64,000 nt of DNA from Ulva prolifera (taxonomy: Eukaryota; Chlorophyta; Ulvophyceae; Ulvales; Ulvaceae). The DNA is taken from contig CM041197.1 in the NCBI GenBank assembly GCA_023078555.1, positions 10,288,552 to 10,352,551 on the forward strand. Reading direction: 5' to 3'. The notes beneath the pieces were generated by a model. That model did not search any database, was not told the origin of the DNA, and worked only from the letters and a program-made list of their open reading frames with translations. A program made the position numbers and the translations under genes. How positions within the stretch are numbered: the first letter of the stretch is position 1; every line of letters begins with the position of its first letter. Below are positions 1 through 64,000 of this stretch, one piece after another.

Positions 1-253
1 CCCAGAAGAGAGCACGCCCAAGGCGCACCGTGTCCGGGGGCCGGGTCACGCGGCAGAGGCCGCGCGCGCTGTCTGACGGTGCGCCCGAGCCGCGGCCGAG
101 GCCCAGCGTGCGAGTGATGGGCGAAGAAGCCGCGGGTGGCTCGCCGCTCAGGCCGGATGGCCTGTGAGCGACGAGAGATCATCACATGGGACCGCGAGTC
201 CCGTCAAGGCTGCCTTGCCCGCGTGGCGGGCCATCAGCGGGGCAGCGGCGTCG

Positions 254-553
254 CTATCGCGCAACGGCGCGGCAGGGCGTCGTGGAGATGTCGCGCATCG
301 CGTTCTCCAGGAACAGCCGCCGAGAGACCGCGCCGGCCCCTGTAGCCTCATCGGTAAGCCTGTTCAGGAACGCAAACGCAGCCGGGCCCACGCGACCGTA
401 TGTTTCATGCGACAGCGGGACCAGGCTGAGCCCCCCGCCCCCCGCGCGGCCGCACTTGTCGCGCTTCCGCCGGTTGGCGGCCTCCGCCGAGGCACCTTCG
501 CGCAGCACCGCAGCGAACGGTGGGAGCTCGAGCTGCAAGTGGGTGAGTGACAC
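254..553 (-). pseudogene. Fragment resembling the C-terminal tail of a LINE-type retroelement polyprotein
   Basis: An open frame on the minus strand runs about 99 codons and ends in a stop at its low-coordinate end. Its middle part (LVPLSHETYGRVGPAAFAF followed by a Leu/Ala-rich helix and an FLENAMRDIS-like stretch) has the arrangement I associate with the short tail that follows the reverse transcriptase domain in many algal and oomycete non-LTR elements. No reverse transcriptase catalytic motif is present and nothing upstream on the minus strand continues it, so it would be a 5'-truncated remnant. A TTGCAG just upstream could instead be an intron acceptor of a real exon. The assignment rests on recalled family resemblance and is tentative. 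Confidence 0.35.
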
Positions 554-3500
554 ACACGTCGCCGATCACCGGGGAGCCCGGGAAGAACGCAAGAACGCAA
601 TACACCTTGTGTGGGTCGCCCGAATGCTACAGACTACACACTGCGTGGCAGTCCCACAGCCGTGTATGCTGAATCGATTCGGTTCGATCGCAACATATTG
701 CAATAGACAGCCTAATATATATGAGGCCTGCTTATGCATGTTGAGGCATAGGCCCTAGGCCTGGTTCAGAGTGCTTGCAATTGCCCCACGCGCAACTGCT
801 AGGAGCACTGGGTGTGTGCCTGCATATGCATGCTGGCCGCAGGGTTGCTTGCTCCAACTGAGGGCAGTGTCTGCCTGTGTCCGCGGTGCCCGGGAGTCGT
901 GGTGCGTTCACTCGCGGTGCGGAGTCGCGGTGCGAAATATCGTTGGAATACAAAATCGGCTGCGGTGCGACGTGGTTGTGCTGTGATCATGTGCAGCTAG
1001 GCCCGTCTCTACGGTCTGCAGCTGGTCCTTGTAGCACGGGCGGTTGGCGCAGCAGCCTGGTCTTGAGCTGCTGCCCGCTACTTCCACGGAGGACACCGCG
1101 AGCAGCTCAAGACCGGGGCCATCACGAGCTAAAGCCGCTCGAGCCGCACGGCGGCTCTGCAGCCAGCATCGGACGTAGAACAGGCGACCGCCCAACACCG
1201 GCACCAAGCTGAGCAATCCCATGGCGCCCGGGCCCGGGCCCAGGACCAGCAGGCTTGAGCGCTGCACCGCCCCGCACCATATGGGCATCGTTTGTTACAA
1301 GATTCGAATCATCACATCATCATCACACAGAAGGCCATGATCATGATCATCACACAGAAGGCCTCCATCCCCCCCCTGGATATCACCATGAACGTCGCCA
1401 CATCAGCACCGACACGAATGTAGTTCTGCTGTGAAGTTATGCCGATTGCCAAGGTAGGACCCCGCCGGGTGAGCCCTAGGCGCAACGCAACACTGCAGTG
1501 CGCCGACACACGCACTGCCGGCGCTCCTTTGTCTGGAGTCCCCGGGCCGCGCACATTCATACGTAATGCGCCTGAGCACTGAACCCCTCTTGTAGCACTG
1601 CCTGAACTCCCGATGCTGTGTCGCACACTATCTGCACATGCTATTTACTGTCCTGGAGCTTTGTTGGCGGGCCGCTGCGGCCCACCACATCTGCAAGCTT
1701 AGCCACCCAAGCCATGGCTCGCAGGTCTACAGGGCACAACAGGGCGGCCGTTGGTGGCGGTGGCGGTAGCTAGTGTTTCTGTGCCTCTGTGCCTGTGCGT
1801 TGTGTAGCCTTGGCGACTTGTCACTGCGGCTTCGTCCTTGCAACACAGGGCCACAGGGCAGCGGCCTGGCTCAAGCCACGCCTGTATGGGCTGTTACTGA
1901 TGATTGGCGCCGTGACTGATGCCAGGGCTTGTCCATGCACAGTGTGAGCCTTGTGCCAGGGTACACGCAGGTTCGCGGATAAGGCACTGTTATGGTTGTG
2001 CTGTCATGGTGGCACTGTCGCTGAGCTGTCACGGTGCACCATGACTCAGCCTGCAGGCGACTCAGCCAGACTTGTATACTATATAGCCCGGAAGCGTCTG
2101 AGCGCTGCGCTGGCACACCTGCAGTGGACCACGAACATGTTTTTTTTTGTACTCTACACACATAAGTTATGTGTGACAGAACCGTGGGCCACCCGGCATA
2201 TGCATGAATGTGAGGGCAACCATGCGACTGGGAAGCAAGTGCAGATGCGTGGAAACCAGAGAAGTTCTATGGAGGTTATGGAGTGGTATGGAGGTACTGT
2301 GGATCGTTGTAGTCTGCGTGGGTGCCCCGGCATGCATGTGGGTGCCCTGGCAAGCATGTCAGTATACTGTATACGCGGCCCGTGCTAGCTTGGGTAGTTG
2401 CCAGTGGGTCTTTAAAAACATGTTGCAATTGCACTTGGTGTCACACGGTGTGTCGGTGCATCACAGCACCTGCCGGGCGGCTGTGCACGTGGGTCACGGG
2501 AACTTAAGCTTAAGCTGCAACAGAAGAGACGTGTACAGCAGTGTTGCGTCGACGCGCCCGATCATATGTGACACTTCCGAATATTCAGGTCTAATTTCTG
2601 GGTGGCAGACCTGGAAATGCTGCAAAGCGACCCAACCCTGGTGTATAGTGCACCCAAAGCACCTGTATTCGGCAGTGATGGCTACAGGCTAAGGCTTCGC
2701 ATCCTGCAGCTTCACATTTTGCAGCCTATAGGCTAAGCTCAGGCTGCGCGCAGTATTGGATGGTGGTACATGGTCACCATGCATGGTTGCACACAATGCC
2801 TCTAGTACCAGTAGGCCTGGACAAGACTGGAGGTCACAAAGCATTATGAGATGTTGAATCCTGGTTGCCCATGCAATTTGATTATCTCTAGCAGATGGTG
2901 GGCCACACAACATTGCAACTGAGCCAAGTTGCGCCCACAACTGAGGTATGGTCATGGGACACCTGCCAAAGCATGCAAATGCGCATTTGCATGCTTTGGC
3001 ATGGCTATAGCTTTGGCAAAAACATCGGTCCATGATCATGTAATTGAGCATCATCCAGTGAACTCTCTACCCCAGATACTGTAGTACATGGCTTTGCTGA
3101 AGAGTTCATTGAAATCATGGGATACAATCATAATCCTTATTATATATACAGTCCACAACTTGAATGACATGCTCAAGTTCACAATCGGCAACGAGGAGGC
3201 CTGGACGATTGCGTGATCCTGTCAAAGAATACTGACGCAGGTTGTGTGCAGCCCCATGCATGCGGCAGCTGCGGCCATCATTCTGCATGTGTCAGGTCGG
3301 AATGTATGCCAGAGCGGTCACGGCGCGCAGCTATCGGTATGCATACGGTCGAGACTGCAGACAGTCGTGCTGGGAAGGCATGGCCACGTGCTGCGTGTCA
3401 GCGTGACTGACGCTCGCGGGAGCTCGATCTCGGTCGATGGCCTTCCATGCGCTTGTGCACAGGCGGTGGCTACCGGAACTCTCCCGGGACTTGCACCGCC

Positions 3501-4900
3501 GCGCGGAACGAACTTCGCATGCATTTGCCGTCGCGTGAAAGCGGAAGATGCGCGAGGCGCAGAGGGAGGTCTGCACGCTGCGTGCGCCCCCGCATGCAAC
3601 GAGATTGCATACAGCTTGCTCAGGCCACTGAATTTTAGCTTGGGATCCATTGATGCTGGGCACCGCCATTCAAATTCGTGCTGGCCACCGCGCGCCTTGC
3701 GCCCGCGGTCGCCGGTTCCGGACGTCGGCACCTCAAGCTATAGAGCGTGTGACGTGGAGCGTGCGACGTGGCGACTCGCGGCCAGACGCGAAGCACGAGC
3801 GGCGCCGCTCGCGAAGGGCAGCGCACGACTGATCACGGAAGCGCCCAGGGACCCTTTCCAAGATGATGTGATGCCATCGCATATGCATACAACAGAAGCG
3901 TGAGAGGAAGTGCGTGAACAAACACAACACTGCGCATGCGTGCGTCGACGTGATCACGTTGGTACTGCTGCTCAGCGTGTAGCAGCTCATGATTTATTGA
4001 CCGATAAATCAGTCAGACGGATTATTAAATATCCGAGGTCGAGGTCTGTTGCCGAATCGATCGAAAGGTGTAGCTAGGTGCCCTAGCTGCATGCAACTCT
4101 CAAGAAAAGGCTTTTCGTAGCTATAGGGCTTACACGAGGTTTTGGATAGGCACGGCAAGCTTGCGCAGCTGCTGCGCGGTGGCGCTGCATATTTCATCCC
4201 AGCAGTTCCGAAACTTCCCGTCATGGACTTCCAAACGTCGCTACGCAGCCGCGAAGGCGACGCACGACATCGTGTTCGTAAATGCGTGCGGCCGTAGATG
4301 CACCGTAGGTGCGATATCGACACATATGAAGCGCTGGTGACTTCGAGGCCAAGTTGACTCCTGCTACGCTCTGATATCGATGTGGCATGTGCACATCCAG
4401 CTGATGTACGGGGCTATGCGCTTCAAGGCTACATCTGCCACTGAGCCTGTGCGGCAGTGCCTTCCCAGGCAAGCGCGATCTCGGCTCAAGCTGAAGCTTG
4501 TGCACAGACCTGCGCACCAAAGCCACTGTGAATCTCGAGCGCTGGCCGCTTACATGCTCCCACGCCTAGGAGCCACCCGAACTTTTGATGGGAAGTTTGT
4601 TCGCCGCTACGCGTCCAGGATCCGTGCTGCGAGCCGTGCTGCGCAGCCACGCCGGTCACCACGGACCGCGCCGGTGTACTAGGTATTGCTAGAGACATGC
4701 GTACGTGTGAGCGCGTGTGTGTCTGCCATTGTTTCAGCGTGGGATGGAGTTGAGCGTGGAGGCTGCTTCGTGAGGCATTCTTGTGTTGAGTTCTTTCGAG
4801 CCGATTCGCTCTTCTGGGCCACGCACTCTTGACGTCACATGCGCGCGGAAAGCTCGAGACAGCGGGACAGACGGCGCAGCAGAAGCGATCATGCGAAGCA
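554..4900. other. No gene supported; unassigned DNA with one perfect palindrome
   Basis: Short frames on both strands have skewed composition and no domain I recognise. The part from about 4,140 to 4,900 is recognisably similar to DNA upstream of gene C (about 54,830-55,460), for example GAAACTTCCCGTC near 4,210 and 54,910, and AAAGCCACTGTGAAT near 4,520 against AAAAGCACTGTGAAT near 55,200. I therefore read it as the distal promoter region of gene A. Confidence 0.5.
2964..3001. repeat. Perfect 38-bp palindrome
   Basis: The two 19-base arms are exact reverse complements with no spacer; the centre is GCGC at 2,981-2,984. The arms contain GCATGCAAATGCG. No target duplication or neighbouring coding sequence explains it. 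Confidence 0.9.
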
Positions 4901-4944
4901 ACGTGCCCGGCCCGGCTGCTCGTTCCGACTCCACAGCTCGAGCG

Positions 4945-4957
4945 TATATAAGCAGCA
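4945..4957 (+). promoter_or_regulatory. TATA box of gene A
   Basis: TATATAAGCAGCA lies about 140 bp before the deduced start codon of gene A. The same element with similar flanks stands before gene C (55,468), followed in both by a related leader (AGAGGAAACCATCAACTCA here, AGAAACACCATCCACTCA there). Conservation of box, spacing and leader between two otherwise diverged upstream regions is the evidence for a core promoter. Confidence 0.75.
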
Positions 4958-5086
4958 GCCGTCCACAGAGGAAACCATCAACTCATCCGCTCCCACACCA
5001 GTGATCTCGAGCACTGCAGAAGCGATTGTTTAAACATCAGCCCGGTTCCCATCTCGTCTCGTGCAGCAAGCTCAAGTCCAAACACA

Positions 5087-7674
5087 ATGATCGCCGGGTG
5101 CGCTTCAATCCGAATCGCTGCAGCCCGCGCCTTTGGCTATCGCGAGGATACATCTCAGACCAGCAGTAAATGTCTGAGCCTTGCCGTGATGGTGGACTTC
5201 CTAAGCTGGGCTGCCTGAGATGTTAACGCGCTTGCGACTGTTCTCGTAAATGCGCCGCAGCTCCGCGCATTCTTCGCACACCCTCGTGGTATGCATGCAT
5301 GCATGTGGCCAGGCCAAGCACAGCGAGCTCGAGCCCGCGTGCTGCGCGCACGCCCCTCACAGCACACCTTCCGCTCGTGCGCCATGGCTGCTATGGCACT
5401 CCCAGCAATGACGTGAACTCGTCGTGTTGCTGATGTTCTAAAAAGCTGTCCATGCGTGTGCATCTTCATCCCGTATTCATGCCGTAATATCATGTTCGTG
5501 TGACTCGACACTCCAGTGTCGACAAGGGCATCACTCTCCTGTCACCACATGCATATTCGAAGTCACGACGATCGTCTACCTAGCAGAGCGTTCGAACGCT
5601 GACAGCTTGTTCTCTATGTTCTCAATGATTCCGGCCGCGACTTTGTGTGCTGTTGCTGATGCGAATGCACAGATTCGAATATGAAATAGCATTTCGGACA
5701 GCCGTCTTATAGGGAGCAGGTCAGTAGTCAGTAGACTCAGATCTCATCTCAGCTTGGTGGGATTCAGACGTCAAGTTTGTGGAACCATATATATAATCAT
5801 AGCATTGTGCCACACACACAGCATTGTGCTGCTAAGTACTCCTACTGCTAGTCTCACACGGTGACACTTTGTCTTCTCACTTCCTCCTGGCATCTCTAGA
5901 TCTAGCTATCTAGCTGAGATCTAGCTATCTAGCTGATGTAGCTAGTGTGTGCCGGGACTGCTCACGCTTTCTCTCAAACCTCTCCTTCTCCAGTCACGCC
6001 GGGATGTTTGTTCAGCTGCACCCGGACTGTATGCAGAGGTATTCTGAGCGTGGTGACAATGGCGCTGGCCATGGGCGGCATGCCCGCTGAGGCCACCAAG
6101 CGCAGCTTCAAGGACATCAGCAGCGGCCTCTCCACGGGCAGCAGCCACCGCACCAAGACCACCAAGTCCAGCGGCAAGAAGACCGTCTCGGCATCCGTCA
6201 AGTGCAGCAGCAGCGCCTACGCCAAGTCGTACTCCGACTGGGAGAGCTCCTACATCACGGCAGTCGCAAACGTGGTCAAGGACGTCTGCAGCAGCAAGTT
6301 CAGCGGCAGCACTGTCAAGGCCACCCAGAAGATGACCGGCTTCGCCAAGGCCTGGGCTCGCGTGCGCAGCCCCCCCCCCCCCCTCTGCCTCTTGCTGCCG
6401 ATGAATACAGTCGTGCTTCAGCATGCTGTGCGTACGCTGTAACAGGTTCCCGACGACTTCCACGTGTCCATGTCCATCTGTAGTTAGAAAACAATGCATT
6501 CGCAGCAACAACGGTCTCGACGTAGCGGTGGCTTCATCAAGGTGGGAGATCGCTCATAGCCACTGCATGCAGGCGACCGCCAGCACAGCGGCAAAGTGTG
6601 TGTCCAAGACCAGGAACGGCGGCAAGGCGGAGGGCTGCGCGTACGCATCCGCTTCCGTCAAGGCGTTCGAGAAGGCCTTCGCCTCGGCCCACGCCTCCGC
6701 CTCCGCCGAGGCGTTCGCCAAGTACTGCACTTGCGCCAACGCCGAGGCCTGGTCCTTCGGCGACGCCAGCCTCTTTGTAAAGCTCGCCGCTGAGGCCTAC
6801 GCCGAGGCTGAGTCCACCGCCTGTGCCTCCGGTGTGCAATTGCAACCTCTGGCCTGCTTCCCTGTGGTGTGCATATGCATGCACGCAGTCCACACCAGAG
6901 CCTGTGGACTGATATATATCCTACGACGGCGTCACCACTGCGCCCGTCCTTTGGTCGTTCTATGATATCTCGTTGACAATCTAGGTAGCATCATCTAGGT
7001 AGAATGCATGATGCATTCTGCTGAGATCTGCAGCCATCACGCCGCCTGCACCAAAGACATCTATACATGCCGGGCCAGACGTCCCGGGTATGGCGATCGT
7101 GCAGTAGGTTTGTAAAACGTGATGGTGAACAGTCAGGCTTTCACCGCGAGTGTGGTGTGCAGGCAACCAGATCTCCACCGCGTCCGCCTCTGTGGACTGC
7201 CAGGCCCACATCTTCGCTCAGACGTACGCCTTCGCCGCTGCCAAGGCCAGCGTGGCCGGCAAGTGCTACGGCAAGCACAAGAACGCCAAGGCCAGCACTG
7301 AGATCGAGGCCAAGGTCGACGCGCAGATCTACGACACCTCCAAGTGCGTCGTCAAGACAAAGAAGAAGGGCCTGTCCGGCAACAAGACCAAGTCCAACGC
7401 CAAGACCCGCTCCGTGCGCCCTCCTCCGCTGCATGCATCAGTTCATCGGTATCTAAGCTCTAGCTTTCAGCAACATGTCCTCACCTCTCCCTGTTTTGAT
7501 CAGACTTCAAATGATTAGACATCGTGTTGTAGTAGCTGGGTGTAACATCGCTGGTAAGTTCTTGATCGGCTGCGTCAACGAACAACCATTGCGAACAATG
7601 ATAGCAATGATAGCAGTGACCTGCAAATTGTTCCTGATCTAGGGCCTGGTGTGCAGAGGACCGTCCACAAGTAG
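5087..7674 (+). CDS. Gene A: secreted Ala/Ser/Lys-rich cysteine-containing protein, five exons, 287 aa
   Basis: Deduced exons are 5087-5097, 6037-6361, 6573-6831, 7163-7413 and 7657-7674; all phases close and the frame stays open to TAG. Exon 1 supplies only ATGATCGCCGG. Joined to exon 2 it gives a signal peptide of 23 residues (MIAGGILSVVTMALAMGG then MPAEA) with an AEA cleavage site. The mature chain has three modules matching exons 2, 3 and 4, each Ala/Ser/Lys-rich and probably helical, with 2, 5 and 3 cysteines. Exon 5 encodes RTVHK and stop. Secretion or wall location is inferred; I do not recognise the family and assign no function. Exon 1 and exon 5 were accepted because genes C and (for exon 5) B show matching exons between diverged introns. 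Intron 2 contains a run of 14 C (6,370-6,383). A possible polyadenylation signal TGTAA is at 8,196-8,200. Confidence 0.8.
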
Positions 7675-8296
7675 GCACCTCCTCCGGTTGAGCTCTGGTC
7701 GCAGCCCTACCCAGGTACAGGGCCAGTGAGCGCGTACTACTACTACTAGCGTAGTACTACTACTAGCGCGTAGTAGAGGGCCGCAGACCTTCCAGCAGCT
7801 ACATGTTCGGCAGCTGCACGCAGCGACACACGAATCAGCGTGTACCTTCTAGTTGCTGCTGTGGGTGAGCTGGAGCTTCGACATGGTTCGAACCATGCTA
7901 ATGTTCAGTGAGGCTGGAAGGCTGCTGAGGCCTAGGGTTTGAGGGCGGTGACGCGACCTGCCAGTGATTGCAGGAAGCATATGATTTGATTATTTGATTG
8001 AGGTCCCCCCATTTGGTTCTTGCCTTGCACCGTGTATGCGTTGCATCTTTTCCAAAACACCGGCTGGTGTGGGCGGCTAGGATACATGAATAGTCGTGTT
8101 GAGGAAATGCACCCGGCTGTTGCTATGAGCCAGGTCAATGCTTGTGTCGGACGCCGCTGGAGTGCGGCGCCGTATTTTAGCTCTCCAGGCATCGATGTAA
8201 CTTGGTAGCTGTACTTTGCCTGACCTCCACCCAGTTCATCACACTGTGATCGCATCCTGCATTCACAGCAGTGCCTGAATTGCAAGATATGCATGT

Positions 8297-8339
8297 GCAG
8301 CCGCATGTGTTACAAGGACAAAGGCAGCAGCCGCATGTG
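8297..8339 (-). mobile_element. 17-bp retroposon 3' end flanked by a 13-bp target duplication
   Basis: GCAGCCGCATGTG occurs at 8,297-8,309 and again at 8,327-8,339. The 17 bases between them read TGCCTTTGTCCTTGTAA on the minus strand, which is exactly the 3' end of the larger retroposons at 11,857-12,042 and 52,254-52,450. The layout (target duplication, extreme 5' truncation, end at TGTAA) fits target-primed reverse transcription that stopped almost at once. Confidence 0.7.
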
Positions 8340-9062
8340 CACCATGCATGGTGAGCAATGTCACAGTTGACAACTTGACCCCCTTCTTCTGCTCTTCACA
8401 TCACTTCTCTGCAGTGCCCATTGTTCTTTCTGATCTGCATGAACAGAGCCATTGCACATCAGCAGGCTGACATAGTCCCACTGATGAAGATCGTATTGCA
8501 GCCTTTGCAGGGCTGCTGTCCACACCAGTCATGTTTCTGACAATGTGTCATGATGTCATTTGTATACATAGTATGTGCATATTTATCTATGACAAAATAT
8601 TGTACATCATCACTATTGAGCAGTGATTTAAACCGCTCTACCACTGGATACTTGCAATTGCACGTCGTGTATCAAAGGACTGACACACTTTCACACATCC
8701 GCTGTGTGGCTGAGTGGCCTCCATACCTCACCCCAGGCTAGCAGCCAGGCCCTCCACATCTCACCCCACATCTTCTCGGAGACCAAGAAGTCGTCTCGTT
8801 CGAGGCCACTCTCAACGCAAACTTGTTTACTATCACCCTGCGGCTTTGAAGCATAGCAAGATTTCTTTGCAGATCCCACACGCAAGAGCGCGCGCCCCCA
8901 TGTGCACCCCCACCGATCGATGGATCCCCACAACCACACACCGACGCACCCCAAGCCACATGCCCCAATAACGTTATTGTTAAGACCCAGCCCGGGACCC
9001 ACACACAGCACGACGCCGCCGCCGCCTGCGTGGCCGCGGTGGCCCAAGTCAGCTTCCCAGCC

Positions 9063-9063
<1 letters not shown>

Positions 9064-9096
<33 letters not shown>
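9064..9096 (+). repeat. Poly(C) tract of 33
   Basis: An uninterrupted run of C. Its length in the genome is uncertain because such tracts are error-prone in sequencing and assembly. Confidence 0.9.
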
Positions 9097-9097
<1 letters not shown>

Positions 9098-11842
9098 CCG
9101 TATGTGGTGTGGTGTGCTTAAGCGCTGCCTCGGCGGTGCCACCGGCCTCTCCCGAGTCTGTCCTCGCAGCACAGCTGCGGCCCGTGTTGACACCTGCAGG
9201 TCGCATATGGCGTGCGCACACTCCCACGTACACGCTCGCGAGCCTCCTTCACGGATGCACTTGCAGCTCAGCTCTGCAGAGGCACGTTGACGCTGCCCGG
9301 CTACCGCGTAATACGGCCCACCGACCCAAGCTCCTCAGGCAGTATTGGCGAGTCTGGCAGTCCCGTCTGACAATCGCTCTCCGGTCGCATGCCTTCCGGC
9401 CTGCGCGGCGGGACGCCGCTTGGGAACCCCTACGTTCACATTAATATTGCGGCCGGCAGTCTGCCTTTCCCTCTAGGGCTGCTGCGCGCTGCATTGCAAT
9501 TGCAAGGACAGGAGCCGCAAGGCGAGCAATACCGCCAAGACAGCGCGCATCGCAAGATCACAGCCACCAACCCAGGCCAATGCATGCTGCTGTTGCAGTG
9601 CTACCCAGCTGCCCGCCTTTGTCACTGTAAACACCAGCTTTGCAGGCCGCAGCATCTCAACGGCTTCGCGTATACACTGGCTGGCCAGTGCAAGAATGGC
9701 CCATGAACAAGAATGAGTAGCCGCACACGTTGCAACACTGCGGGCCAGCCGAGGGAGCACCAGCTCCATCCAAGACACTGCAGCTGCCCCGGACTGCGCT
9801 GGTGCCATGCATATGAGGCGCCTCAGGAAGACGTGATGCAACAACTTGAATCCATCTCTACCAGTAGACTTCGAGTCGTGAGCACTTCAGGCAGTGCGTC
9901 CTTGCACTGGCGCACACCAGTACTGTGGCATGCGCAGAGCTGCCAAGGCCGCCGCGACCATGCACTCCGATTCGGATCCCGGCCAGCCTGAGCGCTCGCC
10001 TCGTTCGAAGAGCCGCCGGCGGCTGTTGGTTTTAACACAACGCTGCGTACGCGGCGTGTGGAGGGAGTATGGAGTGCATATGGTCTCCCAACCCGTGGCC
10101 TAGGGAGCTCAGTGCGGTGCAGCCGACGAGTTTGAGTCAAGGCAGCATGAGGCTGCTCCTGTGCAATGCGGCATGCCTACGCCTTCACAGGCACATGTAG
10201 GCGTACAGACTACGCCTCATACGTGGCTGCACATGGTGTACCAGCACCGTGCCGTATCGTGACGCTGTGCATATACCGTGCATGTGCATAGAAAATCTGT
10301 TGGGCGGTCACAGTGGTCCAGAGCTTGAAGGCTTTGGCTGAGTTGGACACTCAGGATGTAACACACCATTCCTGCATATGACTGCCCGAAAGATTCAGCG
10401 CTGACTCACCTCATCAGACACTGTGTCTGTCCCAGTTGCCAACTTGGGAATCATGCGATTTCAGTAAGTAGCACGTGCCACATATATGTATATACACTTG
10501 AGCACACGTAGAACTCAGAACTCCAAGCATGACGTGCAGAACTCGGCGTACAGCAACGCCCCTCCAGTGCATGCACATACATGTGTGTACTCTTCAGGCT
10601 ATGACACACACTTCCTGTCTGGGTGTCGGGGCCCTGTCCACTGGCAGCAGGAGATATGCTGGCCATATGCATTGAACTCTTCAGAGCACACTCTTTGTGA
10701 GAAAAAAAAAGTTACCAGCCTTATCACAAGCCACATTGAGAGAGCTGTTTTGTTGCTGTGCAAAAACTGCTGTCCACCGAAGTATCCAAAACCACATGTA
10801 AGTTTGTAACACCATTTAGTCACAATTGGTTGATTACCAAGGTGATTAATCCTATAGAATTCTGTCTCGCCTCAGATGTGCACTGCTGGCACGCTGACGG
10901 TTTCTGCAGAATCTCACATACCCTGCCTTCAGGAAGCTGCTACAACGGTATGACTCTAACCTGCAGGCTCCCATAGGAGCCGGATGCCTGTGTCAGCATG
11001 GCACCAGTCGGACTCATGTGCATGGTTTTAGGCGCAGAGCTTAAGCTCAATATTGTGCACAGCTTGGTGCTATTGGGGAACCCTGGACCCTAGAGAAGCC
11101 CCCACACTACAACTCGCAATGTGCAAGTGTGTCAAGGCTGACGGTCCCGGCTGATGACCTCCGGCCGCCCAGCGTGAGCGGCGGCTCGTCCTGCCCTGGA
11201 TGCCGGTTTTGGAGTCGTCGCTGCCTGCCCGCGCGGCCCCGTCTGCTTGGCGCGTGCGGGACAGTGACGGCGCTTGCTGCGCCGCTCGCTGGGTCGGCCG
11301 GTATAGACCGGCCGAGCTCACACTTGCAATTGGCATGCCGCAGCATAGGCGCCCGTCTGGCCACCCGCAGGCTGTTTACCTGTCGCAAGCATGCGCTACT
11401 AGTAGGGAGGGTCGGGGTTTGTGGGCGCGGGTGAGCACATGGGAATACGGGAGGAGGTGTGGGCGTGGGGGCCGGGTGCACCGTGACGTGAGGGTCGACC
11501 CTCACCGATCGGGGTGGGTTAGGGTCAGGGTGGGTTTCGCTGGGGAGGCTGGGACCTCCTCAGTGTTGTTATGTGTGGCTGTGTGTGGTCCAACTTCAAG
11601 TTGCAAAGTGGGCTGCGTGTGCCTCGGGGGAGAAGGTGCCGAGCCGTGGCGCGGGGGCGCGTGTGAGCCTGGCTTTTGGCGGGGGTATGTGCTGGCGTGT
11701 GCCATGGTGTGCATGTACTGTTTTGTGCTGCGTGCTGGTGTTTGCGTGTGTTTAATTTCGCCTTGCGGTGCTTCCTGCCACCCTGACTATAATCATGTAA
11801 TCACTGCAACCCTCGGTAAATTGCAGCCCCCACCACATGGTG

Positions 11843-12056
11843 CACTTCTTGCATGCGTCTGTGCGTGCGTGTATGGGTGTGTGGGTGTGTGCTTGGCGGT
11901 TTGCAGATCTGTGACGTTTGCTGCGCCGGTGATGGGTTTTCTGGGCGTGGTGGGTGTCGCGTGCGTGGGTGTCTGGGTGTTTGCTTCGTCTGTTTGCTTC
12001 TTTCGCGGTGCTGCCCGCCTTGCTGCCTTTGTCCTTGTAACACACTTCTTGCATGC
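11843..12056 (+). mobile_element. Retroposon, TGTAA-ended family 1, copy 1
   Basis: A 14-bp direct repeat CACTTCTTGCATGC (11,843-11,856 and 12,043-12,056) brackets a 186-bp insert. The insert begins GT-rich, continues through GGTTTGCAGATCTGTGACG and ends GCTGCCTTTGTCCTTGTAACA. A second copy with its own TSD lies at 52,241-52,463 on the same strand. No open frame is conserved between them. TGTAA is the chlorophycean polyadenylation signal, so these look like reverse-transcribed RNA 3' regions, either a SINE or fragments of a longer transcript. No A-box or B-box is evident, so a tRNA-type SINE is not supported. Confidence 0.75.
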
Positions 12057-13522
12057 ACAGGCCTATGCAAGCACCCTTCCAAATCGAACAACAGCCGCAA
12101 CAGTCAACAAGAGGAGCATGAGGGCAGGGCAGTGGGAAGGTCAGCCCGCTGCACGGCGCCGGCCGCCTGGCAGCGGCCATGCATATGGCCCCCGAGCTCG
12201 CGGTCGGGTGCGGCCTGGTCGGCATGGCCAGCCTGAGGCCGGCGCACGGCCTGGTCAATCAAACACGGCGACACTGACAAGGCAGCAGCTAGAGTCATCG
12301 AGTTTACCATATTCTTACGAACACAATACACGCGTCTCTCTTTGATCTCAAACAGCATCCACGCAAGTACAGCGCAGCGCCACACGTGCGTACCCATATG
12401 CACCTCTTGCTTCAAGTTGATTGTGATCGGTACGGCGGGATTGACTTTGAGCACAAATTGGCGCATCATGGTGATATGACATCACGCGGCATAGGGCACT
12501 CGAATCAGACACCCGGAGCTCCTTCGGAAGCCCGGATGATGGGACCTCCAGTCCGCGAGAGCACGCACAAATTATGTTGCCCCGCGTGGACATGCAAGAG
12601 GTGAGACAGCTCAGCAGCGGGTCCGCACGCGTAAAACAGCCTCAAAAGTTGATCACCTCCAGCATCTTCAGTAGGGTGTCAAGCGGGCAGTGTGGCAGCA
12701 GGTACTACTCACGCAGCCCCCGTAGCCAGCAGTGCTTGCACCCGCTACCAGGGCTGACCGTCATGCTGGGTCGGCCACAGAACTCTACAGAAGCCCCAGA
12801 GCTGTTTACAGCGCCATGGCACCAGTACTACTCGATCGGCCGGTCAGATGCGGCGCCGTATACCGTACACACGTCATACGGTATACACATACTCACGTAT
12901 CGCATGTATGTACGTATACGTATGGGCACTGCCCCATTGGGCAGTGAGGATGGCCACTAGTACTGGCAGTCCACTGGGTCACGATGAGTCAGTGAGCTGC
13001 AGTGAGCATGCATGCCAGTGAGTCCCAGTCAAAAGCCATCACCAATCGATAATAATTCCATCGAGAAGCTCTAAATGCCACAGAAAGCTGTCCCATGTAT
13101 ATAGGTGTCAGCCCGAGGTCATGGCGCTGCCTTGAGCTTCAAGTCGCAACAGCCCAAAATGTGCACAAACCGTGGCTACCGGTGGAAGTCACCAATGTGA
13201 AGACTTGCAGCGCTGGATACCTATATAGAACGAAGTTCGCATGCACTGGCCCCGGAATAAAACTTGAAAAGGAAGGATGTATATACGCATGTCGAGCTCC
13301 GGGCTGTGTATGTGCGTATTGGCATCATGCTCGGTGATCAGATGATTCTTCCTACGTTTCCTGCCATCAGCGCCGCAGCTGGGACACGCACATACGCATG
13401 CATTCATGCGGATGCTCATCGGAGGGGCTGCAACGGCTCTACGCTGGTGTGGACATTGGCCCCGCTGTTACATCTTGCGCCCTACCATAAGAGCGGGCAG
13501 GATATCGTTGTTATCCGAATTT
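12057..13522. other. No gene supported
   Basis: Only short frames without recognisable domains. A TATACGGTATAC-like palindromic patch lies near 12,855-12,930. Confidence 0.4.
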
Positions 13523-13587
13523 ACGAAGCCGTAGGTTTGTTTTCTCCCGTTCACTCTTTTGTAAAGGATACCGACGAAGCCGTAGGT
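13523..13587 (+). mobile_element. Mini-retroposon, family 2, copy 1 (37-bp insert)
   Basis: The 14-bp repeat ACGAAGCCGTAGGT (13,523-13,536 and 13,574-13,587) brackets 37 bases that contain the family core CCCGTTCACTCTTTTGTAA followed by nine more bases. The same core occurs at 13,733, inverted at 13,873 and inverted at 57,090, each time in a different flank. Confidence 0.7.
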
Positions 13588-13683
13588 CCACGAGCTTGCA
13601 GCGGGACATTCAATTCACATCGCGGAATATCAGTCATGGCACCGATCAGGAGCGATCGCTCGCGGCCGTCTCGAGATAATCAC

Positions 13684-13768
13684 AGCACCGTGACGCAATT
13701 CGGATGAGATTCGGTTTCAGTGTTTGTTTTCTCCCGTTCACTCTTTTGTAACAAGCACCGTGACGCAA
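13684..13768 (+). mobile_element. Mini-retroposon, family 2, copy 2 (55-bp insert)
   Basis: The 15-bp repeat AGCACCGTGACGCAA (13,684-13,698 and 13,754-13,768) brackets 55 bases ending in the family core CCCGTTCACTCTTTTGTAA plus CA. The insert starts TTCGGATGAGATTCGG, the same point where the inverted copy at 13,873-13,926 starts, so this may be close to full length for the family. Confidence 0.7.
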
Positions 13769-13872
13769 GATCCGGGCCTGCCGGCGCGCCTGAGTGAGGC
13801 GTGTGTACTTGCGCGGCCGTAGTTTGACTGTTGACTCGGAAGCGACTCTTTTGCTGTGTGTGTCTATGTATA

Positions 13873-13926
13873 TTACAAAAGAGTGAACGGGAGAAAACAA
13901 ACACTGAAACCGAATCTCATCCGAAT
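13873..13926 (-). mobile_element. Mini-retroposon, family 2, copy 3, inverted
   Basis: These 54 bases are the exact reverse complement of 13,698-13,751. I find no target duplication here. Together the two copies form a 229-bp inverted repeat (13,698-13,926) that mimics a MITE, but copy 2 has its own TSD, so two insertions are the simpler reading. Confidence 0.6.
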
Positions 13927-14293
13927 CAACTGCAACATACACTCACACACACACGAACACTACAACCGCACTCACAACTCAGTCCGGCAGGATCGCGGCC
14001 TCCAGGCCCGCATCATATCGCAACCCTTGCTCCCGAGAGATGACAAGCCCAGACTTCCGATACATATCCGCATTATAATGCAATATTGCCGCGCTGCAAC
14101 GACACCGACAACACCCGCAGCGCACACTGGACAGTGTGGCTGCGTGTGTGTGGATGCTGTGTCGGGAGAGACGTTCGTGTTCAACACTAGCTGTGTGTGT
14201 GTTCAAACCCGTTCACTCTTCTGTCACACATGTTTTCATCGACGTGGCCACGAGATACAGCTGCAAAGTACAGCTTGCAGTGCGTGACGCATA

Positions 14294-14318
14294 CACTACA
14301 AGAAACCTGACCGGCCCA
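14294..14318 (+). repeat. Left terminal inverted repeat of the CACTA element
   Basis: Begins CACTACAAGAAACCTGAC and matches the right end at 23 of 25 positions. The next about 350 bp hold several GGTGCCCC/TAGTGCCCC/GGGGCAC motifs, the probable subterminal binding region. Confidence 0.9.
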
Positions 14319-15749
14319 AGGAAGGACAAGGTGCCCCTTATGACTTGGGGGCTCGTTGGCAGAGGGCTGTAGTGCCCCATGCTAGTTCAGGGGCGGTTTC
14401 AGGATTCGGCAGCTGGGGGGGGTTCCGGCTCCAGGGTCACTTTGAAAGTCAGGGGCACATATGGGCCCCACGATGAGGGGGTGTTTGCTTGGGCATCCAC
14501 CAAGCTGCTCCATAAGGGGCCGTATTTGTGCAACCATGCCATGGCACATTGGTGAAACGGTGCGATGCCCTGCTATGGACAATCGGGCCGAATTGAATAT
14601 TACTATCTTGACAGATAAGGCACATAATCGATTGAATGCGCGAACTGTGCACCGTGAGTGCTGATGACTGTTTCTGGCGGTTTGGTACATCGACGCACGG
14701 ACATTGAGCAGGTGTCCCGTGGGTGGTGTGATGGGTCGGCTATACAGATTCATGAATGCGTAAATCCTGGTCATGCTTCGCTTGATGTCGGCTTTCGTGG
14801 CGATCCTTGCGGTCGCCCGGAGGGAGCCAGCAGCGTTTGTAGCCGATGCATGCAGCTAACGCGGATGCGGCTTTGGGCTCGACATGATTATCGACTCGCA
14901 CATGCCTGCACTGTTATCACGATCGCACCGGTGCCCACCGATGCGTATGCTCAGTCAGGTGAGCCACAGGATGGCTTATGCGCCCCTAGTCTTCTTCATG
15001 CGCGGAGAACGGACTTGATTAGTCGGCATGGATTTCGCGTTGCTGCGAGTGAATCAATTAGTGACCAGCGTGCTTCCCCAGCGCCTGCCAGACGCCAATA
15101 TCCCAAGCAATGTAGTACGTTCCGGTAGGCTACATGCTCATGCTTCATATACACAGGGCTTGTGTGTTGCGCCACAGTTGCTCGTGACTGGTGTTCCTTG
15201 ATGTCGCCTGCAGCAAAACGCCATTTGCGATGTAAACAATGAAAACGACTGTTACATTGACATGCAGGTGGTGATGCTCCACCGACATATTCCGGAATAG
15301 GCCTTCGGTGTATGTGATGCAGTGGCAGGTCGCTGCTACACTCCACCCAGCCCAAGGCATCATGATTATGGTTGCAGTAGAAGCTACTTGATCACAAGCT
15401 ACGCAAGGTGTAGTGTATCGTGCAGTGGAAAGCCGATTAGTGATGAGGCAGGCTGCTGGAAAGTATTGCCTGTAAGAGTATCCACCCTGAAGTCTTGATG
15501 CGTAGAGTTGCTATGTCTAGCTAGGGCATGGAACTCGTGTCGTGTCCAGGTGATACATCAAAATGCTTTGAACACCATTTTCTGGCTGCTCATGTAGGTG
15601 GTGCATTCCTGTTGGTTGTTGGTACTCCGTGCGATAGGCATGGACCCGGATAGAAATCACATGTTGCTGTCTCTACTCAAAACTTCGTCCATCTCGGGTA
15701 AGCCACATTATCAGCACTAGTACCTATGGTAATATATGGTCATAATTTA

Positions 15750-18700
15750 TCAGCCGAAGGTTGACAGCTTCAAAGTGGGAATGAAAAACTGCTCGTCCCT
15801 AGTGCTGACCAATGTGCAGTCAATCTGTTTCAACTGTACTCCATACGTGTACCCCCCACCGCCCAGTGCTGCCGGAGTCTTCTGTAGCAATGAGGGCTTC
15901 CTAGCCCTGTCACCAGTGGTTTTGTCCGTATAACGGACCTCATATCCGTGACGTGGGTCTCCCACTGGCTGTAGTTCATGCATCTGCCCGAGCGCGAACC
16001 TTGTGGCTTTAACATGCCCATCTGCTGATGTCTCATGCCAACTGAAGACATCGGAAATCTTCAACACAGTGTTGATGGCTTCTTCACCATCACCCAGAAG
16101 ATACGGCACATAGGCCAGGTAGTCCACCTTGGCCGTCTTAGCTGTGGTCGTGCGTATGAGAAAGCGTCCGCCTTTGCAGGAAGCCATTCTGCTGCGAAAC
16201 AGCCTGACTCGGGGCTGCCCTTCGCCATGGGAACCGAGCAGCTCCGGATTCAACAAGCCGCCCTCGGGAGACCACAAAGCTTCACTGTCACCCTCTGCAC
16301 GTGCGGAGATGGCCTCAAGCGCCTGCTTCACTCGAGTCACCTGCAGCTGTAGTTCATCAATCAGACCTTGCACACTATACTCTCTGTACTTGTACGCAGG
16401 TGAATTGGACAGCCCGCAATTGCAATTGCGACTGGGCACACAATGTCAGTGGGGAAGTTCATGCAGGCACGGGCAAGGGTGACTCGCCGTGAGGTGATGG
16501 TCGCTGACATCCTCAATGGGCCCCGACAGCCACTCGTCACCTGACGTGTCGTCTCTGGCGCCTCTCGTGGGTCGCCCCAGGGGAGGGTCAATGATGTCCA
16601 TCAGAGCAGTGGCTTGTGGGTGGCACGATGCAGTCTTATCCAAGGCTTGAACAGACAGGAAATGGTTGGTGCCCACACACTCTGGATGGCGTGTAGAACG
16701 ATATTTCGTAATGCGTTTGAAGACCTGCATGCACCTCTCAAGCCACCATTCCGCAGCAAACGCAGTCGGCCCGCAGTGCCGCGCCTGCTCTGCCACATGG
16801 GCCATGCACGTGTGTAGTTGGAATGTCATCAGCTCGTTGGTCCCGAAGTGCTGTTGCACCAGCACACTGTACTGAAACAGTGCCTCCTGGGCTGCATCGA
16901 TGTGCTCTTGCTCATGCTGCCCCTCCTGATACCGCATGAAGTACACAGTAGCAGTGTGTAAGTGTCCCCACATCTCGAGGATTCTTTCGTCCACGCCTAC
17001 TTCGTGAAGGGCATAGGCTGCGACGGTGTCCGCCCAGGTCAGCTTGTCTTCCATGGTGAGGTTGGTGCCGCTGCAAGCCGGATCGACTCTCACTGGCGTG
17101 CACACATGGACACGAACATTGGCACATACGATCACACGCGCCCGCCGCGACCTGTGCACCTCGGTAGCAGATTCATGAATAGCGTCGTACTGAATGATGT
17201 CTGGAAGCGCTGAAGTGAAGCACGTCGTTGCACGCAGCTCCTGGACTCTCTGTTTGATCGCCTTCAGCTGCATCTTTGTCAAGATGATGTCGTCGCCGCA
17301 TCGCAGTGGGATTTTCCCGCTGCGTGACATAAGAGCCCAGAAGCCTTTAATGAGGCCATTGCAGAACGCATGCGCGAGTGGGATGCGGTGCATCGCCGCG
17401 GGCCTGTACAGTCGTCTCGCTATCATCAGCAGATGATCACACTGCTCATGCAGCAAGGACATAAACTATCAGACTATGCTGTTTGGCTTGATTGCACTGA
17501 CTCGCATTGGAAGCGCAAGCTTCCAATCCTCTCTCCATGAAGCACCGCAGCCCTGGAGGCCTCTGCGGCACACAACAGGTGGGACCCACACCGATAATAT
17601 GGTAGCCTGCTGAACTCACACTTGCCGTTGCGTCCCAACTGCTTGTGTCTCTCATTAGAATCTTTGCGAAACTTTGCAAACTCTTCATCGTACACTGCAT
17701 GAGAGCGATTGCTGAAGTAGATGTAGAATCGCAGCTGCAGTTGATTGCAGCGCATGGTGGTACGCAAAATGTGCCAACTACCCATCCACAGCTCGTCAAA
17801 GGAATTCAGTTTCAGCACGCGCCATGCAGAAGCTACATAAGTGCACACCCTTGGCTTTTGCTTGCACACTAGCATTCGGTGCCAGCCCTGCGAGTCCTTC
17901 ATTGACCGCCTGCACGTACTTCACCATCTCTTCTTCGGTCGCCGCTATGGCTGCATCTGCTATGATGTCGTCCAGCTCATCATCGATGAGCAGCAGTTCT
18001 GCCGCCTCTTTGTCGAACGTGCCATCGTCAGCCCAATATTGGAAGTCAGCATGGGTGAAAAAGTCACATTTACCATCTGCAGTAAGATTTGGCTCGTGTC
18101 GCTGAGCCTTGCAACCGCAGCCACCGTATGACGTGGCTTTTATTGAGACGTTCCCGGGAGATCCGTCTTCGTTGGGCTGCTTCTTTGACCCGAGCAGCAT
18201 GCAGCGAGGGCACCCGGCGGGGGTGGCAATCCCCACACTGCGTCGTAGCTTTGCTGCAAATGGTGTGTCCCCGTGCAGACCCTGCAACACAGGGAACCAG
18301 TGCTCCATGATCATAGGCAGGACACCGGTCGTAGCATCAACAGCCTGCTGCCTTGCAAGTTGTGCAGCCGTGAGACACTCCCGACACTGCGCCTCTGACG
18401 CAACAGCTGCCTGGCTTCCGGGATGCTGTTCCAGGATCATCGCAGCTGCCGCGAAGCGAGCCTCCGCCGACTTCAGTGCCTCCTCTGCCTCGTCCGCCGC
18501 CACGTGGAGTGGGTGCGGTGCACTCCATGACATCGGGATTCCGTCCAGCACTGCAAGGCATGGACTCATTCACAGAGGTTTTCGTGCATCCTGATCTGTA
18601 TCACAATTGCATTAGGTTGTTTACCTTCAGTGGTGCGTGATGGGGCGTGCTCACAGAGGAAGTCCACGGTGCGTTGCAGAATGCTGTTCAGGTTGCCGGG

Positions 18701-20646
18701 TTCGGTGGGGCCCTCGATAATAATGAGAGGTGCCACGGCTCTGGCCGTCTGAACAAGGTGTATGGGCAGGTCTTCGCACTTCAGAGCGATCACGGTGGCT
18801 GTCCGTTTCCCCCAATTCAACAGTTGAACTCCGTCACCACCTATGCTGATCAGCATGGTCAGGACATGATGCATTGTCAGAGCACCGGCACAGTCCTTGT
18901 CCAAATCTTTGTAAGCGGGGGATCCATAGAATGTGCCGGGGTCGTCAGTTGTCCTGTGCAGCTTGTCCTTGAGGCACTTCCGGATCTCAGGGTCTTCGAG
19001 AAACTGACCCATTGCACGCTCGATGCCAAGATCCCACATTCTGCACAGCCTCTTATGTCGCTGTATGAACTAGGCCGTGTGATGCAATGCTGAGAACAGC
19101 TTGTCGGCTTGTGGACAGCGGCTACTATGACGAGATGGAGCACACCGCTTTGACGCTTGCAGGTGACCAGGCGACTTCTTGAACCGCCGCCCTACCTTGC
19201 AGTGTGGGCAGATGTCATTCCGATGTTCTTCCCATTGCTTCTTCTGGATTTTTGGAAAGACATGGCTACATTCGGCCACAGGACACACATGGTGCTCAAA
19301 CTTTGATGCAGGAGGCACGCGATTGGCACGCTTCAATTCATGGTAGCTCCTGCATCCATCGACGGTGATTGGTTGAAGGCAACCTCGGCAACAATGACTT
19401 GGCAACATGCACTTGTTCATCGCCTGGGAGTACGGAGCTCGCACTTGGGCCCCTCATACCCTACTGGCATAACCTGCGCAAAGAGTTTACACAGAAGATC
19501 AGCTCTGTCATCATGTATTGATCCCGTTTTCAACCTGAAAAGTGCGTAGCAGAATTGCTGGACTGTAAATTCACAGCCCGGATATAGGGGCTTCAGGAGG
19601 CGCTCTAGGGGCCACGCATCAAGAGTTGCCTCCTCTCCCGCATCCTCTGCTCCCTCATCGTCCTCTAGGACGTTTGGCAGTCCATGCGCTTGGAAGTATG
19701 CTTCTGCGTCTGCCCCGTTGGCTGGTGGAGCGGGGTCTACATCATCGTCAACGCCGCCTCGGAGTGTCAGCAGTTTCTCCTCTTCTGTTTCCGGTGATTC
19801 TGTGGCCTGGAGCTCCTTCAGCAACACGAATAGTGTATACATATATATATGATCAGGTATTCCTCGCTATGCACTTGCACGTTCTTAACACAAACAGGTC
19901 TTGGTCTGATATGATATGTGCACAATGCATGTGATCCATTACTATGTACATGGTGACCATGGTGCACAACGATTCATGTCCCCAGTCACTGCCAGTGTAT
20001 GCACTACAATGAGATGTAGAATCTCTGCCCACCTGTAAGAAGTCAATCAGCTCAGTGGGGGCCACAGCCGGTACCGGGTTCGTTTCATCTCCATTGCAGT
20101 TGTCGATTATGCAGTCCAGCATTGCTGCAGCGATGTCACTGATAGTAACATTCGGTATGTCGTTGGCATCATTATAATTAGAGGGGTCCCCCGCTGCTTG
20201 GCTACCTGCAGAAGGCGAACCGATCGGAGGGTTGACATGTGGGCAAACATCCTATTCTGCGACAACATGGAGAGACGTGATCCCCTGTAAGCCACGGTTA
20301 GTCCCACACCTTGTCCGCATTGATGACTGCAGCCCTCTCCAGTTGAGTGCTCCGTACATGAACTCGGGCACCCACTGTGGCAGTGCTGGCGACTTGCAGA
20401 GCAACCGGCGTGCTCTTGCACACGCCTGGCTTTCCTTGCCCGACGTAAATTAGCAGCTTCTTCCGCAGCTATTTCCGCCTCATCAAGTGGTGGTTTACTG
20501 CAGACGTATCTGCCGTTTATTAATTGTTGAGAGCGCAGATGGTACCTCAGGCGGTATCGCGTCCGGCAGCGGCCTAGACATTGCGGGCATTGAAATACGC
20601 TGTTGTTGTAGATGCACGGTCTCTTATCAACCATGCGAATGACCAT
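15750..20646 (-). CDS. CACTA transposase (Transposase_21/tnp2 with DUF4218-like C-terminal part), multi-exon
   Basis: Catalyses excision and integration of the element. Blocks in order down the minus strand: a Cys-rich N-terminus (20,646-20,450; FQCPQCLGRCRTRYRLRYHL); exon 20,205-20,033; a block with the family's LKPLYPGCEFTVQQFCYALF (about 19,820-19,460); a zinc-binding block HHVCPVAECSH...CPHC (about 19,370-19,190); exon 19,040-18,625 with GGDGVQLLNWGKRT and APLIIIEGPTEPGN, the Transposase_21 core; exon from 18,550 with FAAKLRRSVGIATPAGCPRC; a block at 17,860-17,590 with FDELWMGSW; exon from about 17,446 with RIPLAHAFCNGLIKGFW and QLHTCMAHVAEQARHCGP...WWLERCMQVFKRITK, like DUF4218; and the last exon ending at 15,750. 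Exon joins at 20,033, 18,625/18,550 have good GT-AG sites and matching phase; joins near 19,440, 17,860 and 16,450 are unresolved, so a frameshift cannot be excluded. It is divergent from the second gene across the satellite. Confidence 0.8.
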
Positions 20647-21000
20647 TGTGACGTAGACAAGGAGCAGATACGCTGTAACGTAGGCCCTGCTAACGGCAAT
20701 GAAGTGTCGCTGTTACAATGTACTCCGTGTGGATGTCAGGTTCACGGCAGTGCACATTCTGATGAAGACCACTGGACGGCGCTCCGCTATGAAGCACTTG
20801 GGAGTGAGATCAGCATGACATGTACGATCCATGTTGTTACCATAATAGAATCATGTTAACAACAGTGGTGGCTGGGTGTCTGTACCTAGTCATTGGCACA
20901 ACCATACCGGGTTCCGCATCAACTGCACATGCCGCGGGGATCAATGCCCCATACACCAACCCACAAGCACTCCGTATCCTGTGACATTAGCATTGGCAAA
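20647..21000. other. Upstream region of the transposase gene
   Basis: This stretch lies between the transposase N-terminal exon and the satellite. No gene is seen. The final about 100 bp lead directly into the first satellite unit without a recognisable boundary. Confidence 0.4.
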
Positions 21001-24000
21001 GGTGTGCCAGTGGCTGCCTCAGCTCCTTCACAAAAAATTCCGCATGTACACAGAAGCGGGAAATCAGCATGCACGTGCGCCGTATGCAGCCAGCACCCAA
21101 CCCAGCCTTGGGCTGCTGGAGTTCAAACTGCACAGTTCACTGCACATGTGAGTTGCCGAATGGATTTGCAGCTCAGGTGTGCCAGTGCCTGCCTCAGCTC
21201 CTTCACAAAAAATTCAGCATGTACACAGAAGCGGGAAATCAGCATGCACGTGCGCCGTATGCAGCCAGCACCCAACCCAGCCTTGGGCTGCTGGAGTTCA
21301 AACTGCACAGTTCACTGCACATGTGAGTTGCCGAATGGATTTGCAGCTCAGGTGTGCCAGTGCCTGCCTCAGCTCCTTCACAAAAAATTCAGCATGTACA
21401 CAGAAGCGGGAAATCAGCAGGCACGTGCGCCGCAAGCAGCCAACACCCAACCCAGCCTTGGGCTGCTGGAGCTCAAACTGCACAGTTCACTGCACATGTG
21501 AGTTACCGAATGGATTTGCAGCTCAGGTGTGCCAGTGCCTGCCTCAGCTCCTTCACAAAAAATTCAGCATGTACACAGAAGCGGGAAATCAGCATGCACG
21601 TGCGCCGTATGCAGCCAGCACCCAACCCAGCCTTGGGCTGCTGGAGTTCAAACTGCACAGTTCACTGCACATGTGAGTTGCCGAATGGATTTGCAGCTCA
21701 GGTGTGCCAGTGCCTGCCTCAGCTCCTTCACAAAAAAATCAGCATGTACACAGAAGCGGGAAATCAGCAGGCACGTGCGCCGCAAGCAGCCAGCACCCAA
21801 CCCAGCCTTGGGCTGCTGGAGTTCAAACTGCACAGTTCACTGCACATGTGAGTTGCCGAATGGATTTGCAGCTCAGGTGTGCCAGTGCCTGCCTCAGCTC
21901 CTTCACAAAAAATTCAGCATGTACACAGAAGCGGGAAATCAGCAGGCACGTGCGCCGCAAGCAGCCAGCACCAAACCCAACCTTGAGCTGCTGGAGTTCA
22001 AACTGCACAGTTCACTGCACATGTGAGTTGCCGAATGGATTTGCAGCTCAGGTGTGCCAGTGCCTGCCTCAGCTCCTTCACAAAAAATTCAGCATGTACA
22101 CAGAAGCGGGAAATCAGCATGCACGTGCGCCGTATGCAGCCAGCACCCAACCCAGCCTTGGGCTGCTGGAGCTCAAACTGCACAGTTCACTGCACATGTG
22201 AGTTACCGAATGGATTTGCAGCTCAGGTGTGCCAGTGCCTGCCTCAGCTCCTTCAAAAAAAATTCAGCATGTACACAGAAGCGGGAAATCAGCAGGCACG
22301 TGCGCCGCAAGCAGCCAGCACCCAACCCAGCCTTGGGCTGCTGGAGTTCAAACTGCACAGTTCACTGCACATGTGAGTTGCCGAATGGATTTGCAGCTCA
22401 GGTGTGCCAGTGCCTGCCTCAGCTCCTTCACAAAAAATTCAGCATGTACACAGAAGCGGGAAATCAGCAGGCACGTGCGCCGCAAGCAGCCAGCACCAAA
22501 CCCAACCTTGAGCTGCTGGAGTTCAAACTGCACAGTTCACTGCACATGTGAGTTGCCGAATGGATTTGCAGCTCAGGTGTGCCAGTGCCTGCCTCAGCTC
22601 CTTCACAAAAAATTCAGCATGTACACAGAAGCGGGAAATCAGCATGCACGTGCGCCGTATGCAGCCAGCACCCAACCCAGCCTTGGGCTGCTGGAGCTCA
22701 AACTGCACAGTTCACTGCACATGTGAGTTACCGAATGGATTTGCAGCTCAGGTGTGCCAGTGCCTGCCTCAGCTCCTTCACAAAAAATTCAGCATGTACA
22801 CAGAAGCGGGAAATCAGCAGGCACGTGCGCCGCAAGCAGCCAGCACCCAACCCAGCCTTGGGCTGCTGGAGTTCAAACTGCACAGTTCACTGCACATGTG
22901 AGTTGCCGAATGGATTTGCAGCTCAGGTGTGCCAGTGCCTGCCTCAGCTCCTTCACAAAAAATTCAGCATGTACACAGAAGCGGGAAATCAGCAGGCACG
23001 TGCGCCGCAAGCAGCCAGCACCAAACCCAACCTTGGGCTGCTGGAGTTCAAACTGCACAGTTCACTGCACATGTGAGTTGCCGAATGGATTTGCAGCTCA
23101 GGTGTGCCAGTGCCTGCCTCAGCTCCTTCACAAAAAATTCAGCATGTACACAGAAGCGGGAAATCAGCATGCACGTGCGCCGCAAGCAGCCAGCACCCAA
23201 CCCAGCCTTGGGCTGCTGGAGTTCAAACTGCACAGTTCACTGCACATGTGAGTTGCCGAATGGATTTGCAGCTCAGGTGTGCCAGTGCCTGCCTCAGCTC
23301 CTTCACAAAAAATTCAGCATGTACACAGAAGCGGGAAATCAGCAGGCACGTGCGCCGCAAGCAGCCAGCACCCAACCCAGCCTTGGGCTGCTGGAGCTCA
23401 AACTGCACAGTTCACTGCACATGTGAGTTACCGAATGGATTTGCAGCTCAGGTGTGCCAGTGCCTGCCTCAGCTCCTTCACAAAAAATTCAGCATGTACA
23501 CAGAAGCGGGAAATCAGCAGGCACGTGCGCCGCAAGCAGCCAGCACCCAACCCAGCCTTGGGCTGCTGGAGTTCAAACTGCACAGTTCACTGCACATGTG
23601 AGTTGCCGAATGGATTTGCAGCTCAGGTGTGCCAGTGCCTGCCTCAGCTCCTTCACAAAAAATTCAGCATGTACACAGAAGCGGGAAATCAGCAGGCACG
23701 TGCGCCGCAAGCAGCCAGCACCAAACCCAACCTTGAGCTGCTGGAGTTCAAACTGCACAGTTCACTGCACATGTGAGTTGCCGAATGGATTTGCAGCTCA
23801 GGTGTGCCAGTGCCTGCCTCAGCTCCTTCACAAAAAATTCAGCATGTACACAGAAGCGGGAAATCAGCATGCACGTGCGCCGTATGCAGCCAGCACCCAA
23901 CCCAGCCTTGGGCTGCTGGAGTTCAAACTGCACAGTTCACTGCACATGTGAGTTGCCGAATGGATTTGCAGCTCAGGTGTGCCAGTGCCTGCCTCAGCTC

Positions 24001-25743
24001 CTTCACAAAAAATTCAGCATGTACACAGAAGCGGGAAATCAGCAGGCACGTGCGCCGCAAGCAGCCAGCACCCAACCCAGCCTTGGGCTGCTGGAGCTCA
24101 AACTGCACAGTTCACTGCACATGTGAGTTACCGAATGGATTTGCAGCTCAGGTGTGCCAGTGCCTGCCTCAGCTCCTTCACAAAAAATTCAGCATGTACA
24201 CAGAAGCGGGAAATCAGCATGCACGTGCGCCGTATGCAGCCAGCACCCAACCCAGCCTTGGGCTGCTGGAGTTCAAACTGCACAGTTCACTGCACATGTG
24301 AGTTGCCGAATGGATTTGCAGCTCAGGTGTGCCAGTGCCTGCCTCAGCTCCTTCACAAAAAATTCAGCATGTACACAGAAGCGGGAAATCAGCAGGCACG
24401 TGCGCCGCAAGCAGCCAGCACCCAACCCAGCCTTGGGCTGCTGGAGTTCAAACTGCACAGTTCACTGCACATGTGAGTTGCCGAATGGATTTGCAGCTCA
24501 GGTGTGCCAGTGCCTGCCTCAGCTCCTTCACAAAAAATTCAGCATGTACACAGAAGCGGGAAATCAGCAGGCACGTGCGCCGCAAGCAGCCAGCACCAAA
24601 CCCAACCTTGAGCTGCTGGAGTTCAAACTGCACAGTTCACTGCACATGTGAGTTGCCGAATGGATTTGCAGCTCAGGTGTGCCAGTGCCTGCCTCAGCTC
24701 CTTCACAAAAAATTCAGCATGTACACAGAAGCGGGAAATCAGCATGCACGTGCGCCGTATGCAGCCAGCACCCAACCCAGCCTTGGGCTGCTGGAGCTCA
24801 AACTGCACAGTTCACTGCACATGTGAGTTGCCGAATGGATTTGCAGCTCAGGTGTGCCAGTGCCTGCCTCAGCTCCTTCACAAAAAATTCAGCATGTACA
24901 CAGAAGCGGGAAATCAGCAGGCACGTGCGCCGCAAGCAGCCAGCACCCAACCCAGCCTTGGGCTGCTGGAGTTCAAACTGCACAGTTCACTGCACATGTG
25001 AGTTGCCGAATGGATTTGCAGCTCAGGTGTGCCAGTGCCTGTCAGGAAAAGCGCCCACCCGAAGGTGTACTACTTTCCTTTGAGGATCTGGTCATATATA
25101 TACTTGAGTGCTGATGACTCATCATGACACCCCCCCTCACTCAAGGACCGTTGACTAGGATCCGAAAGCTTGGAAGGCGGACGCGTATCCTGGGTGCAGC
25201 TGCCCGGATTTGAACCCGCGTCTATGGAGGTGAAGATCCTCTCTATGACCACTCTCACCGATACCATGTCAGGAAAAGCGCCCACCCGAAGGTGTACTAC
25301 TTTCCTTTGAGGATCTGGTCATATATATACTTGAGTGCTGATGACTCATCATGACAGTGCCTGCCTCAGCTCCTTCACAAAAAATTCAGCATGTACACAG
25401 AAGCGGGAAATCAGCATGCACGTGCGCCGTATGCAGCCAGCACCCAACCCAGCCTTGGGCTGCTGGAGCTCAAACTGCACAGTTCACTGCACATGTGAGT
25501 TGCCGAATGGATTTGCAGCTCAGGTGTGCCAGTGCCTGCCTCAGCTCCTTCACAAAAAATTCAGCATGTACACAGAAGCGGGAAATCAGCAGGCACGTGC
25601 GCCGCAAGCAGCCAGCACCCAACCCAGCCTTGGGCTGCTGGAGTTCAAACTGCACAGTTCACTGCACATGTGAGTCGCCGAATGGATTTGCAACTCAGGT
25701 GTGCCAGTGCCTGCCTCAGGCCCTTCACAAAAAATTCAGCATG
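21001..25743 (+). repeat. 175-bp tandem satellite, about 25 copies, inside the CACTA element
   Basis: The unit begins GGTGTGCCAGTGCC and repeats every 175 bp (21,001, 21,176, 21,351 and on). Excluding the TRIM at 25,040-25,356 and its duplicated 5 bp, about 4.4 kb or 25 units remain. Units differ at a few diagnostic sites, such as CATGCACGTGCGCCGTATGC against CAGGCACGTGCGCCGCAAGC, and CCTTGGGCTG against CCTTGAGCTG. Almost every unit carries the G-box-like hexamer CACGTG. The many 165-codon overlapping frames arise because 175 is not divisible by three; they are not genes. The position between two divergent transposon genes suggests a spacer, enhancer or subterminal-like role, which is inference. 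Confidence 0.95.
25040..25356 (-). mobile_element. TRIM: miniature LTR retrotransposon, 317 bp
   Basis: Two identical 90-bp direct repeats (25,040-25,129 and 25,267-25,356) bracket 137 bp. Read on the minus strand each repeat starts TGTCATGATG and ends TTCCTGACA, the TG...CA ends of an LTR. Directly after the 5' LTR comes TGGTATCGGTGAGAG, close to the usual primer-binding site for initiator Met-tRNA (TGGTATC...). Directly before the 3' LTR is a purine tract GAGTGAGGGGGGGTG. A 5-bp target duplication GTGCC (25,035-25,039 and 25,357-25,361) splits one satellite unit, and removing element plus one GTGCC restores it. There is no gag or pol, so movement must rely on another element. LTR identity points to recent insertion. 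The internal part also has a B-box-like GGGTTCAAATCC. Confidence 0.9.
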
Positions 25744-26684
25744 CTTGTAACAGCTGCCATGCGTAACATGTACATTTGCACCCAGGGAATGGTGGGACGT
25801 GTGGTTTGTGGACATGAAAGTGAACTCTGCGTATGGCAGGTGGACAGTGGAGAGGAGTCCATGCCGGTAGAAAAGGCAAATCTGTACAGATCAGTGTCAC
25901 GAGTCGCGACACGTTTGGATTTGATGCAGTTTACATCCACGACTCTTTATTCTTCCCTAGAAAACTGTATCGAAGTATGATTTGGTGTGAAACACCGCGT
26001 CAAGCTGATTTAATTCCCACATACATTTCTGACTTGCTAGCTTTCGAGGTAAGCATCAGCAAGGCTGATGTCCCCAATGCTTGAAAAACTAATATTCGTG
26101 GAGGCAACCTTACTCCCCGCTTCCCTCTTAATTTGAGACCTGACGAATGGGAAATGGCATCGATTTTGCCCCTCGGCAAATGTACAGAGAGTTGGGTTTC
26201 CACCATTTCAGATTTATATCATGCTCGGATGCACCTGGCGCCTGCAAACACAGCCACAATATATTATAATTACAGCCTCTTGACTTTTTCAGGTTAGCTG
26301 TGGCGAGACACAGGTCGTGTCATTGACGAGTGCTAAAGGGCAGCAATCACAGACACATAAAAGGAGCAGCCACCATACCGCTCGTGCCATCTTTATGATG
26401 GCGTCGACGTTGACATTTGACTTCAGCACGATGATGTGACGGCAGACATGGACCGTCGCGACTAGATGGCGGAGCTGGGGTCTGGTGCTGCCTACGCCTT
26501 CGCTGTGGGGTATCCTCCCCCTACGCCACACGCACGCGGTGGCAACGCGCCTGGAAAACTTTGTCACGCCCAGCGAACGTCACTGAATCTGGCGACGGAA
26601 TCCGGTCACAAGCGAGCGCATCTCCGCAGCATTGTGGTATGACCGTCTAATCGTCGAGTGTGAGTTACTGCCAGATTTGCCACC
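25744..26684. other. Upstream region of the second CACTA gene
   Basis: No gene is supported here. The stretch lies between the last partial satellite unit and the start codon at 26,685 and would hold the promoter and 5' UTR. AT-rich patches such as ATATATTATAATTACAG (about 26,260) are present but I cannot single out a TATA box. Confidence 0.4.
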
Positions 26685-29600
26685 ATGCAAGCAGGCCAAG
26701 ACGCTCCGGGGCTCCGGCCGTATACGCTGTCTATTAAGGTGATTGACATTTACTCAGATGGCAAACTTCTCGTGACAGCCGATACGTATACGAGCAAGCC
26801 ACTAGGGGTGCCAGCAGATTGCCGCAGCCACTCTGAAGAAGTAATCTTGACTATATTGAGCGATGTCGGCAGGGCAGGGTCGAAGGAGTTCAGCGTGGAA
26901 GGCAGCTTGGAGAAGAAACAGTTTAGTCTTCGGAAGATCATGGAACGAATTTACGCCATGAGACTCGAGGCAGCCGAGCCGGTGCACGAGGCGCTCACGC
27001 GACTGCAGAACACTACCCAGATTCAGGGCCACTACGAATTACGTCTGACGACGAAGAAGAAAGGTCGCGGCAAGAGCAGACCAAAGGTCGCTGCGCAGCA
27101 GGCCAACGACTCGGTGCGCAGCCACTAAAAAGCTGACATATGTGCACCAAGCGCGTTGCACGTTCAAATGAGGGCGCGCACTCGCGAGTGGTCGACAGTC
27201 GCATCCCGCGCCGTCTAGCCGTTGGGACTCTCATAAGGAGATGTGAACAGTGCCCTGTATTCAACGTGCAGAATCCAGGAAGGAGGGAAGCTGGGCTGGC
27301 AACTATAGCGTACATGCCATCAAGCCTGTCCAAGGTAGCTCTGAAGGCAGCATTGAAGGCCGATCCCGAATGTCGCGCTGAGGTCAAGTTTCTGCCGAAG
27401 GCAGTAACATTCTGGGGACCAGAAGACCGATGGTGGCTACCGGGAATGCCTGTTGCCAGACTTGGGCTCCGGGCCAAGCTGAGCTCAGACCTGTTTGTCG
27501 AGGTCCTCACCCGAGTCTGCCTTCGCTGTATTCCACAGAATTTACATGAGCAGTACGGAGGTGATCTCTGAACGTACAACTTTAGGAAGCAACGGATTGC
27601 TAAAGTCAGGTGCCACTCCTTGCAGAATATTGAAGAGGACGCCTTCGTTGGCTTCCAGAAGTTGCTGGCGCTCGCCTCATATGGCGAGGCAATGCGGCGC
27701 GAGTTGGCCACGAAGCATCTTGATAACCAGCCGAAAAAGCTGCATTTGAAAGCGCTGTCCAAGTATGACATTTTAGCCCCTTCCATGTCGGTATCCTTCG
27801 CCAATGTCGCGATTCTGTCAACTGATCACGACTATGCATATGTAGGGCCACAGAGAACATGCGCTCGAGATCCAGAGCAGCTTGTCTGATGGACTTTTTA
27901 CTGTCCATCGGAGAGAAAGAAGCGCTTGGTACACACCCGAGCACATCCAAGTTGACAGGAGGGGAGCCCCTCCCGGGCACCTTCAGAGAGCAGTTCAAGG
28001 CTTTATTTGACAACAGCTGTATCAACAGCATACAGTCTAGCGAGGATCTGTCAAAATTTCTGCACAAAATCATAATTAAAATCTGCAACGATGAGGTAGC
28101 TGCAGAGGTGTGATTCACAATTGCAAGCATCGTATTGATGCCTACTTGGTGTTTTCTAATTGAAAGATGATGACAGCAAACCACAGCAGCCAACTAGCAG
28201 TGCACTCATGACGCATAGTTTTGGGCATGGAGCCCATGTGCATGCCAATTTGTAGTATGCAGAACTGTACGTAGCTATAGTATGCAGAACTGTATGCCTA
28301 GTCACGGGGTCGGGCCTGACATGCAGGCAATGATAGAGCTCACAGAGGAATGGATAGACGAGAGGGCGGCAATCATGAGGGAGCAAGGCCACCAGCAATT
28401 TGCGGACTGGCAGTGTGTAGAATCGATGCCATCAGTAGCCCCCCGCATGATTCAAATGCAGCCCAGCGTATCGAGAAGGCACGTGTGTGACTGGACGCTC
28501 ACCACGGCACCGATCAGGGCATGGACCACACGGCCAGACACGCATATGTTATTCAATGGTAGTGTGCCTTACACCATGAGCGTATGGACGGACCGCTTGT
28601 GGTCTGTGACACCGCTCGAACGGATCTGCGATGTCTCAATACTAACCATGAGACTGTTGTGCTGCAACAATGATAAGGAGCGGAGGATTGTCTTGGAGAT
28701 GCATGGTGATGAGGAAGATGATGCAGATGCAGATGAAAATGCAGACGAGGAGGAAGATGGAGAAGAGTTCAATGAAAACGAAGAGCATGCTGATGCAATT
28801 GAAGAGGCGGATGAGGAGCAGGCTAGAGAAGATGAAGCTTCAGATCTGGACGCTGACAATGCACCACAACAATCATCCACCGTACAGTGGGTCCCTTTGC
28901 AGGGTCATGTGAAAAAGTACTTCGACAACTGCTTCAGCATGTGGCTTGGCATCGATGAAGCTGCAGCACCAAGATTTCAAGAGCAGGTATGATTCACCCA
29001 TGGTTGACCAACTATGCACGAAGTACTTTTTCACATGACCCTGCAAAGGGATCCATGGACACCACTTGCATGAGCAGGTGCACAGCACGGTGGTCGTCAG
29101 CCCAGCACTGTGCAGGCCGAACCATCAGCTCTGCTAGCAGAGCCACACGCACGACTGAGACATCTTGATGATGTCACCGAGGAGCCTTTGCATGTCAGCG
29201 TAGCCGAATTCATGGAGCCTCTGCCGGGCACATTGGCAGATGCGCATGACACCGACATTGCAAGACATGTACATGGCAACTTTCAGACAGACTTGAGCTT
29301 CCCAGGGCACAGTGACAGCGACATGGAGGACGGCGTTGACGCTTTACTTCAGCAACAGCCCGGAGAAACTCGCAACAGCGAGAATGCAATGCATGTCTAT
29401 CGAGGTGCCATTGACATTGCGGACAAATATCCTCCCATCGTTGACCCAGATACATCAGGTGTAGGGGTCTTGAACTTTGATGTCCGCACGATGCTACCGA
29501 CAATGGCAGCCGAAGCAGGTCTACCTCTGACACATTCGACCTGTCGGAACCGAGCAACAGGGCATAGCAGTGGCTCAGGTATGGCTTCCACTGATGAATA

Positions 29601-31202
29601 TCATCCTCCGAGGGGCACGGCGTCGGCACCTATGGCCTTGCCGCCGGTCCCCGGTACAGGTGTGGCTAGTATGCTTGCCCCACAACCACCCATGACTGAG
29701 AAGCAACCAAACCAGATGACTCCAGCAGAGATGGCCAGGTTGCTTCTTGCAGCACCTCCAGGGTCGGACCCTTGGACTGTGCTTGCTCAAATCAGTACGA
29801 CGGCTGCTCCTCCCATCATGTCAAGTGCCACAGGTGTGGCCATGCCTACAGCTAGGCCTGTACCAGCCGCTCTCAATTCCGGCACCAATGCTATGGATGT
29901 CAATGCGCCCGCAGAAGCGCCCAGCCTCTTGCAAGATCAATTGATCACTGAGCCGAGCGTTGATATCTTATCTAGTAGGGGCTCGGTGCCCATGCACTCC
30001 TCTGGTCCAGTGACCACTGCGATTGCCACTAATTCCACCAGCGGAACTGCAAGGGAAGCTACCGCTGTAGCCGGTCACCAACCCTTGGCTAGGATGAATA
30101 ACCCGGCTCAGCTTCGGAGACTGGCTGGTGCGGGCCGCTGGAAGCCAAAGCCGGCAGCAGCTTCAACAGCAGCAGCAACTGCAAAGGTGGGTTCCGCATA
30201 CTCAGATTGACCTAGAATAATCTGCCTGCATGCTGATGACATGTGAGAGCTGACTGATCAGTCGACGTCATGAATTGCGTGACTTCAGCCTCCAGTTGCA
30301 ACAGCAGTTGGTTATTCAGCGATGTCAAATACACAGTGACTGCAGACGCAGTTTGGTGAATTGTCCAGCAATGCTGAGAACGTTGACCCAGCTGCGCAGC
30401 TTGCGCCAGTGGCAACCCCAACGACAGGTGCAAAGACCTCTGCTTTGAAGCGTGCAGCGTCCGCACGAACCAGGAAGACCAAACCTGCAGCACCCAAACC
30501 TCAGAGGTGGCGGAGCCCGACGACACGAGCTGCCATGGGTACGGCCACTGCAATGTGTGTGCCCAGCTTGCCCTATAGTAGTACCTGTAGCTAGCAGCAG
30601 CCTAGTGCATGTGGCGCCATGTTTGCCACCAGTGTACCCAAGATGACATGCTTCGATGTGCAGGTGCTGACATAGAATCCAATACAGAACAGTGCAACAC
30701 AGACCCACAGCTAAGCTTGCCATGTGCCAAGGTGTGTGTGACCAAACTTTGCATGTCCCCACTCCGGATCCCTGCCTTGCAGCATAAGGCAGTTGGGGAG
30801 CGCAATGAGCATGCTTGCTCGCATTGACTTTGCAGTTTTAGCCATATCCAGGTTTGCTCACTGTCACTAGGAACTGCTGGTAGCCGTGCGGCACTCTCTA
30901 TGTCGCATTTCTGGTTTCCATCGCAATTATGGCATTTGTTGGTGTATCCTTCCCTGGCCACATCTTCCTGCCACGACGGTCCAGCTCTGGTGCACACAAC
31001 TACATGCCAGCAGCAATGAGTTCTGATTCAGCTTTTCATGCATGCAGAAGAAGAGGACGTCTCGGCGGCAGTGCTCGAAGAAGTCTTGAGGCTAGATGCA
31101 GAGGTGCAGAACAAGACCACAGCTCCAGAGAGAGGCTGCAGGGTATCTGAAGATCTTGTTTTGGATGTGTTGTGTTGCTTGCTGTTTCATGTGTTATTGT
31201 GA
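26685..31202 (+). CDS. Second CACTA-encoded gene, multi-exon, acidic; function unknown
   Basis: Probable exons: about 26,685-27,061, 27,272-27,560, 27,636-27,841, 27,881-28,107, 28,327-28,986, 29,116-30,186, 30,352-30,538, 31,048-31,202. The last four join in phase at clear sites (GAGCAG|GTATGA, GCAAAG|GTGGGT, ATGG|GTACGG; acceptors TGTGCAG, GACGCAG, ATGCATGCAG) and give about 690 codons. The joins among the first four are uncertain and may hide a frameshift. Features visible: a strongly acidic Asp/Glu run at about 28,700-28,860, a long Pro/Ala/Thr/Ser-rich low-complexity region in the 29,116 exon, a basic stretch (KRAASARTRKTKPAAPKPQR) near 30,450, and an acidic, possibly coiled C-terminus. 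Its place opposite the transposase suggests an accessory protein analogous to TnpA of plant CACTA elements, but I see no homology to it. Confidence 0.55.
28892..29051. repeat. 32-bp perfect inverted repeat spanning exon and intron of the second CACTA gene
   Basis: Bases 28,892-28,923, inside the exon, are the exact reverse complement of 29,020-29,051, inside the following intron. The loop is 96 bases. The unspliced transcript would form a long perfect hairpin. Confidence 0.85.
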
Positions 31203-32155
31203 TAGTACAACCCCCTCTCAACCTGTAGTGGCGTGTGCAGCGACCAGGTGTCATATGAACGAGGGACGGGTATTAGCTGCCTCCAATCTACAGATTGTAA
31301 CCTTCACCAGCCATATGAGAACAGTAGGTTGCTTATCAGTACTGTACGGCTGCATGCTACCTGTTTTCGAGCTCTGGAAGCACCTGCATGATCACCTCCT
31401 AGCAGTGCAGAGGAATGTGACCCTAATTGCATTAGTGGCAGATTCCGCCACCAGCTCCTAATAATTGGCCCTGATACCTGTGAAACTGCCATTGGGCCAA
31501 GGGCACTTTCAGCCCCCTGGTGGTAAGGGTCACATCTGTGCTCACATAGGAGCAGAATCATGGTGACGTGCCACAACCTCCTTTCTGCCTACTTCTATGC
31601 CCTGAAGCACCCTCTTACAGTCACAAGTAACTCAAATTACACCAATGTTTAATTGACAAGTTTGCCACGATTTGCGGCATAGGTGAAAGACTTCCAGCTC
31701 GCTCCCGCCACCACGAACACCACCCACATCTGCGACTTCCAAGCAGGCATCCAGCCGTCCAGCTCCGAAATCCCGTACACCACACAGCGATGCATATACT
31801 TACGCAACTACCTACATCGCCCACTGCTTCCGCATCTTTGATGCATTCATAAGCATTGCGCGTAGACCGGCCAACCATAGTTATTGCCCCACGGAGCTAG
31901 GCTCTGTTTGATCCGAAGCGATCGCTGCACGCCAGAGTCGCCGCTTGCCACCACATACGGACCTGTTACGTTTCATTTACTTGATGTATTGAATGGATCT
32001 CGATTCTGTACAGAATAACGCCACTCAAAGCCGCAGCGGGCTTCAGCCCCTTGCCAGTGTCAGCCCCAGAGTTCAGGCAAATGTGCCCCCAGTGCTAAAC
32101 TCGGACTCATCCAACTGCCCCAAGTGCGCCTCACAATGTGCCCCTTCTGTGAGTC
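31203..32155. other. 3' region of the second CACTA gene and right subterminal zone
   Basis: No further gene is supported. The last about 150 bp before the TIR repeat the motif TGCCCC (AATGTGCCCCC, ACTGCCCCAAG, AATGTGCCCC), mirroring the left end. Confidence 0.5.
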
Positions 32156-32180
32156 TGGACCAGTCAGGTTTCTTGTAGTG
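32156..32180 (-). repeat. Right terminal inverted repeat of the CACTA element
   Basis: Ends in GTCAGGTTTCTTGTAGTG, the reverse complement of the left end, followed at once by the ATA target duplication. Confidence 0.9.
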
Positions 32181-32183
32181 ATA

Positions 32184-33563
32184 CCTCAAATTTTCTCAGC
32201 TAGCTCGACGCAATATTAGTTGCGGGCAAGCCAGGTTGCGTCCTTGCCGCGGCATGCCGGCCGGCCTTCGGTTTAATCATCATATGTTGCATGCGCATCA
32301 TGTAATTAATATGTTGCATGCGCATCATGAGTCAAGACCGACGCCGCCTCTCGACGCAACTTTGCTGGCGCACGCCCCGACACTTCGCGGCCGAGCGCAG
32401 CCTTCGCTGCAATGACGCCCAATTCCGGCTGCGAGGCTTCCATTTCACCATGCCGTACACGCGCCGTCTGCGCCTTCTGCCCGGGGCCCTTGCTAACGAG
32501 CATATAAACAACCGGTTGCCACCCCACAAATTTATATGATACCAGCACCATTTTTGCTACCTTGCGGTCTGCAAGCCTTCCACAGGGCAAAGCATTCGTC
32601 GTGTAGATCGCTGCCTCTGCATCGAGGTACAAGCATCCGGGTGGTCTCGTCACATCTCCGAGTCGAGCTGACACATCTTCTGAGGAGACGCAGCGCTACC
32701 ATATCAAGATGGTCTTGGGGTGCGCGATTGGATGCATAAAACTCTGTTGGTGAAACGGATGCCGCCAATGTGTGAACGCGTACGACGCCGGTCTGGACCT
32801 GGCACGGCGGGGGCGGTTCGACGCCACGGGGTGCAGCCACAGATGCAGGCTTGCTGCGTCCACGACACCGGTTCCAAGGGGCCAGTGTCCATGCATGCAT
32901 GCGATCGGTGTCAGAAGGCATGCCGCTCGCGATCTTGCCGTATGAAACGTGGACGTCACTGAGTCGGATGGCATGATCATCGTCGACACAGAAGAGCGCC
33001 ACAGAGAGCGGGTCTGAGCGAAAGAAAATGCTGTCAACCCCAACACCCTCTAGATCTCCCGTAACAGCTGCTTACAAGCTAGCAAACAGAAGCTGGATGT
33101 CACAAGGACATGAGCTTGTTTTGCAATGCTCTGGGTCAGCTGGTTTGTGGGAGCCCCCCCCCCCCCCCCCGCCCCCAGGTGGACATTAAGGTGTCTATAT
33201 AGGACTTGAAACCATTACATCGTCGAGGTTTGGGGGATGGTGAACGTCGCGCCGTTGCGTTAACGTTGCTGTCTGTAAGCATGACTCGGAGTCAATTGAT
33301 ATATTAATAGGCCATATATATAGCTAGTATATGTATACTAGTGCAGCGCTCAGCGCTGCGTTCAGCGCAGCGCTCATGCTGTGCAGCGCCTCCGTGTCCT
33401 ACTGAGCCCCAGCAAGTGGCAGCTGCATCTACCAGTGGTATGTGTGTACGGCCTACAGCAGGCACGCGAAGCATCCTCAACATAAATGCTTGGTGGCCTG
33501 GCTGAGTTCGGCAAGTGCCAAATGGCAATGTACTTGCAGCATGCATGCATACAAGCCTACCAG
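32184..33563. other. No gene supported; spacer between CACTA element and long-unit array
   Basis: Frames on both strands between 32,300 and 33,050 are open for up to about 156 codons but show no domain I recognise. There is a direct repeat of ATATGTTGCATGCGCATCAT at about 32,282 and 32,309, a C17 tract at 33,154-33,170 and a GCGC-rich stem-loop near 33,343-33,379. Confidence 0.4.
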
Positions 33564-36500
33564 CGGTCAGCTTTCACAGAAATGGGCACTTTCAAATTTC
33601 GAAAACACTGCACGTCACTGAAACCGCAAAGCAGAATTCAATACGGATAACCCAGTTCACGTCCTTGATAACCAAATGTGCATGCTGTGTGAGCAGTTCC
33701 GGAGTGGAACTGGTGATCGCACTATTCAGCTTTTTTGCTGTGGTGGTCGTGTGGCTGACTCTGCAGCCCCCACCCCCCATGACAGGAGAACACTGTGGCT
33801 GCACCTCTAGGTTCACTGCAGCAGTTATGGCCTTGATTCTTTGGGGACATGTAGCTGACACACCAAGACATCACCTGACTCGAGCTCGCCGGTACACGTC
33901 TCCGTACCTGCAACGTAGCGTCGCTGGCGTGCACGCCTCGCCGCCCCCGCCAGCACGGCGTAAAGTCTATAAATATAGTTTGCAGATAGCTGTTGCAGTC
34001 GGAATTGAGTGCGGTGTGCCACAGGTTGCTCGAGTGCCTGTATCACTAGGCCGGTCACTCGGCTGTGCAAGAGCCTGTACTCCACCATTTACACAGTGCG
34101 GGCATTCTGTCGGCCACCGGAGACACCCTCTATTTCACTATGCCGTTCGTCACGTCTTTCATTTACTTGATTTGCTCGCCTGCTAGGGCATCGTAGCCCA
34201 TGCATTGCCACAAAACTGCTCCCTGTGCGCTGTGCATGGCTCGGTCAGGCCTCTCTCTCATGTTTTGATATGTTTATATGGCATTGCGCATGAAGTGCCG
34301 GTTTGTGCATGTGCTGACCGTATTCTCATTTTCTAAATTCCGTATTAAGCGTCCGTTGCAGCCGCCGCCTCTTCAGGCACATCAGGGATGCTGTGCATTG
34401 CACAATTCGGTGATCAGGTGGCGCCGCACCCGGCGCAAACCCGGCCGCACGGCCAACCCCGCGCCCGCGCCTGTTGGAGGCGTGTCACCTCAGCCACATT
34501 CGTACATAGTTTCGGCTCCCTGTCCGGCATTGGCGTACTAGACAGCGATTGACGGATATGTTAATGACGAGAGAGCAGCAGTTGTATGTTCTATGCACGC
34601 TGGGATGATGTCGCGCAGGCTATCACTGTATCCGTTGCGCCTGTCGCACATGACCTGCTCGCAATAGTTGATGATTCTTCACATGTGTGTGATCATGCGC
34701 GTAGTTGCAACATGAATGCTTCTGTTGCTTCTCGTGGATCGTCTCTGGCTAGTGCGGTCTGCCCGAGTTCGCAAGGGCCTGCAAGCGCGACCCGGTGCTG
34801 TCCGTGGCATGCAAGCGCTTCATCAGGGAGCAGTGTCTGGATGGCCGCACGATCGGCCCAGTCCGCAGCTACATCCAAATTTAATTCCCGTATTTACTAC
34901 ATGGTCGCTCGCAATCGTGCTCTCCGGGTCGGAAGTGCTGAAAGGATTGCACACAGGTCTCGTTGCTGAAGGCCTGAGCTGACAATGCTATCGGGCTCCA
35001 GTTAACCACAGCTGCAGCTGTTTAACACATCAGAGCACATACAAGTATTTCATGTGTTTAGCGACTCACAAAGCATCAGTTTTCACCTCCAGCATGCTGC
35101 ATGAGTGGCTCATGGAGCACGTGCCAGCAATATGGTACAGCCCCGACCACTGCAAGGTCACATATGCAGCCAGCTCGCTGCCACAGTACACTCGAGGTGG
35201 CATGCGATATTTTACCATTGGCTATTGCCCGCCTGCGTGTGCTGTCCTGACACTTTTGTCTTTGTGTGTCCTCTTGCTGGAATGAGCAGCATGCACAGCT
35301 CCTTGGAGCTTGAGAGCTGAGACAGCTTGTGCATGATGAGAAGGGTGTATGCTACACATATGTGTGACCTTGATCATGTGTGCTGTGTGTATTCCTCACA
35401 TTTGAGCCAGCAGCGCGGCGCATATGCACACACCGAGTCAGGTGTGCACACGGTCAGCTTTCACAGAAATGGGCACTTTCAAATTTCGAAAACACTGCAC
35501 GTCACTGAAACCGCTAAGCAGAATTCAATACGGATAACCCAGTTCACGTCCTTGATAACCAAATGTGCATGCTGTGTGAGCAGTTCCGGAGTGGAACTGG
35601 TGATCGCACTATTCAGCTTTTTTGCTGTGGTGGTCGTGTGGCTGACTCTGCAGCCCCCACCCCCCATGACAGGAGAACACTGTGGCTGCACCTCTAGGTT
35701 CACTGCAGCAGTTATGGCCTTGATTCTTTGGGGACATGTAGCTGACACACCAAGACATCACCTGACTCGAGCTCGCCGGTACACGTCTCCGTACCTGCAA
35801 CGTAGCGTCGCTGGCGTGCACGCCTCGCCGCCCCCGCCAGCACGGCGTAAAGTCTATAAATATAGTTTGCAGATAGCTGTTGCAGTCGGAATTGAGTGCG
35901 GTGTGCCACAGGTTGCTCGAGTGCCTGTATCACTAGGCCGGTCACTCGGCTGTGCAAGAGCCTGTACTCCACCATTTACACAGTGCGGGCATTCTGTCGG
36001 CCACCGGAGACACCCTCTATTTCACTATGCCGTTCGTCACGTCTTTCATTTACTTGATTTGCTCGCCTGCTAGGGCATCGTAGCCCATGCATTGCCACAA
36101 AACTGCTCCCTAGTGCGCTGTGCATGGCTCGGTCAGGCCTCTCTCTCATGTTTTGATATGTTTATATGGCATTGCGCATGAAGTGCCGGTTTGTGCATGT
36201 GCTGACCGTATTCTCATTTTCTAAATTCCGTATTAAGCGTCCGTTGCAGCCGCCGCCTCTTCAGGCACATCAGGGATGCTGTGCATTGCACAATTCGGTG
36301 ATCAGGTGGCGCCGCACCCGGCGCAAACCCGGCCGCACGGCCAACCCCGCGCCCGCGCCTGTTGGAGGCGTGTCACCTCAGCCACATTCGTACATAGTTT
36401 CGGCTCCCTGTCCGGCATTGGCGTACTAGACAGCGATTGACGGATATGTTAATGACGAGAGAGCAGCAGTTGTATGTTCTATGCACGCTGGGATGATGTC

Positions 36501-39500
36501 GCGCAGGCTATCACTGTATCCGTTGCGCCTGTCGCACATGACCTGCTCGCAATAGTTGATGATTCTTCACATGTGTGTGATCATGCGCGTAGTTGCAACA
36601 TGAATGCTTCTGTTGCTTCTCGTGGATCGTCTCTGGCTAGTGCGGTCTGCCCGAGTTCGCAAGGGCCTGCAAGCGCGACCCGGTGCTGTCCGTGGCATGC
36701 AAGCGCTTCATCAGGGAGCAGTGTCTGGATGGCCGCACGATCGGCCCAGTCCGCAGCTACATCCAAATTTAATTCCCGTATTTACTACATGGTCGCTCGC
36801 AATCGTGCTCTCCGGGTCGGAAGTGCTGAAAGGATTGCACACAGGTCTCGTTGCTGAAGGCCTGAGCTGACAATGCTATCGGGCTCCAGTTAACCACAGC
36901 TGCAGCTGTTTAACACATCAGAGCACATACAAGTATTTCATGTGTTTAGCGACTCACAAAGCATCAGTTTTCACCTCCAGCATGCTGCATGAGTGGCTCA
37001 TGGAGCACGTGCCAGCAATATGGTACAGCCCCGACCACTGCAAGGTCACATATGCATCCAGCTCGCTGCCACAGTACACTCGAGGTGGCATGCGATATTT
37101 TACCATTGGCTATTGCCCGCCTGCGTGTGCTGTCCTGGCACTTTTGTCTTTGTGTGTCCTCTTGCTGGAATGAGCAGCATGCACAGCTCCTTGGAGCTTG
37201 AGAGCTGAGACAGCTTGTGCATGATGAGAAGGGTGTATGCTACACATATGTGTGACCTTGATCATGTGTGCTGTGTGTATTCCTCACATTTGAGCCAGCA
37301 GCGCGGCGCATATGCACACACCGAGTCAGGTGTGCACACGGTCAGCTTTCACAGAAATGGGCACTTTCAAATTTCGAAAACACTGCACGTCACTGAAACC
37401 GCAAAGCAGAATTCAATACGGATAACCCAGTTCACGTCCTTGATAACCAAATGTGCATGCTGTGTGAGCAGTTCCGGAGTGGAACTGGTGATCGCACTAT
37501 TCAGCTTTTTTGCTGTGGTGGTCGTGTGGCTGACTCTGCAGCCCCCACCCCCCATGACAGGAGAACACTGTGGCTGCACCTCTAGGTTCACTGCAGCAGT
37601 TATGGCCTTGATTCTTTGGGGACATGTAGCTGACACACCAAGACATCACCTGACTCGAGCTCGCCGGTACACGTCTCCGTACCTGCAACGTAGCGTCGCT
37701 GGCGTGCACGCCTCGCCGCCCCCGCCAGCACGGCGTAAAGTCTATAAATATAGTTTGCAGATAGCTGTTGCAGTCGGAATTGAGTGCGGTGTGCCACAGG
37801 TTGCTCGAGTGCCTGTATCACTAGGCCGGTCACTCGGCTGTGCAAGAGCCTGTACTCCACCATTTACAGCAGTGCGGGCATTCTGTCGGCCACCGGAGAC
37901 ACCCTCTATTTCACTATGCCGTTCGTCACGTCTTTCATTTACTTGATTTGCTCGCCTGCTAGGGCATCGTAGCCCATGCATTGCCACAAAACTGCTCCCT
38001 GTGCGCTGTGCATGGCTCGGTCAGGCCTCTCTCTCATGTTTTGATATGTTTATATGGCATTGCGCATGAAGTGCCGGTTTGTGCATGTGCTGACCGTATT
38101 CTCATTTTCTAAATTCCGTATTAAGCGTCCGTTGCAGCCGCCGCCTCTTCAGGCACATCAGGGATGCTGTGCATTGCACAATTCGGTGATCAGGTGGCGC
38201 CGCACCCGGCGCAAACCCGGCCGCACGGCCAACCCCGCGCCCGCGCCTGTTGGAGGCGTGTCACCTCAGCCACATTCGTACATAGTTTCGGCTCCCTGTC
38301 CGGCATTGGCGTACTAGACAGCGATTGACGGATATGTTAATGACGAGAGAGCAGCAGTTGTATGTTCTATGCACGCTGGGATGATGTCGCGCAGGCTATC
38401 ACTGTATCCGTTGCGCCTGTCGCACATGACCTGCTCGCAATAGTTGATGATTCTTCACATGTGTGTGATCATGCGCGTAGTTGCAACATGAATGCTTCTG
38501 TTGCTTCTCGTGGATCGTCTCTGGCTAGTGCGGTCTGCCCGAGTTCGCAAGGGCCTGCAAGCGCGACCCGGTGCTGTCCGTGGCATGCAAGCGCTTCATC
38601 AGGGAGCAGTGTCTGGATGGCCGCACGATCGGCCCAGTCCGCAGCTACATCCAAATTTAATTCCCGTATTTACTACATGGTCGCTCGCAATCGTGCTCTC
38701 CGGGTCGGAAGTGCTGAAAGGATTGCACACAGGTCTCGTTGCTGAAGGCCTGAGCTGACAATGCTATCGGGCTCCAGTTAACCACAGCTGCAGCTGTTTA
38801 ACACATCAGAGCACATACAAGTATTTCATGTGTTTAGCGACTCACAAAGCATCAGTTTTCACCTCCAGCATGCTGCATGAGTGGCTCATGGAGCACGTGC
38901 CAGCAATATGGTACAGCCCCGACCACTGCAAGGTCACATATGCATCCAGCTCGCTGCCACAGTACACTCGAGGTGGCATGCGATATTTTACCATTGGCTA
39001 TTGCCCGCCTGCGTGTGCTGTCCTGGCACTTTTGTCTTTGTGTGTCCTCTTGCTGGAATGAGCAGCATGCACAGCTCCTTGGAGCTTGAGAGCTGAGACA
39101 GCTTGTGCATGATGAGAAGGGTGTATGCTACACATATGTGTGACCTTGATCATGTGTGCTGTGTGTATTCCTCACATTTGAGCCAGCAGCGCGGCGCATA
39201 TGCACACACCGAGTCAGGTGTGCACACGGTCAGCTTTCACAGAAATGGGCACTTTCAAATTTCGAAAACACTGCACGTCACTGAAACCGCAAAGCAGAAT
39301 TCAATACGGATAACCCAGTTCACGTCCTTGATAACCAAATGTGCATGCTGTGTGAGCAGTTCCGGAGTGGAACTGGTGATCGCACTATTCAGCTTTTTTG
39401 CTGTGGTGGTCGTGTGGCTGACTCTGCAGCCCCCACCCCCCATGACAGGAGAACACTGTGGCTGCACCTCTAGGTTCACTGCAGCAGTTATGGCCTTGAT

Positions 39501-42500
39501 TCTTTGGGGACATGTAGCTGACACACCAAGACATCACCTGACTCGAGCTCGCCGGTACACGTCTCCGTACCTGCAACGTAGCGTCGCTGGCGTGCACGCC
39601 TCGCCGCCCCCGCCAGCACGGCGTAAAGTCTATAAATATAGTTTGCAGATAGCTGTTGCAGTCGGAATTGAGTGCGGTGTGCCACAGGTTGCTCGAGTGC
39701 CTGTATCACTAGGCCGGTCACTCGGCTGTGCAAGAGCCTGTACTCCACCATTTACACAGTGCGGGCATTCTGTCGGCCACCGGAGACACCCTCTATTTCA
39801 CTATGCCGTTCGTCACGTCTTTCATTTACTTGATTTGCTCGCCTGCTAGGGCATCGTAGCCCATGCATTGCCACAAAACTGCTCCCTGTGCGCTGTGCAT
39901 GGCTCGGTCAGGCCTCTCTCTCATGTTTTGATATGTTTATATGGCATTGCGCATGAAGTGCCGGTTTGTGCATGTGCTGACCGTATTCTCATTTTCTAAA
40001 TTCCGTATTAAGCGTCCGTTGCAGCCGCCGCCTCTTCAGGCACATCAGGGATGCTGTGCATTGCACAATTCGGTGATCAGGTGGCGCCGCACCCGGCGCA
40101 AACCCGGCCGCACGGCCAACCCCGCGCCCGCGCCTGTTGGAGGCGTGTCACCTCAGCCACATTCGTACATAGTTTCGGCTCCCTGTCCGGCATTGGCGTA
40201 CTAGACAGCGATTGACGGATATGTTAATGACGAGAGAGCAGCAGTTGTATGTTCTATGCACGCTGGGATGATGTCGCGCAGGCTATCACTGTATCCGTTG
40301 CGCCTGTCGCACATGACCTGCTCGCAATAGTTGATGATTCTTCACATGTGTGTGATCATGCGCGTAGTTGCAACATGAATGCTTCTGTTGCTTCTCGTGG
40401 ATCGTCTCTGGCTAGTGCGGTCTGCCCGAGTTCGCAAGGGCCTGCAAGCGCGACCCGGTGCTGTCCGTGGCATGCAAGCGCTTCATCAGGGAGCAGTGTC
40501 TGGATGGCCGCACGATCGGCCCAGTCCGCAGCTACATCCAAATTTAATTCCCGTATTTACTACATGGTCGCTCGCAATCGTGCTCTCCGGGTCGGAAGTG
40601 CTGAAAGGATTGCACACAGGTCTCGTTGCTGAAGGCCTGAGCTGACAATGCTATCGGGCTCCAGTTAACCACAGCTGCAGCTGTTTAACACATCAGAGCA
40701 CATACAAGTATTTCATGTGTTTAGCGACTCACAAAGCATCAGTTTTCACCTCCAGCATGCTGCATGAGTGGCTCATGGAGCACGTGCCAGCAATATGGTA
40801 CAGCCCCGACCACTGCAAGGTCACATATGCATCCAGCTCGCTGCCACAGTACACTCGAGGTGGCATGCGATATTTTACCATTGGCTATTGCCCGCCTGCG
40901 TGTGCTGTCCTGGCACTTTTGTCTTTGTGTGTCCTCTTGCTGGAATGAGCAGCATGCACAGCTCCTTGGAGCTTGAGAGCTGAGACAGCTTGTGCATGAT
41001 GAGAAGGGTGTATGCTACACATATGTGTGACCTTGATCATGTGTGCTGTGTGTATTCCTCACATTTGAGCCAGCAGCGCGGCGCATATGCACACACCGAG
41101 TCAGGTGTGCACACGGTCAGCTTTCACAGAAATGGGCACTTTCAAATTTCGAAAACACTGCACGTCACTGAAACCGCAAAGCAGAATTCAATACGGATAA
41201 CCCAGTTCACGTCCTTGATAACCAAATGTGCATGCTGTGTGAGCAGTTCCGGAGTGGAACTGGTGATCGCACTATTCAGCTTTTTTGCTGTGGTGGTCGT
41301 GTGGCTGACTCTGCAGCCCCCACCCCCCATGACAGGAGAACACTGTGGCTGCACCTCTAGGTTCACTGCAGCAGTTATGGCCTTGATTCTTTGGGGACAT
41401 GTAGCTGACACACCAAGACATCACCTGACTCGAGCTCGCCGGTACACGTCTCCGTACCTGCAACGTAGCGTCGCTGGCGTGCACGCCTCGCCGCCCCCGC
41501 CAGCACGGCGTAAAGTCTATAAATATAGTTTGCAGATAGCTGTTGCAGTCGGAATTGAGTGCGGTGTGCCACAGGTTGCTCGAGTGCCTGTATCACTAGG
41601 CCGGTCACTCGGCTGTGCAAGAGCCTGTACTCCACCATTTACACAGTGCGGGCATTCTGTCGGCCACCGGAGACACCCTCTATTTCACTATGCCGTTCGT
41701 CACGTCTTTCATTTACTTGATTTGCTCGCCTGCTAGGGCATCGTAGCCCATGCATTGCCACAAAACTGCTCCCTGTGCGCTGTGCATGGCTCGGTCAGGC
41801 CTCTCTCTCATGTTTTGATATGTTTATATGGCATTGCGCATGAAGTGCCGGTTTGTGCATGTGCTGACCGTATTCTCATTTTCTAAATTCCGTATTAAGC
41901 GTCCGTTGCAGCCGCCGCCTCTTCAGGCACATCAGGGATGCTGTGCATTGCACAATTCGGTGATCAGGTGGCGCCGCACCCGGCGCAAACCCGGCCGCAC
42001 GGCCAACCCCGCGCCCGCGCCTGTTGGAGGCGTGTCACCTCAGCCACATTCGTACATAGTTTCGGCTCCCTGTCCGGCATTGGCGTACTAGACAGCGATT
42101 GACGGATATGTTAATGACGAGAGAGCAGCAGTTGTATGTTCTATGCACGCTGGGATGATGTCGCGCAGGCTATCACTGTATCCGTTGCGCCTGTCGCACA
42201 TGACCTGCTCGCAATAGTTGATGATTCTTCACATGTGTGTGATCATGCGCGTAGTTGCAACATGAATGCTTCTGTTGCTTCTCGTGGATCGTCTCTGGCT
42301 AGTGCGGTCTGCCCGAGTTCGCAAGGGCCTGCAAGCGCGACCCGGTGCTGTCCGTGGCATGCAAGCGCTTCATCAGGGAGCAGTGTCTGGATGGCCGCAC
42401 GATCGGCCCAGTCCGCAGCTACATCCAAATTTAATTCCCGTATTTACTACATGGTCGCTCGCAATCGTGCTCTCCGGGTCGGAAGTGCTGAAAGGATTGC

Positions 42501-45500
42501 ACACAGGTCTCGTTGCTGAAGGCCTGAGCTGACAATGCTATCGGGCTCCAGTTAACCACAGCTGCAGCTGTTTAACACATCAGAGCACATACAAGTATTT
42601 CATGTGTTTAGCGACTCACAAAGCATCAGTTTTCACCTCCAGCATGCTGCATGAGTGGCTCATGGAGCACGTGCCAGCAATATGGTACAGCCCCGACCAC
42701 TGCAAGGTCACATATGCATCCAGCTCGCTGCCACAGTACACTCGAGGTGGCATGCGATATTTTACCATTGGCTATTGCCCGCCTGCGTGTGCTGTCCTGG
42801 CACTTTTGTCTTTGTGTGTCCTCTTGCTGGAATGAGCAGCATGCACAGCTCCTTGGAGCTTGAGAGCTGAGACAGCTTGTGCATGATGAGAAGGGTGTAT
42901 GCTACACATATGTGTGACCTTGATCATGTGTGCTGTGTGTATTCCTCACATTTGAGCCAGCAGCGCGGCGCATATGCACACACCGAGTCAGGTGTGCACA
43001 CGGTCAGCTTTCACAGAAATGGGCACTTTCAAATTTCGAAAACACTGCACGTCACTGAAACCGCAAAGCAGAATTCAATACGGATAACCCAGTTCACGTC
43101 CTTGATAACCAAATGTGCATGCTGTGTGAGCAGTTCCGGAGTGGAACTGGTGATCGCACTATTCAGCTTTTTTGCTGTGGTGGTCGTGTGGCTGACTCTG
43201 CAGCCCCCACCCCCCATGACAGGAGAACACTGTGGCTGCACCTCTAGGTTCACTGCAGCAGTTATGGCCTTGATTCTTTGGGGACATGTAGCTGACACAC
43301 CAAGACATCACCTGACTCGAGCTCGCCGGTACACGTCTCCGTACCTGCAACGTAGCGTCGCTGGCGTGCACGCCTCGCCGCCCCCGCCAGCACGGCGTAA
43401 AGTCTATAAATATAGTTTGCAGATAGCTGTTGCAGTCGGAATTGAGTGCGGTGTGCCACAGGTTGCTCGAGTGCCTGTATCACTAGGCCGGTCACTCGGC
43501 TGTGCAAGAGCCTGTACTCCACCATTTACACAGTGCGGGCATTCTGTCGGCCACCGGAGACACCCTCTATTTCACTATGCCGTTCGTCACGTCTTTCATT
43601 TACTTGATTTGCTCGCCTGCTAGGGCATCGTAGCCCATGCATTGCCACAAAACTGCTCCCTGTGCGCTGTGCATGGCTCGGTCAGGCCTCTCTCTCATGT
43701 TTTGATATGTTTATATGGCATTGCGCATGAAGTGCCGGTTTGTGCATGTGCTGACCGTATTCTCATTTTCTAAATTCCGTATTAAGCGTCCGTTGCAGCC
43801 GCCGCCTCTTCAGGCACATCAGGGATGCTGTGCATTGCACAATTCGGTGATCAGGTGGCGCCGCACCCGGCGCAAACCCGGCCGCACGGCCAACCCCGCG
43901 CCCGCGCCTGTTGGAGGCGTGTCACCTCAGCCACATTCGTACATAGTTTCGGCTCCCTGTCCGGCATTGGCGTACTAGACAGCGATTGACGGATATGTTA
44001 ATGACGAGAGAGCAGCAGTTGTATGTTCTATGCACGCTGGGATGATGTCGCGCAGGCTATCACTGTATCCGTTGCGCCTGTCGCACATGACCTGCTCGCA
44101 ATAGTTGATGATTCTTCACATGTGTGTGATCATGCGCGTAGTTGCAACATGAATGCTTCTGTTGCTTCTCGTGGATCGTCTCTGGCTAGTGCGGTCTGCC
44201 CGAGTTCGCAAGGGCCTGCAAGCGCGACCCGGTGCTGTCCGTGGCATGCAAGCGCTTCATCAGGGAGCAGTGTCTGGATGGCCGCACGATCGGCCCAGTC
44301 CGCAGCTACATCCAAATTTAATTCCCGTATTTACTACATGGTCGCTCGCAATCGTGCTCTCCGGGTCGGAAGTGCTGAAAGGATTGCACACAGGTCTCGT
44401 TGCTGAAGGCCTGAGCTGACAATGCTATCGGGCTCCAGTTAACCACAGCTGCAGCTGTTTAACACATCAGAGCACATACAAGTATTTCATGTGTTTAGCG
44501 ACTCACAAAGCATCAGTTTTCACCTCCAGCATGCTGCATGAGTGGCTCATGGAGCACGTGCCAGCAATATGGTACAGCCCCGACCACTGCAAGGTCACAT
44601 ATGCATCCAGCTCGCTGCCACAGTACACTCGAGGTGGCATGCGATATTTTACCATTGGCTATTGCCCGCCTGCGTGTGCTGTCCTGGCACTTTTGTCTTT
44701 GTGTGTCCTCTTGCTGGAATGAGCAGCATGCACAGCTCCTTGGAGCTTGAGAGCTGAGACAGCTTGTGCATGATGAGAAGGGTGTATGCTACACATATGT
44801 GTGACCTTGATCATGTGTGCTGTGTGTATTCCTCACATTTGAGCCAGCAGCGCGGCGCATATGCACACACCGAGTCAGGTGTGCACACGGTCAGCTTTCA
44901 CAGAAATGGGCACTTTCAAATTTCGAAAACACTGCACGTCACTGAAACCGCAAAGCAGAATTCAATACGGATAACCCAGTTCACGTCCTTGATAACCAAA
45001 TGTGCATGCTGTGTGAGCAGTTCCGGAGTGGAACTGGTGATCGCACTATTCAGCTTTTTTGCTGTGGTGGTCGTGTGGCTGACTCTGCAGCCCCCACCCC
45101 CCATGACAGGAGAACACTGTGGCTGCACCTCTAGGTTCACTGCAGCAGTTATGGCCTTGATTCTTTGGGGACATGTAGCTGACACACCAAGACATCACCT
45201 GACTCGAGCTCGCCGGTACACGTCTCCGTACCTGCAACGTAGCGTCGCTGGCGTGCACGCCTCGCCGCCCCCGCCAGCACGGCGTAAAGTCTATAAATAT
45301 AGTTTGCAGATAGCTGTTGCAGTCGGAATTGAGTGCGGTGTGCCACAGGTTGCTCGAGTGCCTGTATCACTAGGCCGGTCACTCGGCTGTGCAAGAGCCT
45401 GTACTCCACCATTTACACAGTGCGGGCATTCTGTCGGCCACCGGAGACACCCTCTATTTCACTATGCCGTTCGTCACGTCTTTCATTTACTTGATTTGCT

Positions 45501-45644
45501 CGCCTGCTAGGGCATCGTAGCCCATGCATTGCCACAAAACTGCTCCCTGTGCGCTGTGCATGGCTCGGTCAGGCCTCTCTCTCATGTTTTGATATGTTTA
45601 TATGGCATTGCGCATGAAGTGCCGGTTTGTGCATGTGCTGACCG
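33564..45644 (+). repeat. Long-unit tandem array, 1,887-1,888 bp units, 6.4 copies
   Basis: Units start at 33,564, 35,451, 37,339, 39,227, 41,114, 43,001 and 44,888 and are almost identical, differing by a handful of substitutions and one-base indels. A 757-bp block (CGGTCAGCTTTCAC to GCATGTGCTGACCG) occurs seven times and a spacer of about 1,130 bp six times, so the array begins and ends with the block. Its outer ends are 8-bp inverted repeats CGGTCAGC/GCTGACCG, flanked by CCAG on both sides (33,560-33,563 and 45,645-45,648). Each block holds a TATAAATA (33,968 in the first). Frames of 70-248 codons recur in every unit but encode nothing I recognise, and none has the look of a transposase or reverse transcriptase. 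Confidence 0.95.
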
Positions 45645-45692
45645 CCAGGATATTTAGCGTTTTTCATGCAAGCTATGCATGGCCGTTGATGT

Positions 45693-45722
45693 GAAGTATG
45701 CATGGACGTCCATGCATACTTC
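45693..45722. repeat. Perfect 30-bp palindrome upstream of gene B
   Basis: Centre GACGTC, arms GAAGTATGCATGGAC and its complement, no spacer. It lies between the end of the array and the first visible exon of gene B. Confidence 0.85.
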
Positions 45723-45961
45723 CCTACAGTGTCTGAATTCCCTGTTCCCAGGCAGGCCCATACACGAGTACATGCCAGTGGACATCAGCAATGGCCTTAT
45801 ACTGCAGCAGACATCTAGATAGCTAGATAGGGACATACGCATGAGCACGTGCCCGTTCCCCCCGAACTTGCCACAGCCAGTCCACCATATGTTGCCAGAC
45901 CTGCCGTCACGTCAAGGACATCGATCGACATCGATTGAGACATACCGGATCTCAAATGCAG

Positions 45962-48105
45962 AGGTCTTTTGAGCGTGGTGACAATGGCGCTGGCCATGGG
46001 CGGCCTGCCCGCCGAGGCTACCAAGCGCAGCTTCAAGGACATCAGCAGCAGGCTCACCAAGGGCAGCAGCCACCGCACCAAGATCACCAAGTCCATCCAC
46101 CGCACCAGCACGACCAGGTCCAGCGGCACGAAGACCGTCTCGGCATCCGTGAAGTGCAGCAGCAGCGCCTACGCGAACACGTACTCCGACTCGGAGAGCT
46201 CCTACGTCAAGGCCGGTGCGCCTGCTCCACAGCCTGAGGCCGAGCCCATGCATGCATGCACTGAAGCTGCGCGTTGATGGGTGGCCACTTCTATAGACAT
46301 ACATGTGATATGGATGGTGTACAGCAACAACTGTCACATGTGGGTGTTGCACAGCATGTTGTGTGCAGTGACAAATGTGATCAAGGACGTCTGCAGCAGC
46401 AAGTTCACTGGCAGCACCGTCAAGGCCACCCAGAAGATGACCGGCTTTGCCAAGGCCTGGGCTCGCGTGCGCTTATGCTTGCTACCATCATCTTGCTGCC
46501 AACCAGCCCGCCCCCTTTTCTACTGGCTTTTGAGCGTACATGTATGTAGCACGTGCATATGCGCTGCTTCACCAGGCTGTGACCAAATTTGAAGCTAGCG
46601 ATTCACATGGCTGCACCAGGGACACACACCCAGCATGGCTGTCCGAGGGCATGCATATGCAGGCGACCGCGAAGACCGCGGCAAAGTGCGTGTCCAAGTC
46701 CAAGAACGGCGGCAAGGCGCAGGGCTGTGCTTACGCATCAGCTTCGGCCAAGGCGTTCGAGAAGGCCTTTGCCTCAGCCCACGCCTCCGCCTCCGCTGAG
46801 GCGTTCGCCAAGTACTGCGCTTGCGCCGACGCCGAGGCCTGGGCCTTCGGCGACATCGACGTTTTTAAGAAGCTCGCCGCGGAGGCCTACGCCGAGGCCA
46901 AGTCCGCCGCCTGCGCCTCCGGTGTGGCCCCTGCACTAGTCGCACACGGCTGCTGTCAAAGCTGGCAGTGAAAAGCTCCTATCGCAGCTGCTGCAACGCC
47001 GGCACAGTCAATTTGTGCTTTTCTTATGGCAGGAGCCTCAGGTGGCCATTGGCAGCCCCATAGAGGCACGCAAGGCTCCGCACTTTGTGAATGCGGGCTG
47101 CGGTAGCATTAGTGGTCTCCTGTATCACACACGTGGCCGTCAAAGGCACAGCAGCCAAAGCCGTGTCCACATTGCGGACCAACAGGCTGTGCACGGACAT
47201 CGTCAATTAGCTTCAGCGTGTGTCCTGGACTCGAATGACGATGCCGAAGCATGTAACACCACCACCAGCCTGAGTAGCTCAGGGCAGCTACTTGGCGTGC
47301 AGGCGACAACGAGGAGTCGTCCGCGACTGCGTCCGCAGAGCGAGAGGCGGTCTTGGTGCTCGGGGCCCGGCGCCTGGCCAGCACACGGGGCTTTTTTGGA
47401 CCCCGATATGTCACCGAGGCGGAGGACTCGGAGCATGCCCGAGCAGGCATCGACCTGTCCAACACCTCCGCCTCTGTGGACTGCCAGGCCCACATCTTTG
47501 CCCAGACGTACGCCTTCGCCGCTGCCAAGGCCAGCATGGCCGGTCAGTGCTACGGGAAGCACAAGAGCGACAAGGCACGCGCCGACATCGAGGCCAGGGT
47601 CAACGCACACGTGTATGACACCTCCAAGTGCTCTGTCGAGTTGAAAAGGAAGGGGCGTTCCGGGGCCAAGACTCAGGCCAGGGCCAGCACGCGCACTGTA
47701 AGTCCCCTCGCACCACTTGCATTTCTCTGTAGGCTGCCGTACCCAGGGAGCGGGCCCACACCTGCGGGTCCAGGCAGATATGCTCCGCATCGATTGATCA
47801 GCGTATGGGTAGGCTAGAAAGTGATCCAAACCTTCAAGTTGGTTTCTCGAGATCCATCGCCATCGCGTATGCTAGGACTGCCGCTCTGGCTTCATGGTAG
47901 GCGTGCAGTGCTTGCTTGCACCTGCGCCTCGAAGTTGCGGCTGCTTGATCATGAGGCGCAGAATCATTCTTCTGGAAGATTTTGTGCTGTGCATCCCGAG
48001 CCACACTCCTCACAGCGGCCACACAGCCCTACCTGTTGGAGCATTACCAACATCATCTGACACGTGGGTGACATGCAGAAGTCTGTTCACAAGGGCACGA
48101 AGTAG
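45962..48105 (+). CDS. Gene B: diverged paralogue of genes A and C, extra intron, first exon not found
   Basis: Exons seen: 45,962-46,215, 46,369-46,466, 46,663-46,921, 47,447-47,697 and 48,079-48,105; lengths and phases of the 259- and 251-nt exons equal those of A and C. The first seen exon opens with the rest of a signal peptide (GLLSVVTMALAMGGLPAEA), needing an upstream 11-nt exon as in A and C. I find no ATG-ATY-NCN-GG|GT sequence in the 317 bp between it and the array, nor a TATA box, so the start is lost, distant or beyond the array. The last exon encodes KSVHKGTK and stop. With a normal first exon the protein would be 299 aa. A second intron (46,216-46,368) splits the exon that is continuous in A and C. 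Frames are intact and cysteines kept, which argues for a working gene or a recent loss. Confidence 0.7.
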
Positions 48106-48744
48106 GGCACATGCATCCCAACCTCGAGCGCAATGGCAATAGGCTGCGCAGAGGCAGCATCTAGATCTGATTGGTCTTGACAAGCACTGCGGCAATTGTG
48201 TTGGAGCAAATTTTGTGGAGATCGATCTAAGAGGACTGCGCATGCACATGTGGCCATGGTTGCGCAGTCTGGTTGGTTTATAGTGATTCTGCGCTGCGAT
48301 TTTTCCTTCGCGCCCGCCGGTGCGCGAGCAGCCGGCAGAGTCATGTTAGTGTTGATGAACTATTTTTGCTGCTATAGTGTCATGCTTATGATTGACAATC
48401 CACACGCTGCTAGTAGCAGCGCTGCCACTAGTAGTACTGAATGGGCAATCGCGCATGGGCTGTTGCGTGTGAAGCACTGCGTGCTTTTGCAGATTTGTGA
48501 CATATGTGCTTGCAGTGTAATCAAAAACAGTTTGCACAATTATTTGCTTAGGCGATACAGGCACACATCGGTGCACCTGGCATGCACTGGCACTGCAAAT
48601 TCTCGCCAATCACGCGCCAATCATGCAGCTAAGCTTAGGGTGCATACTCGGGTGCTGCAAGGGATACCCTCGAGAGCTCCTGCCTTGGGCCACCGATGCT
48701 AGAGCCTGCCCTTGCAGCAGCACTAATAGTAGCACGGGTCAGGG

Positions 48745-48745
<1 letters not shown>

Positions 48746-48783
<38 letters not shown>
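48746..48783 (+). repeat. Poly(C) tract of 38
   Basis: An uninterrupted C run. It lies about 630 bp before a poly(G) tract, so the two form an inverted homopolymer pair. Confidence 0.9.
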
Positions 48784-49410
48784 ACCCTGACGAAAGACCC
48801 TCCGCCGCCGGCGCGCCCTTGCGCCCTCAGCAGCCCCCTGGGACGCTGTTGCAGCCATGCGGTCGGCATCGGCGCAGGGTGCCCCGTCAAAGGCCCTCCC
48901 TCGGTATTGAGAGCAACAATCGCGTTCAACTCAGAAGTTTGCCAGATCTCTAGAACACGCTCGTCCGCCGGCGATTGGTGATCGATGTGTGCGTCTCGCA
49001 TGCGCCTGACGGCGTGGCTGCGGCGCGGAAGTCCGCAGTGGCTCTATGCCGGAGGCTGCTGCCCGACGCAAGCGCGGCAATCGGCATCACCGGCGATAGG
49101 GCGATTCCTGCCCTTGGTCCTGCTGTTGCGTGACGTATGGATGGATTCGGCCCGCGGCGGATGCGTTTCTCAGCAGTGGCAGGCTCGCCGATGTAGGTAC
49201 TGGTGTAGGCTCGGGCGGTGCTTCCAATCAGCTCTTCCTCGAAAACGCAACATCTCTGCACTCCTGATGCTCTGCAGCTCTAGATCTGCGGCTCTGCCAA
49301 TTGGGCAAAGCACCGAGTGCTGGATCAGCCTAGGTCAGCCTGGATCAGCCTGTAGCCGGCACGCCGTAGCCTGCACGTCCTGCCTTGGGCACATGTACAG
49401 CCCCGGTGTG

Positions 49411-49411
<1 letters not shown>

Positions 49412-49441
<30 letters not shown>
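49412..49441 (+). repeat. Poly(G) tract of 30
   Basis: An uninterrupted G run, the only long G tract on the plus strand in this window; the others are C. Confidence 0.9.
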
Positions 49442-49442
<1 letters not shown>

Positions 49443-50169
49443 TCATCGGCGTTTGTGGCAGCTACAACTTTGGATGCGGCCGCGGGGGCTGGGGGCTGAA
49501 GAGGCCGGCTCAATTTGTGCGCGGAGGTGTCCAGGCAGTGGTGTGTGTTGGTGTCTGGCCACCGCGGCCGCGCGTTTGGAGGGATCTGTCGAGACGGTGC
49601 CACACTGCGGCTGCTGCATGCGGGTGTGGTGGGATTTGTTGTACATGAGTGTAAAGTAAAGTAAATCTAAATTTACTGAGCCGTATCCTATTGGACATTG
49701 ACAACTCCGAGCTAACGGGACCACATATTTCGAAGGGGGAAACCACCTGGAAACCCCCTTCAGACGACCGTACGCTACTCACAGGGCCTCCTCCTGTGCT
49801 AAGCGAGGTGGTCACGTACGGCCGTTTCGATTCCCGAAAGCGCACGCAGTATCGAACCCACGACCTCCTGAAACGGAGGAGATAGCTTTTAAGTGTGCGT
49901 TTAAGTGTGCTTGTGAGTGTGTGAAGATGCTGTGTGCACAAGAAGTGCGAGTGGGCAGCTAGCGGTGTGCTAGCTAGCGCTGTGTCTGGCTGTTTTGCTG
50001 TGGGGTGTCACAGCACTGGCTGGCACGCCCGGCTACTGCAGCACTCCCGGCTACCATTCCCACTGCCGCTCCCACTCCCGGTCACCCGGCAAAAAGTTGG
50101 ACAGACAGGCAGCACCACAAAACACGGTAACGAACGCAGCACATGCGCAGGCCACTGCCATGGCTGCAT

Positions 50170-50192
50170 CCCCCCCCCCCCCCCCCCCCCCC
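50170..50192 (+). repeat. Poly(C) tract of 23
   Basis: An uninterrupted C run followed by TCCCCCGCCCGC. Confidence 0.9.
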
Positions 50193-52240
50193 TCCCCCGC
50201 CCGCTTAGCAGCCAACTGCACAGCACTGATCCCGAGTGATGTTGAAACGCCCGCACAAGTATAGCCCAGCGCGCGGCCACACCTACGCCCACATGCTGTG
50301 TGTGCTGTGCTGCTGCGTGGCTATCGGTGTCCTCTTTGTCTGCTGTGAGCCATGCCACCTGCTGATTCATGCCAGCGGTGTCCCGCCTGGTCAGTCAATC
50401 AACCTGGGAATGGTGTACGTATGTGTGCATTGCATGGGTTCCTCTGGGTAGCGGCCATTCCCGGCACTGATATCCCAGCATGCATGTGCCATCATGTAAA
50501 CATTGATTCACATGCCTTCCCAGGCTCCTCACACATCCAGGTGCTCATAGTAATTCCACGCAGCCAGGATCTTACAGTAATTCCAACATTCGGCATGGCC
50601 TGGGTTCACAGGTCCAAGGATGGAGCTCGAGTGTCCATGGAGTGTCCTGCAGGCACCACATAATGCATATGCAGTCAAGGTGACCACAGCTGCTGTGCAG
50701 CTAGTGACATACACATTTACAATCCAACACCCCAGCTTTAGAGTGTAAGTACCCCAAGCTCCATGGGGTATGTAATAATTACAGTTTCAAGTAATCACTA
50801 AGCTACTTGTCATACAAGCTTGCATGATGCCCTCACACCATGCTGGGAGTGGCTTGGGTACCAGGGTATGATACCTCTGGTAGGAAGGAACCCCTCTGCT
50901 ACAGTAATCCAGACCCAGCACGACATCACTGTTTTGGACACCACCTTTTTGGATTCCACCAGCAGCCACAGGGTATCTGTGTGGTGGGCTCCATCAACAC
51001 AAGTCAGAGCATGCAGAATCAGATGCAGAGGGGTCCATCAAGCTGGCTCCATTTAACTTTCAAGCTACCTTCAGTTTCCACCTGGGGTTGCAACATAGTT
51101 GGAGTGTCTGTATGCATGCGGCGTGGGACGTGGCTACGCGTGGCCTGGGACATGAAGCAGCTGGCACAAGCAACTGTCTGTAAATCTCACAGAGCCGGGA
51201 TATTTCATTTCAACCATTGTCCGTACAGTGGAGGGTGCTTCAAGTGCATTTGTGATGGATCTTATCTGTTTGACATATTTGAATGTTCCAGCTGCCAATG
51301 GGCAGCTGCCTGCCACATGCTATGATATCTGGTAAAAATCTCGGCATTGCTATCTTCTACCGAACATTTGACATGTTCTCAGCCGGTGTGGTACTAAAAA
51401 AGCCAAGACAGCATGCCATTGACGAGCATGCATGCATAAACGGCATGGCATTGCAAATCACATGCAAACTTTCAGTCAGTGGCGGTCAGTGCATGCTAAA
51501 TGGGTGCTGTTGTTATCTGTGAATGCGTGCCCTTCATTTTCTGGACAGTTGAGTTCTTACTACATAGCATGCACTTGTACTTGTGTGCATGAGCCTCTAG
51601 AGAATGTGCTCAGGAGTTTGCATGAGTATTGGATATCAGGGAAAGAAGTACAGGGGCAAGGAGCTGTGCAGCTAGGCCATCTTGCCTTTGCAGGTTGTGC
51701 ACATCATGATGATGTGGACCACAAAGTTCACATCCATCATCTTTGGAGCTCACAGCTGCGCACAGGTAGGAGCTGCAACGAGAAGTCAGGTATACCACAG
51801 CTCCATGCACTGACCTTGCCATGGAAGCGCATGCACGGCCATGATGCTGCCACCCGCGCCACTTCAGAAGCCTGTATGCTCTCTGAGCTTCACAGTGCAC
51901 TGGATGATGCCAGTCACGAGGAGGGTCGAGGGTTGGGGCCCCACCCGGGTGATTGATAGAGGAGCCTGGAATGCAACCTAGGTGTAGGTTCTTGCAGATA
52001 TCTGCAATATCGATATTGCTAGCCTTGCCCACCTAAATTGTGCACAGCTATCCTTCCTTTGCCTTACTGATGCTGCAGCTCTCTGAGACAGAGTACAAGT
52101 TACATACACTGCACTGGCCACTTCCCGATTGGCCCTGTGAGCACGTGCGTGGTGTCAAGTGTCATGCATGCATGCATTGCATGCAATGCTGCAGCAGTGA
52201 TCCACAGTGAACATGTGTGTGGGTTCATGTGTGTGGGATC

Positions 52241-52463
52241 CACAGTGAACATGCGTGTGTGGGTTTGGGTTTGTGGGTGTGTGGGTCTGTGCGTGTGTGT
52301 GCTGGTGTGTGGGTGTGTGCTTGGCGGTCTGCGGATCTGTGTCGCTTGCTGCGCCGGTGATGGGTGGGATGTTCGTGGGTGTCTTGGTGTTTGCTTCGTC
52401 TGCTTGCTCCTTTCGCGGTGCTGCCCGGCTTGCTGCCTTTGTCCTTGTAACACAGTGAACATG
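52241..52463 (+). mobile_element. Retroposon, TGTAA-ended family 1, copy 2
   Basis: The 13-bp repeat CACAGTGAACATG (52,241-52,253 and 52,451-52,463) brackets a 197-bp insert whose last about 140 bp align with the copy at 11,857-12,042, both ending GCTGCCTTTGTCCTTGTAA. A third CACAGTGAACATG at 52,203-52,215 belongs to a separate short tandem repeat in the 5' flank. Confidence 0.75.
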
Positions 52464-52679
52464 ACCCCTGCCAGGTGCAGTGCACAAGCCAGACTTTATC
52501 TATCTGAGCAGGGCGAGAGCAGGTGTGAGGGCTGTCCAGGCTCATAATGCTGGTACCAGGAACTCATCCAAGCAAGGTGGAGGTTCCCATGTGCTGCTCA
52601 AGTTGGCAGTAGCTCATTCCCCATCCCAGCCCTGGTGTTGGCATTGACATCGGATCACAACTCCCGTCCATGAACCCAT

Positions 52680-52799
52680 GCTGGCCAGCAGTGTTGGGTC
52701 GCCTTACAGCGTTTTCAGCGCTGCCACCCAATAAATAAACCTGGTTATTCGGATTTGTTCTATGTGATTGGACCCGATGACCCAACACTGCTTGCCAGC
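52680..52799. mobile_element. MITE-like element with 21-bp terminal inverted repeats, 120 bp
   Basis: GCTGGCCAGCAGTGTTGGGT at the left end is matched in reverse complement at the right end at 20 of 21 positions. The interior has no coding potential. No clear target duplication is seen. A diverged relative is at 59,256-59,369, sharing GCTGCCACC, ATTCGGA.TTGTTC.AT and CCCAACAC in the same order. Confidence 0.5.
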
Positions 52800-53039
52800 C
52801 TCACAAGCCCTGGCCACACTAGGAACGTCAGGAGTATTTTATCTCAAATGTGTGGCTGCCAACGGGTGATGTCCCGGTAAATGCATGAGATGATGCATAT
52901 GCTCCAGACCTGAGCTTGACATGCAGTATGCTGGCCGAATGCTTGAGAGGCATCAACAGAGTTTGTTACTTGTTCAACAAGTTACAAGGACAATAAGTTG
53001 CAAGGACCAAATTGGAAGGGCAGGTAAACATAGCGATCT

Positions 53040-53107
53040 GATCTCGATCTCTATCGTGTGTCATAGGACAGCATGCTGTCCTATGACACACGATAGAGAT
53101 CGAGATC
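53040..53107. repeat. Perfect 68-bp palindrome
   Basis: Two 34-base arms (left arm starting GATCTCGATCTCTATC) are exact reverse complements with no loop, centred on GCATGC at 53,071-53,076. Confidence 0.9.
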
Positions 53108-53200
53108 TGCAGCATAGCCATGCAACTCCAAAGCAGTCATGCAACTCCAAAGCAGTCACCTGTCCCATGTCCTGGTGTGGCCATGTGTACGTGTTCTTGT

Positions 53201-53239
53201 GATAGTCCAGTGGTAGAGCAGTCTTATCACTAGACTATC
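53201..53239 (+). repeat. tRNA-like hairpin with A-box-like sequence
   Basis: TAGTCCAGTGGTAGAGC resembles the tRNA A-box/D-arm and is framed by a 12-bp stem with one mismatch (GATAGTCCAGTG with CACTAGACTATC). There is no B-box at the expected distance, so it is not a tRNA gene; it may be a remnant of a tRNA-derived SINE. A similar CCCAGTGGTAAAGCGGTC lies at about 60,839-60,856. Confidence 0.3.
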
Positions 53240-55460
53240 GCAGTTCTCTTAACCTGAGCGCCAAAAATGCCACCTCTGTTGACCGCGCATCGGCCGATGC
53301 GCCTCCCGCTTCAGAAGAGGCACATCTGTTCCAAGAGTTTGGGCCGAATGGATCCAGGCAGTGGGCCCAGCTCTCACTTGTAACAAGAGCATGACTCGGG
53401 CTAGAGAGGAACCAGTGCATATCATCGTCTCGCAGCTGCACCTTTTGATTCATCGAAAGGTACAGCTTGGCTCTGGGACCTGCATGCCTGCAGCTGCAGG
53501 CGCAGGAGCTCCAGAGTGCACATGCATATGCACCAAGCATTCAGCATCAGCAACACAGTAGACTCATGCTGTACAGCAGGATTCATAATGCAGACCTGTC
53601 CACAGTCAGCGGACTGGAATTCATATTGAGCCACTGTGGACATGTGTGAGGACACCCGCGTGGATTTGGGGCACCTCATGTGTGACCTGCTGCAACAGCG
53701 ACAGGCCTGGCCATCAGCAACGACATCACCCCTTCCCCCCACCCCCCCCCTCTTTGACTGTTTTCCTCTCCAACAGCCGTGCTTGCCAGAGAGAACGGCC
53801 CCCACGCGTGGGACCCACAGACATATGTCTCATGCATGCCGCGCCGCAGCGCCGCGGGTGGCGGGTGGCGGGTGGATTGCTGCGCTGCAGGGGTGTGGGC
53901 GCTACAGGGGTATGGGCGCTAGTACTAGTGTCGACGTCGGGTGACCCGAACGCCTGAAACATCTGTCCAGCCAGATGATCAGGATGCTCTAGGAGGTCTC
54001 CCTGCAGGGGTGTGCCTTGGCTTTGCGAAAGAAGACATGAGCAACGTGCAATATGTAATCTGCGTCATACACTGAGTCCACGCATGCATGAACATTGAAC
54101 TCCTGCAAGTGAGTACCATATGACGCAAATACTTTACCATGGCACATCAAAAAAAAAAATATTAGGCAAAAACTAGAGGCAGCGACATCAGTCAGTATCA
54201 ATAATCTCACATGGTCTTGCCACAACTTGGATCACGTTTCGATACGGACAGGTTGATGCCTCGAGGATCTGCGCAAAATGCCAGGTGGCAGCAGGTGCCA
54301 CGTGCCCTCCGCTGACGTGTGCAGGCAGCCTGGGAAAGAACGAACTTCGCATGGACACCATCTAGAAATGATCTGGAAAAGTAATTGGCGCATACAGAGG
54401 TCTACTCGCTGTGGCAGCGCGTTATCTCCGCAAATTGCCCCATACCGGTACCGCTTTGAGTTGACGTCTGATGATCGAACCGAGTATGTCTGCGCATTCA
54501 ATACTGAAGTTCAGTAGAATGAGCGAGGGTACCGGCGTCCATTCCGGGACCTTCTTCGAGTTGGAAGGAGAGCAGAGCTGGCACGCCACGGCGTGCTTTC
54601 GCTGTTGTCCAAGCTCAGGGCTGGATGTCGGAGAGATTGTGACAAACCGGTAGATGCTGTACGCTGGTCCCGAAAGCCCGCGAGCTGTATCTCTCGTGAG
54701 ATAGTGCAGATGCGATCGAAGCAACGCAAACTATGGCATAGTTCAGCGCGCGCGCGTTATCTACATTGCATCAGTCTGGATGTAGATAGTCTGAGAGTTC
54801 GCTGAGGAAATGCGTTGCTTAGAATTACCCAACGCTTCGGCAGAGCACGGCAAACTTGCGCGTTCGCGGCACAGAGCTCGCGATCACGATTACTTCATCC
54901 CGACAGTCTCGAAACTTCCCGTCCCGGACGTCAAAACGTCGCGGACGCACCGCACGCTCCGCACGGCGCAAGCATCCGCCCCGCGATGGTATAGCAACAC
55001 CCAAGACTAGGTGTGGCCGTGTTATTACCGGGACCAAGAACTTGACGTCTATGCTCGATGCTGGCCTCACGAGACGGTGATGGAGTATTTCGCAGGACCA
55101 AAACCTGTTCGCATGTGCTTCAAATGCCGCTACTTTGAGCTATTCCTGTTCCGCCCCATGACGCAGTTCTATGATTCCTGTATACAGCCTCACACGCCAA
55201 AAGCACTGTGAATAGCGAAAGCGCGCCGCCGCCGTGCTTCCACGAAGCAGCCGCAACCGCGTCGCCGAGTTTGCACAGGACCAGGCATGCCATGATGCAG
55301 CCATGCGAGCGCCACCTGAGTCAATGTGTCACGATTTCGGAACTGCATGCTCTCGTGGAGACAACGAGGCAGCCATGGCGCAGTTGCGCGGCCGGGCTGC
55401 GAGAGCTGAGCTTGCCCCATGGCCAACCGGTCCAGCACCGGAGCAGCATGCGGCCTCGAT
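53240..55460. other. No gene supported; distal promoter region of gene C
   Basis: From about 54,830 this resembles the DNA upstream of gene A. Short frames between 53,240 and 54,800 have no recognised domain. Confidence 0.4.
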
Positions 55461-55467
55461 CGGCGAG

Positions 55468-55480
55468 TATATAAGCAGCA
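55468..55480 (+). promoter_or_regulatory. TATA box of gene C
   Basis: TATATAAGCAGCA, identical to the element before gene A, about 175 bp before the deduced start codon at 55,644 and followed by a related 5' leader. Confidence 0.75.
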
Positions 55481-55643
55481 CGCTGCCACCAGAAACACCA
55501 TCCACTCACATTCTACTTAGTGCCTGCACCGCACTACGCTTCTCTACCTCGACCAGATCTTGTCAACTGTGGTGATACCGACCAGTTGACGGTGAGCCGA
55601 CAATCATATCTGTCCCTAACTTGAACCACCCAGCTGAGACATC

Positions 55644-57950
55644 ATGATTTCTGGGTATGCCTCCCTCCAGCAGATTATCTTCCCTTATGATTAGTTTCGC
55701 GCTGAGTTCGATACGCAGCTCGCCATTGCAACGTGCCGTGACGTGTCGGCCATGCTGCGCCGGAAAGGTGCTGGTCACGATGGAACGTTCGACGATGTGC
55801 CCTGCATGCATACGTGCTGACAGAAGATCCGCCGGAGCTCTCCTTGGTGCTCATGATCATGGGGTCGTACATGAAGCCCTGGAACGTAAGGACGGCCATA
55901 GACTGGGATGCAGTGTGCTGTGGTGTCGTTTGCAATTGTGCAGCATTTTTAACAAAAGCGTTTGTAGTCTGGCCACAGGCTACTCTCAGAAGATGCCAGC
56001 GGTCAGCTGCCAGTGCACAGAATGCAAGGCTCACCTGATCACACATGCATGTGTTACGGCACCCCAATGCATCTGCCATGGCAGACACATATGTATACAT
56101 AATGATATCATGGTGTATTCTGGCAGTTGCCAGCCACACCGCTGACTTTTCCGGCCTGTGCAGAGGTATTCTGAGCGTGGTGACAATGGCGCTGGCCATG
56201 GGCGGCATGCCCGCTGAGGCCACCAAGCGCAGCTTCAAGGACATCAGCAGCGGCCTCTCCACGGGCAGCAGCCACCGCACCAAGACCACCAAGTCCAGCG
56301 GCAAGAAGACCGTCTCGGCATCCGTCAAGTGCAGCAGCAGCGCCTACGCCAAGTCGTACTCCGACTGGGAGAGCTCCTACATCAAGGCAGTCGCAAACGT
56401 GGTCAAGGACGTCTGCAGCAGCAAGTTCTCTGGCAGCACTGTCAAGGCCACCCAGAAGATGACCGGCTTCGCCAAGGCCTGGGCTCGCGTGCGCAGCCCC
56501 CCCCCTCTTTGCCTCCTGCTGCTGATGAGCACAGTCGTGTTGCTGCTTCAGCATGCTGTGCGTGCTGCAACACGCTGTATGGGTTTTCGGTGGGATCGGC
56601 CCGGAGTCCATGCGTCCATGTCCACATCTGTAGTTAGAAAACAATGCATTCGCAGCAACAACGGTCTCGACGTAGCTGCGGCTTCATCAAGGTGGGAGAT
56701 CGCTCATAGCCACTGCATGCAGGCGACCGCCAGCACAGCGGCAAAGTGTGTGTCCAAGACCAGGAACGGCGGCAAGGCGGAGGGCTGCGCGTACGCATCC
56801 GCTTCCGTCAAGGCGTTCGAGAAGGCCTTCGCCTCGGCCCACGCCTCCGCCTCCGCCGAGGCGTTCGCCAAGTACTGCACTTGCGCCAACGCCGAGGCCT
56901 GGTCCTTCGGCGACGCCAGCCTCTTTGTGAAGCTCGCCGCTGAGGCCTACGCCGAGGCTGAGTCCACTGCCTGCGCCTCTGGTGCGGCCCGTGCCTGCAA
57001 TTGCAACCTCTGGCCTGCTTGCCTGTGGTGTGCGATCACATGCATGAATTCAGGTTTACTGTACTTTACTTTACATGCGGTCACAGGCATTCACAAAAGA
57101 GTGAACGGGAGAAGCGGCCACAGGTGATCATAAGCGCCTTGCTTAGATATCTCGAATCGGTTGGGTAGCCTGCGAACGCACTGCAGCTGGCTGACCTTGA
57201 GTACTAAAAACAGTACAGGCCTCATGTGTGGGCCTGGACACAGCGCTGGGGCACAGGAAAATCATGTGCAGGCAAGTTCAGACTATGAGTGTGGCGTGCA
57301 GGCAACCAGATCTCCACCGCGTCCGCCTCTGTGGACTGCCAGGCCCACATCTTCGCTCAGACGTACGCCTTCGCCGCTGCCAAGGCCAGCGTGGCCGGCA
57401 AGTGCTACGGCAAGCACAAGAATGCCAAGGCCAGCACTGAGATCGAGGCCAAGGTCGACGCGCAGATCTACGACACCTCCAAGTGCGTCGTCAAGACAAA
57501 GAAGACGGGCCTCTCTGGCAACAAGACCAAGTCCAACGCCAAGACGCGCTCCGTGCGCCCTCGCTCCCCTATCGCTCCCCTGCCCCTGCGCTATCAGCAC
57601 AGTACCAAGGCCTTGTGGCGTGCCTACTCACACAGTCCCTTGCGGCCGTGGCATGCATACTCATACAGTCCCTGTGCTACACAAGCTCTGTTTGGTGATG
57701 GTTTTGTGGCCGTATGTTGCCGGTTTTGCCTGCCACACGCATGGATATCTGCTGGGCCTTTAAATTTGTGCTAGCAGCAGCTGCAGTGGCTGAGCAGTTG
57801 TCATCACGATTGCCAGATTGATTGTCATGTCGGGCGCCCTCCGCAGGGCGCGCATCAGCTCATGCGCATCCCAACCGATGAAGAGGACTAACGAACTGGC
57901 CTCATGTCTGATCTCAATGTGGCATGCAGAGGACTGTCCACAAGAAGTAG
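55644..57950 (+). CDS. Gene C: near-identical paralogue of gene A, five exons, 288 aa
   Basis: Exons 55,644-55,654, 56,164-56,488, 56,723-56,981, 57,302-57,552 and 57,930-57,950, with the same lengths and phases as gene A apart from one extra codon at the end (RTVHKK). Exon 1 is ATGATTTCTGG, giving a signal peptide starting MISGGILSVV. Compared with A, I count three substitutions across exons 1-4 (Ala to Ser in the leader, Thr to Lys in exon 2, Lys to Thr in exon 4). Introns 1 and 4 have no visible similarity to those of A, intron 3 is alike only over its first about 50 bp, whereas intron 2 is closely similar over its last 100 bp. The ten cysteines are conserved. Intron 3 contains a mini-retroposon (57,077-57,124) absent from A. 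Function unknown; secretion inferred from the leader. Confidence 0.8.
57077..57124 (-). mobile_element. Mini-retroposon, family 2, copy 4 (26-bp insert) in intron 3 of gene C
   Basis: GCGGTCACAGG at 57,077-57,087 and GCGGCCACAGG at 57,114-57,124 (10 of 11 identical) bracket 26 bases. On the minus strand these read TTCTCCCGTTCACTCTTTTG followed by TGAATG, the family 2 core with TGTAA altered to TGTGA. Confidence 0.6.
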
Positions 57951-60014
57951 GCCCCTTGTCCTCCTACACTGCTGGAATGCGCCGTCCAGGAGGACCAGGC
58001 AGCACGCCTCCAACTAGCCTGGAGCATCCAAGCCGTGTTCGGCATACCTGCGGCCTCTTCTCTGCCAGATTCTAGAATCTGTGCTGGCTCCTGAGGCCAA
58101 CCTGAGGCCTGCAGCTTGCCATGGCTACGTGTGGGGCTGGGGTCTCAGAGGCTGGATGCTGCTGGACGGGGCACGACGAGTTGCGGGAGATGATGCAACG
58201 AGATATAATTGCAAGATGAGGTATATTGTTTGATTCGATTCTAAACATACTTTTTCTGGTTGAACCAGGTACACCCCCACGTGTCGGCGTTGCGCTGACG
58301 TTACCAGATGCATCTGCTGCATGTGGGTGTGTACTATAGTATAGGATATGCGGGCTGTTGAGGGAAACACGCAGGCCATTTCTATGGGCCCAGTGCCAGG
58401 CTGCTGTGAAGCATATATATTGGTTACTACCGATGTGTGGTGCCAAAATTTTCTGCTGCTCAGATCTCATGTAACTGAACAGATCTATCTTGTTCCCACG
58501 CCCACATGCACATGCACAGGCATGTCAGTGCCTTTGACAATTGCTGATACACAAATTACATCTCATGACTTGGTTGATCATGGCTGCCTGCCAGAGCGTC
58601 TGCAAACTGAGTCTTGCTTTCCTGTCTTTTGTGTGTGCCTGTGCAGGCGCCTGCAGCTGTGCTTCGGCTGCCTATGCTTCTGCATATTTTACATAATGCA
58701 TTAATTGCTGCAATGCACAGCACGCCATGCACAGCACTTTGTGCAACATGGAGCAGATGCCACATACGTGCCTCTACAGAACAGTTCTCCCCACCAGTGA
58801 TATTGCATATCACTGTGACATGCACCAACACACACCAGCATCTCAATCGGAGGTGACGACCGGTAGCTCCGAGCGTCTTTTCCCTGCACCTGTCCACCTG
58901 TCCACCGCTGCTGGCCTGATGGTCTTCAGGACCGTGTCCTGATCATTCATGAATTCTGTGACTTCTGTGTTTTGTTTTCAGGGAAACGACATATTCAATT
59001 TTGGGAAACACATTTGGGGACACAATTTGGGGACACAATTTTGGGAAACACATTTGGGGAAACACAGTTCTCTTGAGAGAATTAGTGTCTGCAGATCATG
59101 ATTGTGGAGGGGGGCAGGGACCTCGGTGCTGCTCTTGCTGCCTCCCCATGCATACTATAGTATGCATCTCTCTCCACCAGCAGTACTAGTGCTATTGCAC
59201 AGCAGTGCCAGCACCCCATCTGAGCCCCTCACGTCATGCCATGAGCACCTCCCAAGCTGCAGTCCTGGGTCGTGGCGCAGCATTTCCACGGCTGCCACCT
59301 AGCTATTAGACCCGAATATTCGGAATTGTTCCATATGATCGGGCCAACAACCCAACACCTCCCAGCTGGCCCGATCGGTCATCACATGTACACTGCATTG
59401 TTACAATCACAGATACAGCTATGTCTAGACCACCAGGCCGTCTAGACCACCAGTGACACTTTTACCAGCTGTTCGTGGGTGTCTTGGTGTTCACTTTTAC
59501 CAGCTGGCACCTGGCAGCATAAATGCACCCATACCTAGTCCACTGTCACGGCAGTTTTTAAATGTATATATAATCATTTAAATATAAGGTCAACATTTGC
59601 AGCACGAGGAATGTGATGCATTCCACAACTCATCTTCCTGGTGCATGCATATGTGAATGTGGATATGTATGCATGATGACCATATCCATTGGGACATGGG
59701 CAGATCGGGATCAAGCTTAGCTTTCAATTGGCCTCTGTGCCTCTGATTTGTCATACTTGGGAGCACAGTGCCACGAACAGGCTAGCTAGAGCATCAAGTC
59801 ATGCTTGTTTGTACTCCGTCAGTGCATATCCAGATGTTGTTTGCTTTACATTAATATTTGTGCATGGAAGCCAGCATTGACACCTTCCAGTGGTGGGCTT
59901 GGTGGGCCTGGGCCAGTGGTGACCTCTCACGAAGCCTCCAGTGCACTGCAGTGGTGTCATCTCTAGAACCTCTAGAACCTCAACCAGCCATTGGCAATGA
60001 TCTGTAGAATAGAC

Positions 60015-60049
<35 letters not shown>

Positions 60050-63000
60050 GGCCATGAGGGAATGTGCATGCTGCATCCTTTAGACTTGATTATGTAATGC
60101 ATGCAACTGTGTGTGCAGTGGCATGCTACTACATGCCTGACATGCCTAGCATGCCTGATGGTCAAAGACACAATCCTTCCAATTGAACAGATGGCTGAGG
60201 GACCACAGCGGTGTACTCTGCAGAGGTCACCCAAATCAGCAGCTGGGAGTGCCAGAGCAGTCACAGCTGCCATGGAGCACCCAGTTGCACTGGCTGACCC
60301 TATCCAGCCAGCCAGCCAGCCACAGCAGTAGCTAGAAGTAGCTGCGCATGTAACCAGAGGTGTGTGCTGTCAGATATATGCTTTGGCCAGAATGGTGCCA
60401 CAGTAGGTGTCTCATGTGGATACTTACTGCAGCCCACCTTGACCTTGTGTCATGCAGGACTACTAAGTAGGGCCTTCCTTGAGGGCCATGGATGTACTGC
60501 CAGGGCTACACCAGCAAGCCATGCATGACTTCCATGTGCTGTGTGCATCATGAGGTAGCCAGCAATTTAGGATCTGCATTTTCTGATTGCCCGTTGTCTT
60601 TTGTCATGAATCTCATGCAACTCGTGTGTCACTGAGGAAATGGTGAGGAGTGAGGGCAGGGGATTGCTCACCATGCAGTGTTCCGCCGTAATTTGAAGCA
60701 AAGTCACCTTGCCATACGCACATTGTAGCCACACTCTATAGATCTAGCCAGGTATCACCTAGCCACCACTTCTATCACCGCAACCTACCCCGATTCCGGA
60801 CACCATTCTGGCGCTATACAACGTCACGATATGCAAGGGCCCAGTGGTAAAGCGGTCATATGATTAATTGGATTGCCATGGAGCATGGAAACACGCCGCG
60901 GTCACAAGCAGGCCCTGTGTCTGGTGAGGCAGAGCCCCCGCCCCCCCTCCCCCCGGCAAGATCATGCCTACCGCGAGCCCGCCCGCCAACGTACCCTCTC
61001 CTCCCCCATCCAAGTTGGATTTGTGGGGTTGGGTGCGAACCTTCCAAACAGCGGGCAGCACTGCCTTGTGTTGGCTCCGTATGGTGACTCACTGCGGCAG
61101 GGCGCAGGGTGTCCCAGGCCAGATCGCCACGCACGCGGTCTCGTTCGCTGGGCCTGCCAGATGCTGCCGCCCCTGTATGTTGCCGTGAGGGGTGGTGCAA
61201 GGTCGCAGGCGGCAAGGCGGGCAGCGCTGTTTTGCGCACAGCGAGCAGCGCGGGGTCAGGTCCGACATTCAGCTGGCCTAGACCAGAACTGACCTGTTCA
61301 TGTTGCCACGTGACCTTCCTCAGCAACAGCCACTGCTATGCCATCCAATCGCTCTCCTGTCACATTTTATGACTCCTGGATGCACCCACCTTTGCACCTC
61401 ACTGATCACATGCTGACACAAGCAGACAAACAGCCAGAAGGTGGCTATGTGTGGCCTTCAGACCACAAGCCGATGCTCATGTAGTTCATCCTGAACATTT
61501 CAGGTCTGGTGCCACTGCAGTGCATGCATGTGCCTGCATGTGTTGCAGCAGACATCTGGCTGTGCACACTGGGAAGCTCTCCCTTCCGAAGGGCGAGTTC
61601 TGAGTCAGGCAGCTATGCTACCCACAGAGGCGGAGATCAGGCGTGCCCTGCCCTGCCCTTGCGTGGAGCTGCAGGCTCAGCCACGACAGCCTTCAAGGCT
61701 CTTGAAGGGCAAACAAGTTGGCGCAGGCAGGGCGGGCGCGAAACCAGCAGCAGCAGCAGCAGCAGCGTATGGTACCATATACGGTCCATATACGGTCCAT
61801 ATACCGCCATAGCTGTAGTGCAGCTGTAGTATACTAGTAGTATATAGCAGCCCGCCAACCAGCTCACCCGTATGGGATGCATCATGATGCCGCAGTGTCC
61901 CCCAGTCAAAAAGCAGTAGTGCTTCGGACTTGTGTTTCAAAACCCACTGCCATCCTTCGAAGGATCCGCTCAGAACAGAACATAACATTACCGGCACAGC
62001 ACAGTCCGCATGGCCGGCTGCTGTGCAGCACGGATGTGCCGGTCAGACATCCACCTATGGAGATCATACATGTGATGGCCATATCTTTGTATGTGGCGAG
62101 TCAGAATGTGATGCATTTGGATCTGTGATTGCAGTTGTGTGCCTGCAACTGTGCTCCGAAGAAGCTGTGCATTTTGAATCACACAGCTGTGTGCATTGCA
62201 ATCGGCTTACAATGAAACAGGACAGGACAGGACATGTCCTGTACAGGACAGCATCCCTAAGTCATGTGCATTGCAATCGACTTACGATGAGCAGGCCAGG
62301 CCAGCGTACCAGTCCGCTGCCCATGCCTGTCACCCCGGGCCAGGTCCTGCATTCTGTGATGCCTTCTAGTGATGCATTTCTATGGGCCCCCCCAGGAGCT
62401 TCATTTTCTTCATACACTGACGCCTATGCTCTACTAGCTGCAGGTGTTGCCAGAAGCTGCCAAACATGTAGATAGCATGCATACAGAGATTCACAGCTGA
62501 AATATTATTACCAGATATCATCATGCCTGCAGTAGTACCAGGGAGGGCCATGCAAGGCTTTCAGCAGTTGGACAGTGCAGACATCAATGATCGGACACCA
62601 CGGTGGTGTACACACTGTGGCATGTGCACACTGTGGCATGAGCTAGCTCCAGACATCTAGACTAGACTCGGGAGTGGGGGATTTCCAGTTGTTTCAGTTT
62701 CATGGATGCCCTAGTTGGTTTCTGTGGCATGGGACACTGGACCAGGTTGGTGGTGGTTGGCGGTGCTTGCTGGCGGTGGTCATTCTATTATCCTATTCCT
62801 TTGCAACTCAGGAGAGCGCTAGCTGGTCTAGACCAGCTGGAGCCCTACCTAGAGCTCCAGACTCAAAGTACCTGGCATCTGGACTGGCTGTGTACGTAGC
62901 GCAGCTATAGGCTGTAGCAAAAGATACAAGAGTTTGTCAAGCAAAACCTACATGCATCTTCGCAGAGGCACAGGCTAGCCAGCTGTCAGGAGGCCACCAA

Positions 63001-64000
63001 GGCCACCATGCTTGGTGAGATCATGAAACCACTGGTGCAGGTCTACCTCCTGGGCCAGTGCTTGTGCACTGCTCTAGCTGGCAACAAGCCACTAGTTGAG
63101 TATCATCCTGGGGCATCGGGTCTGGCGAGGCTTCGTTAGGCTTCCGGCATCATGTTAACTGTTGCAGCTTGACGTGTGCTGCAGCGCTAGGCTAGCACCC
63201 CCATGATGGAATGCTCTTGGACATATCAGCACCAGTGAATGTCACGGAGAGTGTGGATATGTTCACATCCCTCCACTTGTGGATAGGTCCCGGAAAGATG
63301 CCGCGAGTAAGCGCTCCGCGAGCCGGTGCATACCGCCACCGCCTCGCTCTGCGCCGCAGGCTTAGGTGTGCACATGTATGCATGCATATGTGTGTCATCA
63401 CGGTGTGGCTACCGGCACCTCCAGCACGCCGCATCAGCCACAGCTGCAGTGCACGGGTGGTGGCGAACTTCGCACATACACGAAACCGGCATCGAGCTGG
63501 AATAAGCAGCACGAGGACGAGGAGGTGTGTGCCCGTTTCAAACGGGCTTAAGCAGGATTCTCCTCCAACCGGGATATCGATAACGCACGAGTGATCTTCC
63601 ACTCTTGCAAGTTTTACGGCAGAGTGATCGGGCCTAAACAAACACACGACAAGATCTCTGACCTAGATCTCCCAAGGGGAAGCTTGCGATGACTTTATTT
63701 GAACATTCTCTGCAATGTCGCTCCAGATACCTGTAGCTACAGGTATAGCGATACCTACGCGATGTTTTACAAACTCTGAAAGAGTAAAGCTTATAATTAG
63801 CCTAGGCAGGCTTTCATGTACAGGTGCACGAGCGAATGAATCAAGCGCAACACTGCATGCCGTCTCCGCGGCACGAATCAATTTGCAATTGACCCCGCGC
63901 CGGGCGCCCGGCTACCAGTATCTTGAGGCACTCTGCAGCTGCATCTCGAGCACGCCATCATGATGCCACAAACCGCCTCAGATAACACTGGCAGGCGGGC
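57951..64000. other. No gene supported; simple repeats and unassigned DNA
   Basis: A TGTAA at 58,470 may end gene C. Further on are an imperfect tandem repeat of TTTGGGGACACAAT-type units (about 59,003-59,068), the diverged MITE-like copy (59,256-59,369), CAG tracts, and a palindromic ATACCTGTAGCTACAGGTAT (about 63,727-63,746). Frames up to about 180 codons exist but none shows a recognisable domain or conserved splice pattern. Confidence 0.4.
60016..60048 (+). repeat. (CAG)11 microsatellite
   Basis: Eleven perfect CAG units. A second tract of seven units is at 61,745-61,765. Neither lies in a supported gene. Confidence 0.9.

Follow-up and report, generated by a model that had tools for sequence, protein, structure and literature searches.

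In the genome of the green alga Ulva prolifera (assembly GCA_023078555.1), two inserts of only 37 and 55 bp sit side by side, each between its own perfect target site duplications (TSDs), which raises the question of what kind of machinery leaves such small marks. They were found in a 64,000-nt stretch of contig CM041197.1 (positions 10,288,552 to 10,352,551, forward strand), called the window hereafter. An earlier note on this DNA had assigned them to a family 2 of mini-retroposons, and had suggested an active LINE-type machinery that recognises TGTAA-ended RNAs and often aborts early. The two inserts are exact as they had been described, with different TSDs of 14 and 15 bp. Together with the other places in the window that carry the same 3' end, they are arranged as follows (positions are those of the window).

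13523–13536, plus strand: upstream TSD of insert 1, ACGAAGCCGTAGGT, perfect, 14 bp
13537–13573, plus strand: insert 1, 37 bp, the last 30 nt of a LINE (2 nt of which overlap the TSD) and 9 nt of 3' filler, AGGATACCG
13574–13587, plus strand: downstream TSD of insert 1, ACGAAGCCGTAGGT, 14 bp
13684–13698, plus strand: upstream TSD of insert 2, AGCACCGTGACGCAA, perfect, 15 bp
13699–13753, plus strand: insert 2, 55 bp, the last 54 nt of the LINE (1 nt of which overlaps the TSD) and the filler CA
13754–13768, plus strand: downstream TSD of insert 2, AGCACCGTGACGCAA, 15 bp
13873–14132, minus strand: longer 5'-truncated copy of the parent LINE, about 260 bp in two aligned pieces, comprising the 3'UTR and the last 46 codons of the ORF
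14208–14226, plus strand: degenerate core with 2 mismatches, no TSD in the automated scan
57089–57113, minus strand: 25-bp insert of the LINE 3' end, its core at 57091–57109 with 1 mismatch

With up to 3 mismatches allowed, the 19-base core shared by these copies matches the window five times, compared with a mean of 0.03 in 100 shuffled sequences. Further copies had been proposed at 13,873 and 57,088, and both indeed carry the same 3' end, but the former is not tiny, since it runs on into the ORF, and the repeat around the latter is imperfect. At 13873, the alignment used by the automated TSD scan ended at 202 nt, short of the true 5' end, and inspection of the 5' junction by eye gave merely a low-complexity resemblance, with no TSD resolved. 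The insert at 57089–57113 lies between 12-bp repeats (57114–57125 and 57077–57088) that agree in 10 of 12 bases by eye, where the automated scan reported none.

A parent sequence for the core was sought by reading 5' from it, and a LINE with exactly such a 3' end was found: the longer copies share a 3'UTR and then a reading frame, the parent ORF being one of 1199 codons (L022:2510-6106:-). Its 3'UTR extends about 106 nt beyond the stop codon and ends in CTCCCGTTCACTCTTTTGTAA, which is the core. The ORF contains a reverse transcriptase domain (RVT_1, residues 483–683, E 6.2e-11), and the whole ORF matched no other Pfam family at E≤0.1. A group II intron reverse transcriptase model also matched, with E 1.3e-5, far below the cut-off of that model, and a phmmer search gave three chains of solved R2 proteins as the sole relevant solved relatives, all of them weak (E 0.0057–0.013). 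In the PDB, the whole ORF matched a diphosphate synthetase best, but this was rejected as a probable product of low complexity. On the C-terminal side of the reverse transcriptase, a CKC-x9-H-x3-C motif can be seen by eye at residue 989, followed by RHD, RGD...VD and an E..K-like stretch. This order, CCHC-like and then PD-(D/E)xK-like, is what we take to be that of the LINEs with a restriction-like endonuclease (RLE), and the parent LINE may encode an endonuclease of the RLE type. The C-terminal 459 amino acids had no Pfam match and no useful PDB match for an endonuclease; in the N-terminal 402 amino acids of this single ORF, no APE endonuclease was detected (no Pfam family at E≤5). A protein search of the genome, in which 39 of 8597 candidates were scored, returned at least 11 full-length matches to the ORF at 99–100% identity, 10 of 11 without an internal stop. 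Such near-identical, mostly stop-free ORFs suggest that the LINE family has been active recently.

Several relatives of the parent were also seen. One internally deleted element (L073:27-1519) joins ORF codons 1–483 to the last 42 nt and has a 10-bp TSD-like flanking repeat by eye, which suggests template jumping and a very short 5'UTR. A related fragment on the minus strand of the window (278–517) has 37% amino acid identity to the parent ORF over 83 residues (E 7e-6). Another LINE relative, at L060, shows 41% identity over 105 residues and is then followed, by eye, by CTCTGTCCTTTGTAA, and a diverged LINE copy at L067, 57–85% identical in pieces, ends in the family 2 core.

In the genome, of 88.9 Mb in 44 contigs, the exact core has 921 occurrences and the reversed word none. 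The sample studied comprises 91 distinct copies, for which up to 2 mismatches to the core were allowed, 64 of them being exact; 61 of the exact copies come from contig C1, being among the first 100 places listed, all of which lie on C1, and 3 come from the window (the loci L080 and L081 stand outside all counts). Aligned at their 3' ends, as the earlier note had proposed for a check, the exact copies show a wide spread of 5' truncation points: they retain from 19 to at least 1219 nt, with a median of 57 nt, and while all 64 keep 19 nt, 30 keep 60 nt, 12 keep 130 nt and 4 keep 300 nt. As these copies were located by their 3' end, 3' truncations would escape the count. Across the whole genome, exact words at about 19, 53, 130, 800 and 3700 nt from the 3' end occur 921, 447, 289, 55 and 31 times, respectively, corresponding to a loss per nucleotide that falls from 0.020 to 0.006, 0.0025 and 0.0002 (the second word being placed at 55); these counts are approximate, for they mix truncation with divergence, and words in the ORF also occur in partial copies without the 3' end. 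A constant stopping rate along the LINE fits neither the word counts nor the sampled copies. The truncation of LINEs is usually ascribed to falling processivity as the RNA is copied. In this family, the apparent per-nucleotide loss over the first tens of bases exceeds that at 800–3700 nt about 100-fold, which points to a distinct early-abort step, and the idea of a LINE-type machinery that often aborts early is supported by the parent, the TSDs and this gradient. Inserts even shorter than the 19-nt core were also looked for, and discarded as a line of evidence: two of eight other TTTTGTAA sites in the loci had a TSD-like repeat, one of them likelier a tandem duplication, compared with none of five TTCTGTAA sites and none of 47 occurrences of eight control words in the loci.

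To detect TSDs, the sequence at the fitted truncation point of each copy was compared with that at its 3' end for direct repeats, with alignments of up to 1200 nt that may stop early at indels; the parent copy at L022 exceeds this span, so its 5' junction lies outside the test. A TSD with a score of at least 10 was found in 45 of the 91 copies, compared with 0.55% of 542 mispaired flanks, and at a score of at least 12 the figures were 31 of 91 and 0 of 542. Among the exact-core copies, sampled from the 921, the test was positive in 38 of 64; the other 26 gave no TSD at a score of 10 or more, for which age, nesting and the limits of the search may be part of the reason. The inserts of the 45 TSD-bearing copies have a median length of 55 bp and range from 17 to 516 bp, with 4 of at most 25 bp, 11 of at most 40, 24 of at most 60 and 36 of at most 100. 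The minimum of 17 bp is that of L059, whose TSD has one mismatch and for which an alternative drawing gives about 21 bp. TSD length peaks at 13–14 bp within a range of 10–23 bp, 30 of the 45 TSDs begin with A (p 6e-10, with 23% A assumed), and A is frequent at positions −4 (24/45) and −5 (21/45) of the target. At the 3' junction there are usually 0–9 unrelated nucleotides between TGTAA and the TSD, and no poly(A). The 5' junctions of the 31 copies scoring at least 12 comprise 7 with filler, 3 that are blunt and 21 with 1–7 nt common to element and TSD. Microhomology of at least 1 nt was thus present in 21 of 24 unfilled junctions (null 45%, p 2e-5), and of at least 2 nt in 13 of 24 (null 15.6%, p 1.5e-5), the nulls being derived by hand from a simulated null (27% for at least 1 nt) and a 25% chance extension on the other side.

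The end TGTAA is not confined to this LINE. The window holds further TSD-flanked inserts with such an end:

11857–12042, plus strand: 186-bp insert of another TGTAA-ended family, ending GCTGCCTTTGTCCTTGTAACA, TSD CACTTCTTGCATGC
52254–52450, plus strand: second insert of that family, 197 bp, TSD CACAGTGAACATG
8310–8326, minus strand: 17-bp insert of that family, TGCCTTTGTCCTTGTAA, TSD CACATGCGGCTGC at 8297–8309 and 8327–8339
62205–62264, minus strand: third sequence type, 60-bp insert ending TTTCATTGTAAGC, TSD CGATTGCAATGCACA

The 3' end of the other family, GCTGCCTTTGTCCTTGTAA, has 522 exact copies in the genome, and we take this family to be family 1 of the earlier note. Outside the tandem arrays of the window, a TSD follows 6 of 62 TGTAA sites, compared with 5 of 624 sites of eleven control words (p 1.4e-4). 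The six comprise the two inserts at 13,523–13,768, three of the GCTGCCTTTGTCCTTGTAA family and one of the third type. A search independent of the core, over 340,762 bases of loci and the window, gave 104 filtered direct-repeat pairs. In 35 of them the enclosed insert carries TGTAA within its final 17 nt, and family 2, for which the loci had been picked, accounts for 27 of the 35. The words TTTGT (45) and TTGTA (44) score higher than TGTAA in this set, partly because both overlap variants of the same end.

We consider it probable, at roughly 0.88, that the inserts are 5'-truncated copies of the autonomous LINE and arose by target-primed reverse transcription that passes through a strong early-abort phase. 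The tiny inserts are LINE copies truncated to an extreme degree on the 5' side, and form no element class of their own. The LINE protein would first nick one DNA strand, with a loose preference for A at −5/−4 and at the first TSD base. Copying of the LINE RNA would then begin at the invariant 3' end, UUUUGUAA, in many cases preceded by a few additional nucleotides. Copying would usually end within the first tens of bases, the second strand would be cut about 13–14 bp away, and the short cDNA may anneal to the upstream strand by a match of one to a few bases, so that fill-in would yield the TSD. The steps would follow one another in this order, UGUAA may be the RNA end recognised by the LINE enzyme, and the shortness would come from an early stop of synthesis and not from RNA breakage or from second-strand priming that sets in early. 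Target-primed reverse transcription is a known mechanism; what is unusual is the very short size of most products and a TGTAA end common to more than one family. In the titles and abstract openings of the literature on very short LINE insertions, TGTAA-ended LINEs and algal RLE LINEs, no inserts this short appear. With hundreds of natural products, the early-abort step becomes open to study from sequence alone, and some caution is called for, as very short TSD-flanked insertions can be LINE products.

The same inserts might be read in other ways. A non-autonomous SINE of about 55–60 nt, moved by the LINE, could yield most of the tiny inserts while the LINE yields the longer ones only. Retention of 41–60 nt in 19 of the 64 exact-core copies would suit it, as would the several copies, insert 2 of the window among them, that start near ATTCGGATGAG. 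However, the 5' starts scatter from 19 to more than 1200 nt with no common 5' end seen, the longer copies run unbroken into the LINE 3'UTR and ORF, and an Rfam scan of the window found no RNA family, so we regard such a SINE as improbable. Slightly less probable still is that staggered double-strand breaks took up free fragments of LINE cDNA or RNA during repair, with no target-primed synthesis. Microhomology and filler at 5' junctions are also typical of end joining, and the clustering of the copies (19 of the 99 gaps between the first 100 listed core places are 1 kb or shorter, compared with 0.93 expected) could mark break hot spots. Repair of this kind is at odds with the fixed TGTAA 3' end and variable 5' end of the sampled copies, although these were located by their 3' end, with the narrow TSD lengths around the mode and the target base preference, and with the share of TGTAA-ended inserts in the core-independent search, whose loci had been selected as carriers of family 2.

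Later deletion of 5' parts, rather than an early stop of reverse transcription, seems to us very improbable as the cause of the shortness. The element at L073 described above makes clear that internal deletion or template jumping occurs, but 45 copies have a TSD at the truncation point or at most 21 nt from it (the range to which the search was confined), and a deletion would usually remove the upstream TSD copy.

Compared with known systems, LINE integration by target-primed reverse transcription with an early abort has its closest parallels in arthropod R2 and R1, which share target-primed reverse transcription and 5' truncation, and whose truncated 5' junctions are described with 1–5 nt of microhomology and extra bases (PMC2718515). 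Ancestral-type R1 likewise has 14-bp TSDs (PMC2718515). R1 and R2 target fixed sites in rDNA, whereas the algal LINE is dispersed with a loose base preference; its copies often retain fewer than 60 nt, unlike those of R1/R2, and R1 has an APE endonuclease, none being detected in the algal ORF. The RLE clades CRE, R2, R4, NeSL (with Utopia) and HERO resemble it in having a reverse transcriptase followed by CCHC-like and PD-(D/E)xK-like motifs, seen by eye in our case, and no APE domain (PMC4640811), and many non-specific families are reported from the HERO clade (PMC4640811). The reverse transcriptase of the algal LINE matches solved R2 proteins weakly, with a best E of 0.0057. Among green algal LINEs, the L1, RandI and RTEX elements share the host group (PMC3747384). 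The 3' repeats of green algal RTEX families include (CTTGTAA)n, close to the CCTTGTAA end of the other TGTAA family of the window, and UnaL2 ends in TGTAA repeats (PMC3747384). The algal LINE differs from these in its single TGTAA with no repeat tract, followed by the 0–9 nt of unrelated filler in most TSD-bearing copies, and from APE-type LINEs (L1, RTE, RTEX and CR1) in that no APE domain was detected in its ORF. Like SINEs, its products are short, TSD-flanked and have a 3' end in common with a LINE, but they show no defined 5' end or head, and longer copies continue into the LINE ORF.

Late-branching Chlorophyta are described as using UGUAA for their poly(A) signal (PMC1868727), so that the likely signal of the host and the TGTAA end of the LINE are the same. 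A wider proposal, on which we would lean towards doubt, is that several LINE families end at the host poly(A) signal UGUAA, which would double as the recognised RNA end, and that an enzyme with an abortive-initiation phase turns most integrations into scars of about 17–60 bp. If this is true, the scars would supply TSD-flanked micro-insertions throughout the genome and would so far have been overlooked. Regarding the host, the genome search gave no match for rbcL, which suggests that the assembly lacks the plastid genome. With each exon counted separately, there are 38 chlorophyll a/b-binding matches in the genome, one of which reads as a typical LHCII, with a light-harvesting polyprotein and many LHCII chains as its best solved relatives.

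Some copies lie in complex arrangements. At L003 and L010, two inserts of opposite orientation have TSDs that nearly touch; at L003, both presumed first nicks fall, by eye, within about 2 bp on opposite strands, and at L074 the TSDs of two opposite-orientation inserts touch or overlap by eye. Nested cases were found at L008, L074 and L080, the last two with inserts at or in the 3' end of an older copy. A preference for insertion into the family's own older copies was considered and rejected, with no enrichment claimed: 3 of 45 TSDs contain at least 10 nt of element sequence, compared with 222 of 4000 random 14-mers of the window. A 33-bp TSD-flanked insert on the minus strand of L007 (about position 1660) consists of the 3' end and an inverted piece of itself (CACTCTTTTCAAAAGAGTCTTTTGTAACGGTCG), and looks like a snap-back product. 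Apart from the inserts, ORFs of 243–248 codons recur every ~1887 bp at about 35327–45510 of the window, which suggests a long tandem array; one of these ORFs had no Pfam match. Another tandem array, at 21000–25821, has a 175-bp unit with 25 listed copies, 23 at 96% or more and two at 71% and 77%, and is broken near a perfect 90-bp direct repeat (25040–25129 and 25267–25356).
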